Source: a virus. Taken from it: a DNA stretch of 31,461 bases. Below the pieces are notes generated by a model. It worked only from the letters and a program-made list of their open reading frames with translations, searched no databases and was not told where the DNA came from. Shown here one piece after another: positions 1 through 31,461 of this stretch. The position numbers and the translations under genes were made by a program. The stretch lies in IMG/VR virus record IMGVR_UViG_3300025849_000140, positions 1 to 31,461 of that record. One strand, written 5' to 3'. The number at the start of each line of letters is the position of its first letter. The first letter of the stretch is position 1.

Positions 1-44
1 CGATTAATCTTATTCATTGCTTCTAATTCTTCACGATCTGTCAT
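1..44 (-). CDS. 5' end of an unidentified CDS, cut by the left window edge
   Basis: Only the first 14 codons are visible (MTDREELEAMNKIN), and the frame stays open to the window edge. The ATG at 44-42 overlaps the TGA of the preceding gene in an ATGA arrangement, the same coupling used by many gene pairs in this window, which is why I accept it as a gene start. The product is hydrophilic and acidic so far; no function can be assigned from this fragment. Confidence 0.5.
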   Translation of the reverse strand, partial: MTDREELEAMNKIN

Positions 45-415
45 AATACAGCCTCTTCACGTCTTTTTAGTTCTTCGACCATACATGCTTTATGAACTGG
101 GTTTACATTAAGCTTTAGTACTGCCTCAATATGAGCAGTATCCATTTCAGCAATAGTTACATATTTAAGTGGTTGATCACCATTAATACCATACGTCCCC
201 CACTTTAGAACAGACGCTTGAATAATATGTGGAGCGTCATCATAGAGGCATAAATCTACTTCATCGCCATGCGCGCTACGGCGAACATACTCTAATCCTC
301 CATCGACCATATAAGTCTTACCATTGGCATCAGTATGTGTCTTATAATCGTGACGACTACGTGACACGAGAACCGTGCCATCCGGAGTCTGTATCGCATT
401 CCTAATTAAATTCAT
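41..415 (-). CDS. Conserved-looking phage hypothetical protein, 124 aa
   Basis: I do not recognise a characterised family. The protein is soluble and of mixed charge, has no signal peptide or membrane segment, and begins MNLIRNAIQTPDG, followed by a Tyr/Asp/His-rich stretch (residues about 20-45) that looks like a compact beta-rich domain. The N-terminal wording (RNAIQTPDGT, then DYKTHTDANGKTYMVDGG) resembles small conserved proteins I associate with marine T4-like phages, but this is from memory. The ATG at 415 overlaps the TGA of the SprT-like gene (ATGA) and has a GAGAG ribosome-binding site inside that gene's last codons. It is therefore probably co-translated with the metallopeptidase gene. 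Confidence 0.75.
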   Translation of the reverse strand: MNLIRNAIQTPDGTVLVSRSRHDYKTHTDANGKTYMVDGGLEYVRRSAHGDEVDLCLYDDAPHIIQASVLKWGTYGINGDQPLKYVTIAEMDTAHIEAVLKLNVNPVHKACMVEELKRREEAVL

Positions 416-1035
416 AGTTTCTCTCTCATTTTTTTCATTCTATTCTTAGACTCGACCCACTTCTCGAAAGTCTGAGGTTTACGAGGTTCTCCAAATGCGA
501 GACCCTTTCTCTTGAACTCGTGTTTCAAAATCTTCTTCTCATTCGCACCCATGAAGGTACCGACCAGACTCACTAGACACTGGCGGAACGAACGACCGTG
601 ATGCATATGACCCAGAGTGTGGGCAAGTTCGTGTAGTAGGATGTACTTATTGAATCCGTTAATCGGACACAGAGTTACAGTACGACCATTGGTAAAACCG
701 GACAGGGTTTTGTTACGTGAACTCATCACGACAATCTCAGGTTGGGAGTTGAAGATACGACCAACATCATCTTCAATAGACTTAGACCACAACTTGACCC
801 AAGTCTTGGATTTGTAGATCTTCTTGGAGAGTTTGCGGATCTCTTCAACACTGTCGTAAGTCGGGATATCGACTTGACGCATAAAGAGGTTCTCGGCCGC
901 GTAAGTCATATTACGTTCGGAATCGCGAGACTTCGATCCTTTGTTTTGTTTCGCTTTATGTTTGGTGAGATAACAGTTGTACTTATGTTCATCGGAATCG
1001 TACAACGGCATGTCAAAGTAATTATAGTGCGACAT
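412..1035 (-). CDS. SprT-like zinc metallopeptidase, 207 aa
   Basis: Residues about 135-139 read HELAH, the zinc-binding HExxH motif with the catalytic Glu, followed by a further His pair (GHMHHG) that can supply the third ligand. The placement in a small protein, after a strand ending ILL, fits SprT/Spartan-like metalloproteases. Cellular relatives cut DNA-crosslinked proteins; a similar clean-up role during phage replication is an inference. The C-terminus is strongly basic, compatible with DNA binding. I start at ATG 1035 because a near-perfect Shine-Dalgarno (GGAGGTGACC) precedes it; an upstream in-frame GTG at 1041 lacks that spacing. It overlaps the preceding small gene by 14 bases and the following gene by 4. 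No truncation is apparent. Confidence 0.8.
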   Translation of the reverse strand: MSHYNYFDMPLYDSDEHKYNCYLTKHKAKQNKGSKSRDSERNMTYAAENLFMRQVDIPTYDSVEEIRKLSKKIYKSKTWVKLWSKSIEDDVGRIFNSQPEIVVMSSRNKTLSGFTNGRTVTLCPINGFNKYILLHELAHTLGHMHHGRSFRQCLVSLVGTFMGANEKKILKHEFKRKGLAFGEPRKPQTFEKWVESKNRMKKMREKL

Positions 1036-1213
1036 GGTCACCTCCAGTCATCGCAACCCATGCATACGCAGGGTTTTGGCAGAACATTCCGATCTCATCG
1101 AAACCTAAGATGCAGAACCCATCTTCAGGGTTAGTGCCTTTCTCAAACTCGACTAACTCGTAACCAGTACGAAACTCACGGACGGTATTGATGTCAACTA
1201 ATTCTACTTTCAT
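1022..1213 (-). CDS. Small acidic hypothetical protein, 63 aa
   Basis: The product begins MKVELVDINTVREF and contains several aromatic residues and Gly turns, with no membrane segment and no motif I recognise. I chose ATG 1213, which has a GAGAGA ribosome-binding site and lies about 38 bases downstream of a perfect sigma70-type -10 box. The longer in-frame reading back to 1279 would start inside the promoter and is rejected. It is the first gene of the leftmost transcription unit, followed by the SprT-like gene with a 14-base overlap. Confidence 0.65.
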   Translation of the reverse strand: MKVELVDINTVREFRTGYELVEFEKGTNPEDGFCILGFDEIGMFCQNPAYAWVAMTGGDHVAL

Positions 1214-1250
1214 AATATATTCTCTCTCAGTTCTCATATTCAATACAAGT

Positions 1251-1279
1251 ATTATAAAGGACTGGGCAAGTATTGTCAA
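1251..1279 (-). promoter_or_regulatory. Sigma70-type early promoter
   Basis: On the minus strand TTGACA (1279-1274), a 17-bp spacer and TATAAT (1256-1251) match the consensus at all twelve positions. It points at the 63-aa gene starting at 1213. Immediately after the -10 box comes ACTTGTATTGA, a motif shared with the DUF932 promoter. Confidence 0.85.
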
Positions 1280-1300
1280 GCGCTCATTTGCAAATAAAGC

Positions 1301-1328
1301 AAAAAAAGGGGGATATTTCTATCCCCCC
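1301..1328 (-). terminator. Rho-independent terminator after the DUF932 gene
   Basis: An 8-bp G/C-rich stem (1308-1315 pairing with 1320-1327, TTTC loop on the plus strand) is followed, in the minus-strand direction, by a run of seven T (1307-1301). It lies six bases beyond the stop codon of the DUF932 gene and separates that unit from the promoter at 1251-1279. Confidence 0.9.
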
Positions 1329-1333
1329 AAAGG

Positions 1334-2299
1334 TTAGGCAGAGGCGAACTCAACTGCCTTGTTAACTGCGTTGACCTTACGGTTCTGGTTAGCACCGAAC
1401 CATGCAGAACTCATTCGAGTGTCAGCACTACGACCCATCTCGTGGTCAGTCAAGTAGGTCACACTGTTCAGTGCTTGCCACCAAGTACCACGTCCAAACT
1501 CTGCTCCTGGCTGAGTCTCTAACAGATCAAACGCTTTCTTTGCGTTGGTGGTCAGATCATCGTACTTCTCAACCGCGACAGGATTCTTACCGTGGTAGGT
1601 ACGTGGGAACACTTCGTTGTAGTACTTGATGAGGTTGTCCATTGTGAATCTCTTTGAAGATAGGAACTGAGACATCTCTTTGAACTGGTCAAACTTCTCG
1701 TGGGCAAGACCCATAGTAGTTTTAACGTGATCCGCATCGAATACATTACGGTGGTTCATCTTGACACCATTAATCGCACGACCACGGAGGGCAGTAGCGA
1801 GAGTGTTCATACAAGACACACGGATCGGAGTGAATCTGATATCAACAGACTTACCGTAATCGTGTGGGTTGGAGAACAACAAGTAAGAATCAACACGGTC
1901 ACCGTCCATCACATCGAACGACTCGTTGATCTTGGCAAGTGCCCAGACCATCTTACCGCCTTTCAGTGAACCGGCAGTGTGCATTTCCATACCACCTTCT
2001 AGACAGTACTCGTTGAAGAACTCAAAGGCAGTTTCGTTTTGGACTGGATTCCACTTACCACCAACTTGGGTAAGGATCTTGTTATCAGTAGAACGAACAA
2101 GTGCTTCCATTCCGGTCGGGACTTCTTCCCCGTCCACTCGTGCGTATGTAGGAATTTTTGATACTGACCAGTCTAAACCAGCCTTCTGCATCATTTGTTG
2201 TGGAGACAAATCATTGGATACCTGTGTACCGATCTCACCCCAAGGTGATGAACCAGCGTATGCCATAGTCTCGATCTGAAGGATATCATTCATGCTCAT
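1334..2299 (-). CDS. DUF932 (phage/plasmid-like) protein, 321 aa
   Basis: The sequence pattern fits the DUF932 family found in phages and plasmids. It has an N-terminal segment with PWGEIGTQV, a central part where the protein is described relative to a reference state (TDNKILTQVGGKWNPVQNETAFEFF), then RFTPIRVSCMNTLATAL, the most characteristic stretch of the family. Its biochemical function is not established, and I do not propose one. The length of about 320 aa is normal. Two ATGs (2299 and 2293) are possible; GAGAG precedes the first. It is a single-gene unit, with its own promoter at 2347-2376 and a strong terminator right after the stop. That isolation suggests it is expressed independently of the curli block just upstream. 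Confidence 0.88.
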   Translation of the reverse strand: MSMNDILQIETMAYAGSSPWGEIGTQVSNDLSPQQMMQKAGLDWSVSKIPTYARVDGEEVPTGMEALVRSTDNKILTQVGGKWNPVQNETAFEFFNEYCLEGGMEMHTAGSLKGGKMVWALAKINESFDVMDGDRVDSYLLFSNPHDYGKSVDIRFTPIRVSCMNTLATALRGRAINGVKMNHRNVFDADHVKTTMGLAHEKFDQFKEMSQFLSSKRFTMDNLIKYYNEVFPRTYHGKNPVAVEKYDDLTTNAKKAFDLLETQPGAEFGRGTWWQALNSVTYLTDHEMGRSADTRMSSAWFGANQNRKVNAVNKAVEFASA

Positions 2300-2334
2300 A
2301 ATAGTACTCTCTTTTCTCTAGTTAATTTCTCATT

Positions 2335-2369
2335 CTCAATACAAGTATTATATCATACTCAATACAAGT
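2335..2369 (-). repeat. Direct repeats ACTTGTATTGAG flanking the -10 box
   Basis: Two copies of ACTTGTATTGAG (minus strand), at 2369-2358 and 2346-2335, sit on either side of TATAAT in the DUF932 promoter; the flanking bases (ATGA) also match. A third copy, differing at its last base, follows the -10 box of the promoter at 1251-1279 (1250-1239). The placement would suit an operator or a conserved initiation region; that reading is inference. Confidence 0.6.
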
Positions 2370-2376
2370 TTGGCAA
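2347..2376 (-). promoter_or_regulatory. Sigma70-type promoter of the DUF932 gene
   Basis: TTGCCA (2376-2371), an 18-bp spacer and TATAAT (2352-2347) on the minus strand, about 48 bases upstream of the ATG at 2299. The -35 box has one mismatch. Direct repeats flank the -10 box. Confidence 0.75.
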
Positions 2377-2390
2377 CTGTTTTCTTGAAA

Positions 2391-4211
2391 TTATTTTAAG
2401 AAAGTGTATATTTCTATGAGTTCTTCTTTACCCTTAACTTTGATGTCCCCAATTTTACGTGATACCGTGTCGGTCAATTGGTCTTTGGTGTGACTTGAGT
2501 AGATGGTCGGGAAGTCTTTGTATTCCCCTCGTGCAGCTGTTGCTTCCAATCGTGCGGCAAGGTTTACTGCGTCACCGATAACTGAATAGTCAAATCTGGA
2601 CTCAGAACCCATATTGCCAACAATACAGTCTCCGGTATTAATGCCAGTACCAACATTGATGTCAGGAAGACCTCGCCTTTTGTAAGTTTCCTTGAGTTCA
2701 TCTGTTTTCTCCTCTATTTCTTTGGCGGACTTCACTGCCATGTCTGCGTGGTTCTCACAGGGTACTGGTGCGTTCCAGAACGCCATGATACAGTCACCCA
2801 TGTACTTATCGATAGTACCACCGTTGTTTAAGATAATCTGTGTCATCGCATCTAGGAACTCATTGACCAACTCAACCAATCCTTCGGGATCATCGTTGTT
2901 CTTGTAGTGTTCTGAGATCGGAGTGAAGCCACATATATCCATAAATAAGAACGACATCTCCTTACGTTCGCCCCCCAGTTTCAAAAGTGATGGATCCTTC
3001 TGAAGCATATATACCATGTCCGGAGATAAATATGTCCCGAATTGTTTTTTTACTTGCTCTTTTAATTTGTATGTGGTATAATACTGATTAAAAGACGATT
3101 GCCCAAATACAAGGAACCCCGCAATTGAGACCCAAACGATATCCAGTACAAAATAAGAATTACTCCAGACGATCCACGATATTATCGGGACGCTTGAAAG
3201 AAACAAAATCGAACTTATCACCCCAACAACTGTGGGAAATCTATAGACCGATACAAGGATTCCTAGACACACTACCAGAATCGAAATCACTTCAACTATT
3301 AGACTCCAGTCGGGCCTCTGTATTTGAACACCTGAAAGAACGGTCTGAATTTGATGACCTTGAACTTCGTGGGGATACACTGCACCCGTTGGGGTTGCGA
3401 CTGGATTAGCATAACCCTCTGCTGTTACACCAAGAATTGCTATCTTACCTTCGGGTATGGGGTCGAGTATACTCTGAGACTTAAAGTCGTGCCAGAACGC
3501 AACAGGCAACTCTGATGACGGCTCTGTGACCAAAGGATCCTGTTTACCCAGTCTTATCCACTCTACACCGATAGAATTGTATTTTACGGTGTAGGATGGT
3601 TCCCCTATCCACACCCTAACGGCGTCTAACCCAAGAGAGGGATACGCTTGTCCGTTGATGCTTACCATTAATGGTGTCCGTCTGAGAACACCTGTGGGTT
3701 GATCGACTTCAGCGGATACTGCACCCACTCCCATACTCATCTGTGCGAGTTCCGGTATAGGTACGAGTATACCACTGTAGTCAATTAGTGTATCTTTAGG
3801 TTTACCAAATGTGGATACGTTGGCATATATCCCTAGATCATTCGTAGTAGTTTGGCGTGTAGGTGCGCTTGATAGGATTACAGGTTTTAGGGCGATCGAT
3901 TCTGATAGTTCCTTGTCCCCTGCAAACCGATCTGGTTCTGACCATATCATTGTTGATACTAACAGAGAATTGGGTGGTGACTGGTTGATATACTTGGCGA
4001 TTGTCTTTCGCGGCCACGGGTATTGTCCTTCCTTATTAATTGCTTCTTCATCTATGTTTACCAATACAATATCGTCTATCGAGATAACCTCGTGACTTTG
4101 TTGTAGTTGATCGTAGTATGCGTATTGCAACGACTTAACAATGTCGATCTGCGATACTTTTAAAACCGCGAACAGAATGATCACGGGGATGACGCTATAC
4201 CACTTTGTCAT
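2391..4211 (-). CDS. CHASE2-domain class III adenylate cyclase, 606 aa
   Basis: This is a receptor-type enzyme predicted to make cAMP from ATP at the inner membrane. Seen in order: one membrane segment (residues about 7-22); a periplasmic CHASE2 domain (about 40-290, with the typical IVLVNIDEEAI and YPWPRKTIA signatures); three membrane segments (about 303-321, 327-348, 352-370); and a C-terminal class III cyclase domain (about 416-606). Both metal-binding Asp are present (D425 in FMDICGF and D473 in KYMGD), as are the purine-selecting Lys469, a Ser at the second selectivity position (543, equivalent to Thr/Asp in adenylate cyclases, Cys in guanylate cyclases), and the transition-state Asn550 and Arg554. 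The domain therefore looks active and ATP-specific. The start at ATG 4211 overlaps the stop of the second curlin gene (ATGA). It is the last gene of the curli-FecR block. A bacterial origin by transfer is likely. The periplasmic ligand is unknown. Confidence 0.93.
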   Translation of the reverse strand: MTKWYSVIPVIILFAVLKVSQIDIVKSLQYAYYDQLQQSHEVISIDDIVLVNIDEEAINKEGQYPWPRKTIAKYINQSPPNSLLVSTMIWSEPDRFAGDKELSESIALKPVILSSAPTRQTTTNDLGIYANVSTFGKPKDTLIDYSGILVPIPELAQMSMGVGAVSAEVDQPTGVLRRTPLMVSINGQAYPSLGLDAVRVWIGEPSYTVKYNSIGVEWIRLGKQDPLVTEPSSELPVAFWHDFKSQSILDPIPEGKIAILGVTAEGYANPVATPTGAVYPHEVQGHQIQTVLSGVQIQRPDWSLIVEVISILVVCLGILVSVYRFPTVVGVISSILFLSSVPIISWIVWSNSYFVLDIVWVSIAGFLVFGQSSFNQYYTTYKLKEQVKKQFGTYLSPDMVYMLQKDPSLLKLGGERKEMSFLFMDICGFTPISEHYKNNDDPEGLVELVNEFLDAMTQIILNNGGTIDKYMGDCIMAFWNAPVPCENHADMAVKSAKEIEEKTDELKETYKRRGLPDINVGTGINTGDCIVGNMGSESRFDYSVIGDAVNLAARLEATAARGEYKDFPTIYSSHTKDQLTDTVSRKIGDIKVKGKEELIEIYTFLK

Positions 4212-4951
4212 TGTTGTGTTATTGTAACAGAACACCCACCTACTGTCAAGCAATTTTGCTGTAAAGTATAGGATGCTGTTGAATTAAATTGTTTGAGTGT
4301 TAGATCAGTACCATATGTACCGTCAAGTTCTATGGTCGCTGTGTGGGTTGCTCCATTACCTTTCTGACGAATGAACACATCGTTCTCGTCATTGTAGATT
4401 GTAAGGTCTATCGTCTTGCCACCATCATGCTGTTGAATTGCAGTGACCTCATTATCGTCACCTGCTAAGTGTAGTCCAAATGAATGACCATTATTTCCCG
4501 CGTTACCTTGGTTTGTTTGTTGAACCGAAACACCGTTGTTGTCTCCGTACATGGTTAGATCAACGGAATGTCCACCTGCTTCCCAATTATCATACCAATA
4601 GTCGTGGTTAGTATAACTCTCTGCATAATCGAATGCACATCCTTGACAGATCTTTACACCATTCCCAGTACCAGATAACTCATCTAAGGTTATCGTGTTT
4701 TCATCATTATCACCTTCGTTGTACTGTATGAATAACAGTCCACTATAAGTTGTCGTATTGAATGAGTTGGCATCCAACATCTGTATAACGTTCTTAGCGC
4801 CTACCTGTTCTATACCTAAACTGAGATTAGTACCAGACTGATCTAGCTGGATTTCGTTGTCCGCCTGTAACGGATTACTGAAGAAACATATTAGACAAAT
4901 GAAGACTATGGCCATTAGGAATGTGTTTCTGAATTCGTTGTCGTCTTTCAT
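4208..4951 (-). CDS. Secreted curlin-repeat protein (CsgA/CsgB-like), copy 2, 247 aa
   Basis: A hydrophobic signal segment (about residues 12-28, ending NPLQA) precedes a mature chain that opens DNEIQLDQSG and carries recurring units of the curlin type: alternating hydrophobic strands ending in Gln/Asn with Gly-Asp-Asn turns (YGDNNGVSVQQ, AGDDNEVTAIQQ, NDENDVFIRQ), roughly 25-28 residues apart. Curlin repeats stack as amyloid beta-solenoids outside the outer membrane. Unusual points are an aromatic insert near residues 109-126, two Cys pairs (about 102/105 and 234/240), and the terminal TITQQ. I start at ATG 4951; a TTG at 4957 is less likely, and ATG at residue 13 is a possible alternative. 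Which of the two curlins is nucleator and which is the bulk subunit cannot be told. It lies between FecR and the cyclase. Confidence 0.8.
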   Translation of the reverse strand: MKDDNEFRNTFLMAIVFICLICFFSNPLQADNEIQLDQSGTNLSLGIEQVGAKNVIQMLDANSFNTTTYSGLLFIQYNEGDNDENTITLDELSGTGNGVKICQGCAFDYAESYTNHDYWYDNWEAGGHSVDLTMYGDNNGVSVQQTNQGNAGNNGHSFGLHLAGDDNEVTAIQQHDGGKTIDLTIYNDENDVFIRQKGNGATHTATIELDGTYGTDLTLKQFNSTASYTLQQNCLTVGGCSVTITQQ

Positions 4952-4953
4952 AT

Positions 4954-6096
4954 TCAATTACTCTGTCGTATTACCACCAAAATGTCATCACCACCGTCTG
5001 CGGTGATTATCCCTGCGTATCCATCTACCTCAGTATCTAGTCTTATACTACCTCCGGTTAAGAAGTTCAATGCGATAACACCATTTACATCACGGTAGAA
5101 GACTATACCATCGTCTTCTTCGAAGACTGCGTATTGACTGTCTTTGTTCATACCCCATTTAGCACCTACCAACCGTATTGGGCCAGTACCTCGACCATCT
5201 TGCATATCTTCGAGTTCGCCCATAGTGCGTACTAATGCTTCTACTTCATCCAGTAGATCCACTAACAAGTCTGCACCAAGTGCGTCATAGTCTAGTCTGG
5301 TAAAAATTTCTTCACCACCAGCATAATCATCATATGTCTTTTCTAGTTCATCAAACTCAAGAAAATCTGCGTCCAATGAACCCATGTCAACTTCAGCATC
5401 ATCTAACAATTGTTCCTGTATCGCCTGTTCCACTTCATCGGGTGGACTAACAATAAACATATTGTCGATTGACGATGCCGTTATATTCTCGATGACCACA
5501 GTTCTGGTCGGAGGCGAATCTAGACTAGAAACCATTGTTGTCGCATACGCTTGGGTAAGAGTAGTTGAACCAGCATTATTAGATACTACAATCTCGCCCG
5601 ATGGATTACCATCATCGTCAGGCAACAATATAACCAGAGTCCGACCTAACTCATCGATCGTTGTAGTAAAATCCGTTCCACGTACAGCAATCTGTGCGGT
5701 GGGCGTGGATATGTCGATATTCTTCTTATCGACCATCCCTAATCGCCCAGACGCAAACCGAGCAGTTCCAAGTGCCATCTTCATGACCATCTTGGACTTG
5801 CTCGGATCGGGATCGTAATACACCTTGTCGATAAAGACCTTGGTGTGTTCGATGAGACTAAGTTCCGCCTCATCTTTGAACTTAATTAACATCCTACCCC
5901 TGGCAGTCTGAGCAGTATCATTAAGTTCTATAATCGTACCAACTTCTGACGATATGAGATCCCTCTCACGCAGAATAGAACCCTCTCCTTTGGATTCCAC
6001 AATATCTCCGATAGTGGCCGCCGTAACGATCCCTATCGAAAATATTCCACTAACTATCGCCGGCAGTATCTTTCTGATTAATCTGTATGGTTGCAT
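4954..6096 (-). CDS. Exported FecR-domain protein, 380 aa
   Basis: An N-terminal basic and hydrophobic signal peptide (residues 1-27, ending VTAA) is followed by a FecR domain (about 60-165). Its recognisable features are TARGRMLIKFKDEAELSL, the GTARFASGR turn and the STPTAQIAVRGTDFTT signature, where secreted FecR proteins have tPtavvgVRGTdf. No C-terminal membrane anchor or cytoplasmic anti-sigma tail is present, so this is the free periplasmic type rather than a FecR sigma regulator. The middle is acidic and helical (about 220-300), and the C-terminal 75 residues form a beta-rich tail I do not recognise. The start ATG at 6096 lies 47 bases inside the end of the curlin gene, so the two genes are coupled; a GTG at 6162 is rejected because it would bury the signal peptide. 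A partner role for CHASE2 or for curli is inference. Confidence 0.87.
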   Translation of the reverse strand: MQPYRLIRKILPAIVSGIFSIGIVTAATIGDIVESKGEGSILRERDLISSEVGTIIELNDTAQTARGRMLIKFKDEAELSLIEHTKVFIDKVYYDPDPSKSKMVMKMALGTARFASGRLGMVDKKNIDISTPTAQIAVRGTDFTTTIDELGRTLVILLPDDDGNPSGEIVVSNNAGSTTLTQAYATTMVSSLDSPPTRTVVIENITASSIDNMFIVSPPDEVEQAIQEQLLDDAEVDMGSLDADFLEFDELEKTYDDYAGGEEIFTRLDYDALGADLLVDLLDEVEALVRTMGELEDMQDGRGTGPIRLVGAKWGMNKDSQYAVFEEDDGIVFYRDVNGVIALNFLTGGSIRLDTEVDGYAGIITADGGDDILVVIRQSN

Positions 6097-6772
6097 TGTC
6101 TGATGTAATATCCAAGATAATGATGCCTTTACAACTAGTGATTCCCTGCGGACACGTACCACTCAACTGATTGATGTCGATGTCTGCATTGTCTCCGTCA
6201 AACTCAACTGTTTGCGTTTGGTAAAAACCATCATTCTGTAAAGATTTAATGTTATTATCGTCACCAGTAATATCCCAGTTCCAAGTAACATCATCTGTCT
6301 CTACATCAATGTCAAAAACATTAGATGATCCGAGAACGGTGAGGTCTAAATCTAAACGTTCCGAAGATGCAGCTGCACCTTGATCGAAATCGATAGTATT
6401 AGAATCACCAGTCATAGTGATATCCATTGTTGTTGAATCCGAAGATCCTACGTCACCGATTAAGTAATCAAGTACGTTAGCATCACCCGTCCACAATAAG
6501 TTATACGTAGAACTGTTCGATGTCAATGTACCGAATAACAAGTTCTCGTTACCCACTTGATCGATGTTAAATGTTAGTGAGGTACCAGTGATTGGTGTTG
6601 CTCCAGATGAAGTCTCGAAGTTATCCAATCCAATTTTGTTACCATAACCTATTTGATCAATATAAAGGGTTAATGTATTACCCGATTGATCGATGTTGAT
6701 TTCATTATCGTCAGACGCTGTACCAAAAGCAAAACTAGAAAATAGCGCTAGTCCTAATAAGTACTTATTCAT
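6050..6772 (-). CDS. Secreted curlin-repeat protein (CsgA/CsgB-like), copy 1, 240 aa
   Basis: A signal peptide (about 1-20, FSSFAFGTAS) leads into DNEINIDQSG, then IDQIGYGNKIG and IDQVGNENLLF, close to the curlin pattern of Gln and Asn in hydrophobic strands joined by Gly turns. Further degenerate units follow (TGDANVLDYL, TGDSNTIDFDQG, GSSNVFDID, TGDDNNIKSLQ, GDNADIDINQ). The mature protein is very acidic and low in Lys/Arg, as expected of an amyloid exported unfolded through CsgG. A Cys pair lies at 207/214. The first residues of the mature chain closely match copy 2, so the two are paralogues. The ATG at 6772 has AGGAG nine bases upstream and overlaps the end of csgG by 8 bases. The assignment as a structural curli subunit is inferred from repeats and neighbours. 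Confidence 0.82.
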   Translation of the reverse strand: MNKYLLGLALFSSFAFGTASDDNEINIDQSGNTLTLYIDQIGYGNKIGLDNFETSSGATPITGTSLTFNIDQVGNENLLFGTLTSNSSTYNLLWTGDANVLDYLIGDVGSSDSTTMDITMTGDSNTIDFDQGAAASSERLDLDLTVLGSSNVFDIDVETDDVTWNWDITGDDNNIKSLQNDGFYQTQTVEFDGDNADIDINQLSGTCPQGITSCKGIIILDITSDNATIQINQKDTAGDS

Positions 6773-7682
6773 CTTTTTCTTCTCCTATCGGGTGACCTTC
6801 GTTTGTCCCATCATGTTGATGGGGGTGACGATGACCTTGCCCTACTTTCCAAAGACCTCTATCGTGCCCTTGGTATATTAGTTCCAGTACTCCCGCTTCA
6901 ATAGCCGTTCGTACCGCATAAGTCACTGACTCATTATTTCCCACTCCGTCCTCATACTCCACCAGCTGTGTGCCTTGTTCATAAAATCTAAACAAGTCTC
7001 CACCCGCGCCATAACTAAGTATCGTCTTAGTACTTTGAACGTTCAACAAAACTTCTCCCGTCAGAACAGAAACTGCCCTGATAGAAACCGTCACAATATC
7101 TTTACGATACTGCCTAGAAAATCCGATACCTAATGTTCTAGCACCTCGTCCTCCAGTTTGGATATTGGTATCATAACCAATAATACCACCTTCGATAATC
7201 ATACCAGCAAAGAGCAAAGGCCCTATACTACCGGACTTCTCGTCAGAGTATTCTTTACGGGTTGATCGAACAATCTGTCTTTCCCTTACTAGATTATCGA
7301 TGCCCTGTCTCTCTACTACACGGAACCACTTACCCTGTGATGCCGTCTTGAGAGCGTCTATTAATAACTCGGTTCCCCCTTGAGAAACCGCAGTACTGAA
7401 GTCCGCAATCCCATCGCGAGCCTTCCTTTGACCAGTCAGATCCTTAAACCCATACACCGCTACGACTGGCATATTCTTTGCCGGTGGTACGTTGAGCAAA
7501 TCAACATATGCCGGTAACTTTACTACTGTGGGTTCATCTACGCAAATATACTTGCGAGACATAACCTTGTCTAATCCATTGTTCGTACCACACTCTTGTG
7601 GATTTTCTGACCATTGCGGTATCTGAGCGCAACCTGTCAGAAATACGACACATAATAAGAGTAGATGCAATTTACGTACCAT
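6765..7682 (-). CDS. csgG: Curli secretion channel lipoprotein CsgG, 305 aa
   Basis: CsgG forms the nonameric outer-membrane pore through which curlins leave the cell. The protein begins with a lipoprotein signal peptide (LLLLCVVFLTGC; lipidated Cys at residue 18). It then tracks Escherichia coli CsgG through the whole domain: DFSTAVSQ at the pore constriction loop (equivalent of NFSTAVPQ), WFRVVERQGIDNLVRERQI, a GSIIGYES-like GGIIGYDTN, GGRGARTLGIG, STGEIL-like LTGEVLLNVQSTKTILSYG, and the terminal AIEAGVLELI with DRGLW. Length is slightly above the 277 aa of E. coli CsgG because of a C-terminal tail rich in His (HRHPHQH), absent from the bacterial protein. ATG 7682 is chosen because it gives a proper lipoprotein signal; it overlaps csgF by 11 bases. 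The pore-lining Phe is kept, and the adjacent Asn is Asp here. Confidence 0.95.
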   Translation of the reverse strand: MVRKLHLLLLCVVFLTGCAQIPQWSENPQECGTNNGLDKVMSRKYICVDEPTVVKLPAYVDLLNVPPAKNMPVVAVYGFKDLTGQRKARDGIADFSTAVSQGGTELLIDALKTASQGKWFRVVERQGIDNLVRERQIVRSTRKEYSDEKSGSIGPLLFAGMIIEGGIIGYDTNIQTGGRGARTLGIGFSRQYRKDIVTVSIRAVSVLTGEVLLNVQSTKTILSYGAGGDLFRFYEQGTQLVEYEDGVGNNESVTYAVRTAIEAGVLELIYQGHDRGLWKVGQGHRHPHQHDGTNEGHPIGEEKDE

Positions 7683-8172
7683 CACCACCGTCACTCCCTC
7701 CGTCTGTACCGAAGTTACCCGTTCCAACAGGTATTTCGATCACGGTCTCAGTTCCATCTGTATCGATGATAGTCATCTTGATGTAATCTTCGCCCGCTTC
7801 ATTGGTGAGTACCTCGTATGACACAACTGATCCCTCAAGAGTAAATGACCCAAAGGTTACTGCGTTTTCGTTGCTGAACATATTGTCCACCAACTGTTTA
7901 GATAGTTGTGCATAGATTCTACTCTCTAGATTACGTATGAACTTTGCCAACGTTGTATTGTCGGCTGCTCGTTCTGCCGCCTTCCGTGCAGCCTCTAACG
8001 CATCTTCGATAGATTCTTTTCTACTGTGTTCTTGGTTTTCAATAGTGAGATAATGCGAACCAGTTCCTACACCACTGAATGACGGGTTCTTAAATGCATG
8101 TGTTATCTCTGATGCCGCCAATGGTGACATCATCATTAAAACAAAGAAACTACTTATTAGTTGTTTTATCAT
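7672..8172 (-). CDS. csgF: Curli assembly factor CsgF, 166 aa
   Basis: CsgF sits in the CsgG channel at the cell surface and positions the nucleator. Here a cleavable signal peptide (about 1-20, MMMSPLAAS) is followed by EITHAFKNPSFSG. This corresponds to the start of mature E. coli CsgF (MTFQFRNPNFGG), the segment that inserts into the CsgG pore. After an Ala/Glu-rich helix (about 52-72) come FIRNLESRIYAQLSKQLVDNMF and a beta C-terminal half (YEVLTNEAGEDYIKMTIIDTDGTETVIEI), which also match the family layout. A Gly/Asp-rich tail is extra. The gene directly precedes csgG, the same order as csgF-csgG in enterobacterial curli operons. The ribosome-binding site is weak, and the gene overlaps its upstream neighbour by 23 bases, suggesting translational coupling. 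Confidence 0.9.
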   Translation of the reverse strand: MIKQLISSFFVLMMMSPLAASEITHAFKNPSFSGVGTGSHYLTIENQEHSRKESIEDALEAARKAAERAADNTTLAKFIRNLESRIYAQLSKQLVDNMFSNENAVTFGSFTLEGSVVSYEVLTNEAGEDYIKMTIIDTDGTETVIEIPVGTGNFGTDGGSDGGDGT

Positions 8173-8428
8173 TTCGGTCTATCTGCTCTCGCTGTTGTAA
8201 TATCATATCTAACTTTGTACGCAACCGAATCAAATCATTGTCGAGCATTCTTACTCGATCGATCAACTGAATCAATGTCATGTGCGACTCTTCGATCACT
8301 GGATCTACATGGTCGGTAACCCAGTGCCAAACATAATAGATGAAGTACCCTAGTCCTATACAAGCGATGATAGGGAACCCATATGTGTTTATCATGTCCA
8401 CAATATTTAGGGACTCTATTGTCTCCAT
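8150..8428 (-). CDS. Small membrane protein with coiled coil, 92 aa (paralogue A)
   Basis: One membrane segment (about 15-37, beginning GFPIIACIGLGYF) is followed by a charged amphipathic helix predicted to coil (about 45-80, with LIQLIDRVRMLDNDLIRL). It resembles the next gene upstream in the GFPI start of the membrane segment and in the N-(D/E)-L-(I/V)-R-(I/L) motif of the coil, so the two look like duplicated partners. No characterised family is recognised. The ATG overlaps the preceding stop by one base (TAATG), and the gene overlaps csgF by 23 bases, so it belongs to the curli block. A role as holin-like protein, energiser or scaffold is possible but unsupported. Confidence 0.75.
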   Translation of the reverse strand: METIESLNIVDMINTYGFPIIACIGLGYFIYYVWHWVTDHVDPVIEESHMTLIQLIDRVRMLDNDLIRLRTKLDMILQQREQIDRNDKTTNK

Positions 8429-8706
8429 TAATCTTTCCTCGAATCCTTTTGTCCATCGGCCCTAGACAATCTGTCTAGGTCTGGACGTAAGTCAAAGGAA
8501 TGAGATATCAATAGATCAATGCGAACCAACTCATTGTTCATTGTTTTTATTCTGTTTTCCAAACTCAATACAAATCCACGTTGGGTCTTGATGTTAGTCA
8601 AGGCACCATCCAGTATAAATTTTAAAGTTAGGAATACGAAAAATCCTCCGGCGAGTGCGGAGGCGATAGGGAATCCAACGTCCATGACGCTTAGAAATAA
8701 ATCCAT
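8428..8706 (-). CDS. Small membrane protein with coiled coil, 92 aa (paralogue B)
   Basis: First gene of the late block. A hydrophobic segment (about 11-33, from GFPIASALAGGFFVFL) is followed by a helical, charged region (about 40-70, including ENRIKTMNNELVRIDLLI) and a basic tail. Architecture and length (also 92 aa) mirror the downstream paralogue. The ATG at 8706 has an AAGGT ribosome-binding site and lies about 33 bases downstream of a T4-type late promoter box. I know of no defined function; its constant position ahead of csgF and csgG suggests it belongs to the same machine. Confidence 0.75.
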   Translation of the reverse strand: MDLFLSVMDVGFPIASALAGGFFVFLTLKFILDGALTNIKTQRGFVLSLENRIKTMNNELVRIDLLISHSFDLRPDLDRLSRADGQKDSRKD

Positions 8707-8738
8707 CGTAATACCTTCAAATCAAAAGACTGTGAAAG

Positions 8739-8746
8739 TATTTATA
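8739..8746 (-). promoter_or_regulatory. T4-type late promoter (TATAAATA) of the curli-FecR-cyclase block
   Basis: TATAAATA on the minus strand (8746-8739) is an exact match to the T4 late promoter box read by gp55-loaded RNA polymerase. It lies in the only intergenic gap of this region, and the predicted start leaves a leader of roughly 25 bases before the ATG at 8706. gp55 itself is encoded in this window. Confidence 0.8.
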
Positions 8747-8754
8747 CATCTAGT

Positions 8755-8994
8755 CTATTTAATATCTCGTTTTTCGACTAATTCGGTGAATATATCCCAC
8801 ACTTTCTGGAACTTTAGTTCATAAGTCTTCTTCAGACCAAGATATTGGTTCATAAGTTCGTCTTGATACTCGGCATCGCCACACTTATTCGTCCACTTGG
8901 GATCATCTACGAAGTGACAAGTGGTCTCTTCTAAATCATCTAATAATAACCAACATCGCATTATTGCATTTTCTAAATCAAATCTATCGCTCAT
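8755..8994 (-). CDS. Conserved-looking small phage protein, 79 aa
   Basis: A soluble, helical, acidic protein beginning MSDRFDLENAIMRCW, with Cys/Trp-containing helices; no catalytic motif is visible. I associate this N-terminal wording with a small conserved protein of T4-like cyanophages, function unknown, from memory only. The start at ATG 8994 forms an ATGA overlap with the upstream stop; a longer start at 9009 would lie inside the previous gene. It is the last gene of the early unit, ending eight bases before the late promoter box, with no terminator between, so early transcripts may read into the curli block. Confidence 0.7.
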   Translation of the reverse strand: MSDRFDLENAIMRCWLLLDDLEETTCHFVDDPKWTNKCGDAEYQDELMNQYLGLKKTYELKFQKVWDIFTELVEKRDIK

Positions 8995-9218
8995 TCTATA
9001 ACCTTCCAATCCGTTATTGTTTTCACATCAATAGTTTCCCATCGTCTGCCTACGGTATCAAAGAACGCCAGAACACCATTGTCTTTTTGTTGTTTCAATG
9101 ATGTGGGGGTGGCAAGTAAAGTGTAATTAGAACACAATTCTTCACCTGTTCTATAATGTTTAAACGTAATATTCACTACACCTTTATATGCAGCGTTAAG
9201 TAATTTATCAGTGTCCAT
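8991..9218 (-). CDS. DUF2693-like (SH3 barrel-type) small protein, 75 aa
   Basis: The layout resembles the small DUF2693 family: a helix with LLNAAYKGVVNITFKH, a beta hairpin, a variable loop and a final WETIDVKTITDWKVIE. These proteins are common in T4-like phages and are predicted to fold as a small beta barrel; no activity is known. The start ATG at 9218 has GAGGAA ahead of it and immediately follows the stop of the SGNH-like gene. No membrane segment or signal peptide. Confidence 0.6.
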   Translation of the reverse strand: MDTDKLLNAAYKGVVNITFKHYRTGEELCSNYTLLATPTSLKQQKDNGVLAFFDTVGRRWETIDVKTITDWKVIE

Positions 9219-10007
9219 CTATTCCTCTTGGAATTTCTGTGCTATGTATTTCGCAAAAGCAGTATGTGCTTCCGCTGTTGGGTGATTGCCGGGCATAAAT
9301 CCAACACACTCGCTTTTATTATCTATGGTCTCCGTACATACTTGAGAGAAGGTCTTTCCGTAACCCAAACCCAGTCGAGATTTCTCTGGTAACGAATACA
9401 TCATCTTCTTTATCATATCTTGCCATTCTTTCAGGGACGAGACATCTTCTCTATCACAATCTATAATGGAATTTAAAAATTCTCTCCACTGATTTTTATG
9501 AAAATGCGACATCACCAAATTGATTCCTCGAGCCTCACATATCTGGTGTATCGCAATCATGTAACTCATCTGGTGAGTAATACTCTTACGTTTGAATTTG
9601 TTCAAATGTGTATAGTAAGAACGCATCGCATCCTTGGTTCGTTTTCCAACGAAACCTATGTTATCAATACGGGGCGGTGAGAACTGAGTGATACTGTTGT
9701 ATCTAGGAACATGATAGAGATCTTCATCTTCTGGTTTCACGTCATTAATCAGTTCATCCCTATCCCACGCAGACCACACTATAACCATGTGAGTACAATC
9801 GTTTCCATGTTCACTCATTAAGAAGTTTAATGTGTCACGGAATATCTTATGGTTACTACCGCCACATGAGGCTAAGTTCACTACATCTATGTCTAGTGAC
9901 TTAGCCAGTTTCTCAGAGAACCTGTGACGTTGATGGGTGGTTGGATTTTTGTTATAGCCAGGCAGTTCATCACCCCAGACAAAACTACACCCATTCGCCA
10001 ATAACAT
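9219..10007 (-). CDS. SGNH/GDSL hydrolase-like protein, 262 aa
   Basis: The N-terminus (LLANGCSFVWGDEL) resembles block I of SGNH hydrolases, where the nucleophile Ser follows a hydrophobic strand. A block with Asn (NLASCGGSNHKIF, about 43-55) and a late GNHPTAEAHTAFA (about 242-254, the usual Asp/His block) complete the family layout. The usual catalytic Asp three residues before the His is not obvious, so activity is uncertain. Such proteins are esterases or acetylhydrolases acting on glycans and lipids; in phages they are often of unknown substrate. It is preceded directly (TAAATG) by the DUF3310-like gene. No signal peptide, so it is cytoplasmic or virion-borne. Confidence 0.6.
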   Translation of the reverse strand: MLLANGCSFVWGDELPGYNKNPTTHQRHRFSEKLAKSLDIDVVNLASCGGSNHKIFRDTLNFLMSEHGNDCTHMVIVWSAWDRDELINDVKPEDEDLYHVPRYNSITQFSPPRIDNIGFVGKRTKDAMRSYYTHLNKFKRKSITHQMSYMIAIHQICEARGINLVMSHFHKNQWREFLNSIIDCDREDVSSLKEWQDMIKKMMYSLPEKSRLGLGYGKTFSQVCTETIDNKSECVGFMPGNHPTAEAHTAFAKYIAQKFQEE

Positions 10008-10361
10008 TTATTTTCCGCTATTCGAATCGTGAACGTGCAATGCGATTAACGCATAGTGAAGTACCTTCATTATATCATCACGGTTGTGGCCGTTCTTGTG
10101 ACCATATCGTTGTGTATACTTGAGTATATTACCAAGAGTAAACCCGATACCATGCCCGCCATCAATGATGAACTCAGTCGCTTGAAATTTGTTCTTTGAA
10201 TAGTGTTGATCATATGTTTTATTGACGTATTGAAGTAGTTCATCTAGATTCTCCTTTTCATTATATTTATACTCCACGGGGGACGTAAACTTAAACTCGA
10301 CTTTATAGTCTTCGTCAGCTACTGTCCAGTTATCATCATCGTAATATTCAGATCCAGCCAT
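10008..10361 (-). CDS. DUF3310-like protein, 117 aa
   Basis: The C-terminal half, FTLGNILKYTQRYGHKNG followed by DDIMKVLHYALIALH, matches the DUF3310 signature (a Gly-Asn-x-x-KY-x-x-R helix, then Lys, then an Asp-x-x-K-x-x-x-Y helix) seen fused or adjacent to nucleotide kinases in phages. Function is not established. The N-terminal 60 residues are acidic and Tyr-rich. ATG 10361 is preferred over TTG 10379 and GTG 10373; it follows the oxygenase gene's TGA by four bases. A TATAAATA sequence at 10271-10264 lies within the coding sequence (Glu-Tyr-Lys-Tyr codons) and is probably incidental. Confidence 0.65.
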   Translation of the reverse strand: MAGSEYYDDDNWTVADEDYKVEFKFTSPVEYKYNEKENLDELLQYVNKTYDQHYSKNKFQATEFIIDGGHGIGFTLGNILKYTQRYGHKNGHNRDDIMKVLHYALIALHVHDSNSGK

Positions 10362-10365
10362 TATT

Positions 10366-11040
10366 TCACTCACTCTCAATTTCTTCTATTAACATATCCC
10401 GCATCATCTGTGCGGAACGATCCTTTGTATCACCGTTTGCGATACCGTTATTTACAAACTTATATGCAAGGGTGATTCGTTCACCCCCAGCATACGCACT
10501 GTGCCAACATAGATTCTCTGGTTCTTTATCCGAACCAAAGTAGTAATGTCTACATTGCCAACCTTTTACATCGGGTATGGAAACTATCTCACCAGTCTTA
10601 TTATCTAAGTACCGGAAGAAACCACTACCATCACTCCATGTGAAAAGAATTTGGTATGCATTCGCATCATAGTTAGTGTGCCAACCTACGTACCCGCCAG
10701 GCGGATAGTAGGTCAACAGTGCGGACGTGTGTGCGCCTAATTCCTTTGCAAAATCATACTTGACCCTCTGTTTGTAGTCTGACCAAACTTCTGGATCTTC
10801 TTTACACATCTTTGCAATAGGTGAACCGAAGTATTTGTCGGGTGCGCCAACCAGACTATCTCGTGACAAACACTCATCCAGATACTCACGTTCACAGTAT
10901 TTTGTACCAGCCATTATACCATCTTCGTCATGGAATGTCCAGTACTTTCTTTGATCGTAATCCGGAGTAGACATCATCTCATCTGAGATACTATTCAAAC
11001 GATCTAAAAACTCCTGATTCCGAATTACGATCTCAGTCAT
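10366..11040 (-). CDS. 2OG-Fe(II) oxygenase-like protein, 224 aa
   Basis: A double-stranded beta-helix core is suggested by YYPPGGYVGWHTNYD (His121 and Asn123 at the place of the metal-binding HxD), then a second His180 in CWHSAYAGGERITLAY, with Arg188 eight residues on, as expected for the 2-oxoglutarate carboxylate. The first motif is therefore HxN rather than HxD. Either Asn coordinates iron weakly, or the protein has lost activity; I cannot decide. Marine T4-like phages carry several such proteins with unknown substrates. The start ATG at 11040 overlaps the previous TAA by one base. A second, canonical oxygenase is encoded at 28705-29415. Confidence 0.72.
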   Translation of the reverse strand: MTEIVIRNQEFLDRLNSISDEMMSTPDYDQRKYWTFHDEDGIMAGTKYCEREYLDECLSRDSLVGAPDKYFGSPIAKMCKEDPEVWSDYKQRVKYDFAKELGAHTSALLTYYPPGGYVGWHTNYDANAYQILFTWSDGSGFFRYLDNKTGEIVSIPDVKGWQCRHYYFGSDKEPENLCWHSAYAGGERITLAYKFVNNGIANGDTKDRSAQMMRDMLIEEIESE

Positions 11041-11318
11041 TACACAATCAACCCGCTAACCGCTTGACGATACGCCTTCACAATCTCTTCATTAGACTCA
11101 GCAGTGAACACGATACCACCAGTATAGAAAGACATCACCGAAGGGTTCTCATGTCCGGTCACACATACACCACGGGCAAAACCCATACCTTCCTGTGTCT
11201 GAATAACCATACGTGGATCATCAATAGTAAGTCTTGATGTCGATTCATCGTTGTACTTACCTACAAACTCACCGGCCGCCGTAACGACCGATATAATATC
11301 ATTCTTTTTATAACTCAT
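11040..11318 (-). CDS. Hypothetical phage protein, 92 aa
   Basis: A soluble beta-rich small protein (MSYKKNDIISVVTAAGEFVGKY) with several Gly-containing turns and a C-terminal helix; it looks like a small barrel of the Lsm/SH3 sort, but I recognise no family. ATG 11318 is chosen because GAGGAA sits just ahead, overlapping the stop codon of thyX. It follows thyX by one or two bases and overlaps the oxygenase gene by one base, so it sits within one operon. Confidence 0.65.
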   Translation of the reverse strand: MSYKKNDIISVVTAAGEFVGKYNDESTSRLTIDDPRMVIQTQEGMGFARGVCVTGHENPSVMSFYTGGIVFTAESNEEIVKAYRQAVSGLIV

Positions 11319-11319
11319 T

Positions 11320-12012
11320 TTATTCCTCAAGTGATTTAATTACATCGGGGAAGTGTTGCCCGATTATTTCCCAACATTGTTCTGCAACGGTCATATGTTC
11401 TTTCTGTGTACCGTTACCCATTCTCAACTCACAATAATGTATCCATGATCTTAATGATCCTGCCATATACAGAGTCGTTTCAGTATTACCTTCGGGTAAG
11501 ACCGCACGTGCCTGTTCCTTTGCGATACCATTATCTAGTGCCCATTTATATATCTCTTTGGACTTATTGATAACTTCTCGTTGTTTCATGCTCCACTGTT
11601 CCACCAGAGCATTCTTACTGGTCTTCGCGCCTTCACTACCTACACCGTAATCTCCATGAATCTCGATAGAGTTCTGTCGGTTCTTAGGATCTTGGAGTCT
11701 CGCCATACGAGTAGAGAAGTTCTCACTCTCTGCATATCGTTGACTAAACTCTTGGAATGAAAACGAGCGATGACGAATAATCTGACGGGAGATGTCACGT
11801 GTTGTTGTGATCTCCAGAGTCATGTGTACCATCTCCAGAGGCGACCAATGGTTCTCTTTGATAAGATACCGAACCAACTTACCCGCTGTAGTCTTATTAC
11901 TTTGGTTGGCGGGGTTACTCACACGAGCCGCATATGCGACTAGTTCTTCTGCCGTGTGACAGTCTGTGTGTGCATCTGGTTTACTCAGACACACTAGTTT
12001 TACTTTACTCAT
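11320..12012 (-). CDS. thyX: Flavin-dependent thymidylate synthase ThyX, 230 aa
   Basis: ThyX methylates dUMP to dTMP with FAD and methylenetetrahydrofolate, raising thymidine supply for phage DNA synthesis. The diagnostic RHRxxSxxxxSxR motif is present (RHRSFSFQEFSQR, residues about 80-92). A His-containing helix (KENHWSPLEMVHMTLEI) and the later RAVLPEGNTETTLYMAGSLRSWIHY segment with the dUMP-binding Arg residues are also present. Length is normal for the family. T4 itself uses ThyA; ThyX is typical of marine T4-like phages. ATG 12012 has AAGGAA upstream and overlaps the MazG-like gene by 8 bases; the longer reading to 12039 is rejected. Confidence 0.95.
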   Translation of the reverse strand: MSKVKLVCLSKPDAHTDCHTAEELVAYAARVSNPANQSNKTTAGKLVRYLIKENHWSPLEMVHMTLEITTTRDISRQIIRHRSFSFQEFSQRYAESENFSTRMARLQDPKNRQNSIEIHGDYGVGSEGAKTSKNALVEQWSMKQREVINKSKEIYKWALDNGIAKEQARAVLPEGNTETTLYMAGSLRSWIHYCELRMGNGTQKEHMTVAEQCWEIIGQHFPDVIKSLEE

Positions 12013-12304
12013 CATCCGATTCCTTAATAAAAATCCCATCTACCATACGTCCCTTTCTGTCTTTGATGTCGTGGTACGCCACTTCAAGACAGTGTTCCAT
12101 AGGTAGTCCATTTCGTTTGGCAATGTTAATCAACACTACCATGATGTCGCCAATATCATCTGCGACATCCTTTCCCTTACACACGTTATCAGAGAGTTCT
12201 CCGACTTCCTGTATTAGTTTCATTACCTGATCTTTGTCGGTGGCACCATCGATCAGATTGCGATCAATGTGCCACTGTTCTATCTTAGTAATTAATGTCT
12301 TCAT
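12005..12304 (-). CDS. MazG-like nucleotide pyrophosphohydrolase, 99 aa
   Basis: Contains the MazG-type all-alpha signature: LIQEVGELSDNV with two Glu on one face, followed by DVADDIGDIMVVLINIA with the two Asp that complete the Mg-binding site. Enzymes of the family hydrolyse (d)NTPs to monophosphates; in phages they are proposed to clean the nucleotide pool or lower the alarmone level. It is directly upstream of thyX, which fits nucleotide metabolism. ATG 12304 follows GAGGAAGA; ATG 12307 is equally placed. It overlaps the upstream membrane-protein gene by 20 bases. Confidence 0.85.
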   Translation of the reverse strand: MKTLITKIEQWHIDRNLIDGATDKDQVMKLIQEVGELSDNVCKGKDVADDIGDIMVVLINIAKRNGLPMEHCLEVAYHDIKDRKGRMVDGIFIKESDDE

Positions 12305-12488
12305 CATCTTCTTCCTCTTCATAGTCAATATCAATAACGCCTTGATCATTTAGATACTCGAGCGTAGCAGAAACGCCTTCATAGACACCATCTCTATGAC
12401 CGAAGTGTCTACCTATGTAGAACACTCCTGCCATCATCATAGTGAAGAACAAGGCACCCGCTTCCGGTGACATAGGTATAGTTACCAT
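12285..12488 (-). CDS. Small membrane protein with acidic tail, 67 aa
   Basis: One membrane segment (about 10-26, AGALFFTMMMAGVFYIG) followed by a cytosolic, strongly acidic C-terminus (YEEEEDDEDINY). No family recognised. The ATG overlaps the stop of gp41 by one base (TAATG). The C-terminal acidic codons also contain the ribosome-binding site of the MazG-like gene. Confidence 0.65.
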   Translation of the reverse strand: MVTIPMSPEAGALFFTMMMAGVFYIGRHFGHRDGVYEGVSATLEYLNDQGVIDIDYEEEEDDEDINY

Positions 12489-13897
12489 TAGTAATTAAAA
12501 TCCTTGAATTTGTTTTTCTCTGCACTCATTCGTTGGCCACTAGAAGTATTATCAAAGATTGGTTTATCGTCCCATCCTTTGTCTTGGTCATCATCGTCTA
12601 CTTCACTAGACTGATCACAATCAAATAACTTCATCTTACTTCTATCTACCCCTACCATAAATCGTTGATTTGAGGTCGGGTCATTGTATCGGTTCTTCAA
12701 CTGTTTGACCATGATCTTACCTTGGGCATTCAGTTCATCATTACTAATCAATGCAAACATAAAGTCTGCCGTAGCTGGTAGACCGAACGACTCAGACGTA
12801 TCTTCCAGACCGATGTCATCATTACCAAAACCAGAACGTGTGGTCTGTGTCGCAGATACGATAGGCACATTGAACTCAACTGCAAGACCACGTAACTCTT
12901 CTGCAATACTCTTGATATAAGAATAAGAATTAATTGCACCACCCATACCTTTCATACGAGACGAGGCACAGATGTTCAGATAATCGATGAACACGATATC
13001 TGGTACAAAGTTCTTCTTCAACTTCAACTCATTCATCAATGCACGGAAGTGATTCGCATGTGCTTGTCCAGTAGGATATTCCTTGATGATCAGTTTACCG
13101 TTGGTCTTGTCAGAGATTGCCTTGACTCGATCGGTGAACATAGTCTTGGATAGGTTCTCCAACTGATCGATCGCCACATCCATTAGGTTCGCATCAATAC
13201 GTTCTGCGATACGTTCCTCTGCCATCTCCATAGTGATGTACAATGCATTCTTACCAGCGGACAATGCAGCTCCCGCCACGTGACACATGTACAATGATTT
13301 ACCAACACCAGTACCAGCAAGGGCAATGTTCAGTGTCTTGTTAGGCAGACCACCCTTGGTGATCGCATTGAAGTACTCCAGATCAAACGGTAGACGTTCT
13401 TCTTGTTCGTGATAGAATGCGAAACGTTCTTCAACACTTTCAAGATAATCGTGACCCACGTTGGTATCAAACGAAACACCCAGTGCCTTACTCAATACAT
13501 CGGGGATCGCATTCTTGGATAGATCTTTGTGTTTACCATCAATGATAGAAATAGATTCCATCACCGCATTGTAGACCGCACGATCCTGACACCACTTCTC
13601 AGTAGTATCGATCAACCAATCTAGGTTCTCATCTTTCTTGGTGAATACATCGGGTAGGATTTCCATACCGTGACGGTACGCTTCATCACTGAGTCGATCA
13701 CCCTGATCTACCTCAATCTTGAATGCTTCCATAGTAGGAAGTTTGTTGTACTTCGCAATAAACAAGGTCAGTTCTTTGAACAAACCCTTGTACACACCCT
13801 CGAAGTAATTGGGTTCGAGGAAGGCCGCAACCTTCCTCATGTACTGGTCGTTAGTCAGCAGATTCCGTAGAATCGTTTGTTCTAAATTTATCTCCAT
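12488..13897 (-). CDS. 41: Replicative DNA helicase gp41 (DnaB-type), 469 aa
   Basis: The protein matches T4 gp41 along its length: N-terminal helical domain, the linker VGHDYLESVEERF (T4 VGHDWMDDYEARW), Walker A GTGVGKS, an ITMEMAEERIAERIDANLMDV stretch almost identical to T4, Walker B-type VFIDYLNIC, and the C-terminal LPATADFMFALI. It is the hexameric 5'-3' helicase that opens the fork ahead of gp43 and recruits primase. T4 gp41 has 475 aa, so 469 fits. I place the start at ATG 13897 (MEINLEQTIL), which aligns with T4's start; the open frame extends upstream but only as overlap with the previous gene. It overlaps that gene by 47 bases. Confidence 0.95.
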   Translation of the reverse strand: MEINLEQTILRNLLTNDQYMRKVAAFLEPNYFEGVYKGLFKELTLFIAKYNKLPTMEAFKIEVDQGDRLSDEAYRHGMEILPDVFTKKDENLDWLIDTTEKWCQDRAVYNAVMESISIIDGKHKDLSKNAIPDVLSKALGVSFDTNVGHDYLESVEERFAFYHEQEERLPFDLEYFNAITKGGLPNKTLNIALAGTGVGKSLYMCHVAGAALSAGKNALYITMEMAEERIAERIDANLMDVAIDQLENLSKTMFTDRVKAISDKTNGKLIIKEYPTGQAHANHFRALMNELKLKKNFVPDIVFIDYLNICASSRMKGMGGAINSYSYIKSIAEELRGLAVEFNVPIVSATQTTRSGFGNDDIGLEDTSESFGLPATADFMFALISNDELNAQGKIMVKQLKNRYNDPTSNQRFMVGVDRSKMKLFDCDQSSEVDDDDQDKGWDDKPIFDNTSSGQRMSAEKNKFKDFNY

Positions 13898-14216
13898 AAG
13901 TATCATCCATCTCAGCAGTTTGCAATGTTCCATTGTGGTACGACTTTTCGAGTACGTCCTCAAGGATATCAGCGGCGGTATTTTGTAAATCAATATCTGT
14001 CGTTTGGAGATCTGGATCTGGTGATGAGACAATGAAGAAGTTGAACTTCAAACATTTTTCTGCACCATCAAAACTTACATTACCATAACGAATAACTGTC
14101 TCGACATAGTCTCCACGTAGGACACGAATGTCCCACGCTTGTTCATTGTCAGCGTCAGCGGGGATCAACTCATAGTCAATCCCCTCACTCATTTTTTCAA
14201 TATCTATATCACGCAT
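13851..14216 (-). CDS. Conserved-looking acidic phage protein between uvsX and gp41, 121 aa
   Basis: Begins MRDIDIEKMSEGIDYEL and contains YVETVIRYGNVSFDGAEKCLKFNF, then an acidic helical tail. I recognise the wording as a small protein commonly found beside uvsX in T4-like marine phages, but no function is known. The placement between the strand-exchange protein and the helicase suggests a recombination or replication accessory role, which is inference. ATG 14216 has GAAGG five bases upstream, inside the end of uvsX, with an 8-base overlap. Confidence 0.7.
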   Translation of the reverse strand: MRDIDIEKMSEGIDYELIPADADNEQAWDIRVLRGDYVETVIRYGNVSFDGAEKCLKFNFFIVSSPDPDLQTTDIDLQNTAADILEDVLEKSYHNGTLQTAEMDDTYGDKFRTNDSTESAD

Positions 14217-15243
14217 CGCCTTCGACCATTATATCAAATTCCACCTCAGAAGGCAAGCCTATCTGGAATTGTTTCTTCAGAAAATCTTTGAAATCGGTAT
14301 TCGCAAAGATCGGAGTCCAAAAATCTTCCTCGAGCGTTTCTTTCTGTCGGAACTTCTTGTCCTCACCATTTCGTGAGTACCAACCATTACTTGGTTTGAC
14401 AACATATCCACCGGCCAATGCCACGTCCAATAGACCAGACCACTTCTGAACACCACCGTCCCACGATACACTGATCGGAATCTTGGACTGTTCTTTGGTG
14501 TAACGTGACTTGTCCACCTTGATCACAAAGTCATAACCAGTCACTTCAGTACCAGTCTTGTTCTGTCTACGGCCGATAATCCAGATGTTGTCGGCACTAT
14601 AGTAGATACCAGTACCACCAGACACCACGTCTTTAGGGAACAGACCGATCTCTTTGTACGTATGGTTGATCGCAATCATTGGGATCTTCTTCATATTCAG
14701 ATACGGTGTAGTCATACGGAACAGAGACTTGAACGCCTTCGCACGTGACATATCTGCAACCGACTTCTCATTGATCGCATCGTCAAGTTCTTTCTTAGAT
14801 GCAAGGTTACCGACCGAATCGATTACAATGATTACATCGTCCTTCTCATCCAGTGCTTCCAACTGGTTGATAAGGTCAAACTTCAACTGTTCTACATCCT
14901 TGATCGGACAATGTAGTACACGGTCAGTAGGAATACCGAACTGTTCGAAGTATGATTGCGGAGAACCGAACTCGGAATCATAGAACAACATCACTGCATC
15001 TTTCTTCTTTTCAAGATAAGCGCCTGCCATTAATAACGCAAACGAGGTCTTGAAGTGTTTACTAGGCCCTGCAAGTACGGTCAACCCAGGCGTAACACCA
15101 CCCTCAGTAGACCCAGACAATGCCACGTTGATCATCGGCACGTCAGTAGGAACCATGTCCACTTCTTGAAAGAACTTACTATCTTGTAGGATCGCAGTCT
15201 CTTTAATCTTAGACTGTTTCCTCAGTTTATCCATCACACTCAT
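14209..15243 (-). CDS. uvsX: RecA-like recombinase UvsX, 344 aa
   Basis: UvsX catalyses strand invasion in T4-type recombination-dependent replication. The protein follows T4 UvsX closely: PMINVALSG near the N-terminus, Walker A GPSKHFKTSF (T4 GPSKSFKSNF), LFYDSEFG, Walker B VIIVIDSVGNLASKK, MTRAKTMKSLFR-like MSRAKAFKSLFR, IAINHTY, and GLLDVALAGGYVVKPSNGWY. It is shorter than T4 UvsX (391 aa), lacking most of the acidic C-terminal tail; that tail tunes DNA binding in T4. ATG 15243 overlaps the stop of the dehydrogenase gene (ATGA); a second ATG three codons later is possible. Confidence 0.96.
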   Translation of the reverse strand: MSVMDKLRKQSKIKETAILQDSKFFQEVDMVPTDVPMINVALSGSTEGGVTPGLTVLAGPSKHFKTSFALLMAGAYLEKKKDAVMLFYDSEFGSPQSYFEQFGIPTDRVLHCPIKDVEQLKFDLINQLEALDEKDDVIIVIDSVGNLASKKELDDAINEKSVADMSRAKAFKSLFRMTTPYLNMKKIPMIAINHTYKEIGLFPKDVVSGGTGIYYSADNIWIIGRRQNKTGTEVTGYDFVIKVDKSRYTKEQSKIPISVSWDGGVQKWSGLLDVALAGGYVVKPSNGWYSRNGEDKKFRQKETLEEDFWTPIFANTDFKDFLKKQFQIGLPSEVEFDIMVEGDA

Positions 15244-16214
15244 TCATCATCTCCAAATGTTATATTGTTAACTTTCTCTCGATCATCTTTCTCATACCCT
15301 TTACGATAACCATTATTAATTCGAATGACTTCTTTAATCATATCGAAACATACTACATTATCACCCTCACCCATTTCCGAAAACTTTAGGAAAGCAGCGA
15401 TATCTTTGGGGAAACACGCACCCCCGAATCCACGTTTACCATCATAGCCAGGCACTCGTGTATGTCCAACACCAACCCGTTTGTCAGCACCCATCGCACG
15501 GGTGATTACATTGTAACTACACTGGTACGAATTAACCAGATCATAGAACTGATTGAAGAACGTTACCTTAGTTGCTAGGAAAGTGTTCACCCCGTACTTA
15601 ACGAATGATGCCTCATGGGCAGACATACGGAAATACTTAGTAGATTCACATAGACTGAATACTTCGTACATGTTAATCAAGTCAGTAGTGGCAGAATCTG
15701 CACCACCGAATACATGAAACTCTGCGTTGACGAACTGTTCTTCGGCCGCCTTCTCGGTCAGAAACTCTGGATTGTAGATAAGACGATTGACCGCCTCATC
15801 ATTCATACTGTTCATCAAACGATCTACCACGTCTGGTGTAATTGTTGATTTGATAACAATTAACGAACCAGTATGGTTTGCAAGTTTCAGTACAGCTTCT
15901 TCTACAATAGACGCATCTACCGTATGGTTCTCACTCATAGGTGTAGGCGCACAAATGAATACTACATGTGCGTCCCATTCCAATAGATCATCTACAGTTG
16001 TCCCTACCTTGGGATCTGCGATTCTCTTCTCGACCAGTGGATGTGTAAATGCGTAGTCTACCGCCCTACCGACAAACCCGTGACCGACAATGCCCAATCG
16101 AAACTTATTGATTGGACTGATCGGTTGGGTGTGATGGGGTGCAGGCACATCACTGATCTTCCTACCCGCACGTTTAGTTGTTTCGGGTAGATACTTGTCA
16201 AAATCATCTGCCAC
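15240..16214 (-). CDS. UDP-glucose/GDP-mannose dehydrogenase-like protein, 324 aa, short C-terminus
   Basis: Members of this family oxidise a nucleotide sugar twice with NAD, for example UDP-glucose to UDP-glucuronate. The N-terminal Rossmann motif is LGIVGHGFVGRAV (after a 37-residue basic extension). FICAPTP, IKSTITP and LIYNPEFLTEKAA follow, and the catalytic segment GFGGACFPKD carries the nucleophilic Cys and the Lys. The protein then ends about 50 residues later, so most of the C-terminal UDP-binding domain of the usual 390-430 aa enzyme is missing; either a partner supplies it or the enzyme is specialised. GTG 16214 is chosen because GGAG is well placed; it overlaps the epimerase gene by 11 bases. 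The downstream epimerase activity next door suggests UDP-glucuronate as product. Confidence 0.85.
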   Translation of the reverse strand: MADDFDKYLPETTKRAGRKISDVPAPHHTQPISPINKFRLGIVGHGFVGRAVDYAFTHPLVEKRIADPKVGTTVDDLLEWDAHVVFICAPTPMSENHTVDASIVEEAVLKLANHTGSLIVIKSTITPDVVDRLMNSMNDEAVNRLIYNPEFLTEKAAEEQFVNAEFHVFGGADSATTDLINMYEVFSLCESTKYFRMSAHEASFVKYGVNTFLATKVTFFNQFYDLVNSYQCSYNVITRAMGADKRVGVGHTRVPGYDGKRGFGGACFPKDIAAFLKFSEMGEGDNVVCFDMIKEVIRINNGYRKGYEKDDREKVNNITFGDDE

Positions 16215-17145
16215 TATGATACTCCTTATACCACTTATAAAAGTTAGCGACACCAGTCTCAATATCTGTTGTTGGTTTATAACCAAGTGATTGCAACTTC
16301 TCAGTGTTACTCCAAGTCTCTAGAGTATCTGCGGGATGTCTAGGTGCAAGATTTACTTGCGCCTCATGTCCCACATTGTCACCGATCGCTTTCACAAAAT
16401 CCATCAGATCAACCTGTGCGCCATAACCAATATTAAAGATTTCGTTCGACTCAATGTCATCATTCTGTAGGATGATCTCAACCCCATCAATGATATCTTC
16501 GACATAAGTGAAGTCTCTTTTCATATTACCGTAATTATACACGTCTATGCTCTGATTGTCAAGCGTTTTCTTTGTAAATTGAAACAGTGCCATATCTGGA
16601 CGACCCCAAGGGCCATAGACAGTGAAGAAACGGAGACCCACATTGCGGACTCCAGATATAGCAAACTGTAACTCGTTGATGTACTTCGTATACGCATATG
16701 CATTACGTTGTTTAGCGGTGGTCAAATCTTCTGTCCAACCTTCATCCGGAATAGGAGTTTCACCATACACCGAACTTGTAGATGCATAGACTATGCGTGT
16801 AGTCGTACCCTTACAGATCTCAATGAGATTCTGAGTACCATCAATATTGTTAGAATGATACGCACGTTCCTTACCGAACGAATCTCTCACGCCCGCATGG
16901 GCGGCAAGGTGAACGATCTGATCAGGTTTAAACGTATCAATAATATTCTTGGTTGTGTCGTAGTCCCGTAGATCACATACTTTGATGTCTAACTCAAAGT
17001 GTTGAGTCCGGTCTACCTTTAGTTGCGGTTCATACAAATGGTCATTGTAGTTATCAATTCCCAGTACTTTGGCGCCTTTACTTCTCAATCTGTTCATTAA
17101 TTGCGAACCGATGAAACCAGCTGCACCTGTGATTAAAATTTTCAT
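16204..17145 (-). CDS. NAD-dependent sugar epimerase, UDP-glucuronate 4-epimerase-like, 313 aa
   Basis: An extended short-chain dehydrogenase: NAD motif TGAAGFIG (residues 6-13), YASTSSVYGE, and catalytic Tyr150-x-x-x-Lys154. The segments GIDNYNDHLYEPQLK and FFTVYGPWGRPDMALFQFT with NYGNMKRDFTYVEDI are those I associate with UDP-glucuronate 4-epimerases, which make UDP-galacturonate. Paired with the dehydrogenase downstream it could turn host UDP-glucose into UDP-galacturonate, for LPS or capsule change or for phage glycosylation; the end use is inference. ATG 17145 has AGGA upstream. An exact consensus sigma70 promoter is embedded in its coding sequence at 16534-16562. Confidence 0.88.
   Translation of the reverse strand: MKILITGAAGFIGSQLMNRLRSKGAKVLGIDNYNDHLYEPQLKVDRTQHFELDIKVCDLRDYDTTKNIIDTFKPDQIVHLAAHAGVRDSFGKERAYHSNNIDGTQNLIEICKGTTTRIVYASTSSVYGETPIPDEGWTEDLTTAKQRNAYAYTKYINELQFAISGVRNVGLRFFTVYGPWGRPDMALFQFTKKTLDNQSIDVYNYGNMKRDFTYVEDIIDGVEIILQNDDIESNEIFNIGYGAQVDLMDFVKAIGDNVGHEAQVNLAPRHPADTLETWSNTEKLQSLGYKPTTDIETGVANFYKWYKEYHSGR
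16534..16562 (-). promoter_or_regulatory. Intragenic sigma70-type promoter within the epimerase gene
   Basis: TTGACA (16562-16557), a 17-bp spacer and TATAAT (16539-16534) on the minus strand match the consensus exactly. The spacer ends GTG just before the -10, like several intergenic promoters here. It lies in coding sequence (codons for Leu-Asp-Asn-Gln to Val-Tyr-Asn) and would transcribe the dehydrogenase, uvsX and gp41. Its activity is not proven. Confidence 0.65.
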
Positions 17146-17154
17146 TATACCGTC

Positions 17155-18096
17155 CTATCCGTTTCTATAAACATATTCTAATGCCCTGTCTGCCTCTTTG
17201 ATAAGAGGTCTGTTCTCATACCAGTTACCTGTCTCCGAATCAAACTGTTGACACATTTCTGCGATCTCGTTTGCGGAGATTGGATACCCTTTACTTATAG
17301 CATGGCCAGCTATCGCAACCATGATTTGATACATCTTGTGATACCACCCCGTACCAGATATTGCACGGTACTCAACCCCCAAACGTTTTGGAAAGAACGG
17401 ACAATCGTGGTAACTCGACCAATTGAAATTGGTATTGTCCAGTTGATCTTTACGGTGTTGTATTACCGCCTTCTGCATTTCTTCGGGTAGTCTATCTAAG
17501 AAACTACTCCCAGACTTAACTTCATACTTATGAGTGGCCATAAGTGAATCAGTGTTAATAGTATCGCCACTATGACTAAAGTAAAAGTTATTTGCATTAG
17601 GATAGTCCGCAGGAACGTAATACATTCTAGCGAGATCCTTAGTCTGTGGATCTCCGATGTCTCCAAGTTCTTTATTGAGTGCGTACCAGAAGTGTTTGAT
17701 TCTATCTTGCGGTATAGCGTTGTCAAGATCGAATACAAGTCTGAACTTCGGTTGATCATTCTTCGAACTAGCAGTACTATAACAAATGAAAGACCAACGA
17801 CCAAACCTATCAACCAACTCATTTTTTACCCCCTCTATGGATGTATCAGAAAAGGTATAATCATCAACATCGACAGCACACCAATTGCCCCAATGAGTAA
17901 CAGATTTATTACTACGTGTAGTACCTTCCTGAAACATAGCAGGAGTAATAAGAGGACTAGAGTTTCTACCACCTTTTTCACCTTTTTGATTTGAGAGCCC
18001 AAACAACAACTCATCGAACTCATCCCAAGATTTTACTGAGACGGTTCGATGCGTTTTGTTGTCAAACTGATTTTTAAATATAGTTAATTCGTACAT
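17155..18096 (-). CDS. Primase-like protein of the archaeo-eukaryotic primase (AEP) type, 313 aa
   Basis: The core region resembles AEP/primase-polymerase N-terminal domains: WCAVDVDDYTF (residues 72-82; Asp76 and Asp78 as the catalytic DxD), a strand-turn ICYSTASSKNDQPKFRLVF (about 104-122), in which STxS matches the sTxS motif, and DLARMYYVPADYPNAN. A C-terminal helical domain (from about 240) contains MYQIMVAIAGHAISKGY and could be the primase C-terminal domain. No zinc finger or Toprim domain of a T4 gp61-type primase is seen. It is the first gene after gp43, with its own promoter, so a role in priming is likely but unproven. ATG 18096 is the only good start. Confidence 0.65.
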   Translation of the reverse strand: MYELTIFKNQFDNKTHRTVSVKSWDEFDELLFGLSNQKGEKGGRNSSPLITPAMFQEGTTRSNKSVTHWGNWCAVDVDDYTFSDTSIEGVKNELVDRFGRWSFICYSTASSKNDQPKFRLVFDLDNAIPQDRIKHFWYALNKELGDIGDPQTKDLARMYYVPADYPNANNFYFSHSGDTINTDSLMATHKYEVKSGSSFLDRLPEEMQKAVIQHRKDQLDNTNFNWSSYHDCPFFPKRLGVEYRAISGTGWYHKMYQIMVAIAGHAISKGYPISANEIAEMCQQFDSETGNWYENRPLIKEADRALEYVYRNG

Positions 18097-18104
18097 AGGT
18101 ACCC

Positions 18105-18134
18105 ATTATAACACAGCATGATATAGTTTGTCAA
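18105..18134 (-). promoter_or_regulatory. Sigma70-type promoter of the primase-like gene
   Basis: TTGACA (18134-18129), an 18-bp spacer ending GTGT and TATAAT (18110-18105) on the minus strand, starting three bases past the stop codon of gp43 and reading into the gene at 18096. It probably drives the operon down to uvsX and gp41. Confidence 0.82.
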
Positions 18135-18137
18135 GCA

Positions 18138-20609
18138 TTATCCGAAGAAGTCTTCTAACGTAGCCTTCGGTTCGTCTTCCCATCCGACCGCATCCAGAAT
18201 GGGCGTCAACGGATCTAGGAAAGTTTTGTTGAACATCTTGTCGTAATCTACGTACTGGTGCAGATCCAGTTCCTTGGGTAGGTTGAGAGGATATGATATA
18301 ACGTTCTCACCTAGACGGTTGGGCATCTTGAGGTAGACAAACTTGACCTTAGATCCGTTCTTGATTAGTTCGTACCGTTTACTTAGTCCATGACTAACTA
18401 CAGAATTATTGTACATCAATGCACCACGCACGTGAATCGGTGTGCCTTTGGAATAGACCGTCTTCTTGTCTGCCCACTTGACCACGTCAGATACTCCACG
18501 GGGAAACGAGATATCTTCGGGAGGCATTTGTTTGAACGCCTGTTTGAAGTCTGAGATATATTGTTGGGTCTCCGTCTCTGTCCCGTTAACAATTACACCG
18601 AACACTTCCTTGAACTTCTCCCGAACGACTTGGGGCGTAGATGACTTGACCGCTTCGATACCCATCATCTTGAGTTTGGGTTTTGCGTATTGGACACCCT
18701 CGTTGTTATGTACGTTTAGGATGTATCGTTTCTTTGCAACCCAGATGCCTTTGTCCGCGATCACCTCACGTTCCATCTCCATGCGATTCTCATATGCATT
18801 GGTGGTCTCGGCCAGTTCCGCATACGATTCACGCAGAACTTTCTCGAAGTGTTCGTGACAGATCTTGTCTAGGAATTTGACAGGATCTTTGGGACTGAAC
18901 TTATCAACAAGGGGAGACATGCGAATGTAAACACTATCGGTATCCATTGCGATAACGTAGTCCTCGTCAGTTCCCAGTATTTTCTGCATTTCATCGTTCA
19001 CTGCCCTCTCTGCCCACTTGATAGATAACTGACCCGCCAGAGTGATGGACTCCGCAACACGTTGGTCGAAGTAACGGAACCAACGATTACCTAGCGCACC
19101 ATACAGGGAGTTCATAAGAATCTTGATCGACATCTGTTGGTTGTCCAACTGTGCGATCTTGTTGGTCAGTTCCTTGGTCGGGTTCTTCTCGAACTCTTGT
19201 TTCGATTCCAACATTTGTTTCTTGATAATCTTACGTTCATCGTAATACTGTTTAATGATAGTAGGTACGATACCCGCCTTAGATTTCGAGAACTTAGAAC
19301 CAGTCGGTGCGAGAGTATAGTCGCCTTGGTGAGTGACCTCACGGTTAAGGAACTTCTCCACCGATACATCATTGACAAATCCGTCCAGTACAGTTTCGGG
19401 TGACATGTTGTACTGAACAATGATGTTTGGATACAGGGACGCAAGGTCAAATGATGTGACCCACTCGTGTGACCCGACCACCGGATCTTTAACGTAACCG
19501 CCCATGAAGTCAGACTTGGGACGTTCTACCTTGGGCGGACACGCAATCATTTTACGCATCAGTAATCGGTAGATGATACTGTCCCAGATATTGGTAGTAC
19601 CAAGGGCATCGATATAGTTCACACCACCACGATAGGCCATCGTCATACACAATTCGATCAGTCCGAGTTTCTCGTCCAGTCTATCTACGAGTTCCACGTC
19701 CTTGATGTTATAGTCAATGAACTTCTGGAAGTCATGTAGGTACAGAGAGTGGAGGGAACCGTGTTCCTCATAGGATAGTTTACGTTCACCCAGAACCACG
19801 TGAGCAATGTTATCCAGTCGATAGGACTCTTGGCGTCCCCACGTATTGAGGGTAAACTTCTTGAAGATCTCAAGGTAATCGATCTGTTCTACACCCGTGA
19901 TGTTGTAGATCTGAGACTTCATACCCTCGTCAAAGTATGTCGCTTCTGAAACCAGACCCCACGGTGAGAACTTCTTGGCCTGATCGAACCCTGACAGTTT
20001 AGTCATTCGGTTGATGAGATAAGGCAAGTCAAATGTGCGAGAGTTCCAACCAGTAATAATATCTGGACAGTGAGATTGCCACCAGTCTAGAAAGTTGGAC
20101 ATCAAGGTGTGTTCGTCTTTACAGATACGGTACGAGACATTGTCTGCCGCATCGTAGGATTGCATACCCCATACGTGATACTCGTCAGACCCACGTTCCT
20201 TCATGGTGATAGAGATTACGGGATGATCTGCCTTGGATGGTTCGGGGAACCCGTCATCCGACTCGACCTCGATATCGATAGTCCAGATAGAAACCTGAGT
20301 GGGATCGAATCCGATCACGCCAGGATATTGTTCTGCGATAAACTGTGTGACATAGTTGGTGGTACCGAAGATCTTGAAGTTCTCGACACCATCGTAACGT
20401 TTGGCGAAGTCACCCGCCTCTTTCATGTTACCGAACTTGATCGGTTCCACATTGGTTCCGTCCAGACCCGTCCAACGAGATTCGCGTTTGTTGGAAGGTA
20501 TAAACATCGTAGGTTTGAATGGGATCTTCTTCTTGACACGGAAACCGTTCTCGATCCCGCGATATAATAGATTGTTGCCGTAACGCGCAACTGACGTGTA
20601 AAAATCCAT
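18138..20609 (-). CDS. 43: DNA polymerase gp43 (family B), 823 aa
   Basis: T4-type replicative polymerase with proofreading. The exonuclease motif I is WTIDIEVES, with Asp112 and Glu114 at the same residue numbers as T4. [13 protein letters not shown] (Asp194) and [15 protein letters not shown] (Asp304) supply the other exonuclease acids. Polymerase motif A is DLASLYPNI (Asp388), motif [14 protein letters not shown], and motif [10 protein letters not shown] (Asp556, Asp558). The C-terminus (LEDFFG) is the kind of tail that binds the sliding clamp gp45. At 823 aa it is shorter than T4's 898; domains are complete, so this is a compact version. ATG 20609 has a strong GAGGAG ribosome-binding site, and an early promoter lies just upstream. 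Confidence 0.97.
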
Positions 20610-20634
20610 ATGGACTCCTCATAATGTAGGTGGT

Positions 20635-20663
20635 ATTATAACACAGCTGGCCGGTATTGTCAA
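20635..20663 (-). promoter_or_regulatory. Sigma70-type promoter of gp43
   Basis: TTGACA (20663-20658), a 17-bp spacer ending CTGTGT and TATAAT (20640-20635) on the minus strand, exact consensus. The -35 box contains the TGA stop of the glycosyltransferase-like gene upstream (20662-20660). Confidence 0.88.
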
Positions 20664-21529
20664 TCAATAACGTGAAAATATGGATGTCTTTCCCAAGGTT
20701 TTTCTCTGAACCTATCTACGTATCCAGTATGATCCTGTGTCACCTTTAATGATTTCTTAATTACTTGGGTGGTGGGTATAGGTACCCACTCTAGTGAATC
20801 CATTTTCTGTTTAATCTGTTCTTTGGTATACGGTGGATCGATTCCATACGCTGACCGAAAGTTAAAGTTGTAAATCCTTCTCATATCTTGATCGGTCTTA
20901 CCTCTACCTAGTTCTTCACAATTATGCCAAGGAGCAACGAAAGTCTCGTGTCTGTGTTTATATTCATCGGTCTCACCATAATATCTAGTGATGTAGGTTT
21001 TGAACAATCTCTCCATACAAGCATACGGCCCACCATTGATAGGGAAACGACCTTTATTTAATATATGAGTTGACCAATGAGCAAACCCGTGATCCACCCG
21101 ATAACAACCCATGAATAAACCTATGTTAGAATACACATGTGAGTGACGGTGACTCAGGTAGACTTGTCGTCTGAAGTTATCTTCTTGTTCTGGAATCAAG
21201 ACCGTATCGTGTTCCGTTACCCAGAAGTCTTCGTCCGTGAGGGAACGTTGTTCGATCAATGCGAAGTGAGAACATATCCCAGCCTTCTCTGTAGGACTCA
21301 TTTCTCTGGCTTTGGGATTTTTCTTATCTAGTCCCGCAAGACTGACTTGCCAATTATACTTTGCGTGGATTTTTTCCCAATCTTCGTGTTGGGGGGTGAT
21401 CGCCTCGAAAGGTACTATCTCTACTATGTCTGATACGGGTTCGAACGACTTCTTAGATATTTCGTGGTATTCCATCGAAACAGGATTGTCAGGTATGACT
21501 ATTTGGTAGAACTTGAGTTTCTTTCTCAT
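20660..21529 (-). CDS. Putative glycosyltransferase, GT25-like, 289 aa
   Basis: After KFYQIVIPDNP, the central part, SPTEKAGICSHFALIEQ, then WVTEHDTVLI, resembles the GT25 pattern (sptEkgc..SH..lw...., then an EDD strand). Here the acidic motif reads EHD. GT25 enzymes add galactose to LPS or related glycans. The rest (VYSNIGLFMGCYRVDHG, HWSTHILNKG, NGGPYACMERLF) is compatible with a GT-A fold but not specific. Being in the same region as the UDP-sugar genes, it might use their product, which is inference. ATG 21529 has AAGG upstream; longer readings run over a hairpin. Its stop codon lies inside the -35 box of the gp43 promoter. Confidence 0.55.
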   Translation of the reverse strand: MRKKLKFYQIVIPDNPVSMEYHEISKKSFEPVSDIVEIVPFEAITPQHEDWEKIHAKYNWQVSLAGLDKKNPKAREMSPTEKAGICSHFALIEQRSLTDEDFWVTEHDTVLIPEQEDNFRRQVYLSHRHSHVYSNIGLFMGCYRVDHGFAHWSTHILNKGRFPINGGPYACMERLFKTYITRYYGETDEYKHRHETFVAPWHNCEELGRGKTDQDMRRIYNFNFRSAYGIDPPYTKEQIKQKMDSLEWVPIPTTQVIKKSLKVTQDHTGYVDRFREKPWERHPYFHVID

Positions 21530-21544
21530 AACAACCTTATGAAG

Positions 21545-21568
21545 AAGAGGGACATTGCTGTCCCTCTT
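21545..21568 (-). terminator. Strong hairpin between the 37-aa gene and the glycosyltransferase-like gene
   Basis: A perfect 10-bp stem (21545-21554 with 21559-21568) around a TTGC loop. In the minus direction it is followed by CTTCATAAGG, only weakly U-rich, so it may attenuate or protect RNA rather than terminate fully. It lies between the late hsp20 unit and the downstream gene. Confidence 0.5.
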
Positions 21569-21573
21569 GGGTT

Positions 21574-21687
21574 TTAAACTAGTGGTGCAAGTGCAAGTGC
21601 GGTAGTGACAAACGCCACTATAAACAACGCAACTTCCATTACCCACTCGGTCGAATTTCTATTCGACCGTGATTTAAGGGCTTTCAT
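21574..21687 (-). CDS. Very small single-span membrane protein, 37 aa
   Basis: ATG 21687 is preceded by GAGG at a good distance, and the frame ends at TAA 21576-21574. The product has a basic N-terminus (MKALKSRSNRNSTEW) and one hydrophobic segment (about 18-36, from MEVALFIVAFVTT to the C-terminal APLV). Such tiny membrane proteins are frequent in T4-like phages; no function can be given. It lies directly after hsp20, ahead of a 10-bp hairpin, so it is probably the second gene of the late hsp20 transcript. Confidence 0.6.
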   Translation of the reverse strand: MKALKSRSNRNSTEWVMEVALFIVAFVTTALALAPLV

Positions 21688-21703
21688 ACTTAACCTCGAA
21701 AAA

Positions 21704-22120
21704 TTAACTGATAGAAATTTTACGAGGACGCTTCTCTTCTGGTAAGACTACCTTCAAATTAATGACAAGTATACCATTACTGTAAGAAGCTCCATCCACT
21801 TCGACATATTCACTCAAGCGGAAAGTTCGTCTAAACTTCTTGGTAGAGATCCCCTTGTGAAGGTATTCGCCTTCTTCAGGTTGTTTACTCTCACCGCTGA
21901 CGCTCAACGATCTTTCTTTCTGCTCTATATCCAGATCATCTTCTTCGAATCCGGCAAGTGCCAATTCTATAGAGTATTCGGTCGCACTTCGTTTGACAAT
22001 ATTGTGCGGGGGATAATTATCCTTCGCGTGTCTTGAAATGAAATCGAGCTCGTCCAGTAAATGGTCAAATCCGACAAAGGATGCTCGTGGAAATAGTTGT
22101 GATGCTTTTGTATTAGTCAT
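21704..22120 (-). CDS. Small heat-shock protein Hsp20 (IbpA-like), 138 aa
   Basis: The alpha-crystallin domain is recognisable: YSIELALAGFEEDDLDIEQKERSLSVSG, then KGISTKKFRRTFRLSEYVEVDGASYSNGILVINL, and PRKISIS at the C-terminus with the IxI motif that docks oligomers. The N-terminus has the ASFVGFDHLLDEL stretch typical of IbpA/IbpB-like proteins. It holds unfolding proteins for refolding; T4-like marine phages often carry one, presumably to help virion assembly. ATG 22120 has GGAGAAA upstream. It is preceded by a T4 late promoter, so expression late in infection is expected. Confidence 0.93.
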   Translation of the reverse strand: MTNTKASQLFPRASFVGFDHLLDELDFISRHAKDNYPPHNIVKRSATEYSIELALAGFEEDDLDIEQKERSLSVSGESKQPEEGEYLHKGISTKKFRRTFRLSEYVEVDGASYSNGILVINLKVVLPEEKRPRKISIS

Positions 22121-22184
22121 ATTGTTTCTCCAATATATTATTGCAAGAGTTATACGGGTACCGAACCATTCGCATACCCGCCGT

Positions 22185-22192
22185 TATTTATA
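22185..22192 (-). promoter_or_regulatory. T4-type late promoter (TATAAATA) of hsp20
   Basis: An exact TATAAATA on the minus strand (22192-22185) upstream of hsp20. The expected start near 22179 would place a CGGGTA/TACCCG stem (22155-22160 with 22175-22180, 14-base loop) at the very 5' end of the transcript. No other promoter is seen in the 115-base gap between hsp20 and the next gene upstream. Confidence 0.78.
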
Positions 22193-22235
22193 CTTAGTAA
22201 TACTTTTGTTAGACGTTATAACTAAAAGTAATGAC

Positions 22236-22772
22236 CTAGAAGTATACACTAGGGTCTGGATCACCTTCGACACCAAAACTAAATGTTACCCGACTAATCT
22301 CCGGTACCACTTGGTGGTGTGTGCCACGGGGAATCCATATGTAATCGCCAGGCTTGAAGTCGAAGAACTCGTCATTGTTGACACCTTCAACCTTCAGTTT
22401 TAACGTGGAGATTACCTGAACCAAGAACACGTCCATCGAATCTTTGTGCCATGGATAACTATCACTAGCATATCCAAATCCACTGAACGCAATGTTAGTG
22501 ATCTTGTTTCCGTGTAACGCAAAGACATCTTGCATTTCTGCCTCGATTTTCTTTGCGAACTCTGGTGCGGATGGTCTACCATGAAAGGCGTTCAGACCTA
22601 TCCGCATTTTACTGGTATTAGTATCACATCCATCTTTTGGGTGAGTATCCAACATGTGCATATACTGGTTCCAGTCATATGTCATTTCGATAGGAAGTGT
22701 ACCACGGAAAGGTCTCTTCTCCGCTATACAATCTTCTTTATCATCTCCGTCAAATATACCAAAAAATTCCAT
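22236..22772 (-). CDS. Cupin/JmjC-like protein, 178 aa
   Basis: The second half has a cupin layout: SYPWHKDSMDVFLVQV (His109, Asp111 as possible metal ligands), then FDFKPGDYIWIPRGTHHQVV with His152/153, followed by VTFSFGV. This is the pattern of JmjC or cupin-4 type proteins, most of which are Fe(II)/2-oxoglutarate hydroxylases. The N-terminal 60 residues are acidic and hydrophilic. The substrate is unknown. ATG 22772 overlaps regA's TGA (ATGA), so it is co-translated with regA. An A/T-rich inverted repeat downstream (about 22201-22230) may end the transcript but lacks a U run. Confidence 0.7.
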   Translation of the reverse strand: MEFFGIFDGDDKEDCIAEKRPFRGTLPIEMTYDWNQYMHMLDTHPKDGCDTNTSKMRIGLNAFHGRPSAPEFAKKIEAEMQDVFALHGNKITNIAFSGFGYASDSYPWHKDSMDVFLVQVISTLKLKVEGVNNDEFFDFKPGDYIWIPRGTHHQVVPEISRVTFSFGVEGDPDPSVYF

Positions 22773-23143
22773 CACTTATTACCTATATTATATTTCGGAC
22801 AGAGTTCCCACTCGTCCTTCTCCTTAAATCCAATGATTTTTATCTGACGCATTGGAGCGCAGTCTTTTGCAACTTCGGGTGTCTGGATCTCTACGAGTCC
22901 CCAGTCCGCCAACAGTGTTGCGATTGTGTTTCTTCTCTCAATGTCCGATAGTTCGAGGTTAGACTTCTTACCATCCAACATAAACAATTCTTTGAAATGC
23001 ACTATAAAGTATCTTCCCTGTTTGTGCAATATATGACAACTTTGAAATAATTTATTCTCCTTACGAGACGCCACGCCAATTCGGGTAAGTGTTTCCCTTA
23101 CCTTGAGAAAGTCGTCTGGTTCCGTCAAGGTTATCTCTAACAT
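22772..23143 (-). CDS. regA: Translational repressor RegA, 123 aa
   Basis: The protein closely matches T4 RegA (122 aa): MLEITLTEPDDFLKVRETL, RIGVA, LFQSCHILHKQGRYFIVHFKELF (T4 LYQSCHILQKKGLYYIVHFKEML), LLADWGLVEI, and the closing PKYNIGNK (T4 PKYTIGN). RegA binds the translation start of early mRNAs and shuts them off. I start at ATG 23143 because it aligns with T4's start; an upstream GTG at 23182 would add 13 residues. As in T4 it follows the clamp-loader subunit gene 62. Its targets here cannot be read from the sequence, although the AT-rich starts of early genes would suit it. Confidence 0.95.
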   Translation of the reverse strand: MLEITLTEPDDFLKVRETLTRIGVASRKENKLFQSCHILHKQGRYFIVHFKELFMLDGKKSNLELSDIERRNTIATLLADWGLVEIQTPEVAKDCAPMRQIKIIGFKEKDEWELCPKYNIGNK

Positions 23144-23168
23144 TTTAGAGACGCTCCATTCTACGATA

Positions 23169-23546
23169 TTATTTTCGTCCACCTTTTTTCACCTTATTTT
23201 TTATTATTGTAACTTGATCGGAGGATAAGAGAGGGAGGATTTGAATGGCTTTAGCATTACTATATCCATAATATTCTCTTACTGCGTCAATGTCACTGTC
23301 AGTTTCGGGTTTAACCCATTTAGAAAACCGTTTACGTTTCCTTACTATATTTAGTAAAAACTGAAATTGTAACTTTGCATCAAGTTGCCAATAACGATTC
23401 ATTTCATTTGCAAATAAAACAGTATCATTGAAGTAAGATAGTGACCGATTAATCATGAAAGGATTGTAGGCCTTCTCCGATTCCCGATCTATAATTATAT
23501 CTTTTTTCTCGAACGTGATCTGTTTTACTATCTCAAAAGGATTCAT
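23169..23546 (-). CDS. 62: Clamp-loader small subunit gp62-like, 125 aa
   Basis: Position between gp44 and regA is that of gene 62 in T4. Part of the chain (NPFMINRSLSYFNDTVLFANEMNRY, then RKRKRFSKWVKPE and a short helical C-terminus) resembles the T4 gp62 core (KFMVENALSQF, RGKRYGKWAKLVED). It is shorter than T4 gp62 (187 aa), which fits the reduced gp62 of cyanophage-like T4 relatives. It would bind gp44 to open and load the gp45 clamp. ATG 23546 overlaps the deaminase stop (ATGA). Recognition relies on position plus weak similarity. Confidence 0.75.
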   Translation of the reverse strand: MNPFEIVKQITFEKKDIIIDRESEKAYNPFMINRSLSYFNDTVLFANEMNRYWQLDAKLQFQFLLNIVRKRKRFSKWVKPETDSDIDAVREYYGYSNAKAIQILPLLSSDQVTIIKNKVKKGGRK

Positions 23547-23992
23547 ATTTGTTCTACCTTAGTACCACATTTCTTTAGGAACATAATGCCATCATCGCAC
23601 CTCAAGTGAGGTGATCGGTAATAGACATTACTAATGCCTGCTTGATAGATCAATTTCGCACAATCCATACAGGGAGCGGTTGTTGTATATAGATCCGCAT
23701 TATAACACGATTCCATACTTCTGGCAACCTTTGCGATAGCATTAGTTTCCGCATGTAGTACCTCATCCTTGGTAGTTGGTTTCAACGGTTCACTGTCCTT
23801 GGGGTTCCAACCCTTCGGATAGACAATATGTTCACACGCATTGTCCCACCCAGACGGCATACCGTTGTACCCTATACTTATAACACGATTATCTTTAACG
23901 ATGACGCAACCGACTTTCAGTCGTTTTGCCGATGAAAGTTGTGCGTATCTCTCCGCGACTTCCATATGTGCTTTCTGCCACTTATTTACCAT
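23543..23992 (-). CDS. Deoxycytidylate (dCMP) deaminase, 149 aa
   Basis: Converts dCMP to dUMP, feeding ThyX. The zinc motif HAETNA (His80, Glu82) and PCMDCAK (Cys108, Cys111) are intact. GYNGMPSGWDNACE matches the substrate region of T4 dCMP deaminase (GWNGTPAGRYDN), so the deoxycytidylate subgroup is likely, rather than cytidine or tRNA deaminase. ATG 23992 is chosen; the upstream reading begins with TTG and would overlap a small membrane-protein gene entirely. Together with ThyX and MazG-like protein, this window supplies a thymidylate branch. Confidence 0.92.
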   Translation of the reverse strand: MVNKWQKAHMEVAERYAQLSSAKRLKVGCVIVKDNRVISIGYNGMPSGWDNACEHIVYPKGWNPKDSEPLKPTTKDEVLHAETNAIAKVARSMESCYNADLYTTTAPCMDCAKLIYQAGISNVYYRSPHLRCDDGIMFLKKCGTKVEQI

Positions 23993-24159
23993 GAATGTAT
24001 ATTCCCCGCTATAATAACGAAACAAGTTATGAAATTAACCAGTACGACTACGGTACGAATCATTGCGATCTGGTCAGCCTCGCGGTCAGTCGTTCCTTCT
24101 TTCTCACCAAGAGATTTTGCCCATAGTCTCCATAAACGTTTACGTGTCGAATCTGACAT
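23986..24159 (-). CDS. Small membrane protein, 57 aa
   Basis: The frame begins MSDSTRKRLWRLWAKSLGEK and has a C-terminal hydrophobic segment (about 34-52, from MIRTVVVLVNFITC). I recall a similar short protein in T4-like cyanophages. It overlaps the upstream gene by 20 bases and the deaminase by 7. No function is known; the basic N-terminus should face the cytosol. Confidence 0.65.
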   Translation of the reverse strand: MSDSTRKRLWRLWAKSLGEKEGTTDREADQIAMIRTVVVLVNFITCFVIIAGNIHSW

Positions 24160-24421
24160 CTTGCATACCAAAATCAAACGTAAGTTGCGTACCCCTTTCT
24201 TCGACATACGACATTTTATTCTGCCAGTCTTCGCACGTATTGAGTTCGTGTTTTGAAATGGTGTAACAGTAATGGTTGTCCTGCCACGCCTCTTCGATCT
24301 CACCAGCAGTAATTGCTTGGGACAGACTATCAAAGACACCAGAGATGTATGCCTTATCAGTAGTTCTAGCGTAACCAGTACTACCACCACGTTCTAACAT
24401 TGTTACTACATGAATATCCAT
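24140..24421 (-). CDS. Hypothetical protein downstream of gp44, 93 aa
   Basis: A soluble mixed-charge protein (MDIHVVTMLERGG at the start, then a Glu/Gln-rich middle and TQLTFDFGMQDVRFDT at the end). No family is recognised. ATG 24421 shares a base with the gp44 stop (TAATG), and a longer reading to 24460 is rejected. It fits the operon between gp44 and the deaminase. Confidence 0.65.
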   Translation of the reverse strand: MDIHVVTMLERGGSTGYARTTDKAYISGVFDSLSQAITAGEIEEAWQDNHYCYTISKHELNTCEDWQNKMSYVEERGTQLTFDFGMQDVRFDT

Positions 24422-25356
24422 TATAAGTACTCCACGTTTGCCATGCATTCTGTGAGACACGCAACCAGATTGACTTCATGGTCTGCAACAAATGCATTCT
24501 TGTATTGATAATCAGCGAGGATCAATACCAGTTGCGGTATTGAGTTAGGGGCCACTCGACCTTCCATAGAGTCATAGACACCACGAAATACTTGAGCGGG
24601 TTCCACATCCATATTGTTTACTACCCAAGATCGCATCTTCTTGAAGTCTTTACCCTTGAGATGGGTGAAGAGATCATTGTAATTATTAGAAGTTTCGATC
24701 AGGACATTGGATTCCAATGCACCACCAATAGAGTGGCGTTGCGCCTCATTAAGTACACGTCTCCAATCGGGGGCATACTTCATAATCAGTTCTGCGATAA
24801 CGTTGTCGGTATATGTCACACCTTCCGTATCAAGAACATTCTGTAGACGGGGCATGAACTGTTGACAAAGACCAGCGAGGATCTTCTTACTGTTGTTGAA
24901 CTCATACACACTACATCGACTATGGAGAGGTTCGATAATCTTGTTCTTGAAGTTACATGTAAGTATGAATCGACAGTTGTCAGAGAACTCTTCGATGAAA
25001 CCACGGAGTGCGGGTTGCGTAGAGTTCGCGTTAAGGTAGTCCGCCTCATCTAGGATTACAACTTTGTAACCACCAGAGAGAGATACAGATGAGGCGAACT
25101 GTTTGATCTTACCACGTAGAGTATCGATATTACGATCATCAGAACCGTTGATGATGATATAGTCGAGACCTAGTTCATTACACATTGCCTTTGCGACAGT
25201 GGTTTTACCTGTACCAGCTCCGCCCGCGAACATCATGTTCGGGACATCTCCGGTCTCTACGATTTTCTGAAATACTTTTTTGAGGGGTGCAGATAAGATA
25301 GTATCTGCGATAGTTGCGGGACGATATTTCTCGACCCAAAGAAAGTCATTAGACAT
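24421..25356 (-). CDS. 44: Clamp-loader ATPase subunit gp44, 311 aa
   Basis: An AAA+ clamp loader. Walker A AGGAGTGKTTVAKA, Walker B VVILDEADYL, sensor region ILTCNFKNKIIEPLHSRCSVYEF with the arginine finger, and the N-terminal EKYRPATI motif are all present. T4 gp44 has 319 aa, so the length fits. With gp62 it loads the gp45 clamp onto primed DNA. ATG 25356 is chosen because GGAGAATCGA, a good ribosome-binding site, precedes it; the other ATG at 25368 overlaps that site. Confidence 0.95.
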   Translation of the reverse strand: MSNDFLWVEKYRPATIADTILSAPLKKVFQKIVETGDVPNMMFAGGAGTGKTTVAKAMCNELGLDYIIINGSDDRNIDTLRGKIKQFASSVSLSGGYKVVILDEADYLNANSTQPALRGFIEEFSDNCRFILTCNFKNKIIEPLHSRCSVYEFNNSKKILAGLCQQFMPRLQNVLDTEGVTYTDNVIAELIMKYAPDWRRVLNEAQRHSIGGALESNVLIETSNNYNDLFTHLKGKDFKKMRSWVVNNMDVEPAQVFRGVYDSMEGRVAPNSIPQLVLILADYQYKNAFVADHEVNLVACLTECMANVEYL

Positions 25357-25380
25357 TCGATTCTCCATAATAAAAAAGGT

Positions 25381-25410
25381 ATTATATCACAGTTGATATA
25401 ATCAAGTCAA
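25381..25410 (-). promoter_or_regulatory. Sigma70-type promoter of gp44
   Basis: TTGACT (25410-25405), an 18-bp spacer ending CTGTGA and TATAAT (25386-25381) on the minus strand, with one mismatch in the -35 box. It is the promoter for gp44 and the genes after it. Confidence 0.8.
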
Positions 25411-25433
25411 GCTAAGAGGGACTTTTTATTAAG

Positions 25434-25470
25434 GAAAAAAATCCATAAAAACCTTAACCGATCAAGGTTT
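25434..25470 (-). terminator. Rho-independent terminator after the SAP-like membrane-protein gene
   Basis: A 7-bp stem AAACCTT/AAGGTTT (25449-25455 with 25464-25470) starts inside the stop codon of the gene at 25469. In the minus direction it is followed by TTTT-AT-GG and then a run of seven T (25441-25435). It separates gp45's unit from the gp44 promoter. Confidence 0.75.
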
Positions 25471-25768
25471 ACTTCTGGCGTAGGAGTACCAGTAGTTGAA
25501 CTTTGGTCATGCGGGTATTAGTTTTAATCCCACGTTTTTCGGCAATGACACGCAACTTAGCTTTAGTAAGTCCGTCAAACTCTTCCGTGCGATTCGCATC
25601 TAGACTACTATGCAACTCTTCGATCGACTTTAGTGCAGATTCTATTCGATCTTCCGCTTCCCGACTATTCTCTATAAAATCACGGTTAAACGCTTTTGTA
25701 AGAAACCATGCGACTAAAGATAGTCCTATCAGGATGTAAACTCCTACTGCAATATCAGTTGCCTCCAT
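25469..25768 (-). CDS. Membrane-anchored protein with a SAP-like C-terminal helix pair, 99 aa
   Basis: One membrane segment near the N-terminus (about 7-26), a charged helix (about 30-58), and a C-terminal motif with LTKAKLRVIAEKRGIKTNTRMTKVQLLVLL, which has the helix-turn-helix layout of SAP or Rho-N domains (small DNA/RNA-binding modules). No characterised homologue is recognised. It could tether nucleic acid to the membrane; this is inference. AGGAG precedes the ATG. It is the last gene of the gp45 unit and ends at a terminator. Confidence 0.65.
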   Translation of the reverse strand: MEATDIAVGVYILIGLSLVAWFLTKAFNRDFIENSREAEDRIESALKSIEELHSSLDANRTEEFDGLTKAKLRVIAEKRGIKTNTRMTKVQLLVLLRQK

Positions 25769-25772
25769 TGTA

Positions 25773-25967
25773 CTACTCCTCTACTTCTTCCGCACCCTGT
25801 GCAGCTTCAACCATATTAATCACCTGTACCGCTTGATCACGTAATTGACCAATGGTGGTGAGTTCTTCACCTTTGAAACCGCCACGTTGTACTACGGTGT
25901 CGATTACCGCAACACAAGATCGTGCTACACGGTTTGCTAAATCATTCAATTGTTCTTGGTCTGACAT
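25773..25967 (-). CDS. Small soluble hypothetical protein, 64 aa
   Basis: A helical, acidic protein starting MSDQEQLNDLANRVARSC and containing GEELTTIGQLRDQAVQVI. A longer reading to 26015 is rejected because ATG 25967 has GGAGCATAAA upstream. It lies between gp45 and the membrane protein. Possibly conserved among T4-like marine phages, from memory only. Confidence 0.65.
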   Translation of the reverse strand: MSDQEQLNDLANRVARSCVAVIDTVVQRGGFKGEELTTIGQLRDQAVQVINMVEAAQGAEEVEE

Positions 25968-25968
25968 T

Positions 25969-26646
25969 TTATGCTCCATACTTAGAAGTTTTTTCGAGTG
26001 CAATGAAGTACTCAATTTCTGATTGTTGTGACTTGAACTGCGAGATAAGTTTCTTACTCATTCTTACGGTAAAGTCTTCGTTTACTACTTTAAGGTTATT
26101 CACATTCATAATGAAGTTGAACGGTGTTTCACTATCATACGTACCTTCCACGTCAATGGAAAATGCGTTGGATGTGGCATCTTTACTATCAATAACAGAT
26201 AGTCGAACCGCACCACTTGCAGGCGTAATCGAAATCTCACTGTGACCCAACACAGATGCCGCACGTTTGACTTTTGATAACGTGTCTATATCTAGTGTAA
26301 ACGTAACGTCTGCTTCAGGCATGATGATATCCTTGGTAGGAGTGGTCAACATGTCTCGGTCAGTATAGTAGTACTTGATCTTACTACGACCAGTAGAGTC
26401 ACCTACGTTCACATAGTGTTCAGCGAAAGATAGATTAGGTTTGTCAACCAATGCCAGTACAGACAAGAATTCGTTGAGGTCGTAGATACCAAAGTTATTT
26501 GGCATGATCTCTTCGATAGATGTCTGCGACATTACGTTGCGGGCAACAGAGATAGTCTTGAGGTTTTGTCCCTCAGAGAATACGATGTTGGGGTTGATAC
26601 TCGCATAGTTCTTGAGTACTGTAAGAGTTTTATCAGATAGTTCCAT
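25969..26646 (-). CDS. 45: Sliding clamp gp45, 225 aa
   Basis: Processivity clamp for gp43 and co-activator of late transcription in T4. The chain matches T4 gp45 (228 aa): MELSDKTLTVLKNYASIN (T4 MKLSKDTTALLKNFATIN), NFGIYDLNEFLSVLALV, and FNFIMNVNNLKV (T4 FNFIINMANMKM) at matching positions. ATG 26646 has AGGAA upstream and a promoter about 37 bases further up. Because late promoters of T4 need gp45 as activator with gp55, this gene is relevant to the late boxes found at 8739 and 22185. Confidence 0.94.
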   Translation of the reverse strand: MELSDKTLTVLKNYASINPNIVFSEGQNLKTISVARNVMSQTSIEEIMPNNFGIYDLNEFLSVLALVDKPNLSFAEHYVNVGDSTGRSKIKYYYTDRDMLTTPTKDIIMPEADVTFTLDIDTLSKVKRAASVLGHSEISITPASGAVRLSVIDSKDATSNAFSIDVEGTYDSETPFNFIMNVNNLKVVNEDFTVRMSKKLISQFKSQQSEIEYFIALEKTSKYGA

Positions 26647-26682
26647 AATTAATTCCTAGATTGATCGGTTGTTAAGTTTCAT

Positions 26683-26711
26683 ATTATACCACAGTCGGCT
26701 GTCAGAGTCAA
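26683..26711 (-). promoter_or_regulatory. Sigma70-type promoter of gp45
   Basis: TTGACT (26711-26706), a 17-bp spacer ending CTGTGG and TATAAT (26688-26683) on the minus strand, one -35 mismatch. The -35 box includes the TGA stop of gp46 (26710-26708). Confidence 0.82.
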
Positions 26712-28432
26712 GCCGCCTCTTTCATTTTCGAGAAGTTTTTTTCTTTGACAAATTCGATACGTCTCTCGAACGCCGCATCTTCTAGTTCGCCTTTGTGCGA
26801 GATCACAAACACATGGGTATCTTCACCCAGACTATTAATAATCTTCATCAGATTGTCTACACCATCATCATCCAGAGACGAATCAAATGTCTCGTCCAGA
26901 ATCAATAGATTAGTCGCAACTGAATTCTTCATCTTCGCAATCTGTCTCCACGTAAATAGTAGGGACAAATCGATACGTTGTTTCTCACCCTCAGAGAATG
27001 AGTCATACGTAAATGCATCACGGTGACGTGAACGGATAGTCTCTTGGAAACTCTCGTCCAGATCAAAGTGTACAAAGAAGTCTAGAATCTGTAGATACTG
27101 GTTGGTCAACTGATTGATCACCGGAATGTACTGTTTGATGATCTTAGTTTTGATACCTGTATCTTTAAGCAGTTCTGCATTAACTTGGTTATACGAGAAC
27201 TGTTCATTTAACTTATACTTGTCTTCGGTCAACGTCAGTTCTTCTTCACGAAGACCATCCAACTCTTTGTTAGCCGTTTCCAGATCACCAGTGTCATCGT
27301 GAATCTTAGACAACTCTGACTGTATAGTTGAAATGTTCTTTTGTAAACGAGAAATGGTCTGGTTGTTATTGTTCAACTCGTTAGAGTAATTACGTATCGA
27401 CTCCATCATGGCATCATAGGATTCTTGGAGAGACTGTTGGTCTGCCTCCTTCTCCTTTGCCATGACCATAGTATCGTTCAGACCCTTCGCCTTACGCTTT
27501 GCCTTGGTGACTTTCTCATCACGGATCTCCTGAGAAATATCCTGATCGCACGAAGGACACACTTCGTTCTCTTCAAAGAACTTAGACTCCTTTACAAGAG
27601 ACTTGATCTGTGACTTGAACGTGGACATATATTCGGTCAGTTCTTTACTCTTCTTAGCAAGACTCGCAATGTTATCCAAGAGAGGTGGCTGACGTTCCGT
27701 AATGATCTGTGATAACTCGATGTTGCGTTCCTGTATCTGTTCGATCTCAGAACTTATCTCTTCGATCTTTTCTTCCTTCTCATTACGGTATGCGGTATTC
27801 ACTGCATTCAGATCACGTAGGTATTTCTTCTGTGCATTGACCTTAGTCTTACACATCTCTATGTTGTGATTACACTCACGAATCTGATCCTTGAGTAGAC
27901 CCGTCTTCTCTTTGAGGATACTGTTCATCTTAGAGAATACACCAATGTCAAGTAGATCCTCGATCACCTCACGTCTTGCACCCCCAGTCAACTGCATGAA
28001 CGGGACAAAAGAACTTGATCCGAGAACAACAATCTGGTGAAAACTCTTGTGAGTCAACTTCAGAATGTTCTTCTCTAGAACCTGTTGATATTCTTTTGCA
28101 TGTGAGTTCTGATTGATCATGTTACCGTTCTGCCAGATCTCGAAGATATTAGGCTTGATACCACGTACAATCTTGTACTGTTGCGCCCCAACCATGAACT
28201 CCACTTCGACCATTGTTCCCTTGCCGTTGATTGAGTTTACCAGTTGCGGTTTAGAAATCTTGCGGTGTGGTTTCCCAAAGAGACCGAACGATAGGGCGTC
28301 TAACATAGTAGACTTACCCGCACCGTTATGTCCCACCACAAGAGTAGTAGGTGAATTAATAAAGTCTATCTCTGTGAAAGTATTCCCAGTAGACAGAAAG
28401 TTCTTGAATCGGAGTTTTTGAAATTTAATCAT
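26708..28432 (-). CDS. 46: Recombination nuclease subunit gp46 (SbcC/Rad50-like), 574 aa
   Basis: An ABC-type ATPase that works with gp47 to resect DNA ends. Walker A is GHNGAGKST (34-42); the zinc hook CPSCDQD lies at about 290, between long coiled-coil arms; the signature FSEGEKQRIDLSLLF and Walker B LLILDETFDSSLDDDG close the head. T4 gp46 has 560 aa. The frame opens at ATG 28432, with a promoter directly upstream. The stop codon lies within the gp45 -35 box. Confidence 0.96.
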   Translation of the reverse strand: MIKFQKLRFKNFLSTGNTFTEIDFINSPTTLVVGHNGAGKSTMLDALSFGLFGKPHRKISKPQLVNSINGKGTMVEVEFMVGAQQYKIVRGIKPNIFEIWQNGNMINQNSHAKEYQQVLEKNILKLTHKSFHQIVVLGSSSFVPFMQLTGGARREVIEDLLDIGVFSKMNSILKEKTGLLKDQIRECNHNIEMCKTKVNAQKKYLRDLNAVNTAYRNEKEEKIEEISSEIEQIQERNIELSQIITERQPPLLDNIASLAKKSKELTEYMSTFKSQIKSLVKESKFFEENEVCPSCDQDISQEIRDEKVTKAKRKAKGLNDTMVMAKEKEADQQSLQESYDAMMESIRNYSNELNNNNQTISRLQKNISTIQSELSKIHDDTGDLETANKELDGLREEELTLTEDKYKLNEQFSYNQVNAELLKDTGIKTKIIKQYIPVINQLTNQYLQILDFFVHFDLDESFQETIRSRHRDAFTYDSFSEGEKQRIDLSLLFTWRQIAKMKNSVATNLLILDETFDSSLDDDGVDNLMKIINSLGEDTHVFVISHKGELEDAAFERRIEFVKEKNFSKMKEAA

Positions 28433-28440
28433 AGGTACGT

Positions 28441-28469
28441 ATTATACAGGCCTGTGAGTGTATTGTCAA
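28441..28469 (-). promoter_or_regulatory. Sigma70-type promoter of gp46
   Basis: TTGACA (28469-28464), a 17-bp spacer and TATAAT (28446-28441) on the minus strand, exact consensus. The TGA stop of the 60-aa gene upstream (28468-28466) is embedded in the -35 box. The first ATG lies only nine bases past the -10 box, so the leader must be very short. Confidence 0.8.
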
Positions 28470-28648
28470 GCGTTTTCTTCATCGGGTGCGTCTTCATGAC
28501 CATCATGATTCAGATCCGTTACTTCACGTTGGACGGACTTCTGATCCTTCTTCTTCTTACCAAAGATCGAATCATAGTTATCCATGTACTTCTTGCTGGG
28601 GCCCTTTGACTGAATAGTGTCCCCAGTTACATCGTTCCTAGTTGGCAT
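28466..28648 (-). CDS. Small charged hypothetical protein, 60 aa
   Basis: A hydrophilic protein (MPTRNDVTGDTIQSKGPSKK) with a Lys-rich middle (GKKKKDQ) and an acidic C-terminus. The opening RNDVTGD-x-IQSK matches a short conserved protein I recall from cyanophages; no function. The stop codon overlaps the -35 box of the gp46 promoter. Confidence 0.65.
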   Translation of the reverse strand: MPTRNDVTGDTIQSKGPSKKYMDNYDSIFGKKKKDQKSVQREVTDLNHDGHEDAPDEENA

Positions 28649-28700
28649 TGACTAACTTTCCACCCTTAGATGATACTTCAGCAACCACGTCTCCAAACAT
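28638..28700 (-). CDS. Possible 20-aa peptide
   Basis: ATG 28700 follows the oxygenase stop by a few bases (AAAGGT ahead, but very close). It runs MFGDVVAEVSSKGGKLVNAN to a TAG that overlaps the next gene's start region by 11 bases. Fills the otherwise empty gap. Coding status is uncertain. Confidence 0.35.
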   Translation of the reverse strand: MFGDVVAEVSSKGGKLVNAN

Positions 28701-28704
28701 ACCT

Positions 28705-29415
28705 TTATTCTGGTGACTCATTGACTGATAATTTCTCTTGTCTTTCTTTTTCGAAATCCCAGCTTTCCTCATTAGTTTCGCTTTCTTTCCGTTCATCGTA
28801 AAACCTCGTTATATAATATCGGTCTCTTTCGACCATGTTATCAGCATATACACAAGCATATGCTCCCCTTACCGAACCTGACGTGTTTACGCCAGATGCA
28901 TGATACGTGTTACCATCTATACACACAACATCCCCAGACTTCGGAAACAACGTTACCTCTTTATGGTTGTCCTTATTCATTAGGGTCAAACCACCGTTGT
29001 CTTCTGTAACGTCATGTGCAAATATCAAACAATTTACTGTTTTGTCTCGAATAGGGTTATCTCTAAACCCAGTGTGGTTATCGGTATGCCATTCAAACCC
29101 GAACTCATCATTAGAATACTTCCACACCAACTGATCGTTGAACAAGTAAGGTTCGTCTGTCTCTAACAATGTAGTAGCGAGATCGTGCATAAATGGTGAC
29201 GTATATAGACCCCAAAGAACTCGACCATACATCGATGCACATCCGACACCAGACCAATGAGTAGGTGAACCATATACACACGGAGACCCGATATCTTTAG
29301 TATCACGGATAAGACCGGCTATCTGACCACCGTGATACCTAAGACCTGACACATCGCGAGGCATCAGAAAGTTCTCTATATGAACCCAACCCTTACTCCG
29401 ATAATGATTAAGCAA
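28705..29415 (-). CDS. 2OG-Fe(II) oxygenase, PhyH-type, 236 aa
   Basis: The core is canonical: WHTDNHTGF (His110, Asp112 metal ligands), NGGLTLMNKDNH, and YHASGVNTSGSVRGAY with distal His172 and 2-oxoglutarate-binding Arg183. Phytanoyl-CoA-like dioxygenases hydroxylate diverse small molecules; the phage substrate is unknown. The only start giving an intact N-terminus (GWVHIENFL, typical of the family) is TTG 29415, with GGAG about ten bases ahead inside gp47; the next ATG would delete 17 residues. It overlaps the end of gp47 by 8 bases. Unlike the copy at 10366-11040, its metal motif is HxD. Confidence 0.85.
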   Translation of the reverse strand: MLNHYRSKGWVHIENFLMPRDVSGLRYHGGQIAGLIRDTKDIGSPCVYGSPTHWSGVGCASMYGRVLWGLYTSPFMHDLATTLLETDEPYLFNDQLVWKYSNDEFGFEWHTDNHTGFRDNPIRDKTVNCLIFAHDVTEDNGGLTLMNKDNHKEVTLFPKSGDVVCIDGNTYHASGVNTSGSVRGAYACVYADNMVERDRYYITRFYDERKESETNEESWDFEKERQEKLSVNESPE

Positions 29416-30472
29416 CTTCGATGTTCTCCGCTTCTTTCATCAACGAAGTAATCTCCTTCTTAATCCTATCTTTGTTTAGATCTGTATTGATATTGTCAAC
29501 ATATGAGTTTACCAAAGTAGCTGTATCGTCAACCTCTAGGTTGTCATCGTCTACTGCCATGCCACCAAACTCAGAGAAGTCTTCGGCAATCTTCAGTTCA
29601 TGAATCTTCTGAGATTGTACACGATCCACAAAACGTTCGAACGTATACGGATCACCCTTATTGGTAACGATTATCTTAACAAACTTCTCATCAAGATAAC
29701 GCATATCCTTGAACTTGAACTCGTCCATCTTCTCATGATCGTAGTAAATCTTCTCGTGGATCGTGACCGGATTGTGTACCGGAGTCAGTTCTCTTGTTTC
29801 GGTATCAAGAACATGGAAGTATTTCCTGTCATCACAATCAGACCAGAAGAACTCCATCTGCGACCCAAGATAATGAATGTTGCCCTGTGACGAACGAGTA
29901 TGGAAGTGTCCAGATAGAACCATGTCGAATCGTTGGAAGTGAGACATACTCATACCACCGTGACACGGAATACCCTTAGACATCTCAAAACCATCTAACT
30001 CTAAGTGTGCGCCCACAACAGTTGCTTTGGTATTCTTTAGAAACTCTAATGTTTCTTTTTCGTTCTCTGGATTGATCCAAGGTATCAAAGCGATATCCAA
30101 GTCACCGTACTTCATGACAGTATTGTCAAGGATAACGTTCACTTCATTCATGTAGTGACCCTGTAGTTCCTTGAGGGCATTCAGTTCGTTGGTGTTCTTG
30201 AAGTAAACGTCATGATTACCGACAATGATATCCATCGTGATACCATACTCCCGCAACTTCTCTAGAAAGATCTTACGGTTGTGTTTTAGGGCCTTGAAGT
30301 TAATCGTCTTACGGTTATCGTAGTAATCACCCAGATGTAGAATCTGAGTAATACCGTTCTCACGTAGGTAAGGGAAAAAGACATCTCGATAGAACTTCTC
30401 TTGATAGTCCATAAAGATGTCAGACGAATTACGGATGCCACAGTGGGTGTCATTTAGTATTGCGATTTTCAT
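29408..30472 (-). CDS. 47: Recombination nuclease subunit gp47 (SbcD/Mre11-like), 354 aa
   Basis: A metallophosphoesterase nuclease. The motifs run in order: NDTHCG (Asp8, His10), HLGDYYD (Asp49), VGNHDVY (Asn86, His87), GAHLELDGF, and LSGHFHTRS with the last two metal His. T4 gp47 has 339 aa, so length fits. It pairs with gp46, encoded downstream in the same direction. ATG 30472 lies four bases after the stop of the upstream gene; the C-terminus overlaps the TTG-started oxygenase. Confidence 0.96.
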   Translation of the reverse strand: MKIAILNDTHCGIRNSSDIFMDYQEKFYRDVFFPYLRENGITQILHLGDYYDNRKTINFKALKHNRKIFLEKLREYGITMDIIVGNHDVYFKNTNELNALKELQGHYMNEVNVILDNTVMKYGDLDIALIPWINPENEKETLEFLKNTKATVVGAHLELDGFEMSKGIPCHGGMSMSHFQRFDMVLSGHFHTRSSQGNIHYLGSQMEFFWSDCDDRKYFHVLDTETRELTPVHNPVTIHEKIYYDHEKMDEFKFKDMRYLDEKFVKIIVTNKGDPYTFERFVDRVQSQKIHELKIAEDFSEFGGMAVDDDNLEVDDTATLVNSYVDNINTDLNKDRIKKEITSLMKEAENIEVA

Positions 30473-30476
30473 TTAA

Positions 30477-30704
30477 TCATTCACCATCGACCAGAATACC
30501 GAGAGATTCATTTGAATTAAAGTGGTAACCCATCGACTTCATAAAAGTTTCGAACACTTCACATAGATCATCACGTGATAGATCCTTCTGCATGATATCT
30601 ATACTGACACGTGTATTAACAGATGTTTCGTGTTCGTAGGGATGACACACTAACGAAATGTAGGGTTTGTCTGTTGACGGATTGTTATAACCCATGATAC
30701 TCAT
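30477..30704 (-). CDS. Hypothetical phage protein upstream of gp47, 75 aa
   Basis: The product begins MSIMGYNNPSTDKPYISLVCHPYEH and continues with a helical, acidic C-terminal half. No family recognised. ATG 30704 has AAGG nine bases upstream; the longer reading starts within the -10 box of the promoter and is rejected. It is the first gene of the gp47 unit. Confidence 0.65.
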   Translation of the reverse strand: MSIMGYNNPSTDKPYISLVCHPYEHETSVNTRVSIDIMQKDLSRDDLCEVFETFMKSMGYHFNSNESLGILVDGE

Positions 30705-30732
30705 AATATATACCTTTGTTAATATAATCGAC

Positions 30733-30762
30733 ATTATACCACAGATCGCAGTACAATGTCAA
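30733..30762 (-). promoter_or_regulatory. Sigma70-type promoter of the gp47 unit
   Basis: TTGACA (30762-30757), an 18-bp spacer ending CTGTGG and TATAAT (30738-30733) on the minus strand. It starts 12 bases beyond the tRNA 3' end and reads into the gene at 30704. Confidence 0.85.
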
Positions 30763-30774
30763 GCATTATTCGAT

Positions 30775-30850
30775 TGGTCGGTCTACAAGGACTCGAACCT
30801 TGAACACAAGTTTAGAAGACTCGGATGATATCCAGTTTCACCATAGACCG
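30775..30850 (-). tRNA. tRNA-Arg (anticodon UCU)
   Basis: Minus-strand cloverleaf with full pairing: acceptor CGGTCTA/TAGACCG, a 4-bp D stem GTGA/TCAT, anticodon stem CGAGT/ACTTG around loop CTTCTAA (anticodon TCT, reading AGA), and T stem CAAGG/CCTTG around TTCGAGT. The 3' CCA is encoded (30777-30775). It lies between gp55 and the gp47 unit. It would help decode AGA codons if the host is poor in that tRNA. Isotype is assigned from the anticodon only. Confidence 0.92.
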
Positions 30851-30861
30851 TATTCAACCGC

Positions 30862-31461
30862 CTATACCATATGATCACTGAGATCAGAATCAACATTGAC
30901 TGCACGTCTCTTACGTTGTTTCTTCTCGTCTTTCGCATATTCTTTAAAGTCGGCATCTGCGTTCTTTACTACATCAATACGTTGTCTGAGTTGATCAACA
31001 AATGGGAGTACATTACTATGGTCAGTGAATCCGTTGTCATCATTCAAATCTAGGAACTGCTCGATACCCGCCTCTGCGATATACTTCATCTTGATATCTT
31101 GTTGACGTTTCTCACGTTGGATTCTGCGGAGGAAGGCGTACCACGTAATCTGTGTGAAGTATGCGAATGCATTTGGTTTACCAGATCGTGTTGCAGCCTC
31201 TAGGTTGTAGTTCTCGATCGCCTTTAGACAGTTCTCTACCGCATCCATTACCATCTCTTCACGGTAAGTGTATCGGACAAAGTTCGCCTTGTGGGACAAT
31301 CCTTCACTAATCTTTAGGAAACAACTGGCAATGTAATCCGGAACAATGGGTTTCGGTTTCCCTGCTTCCTTACACATTCGTGCATGACTAACATAAGTCA
31401 CGACTGCCTGAGAGAACTCAGCGTTGTTTACGTAATGCGGTTTTTCTTTAGGTTTAACTTT
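30862..31461 (-). CDS. 55: Late-transcription sigma-like factor gp55, 5' end beyond the window
   Basis: gp55 gives host RNA polymerase specificity for late promoters of TATAAATA type. The frame is open to the right edge and reads KPHYVNNAEFSQAV there, where T4 gp55 has KYNYVNNKELLQAI, so only a few residues are missing. Later segments also agree: AFAYFTQITWYAFLRRIQREKR (T4 [23 protein letters not shown]). A basic patch (KKQRKRRAV) and an acidic C-terminus follow. A GTG at 31401 is not the start because the upstream residues match the family. The stop lies 11 bases before the tRNA. Its presence gives meaning to the two late promoters in this window. Confidence 0.93.
   Translation of the reverse strand, partial: KVKPKEKPHYVNNAEFSQAVVTYVSHARMCKEAGKPKPIVPDYIASCFLKISEGLSHKANFVRYTYREEMVMDAVENCLKAIENYNLEAATRSGKPNAFAYFTQITWYAFLRRIQREKRQQDIKMKYIAEAGIEQFLDLNDDNGFTDHSNVLPFVDQLRQRIDVVKNADADFKEYAKDEKKQRKRRAVNVDSDLSDHMV

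Follow-up and report, generated by a model that had tools for sequence, protein, structure and literature searches.

Introduction

Curli genes are widespread among ocean phages, where they are so far unexplained. The phage curli cluster itself has already been described (PMC7029224, PMC9599517, PMC9004378), and searches for late promoters in pelagimyophages were reported to be unsuccessful (PMC7029224). In the passages of PMC9599517 and PMC9004378 consulted, no promoter analysis of the cluster was found. A transcriptome of pelagiphage infection (PMC12753301) was considered and set aside: it deals with HTVC022P and HTVC027P, which are podophages, and its text does not mention curli genes. T4 late promoters have a set geometry, the first T of their box being position -13 (PMC2988020).

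Here we describe a curli/FecR/cyclase block in a stretch of 31,461 bases (the window) originating from a marine, T4-like phage of pelagimyophage type. Judged from its sequence and from that of its relatives, the octamer TATAAATA at 8739-8746 is with high likelihood a T4-type late promoter giving one polycistronic mRNA for the eight genes of the block.

The window and its gene content

All main genes of the window are carried on the minus strand. Both the late sigma factor and the sliding clamp on which T4-type late promoters depend are encoded:

30862..31461, minus strand: gp55 late sigma factor (phrog_234, E=2.6e-50), cut by the record end
25969..26646, minus strand: gp45 sliding clamp (phrog_223, E=3.3e-68)

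Pelagibacter phage HTVC008M and Methylophilales phage Melnitz carry an annotated gene for the co-activator gp33; the window itself is a fragment. Also encoded are gp44, DNA polymerase, UvsX, a DnaB-type helicase, ThyX and Hsp20. The strong sigma70-like sites of the window precede replication genes, and in the region 12500-31461 all nine sites scoring 11-12 out of 12 are found on the coding strand, with an ORF beginning shortly after six of the nine. An earlier note on this DNA had proposed that the genes to the right of the block rely on sigma70-type promoters, and these nine sites support that view.

The block itself (8706-2391, minus strand) consists of eight overlapping genes:

8428..8706, minus strand: orfA, 92 aa, phrog_18771, one hydrophobic N-terminal segment
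8150..8428, minus strand: orfB, 92 aa, paralogue of orfA, phrog_18771, weak match to a holin profile (phrog_4898, E=0.0057)
7672..8172, minus strand: CsgF homologue (PF10614, E=7.3e-16)
6765..7727, minus strand: CsgG homologue (PF03783, E=5.1e-51)
6050..6772, minus strand: curlin-like protein (PF07012, E=0.0026, below the cut-off; annotated as curlin-associated in HTVC008M and Melnitz)
4954..6162, minus strand: FecR-domain protein (PF04773, E=1.6e-7)
4208..4957, minus strand: second curlin-like protein, assigned by position (weak PF07012 match, E=0.099, below the cut-off)
2391..4253, minus strand: CHASE2 and adenylate/guanylate cyclase domains (PF05226, E=8e-28; PF00211, E=8e-18)

Of the components of curli (type VIII secretion) systems, CsgG and CsgF are recognised by Pfam, and ten proteins scanned from the block and its surroundings gave no match to the CsgE gate or the CsgD regulator. 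The gene order is the same as that annotated in HTVC008M and Melnitz, and in the latter the syntenic counterpart of the second curlin-like gene is annotated as a curlin repeat protein. Six homologues of orfA and orfB gave no match to the Pfam holin families, so that membership in a curated holin family is not assigned, the phrog_4898 match of orfB being the only one of this kind. In podovirus versions of the cluster a "histidine kinase" gene, sometimes two, always precedes CsgF (PMC9599517). In the window this position is held by orfA and orfB, whose products of 92 aa with one hydrophobic segment are too short for a kinase; the label may be doubtful, if those podovirus genes correspond to orfA and orfB. 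A sigma70-like site ahead of the cyclase gene (4249-4221) falls in the last part of the coding sequence of the curlin-like gene before it. Where the two genes are separated, the site remains with this last part, and it is thus probably a coincidence.

A probable late-promoter box ahead of the block

The block is preceded by a gap of 48 bases (8707-8754, 71% A+T), bounded by ORF 8755-9009 on one side and by the ATG at 8706 on the other. The following elements are relevant:

8739..8746, minus strand: late-promoter box (-13 to -6), an exact TATAAATA, conserved ahead of the block
8733, minus strand: predicted transcription start (A, +1), placed by T4 geometry and by the purine-rich +1 of related phages
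8714..8718, minus strand: Shine-Dalgarno-like GAAGG in the leader
10264-10271, minus strand: third exact TATAAATA, inside ORF 10008-10379

Counted from 8733, the leader would be 27 nt long, with GAAGG placed 7 nt ahead of the orfA start codon. Both the exact box in the 48-base gap and the statement that this is the only gap there were contained in the earlier note and proved accurate, the box lying on the coding strand and all eight downstream genes overlapping. The third box was rejected as a promoter; it falls within an ORF and appears to be conserved together with its codons. Loci L012, L020 and L021 have a box at the matching distance, probably through codon conservation as well.

Enrichment in the window was dropped as proof, since the three matches found, against 2.02 expected, are at chance level (35 of 100 shuffles reach three). 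The chance of one match on the coding strand of the gap is approximately 0.1-0.8%, for a gap that was chosen post hoc. The box at 8739-8746 is therefore taken as real on account of the comparative evidence from relatives and not of the count in the window.

Related loci, which are not phylogenetically independent of each other, were gathered by CsgG similarity; 76 of the 80 had orfA and enough upstream DNA to be examined. Their gene starts were assigned from homology and the closest ATG. In 50 of these 76, TATAAATA is present no more than 80 nt from orfA; 15 control gene starts in the same loci, of block genes and of neighbours, lack it throughout. Clustering on the upstream sequence gave 32 clusters, 20 of which had the box, compared with a mean of 0.67 and a maximum of 4 in dinucleotide shuffles, and the next best of the other octamers of A5T3 composition reached four clusters. 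Comparison of upstream boxes in relatives carrying the block had been suggested as a check on the promoter, which thereby came through it. The box is constant while its flanks and spacing vary: relatives of the window have it at -37 to -48, where the leader usually contains a Shine-Dalgarno-like sequence, another group has it at -27 and a large third group at -13/-14. The remaining 26 loci have no box at orfA. In HTVC008M the box is located one gene further upstream and another one precedes CsgF.

Association of the motif with known late genes

For calibration, HTVC008M and six long related records were analysed over their full length. In most related phages TATAAATA strongly favours the coding strand (for example 24 vs. 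4, 33 vs. 8 and 22 vs. 3). It is present within approximately 90 nt of 48 out of 165 late genes, including gp18, gp20, gp25, gp2, gp4 and gp48, vs. seven out of 121 replication genes (Fisher p ~3e-7, for genomes related to one another), and most of these seven are hsp20. Where a box is followed by a long leader, the position 13 nt from its first T is occupied by A in 68% and by G in 19% of the cases (C 0.00), and the base before it is T in 52%. This purine-rich composition indicates that the T4 start-site geometry has been kept in the related phages. The window has a box ahead of hsp20, too:

22185-22192, minus strand: second conserved late box, upstream of hsp20 (21704-22120) by 72 nt

The same box is present upstream of hsp20 in records G002-G005 and in HTVC008M. 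The hsp20 leader (window 22121-22192, minus strand) can form a hairpin; in relatives both sides of its stem are altered (6 of 10 pairs, five sequences). A search of this leader against Rfam gave no match; it is possibly a structured RNA on a small heat-shock gene.

Loci without the box and the linkage to endolysins

Loci without a box at orfA were judged if their upstream sequence extended over 1.3 kb or more. All of them except L017 have a gene for a lysozyme or an M15 endolysin in these 1.3 kb, and frequently a gene of 81-90 aa comes next and abuts orfA. In most of these box-less loci a late box leads the string of genes, commonly 26-32 nt before a gene of 87-88 aa. This 87-88-aa family heads late strings containing lysozyme and curli genes, for example at L044:4974-5237. 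Altogether an endolysin gene lies within 1.3 kb upstream of the block in 36 of 67 loci, 17 of which also have the box at orfA. The upstream M15 protein belongs to the endolysin family phrog_894, and an example of the other type is as follows:

L044:6117-6581: free-standing T4-lysozyme-like endolysin, 154 aa (PF00959, 5e-7; T4 lysozyme, ~1e-14)

In the clade of the window the M15 endolysin is located elsewhere and does not adjoin the block. The idea that box-less loci belong to podoviruses devoid of gp55 is unsupported, as DNA_pol_A was detected in none of 28 records and the box-less G007 and G013 encode gp55.

Spacing between the box and the start codon

When seven genomes were pooled, the distance between the first T of TATAAATA and an ATG was exactly 13 nt in 29 cases, against a background of approximately 4-5 at any other position, and control motifs showed no peak at 13. 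A stricter count considered only ATGs opening frames of at least 50 codons. By this count spacing 13 was observed for 5 of 21 boxes in HTVC008M, 4 of 41 in G003, 4 of 34 in G004 and 3 of 34 in G005, and among known phages for 0 of 32 in T4, none in S-PM2 and Syn9, and 2 of 16 in P-SSM4; spacing 12 was never seen in this count. The genes gp25 and gp2 show the 13-nt spacing in several diverged genomes, and further examples are found at L123:7549-7564 and L123:6267-6282. With +1 at 13 nt, the start codon would be formed by the first three bases of the mRNA. Box geometry thus predicts that late mRNAs in many relatives are leaderless, while the box of the window's own block has a normal leader. Early promoters were considered in the same way (TATAAT 13-14 nt from ATG) and showed no genome-wide spacing peak. 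No report on leaderless late genes in T4-like phages was found in the literature searched, most subscription journals lying outside the search.

Timing and possible role of the block

We infer a start site at 8733, late timing and a single mRNA. According to this model, host RNA polymerase carrying the phage sigma factor gp55 and activated by the gp45 clamp would initiate at approximately 8733, and the resulting polycistronic mRNA would span the whole curli/FecR/cyclase block, which is very probably a late operon. The conserved box, the association of the motif with late genes and the presence of gp55 and gp45 in the window all back the initial proposal that the curli, FecR and cyclase genes are made late.

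Our preferred, still tentative, reading of its role is that the block is a last-stage module of the cell envelope acting with lysis. It was put forward because in relatives the block comes immediately after a gene for a T4-lysozyme-like or M15 endolysin, and because the genes following the lysozyme encode small one-helix membrane proteins. The upstream lysozyme has no obvious signal peptide and would therefore need help in crossing the inner membrane. The orfA and orfB products are candidate holins or holin partners, for which a Pfam holin match is absent. A lysis role has been proposed before on the basis of thyX synteny, a riboswitch and a pore model (Buchholz et al., PMC9004378). The earlier note held that late expression narrows the role to assembly, lysis, virion surface or a change of the host surface. 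The box alone does not narrow the function in this way, since hsp20 has one among the replication genes; better support for such a narrowing comes from the endolysin linkage.

It is also quite conceivable that the block is late and has a job outside lysis. The dying cell might then bear curli-like fibres or an open CsgG pore, which would serve to capture siblings, to exclude other phages or to take up nutrients. The type VIII secretion set looks complete (CsgF, CsgG and two curlin-like proteins) and is accompanied by FecR and the cyclase, and hypotheses of this kind have been published (PMC7029224, PMC9599517). Late timing would, however, leave fibres little time to benefit the infected cell, clumping was absent in Melnitz infections (PMC9004378), and the endolysin linkage in relatives points elsewhere. 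The lysis reading can be extended to a lysis-linked late module made of a repurposed curli channel, two holin-like proteins, a membrane cyclase and an endolysin, in phages with many leaderless late mRNAs; this combined picture is speculative.

As to timing, the late box might be real and the block be made earlier as well, by read-through from the upstream replication unit. All genes are on the same strand, and a convincing terminator is absent between ORF 8755-9009 and the block. Overlapping early and late promoters are known in S-PM2 and Syn9 according to a review (PMC2984593), and read-through would parallel what was proposed for the "middle" genes of marine T4-like phages without MotA/AsiA. 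On the other hand, the 300 nt upstream of orfA contain no sigma70-like site of at least 11/12 in any of the 76 loci, and relatives with differing upstream genes retain either the late box or the endolysin link, for which reasons such early plus late expression appears unlikely. That the box is a chance match in an AT-rich gap, as the near-random count in the window might suggest, is extremely improbable given the cluster counts and the empty control gene starts, and is refuted as far as sequence allows.

The conserved late promoter would indicate when the curli genes of these phages are made, and the endolysin linkage suggests a partner for them. Hypotheses on fibres, uptake, exclusion and lysis thereby turn into a question of timing and knockouts in culturable phages. 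The leaderless late mRNAs, if true, occur in very abundant marine phages.

Comparison with known systems

The curli block is published; its late promoter, the endolysin linkage and the leaderless geometry were not encountered in the literature searched. The cluster of pelagiphages and Melnitz (PMC7029224, PMC9599517, PMC9004378) has the gene order of the window block, namely small membrane proteins, CsgF, CsgG, curlin-like, FecR, curlin-like and cyclase. With the late promoters of T4 (PMC2988020) the block promoter shares the exact 8-bp TATAAATA, a purine at the +1 position, which lies thirteen bases from the first T, the lack of a nearby sigma70 site, and a phage encoding gp55 and gp45. Unlike in T4, the box here would drive an accessory curli/FecR/cyclase operon among replication genes, and in relatives of the window it often lies exactly 13 nt from the ATG. 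The late motif NATAAATA of cyanophages S-PM2 and Syn9, members of the same family Kyanoviridae, is nearly identical (PMC2984593); the 13-nt spacing between box and ATG, in contrast, is absent in these two phages and occurs twice in P-SSM4.
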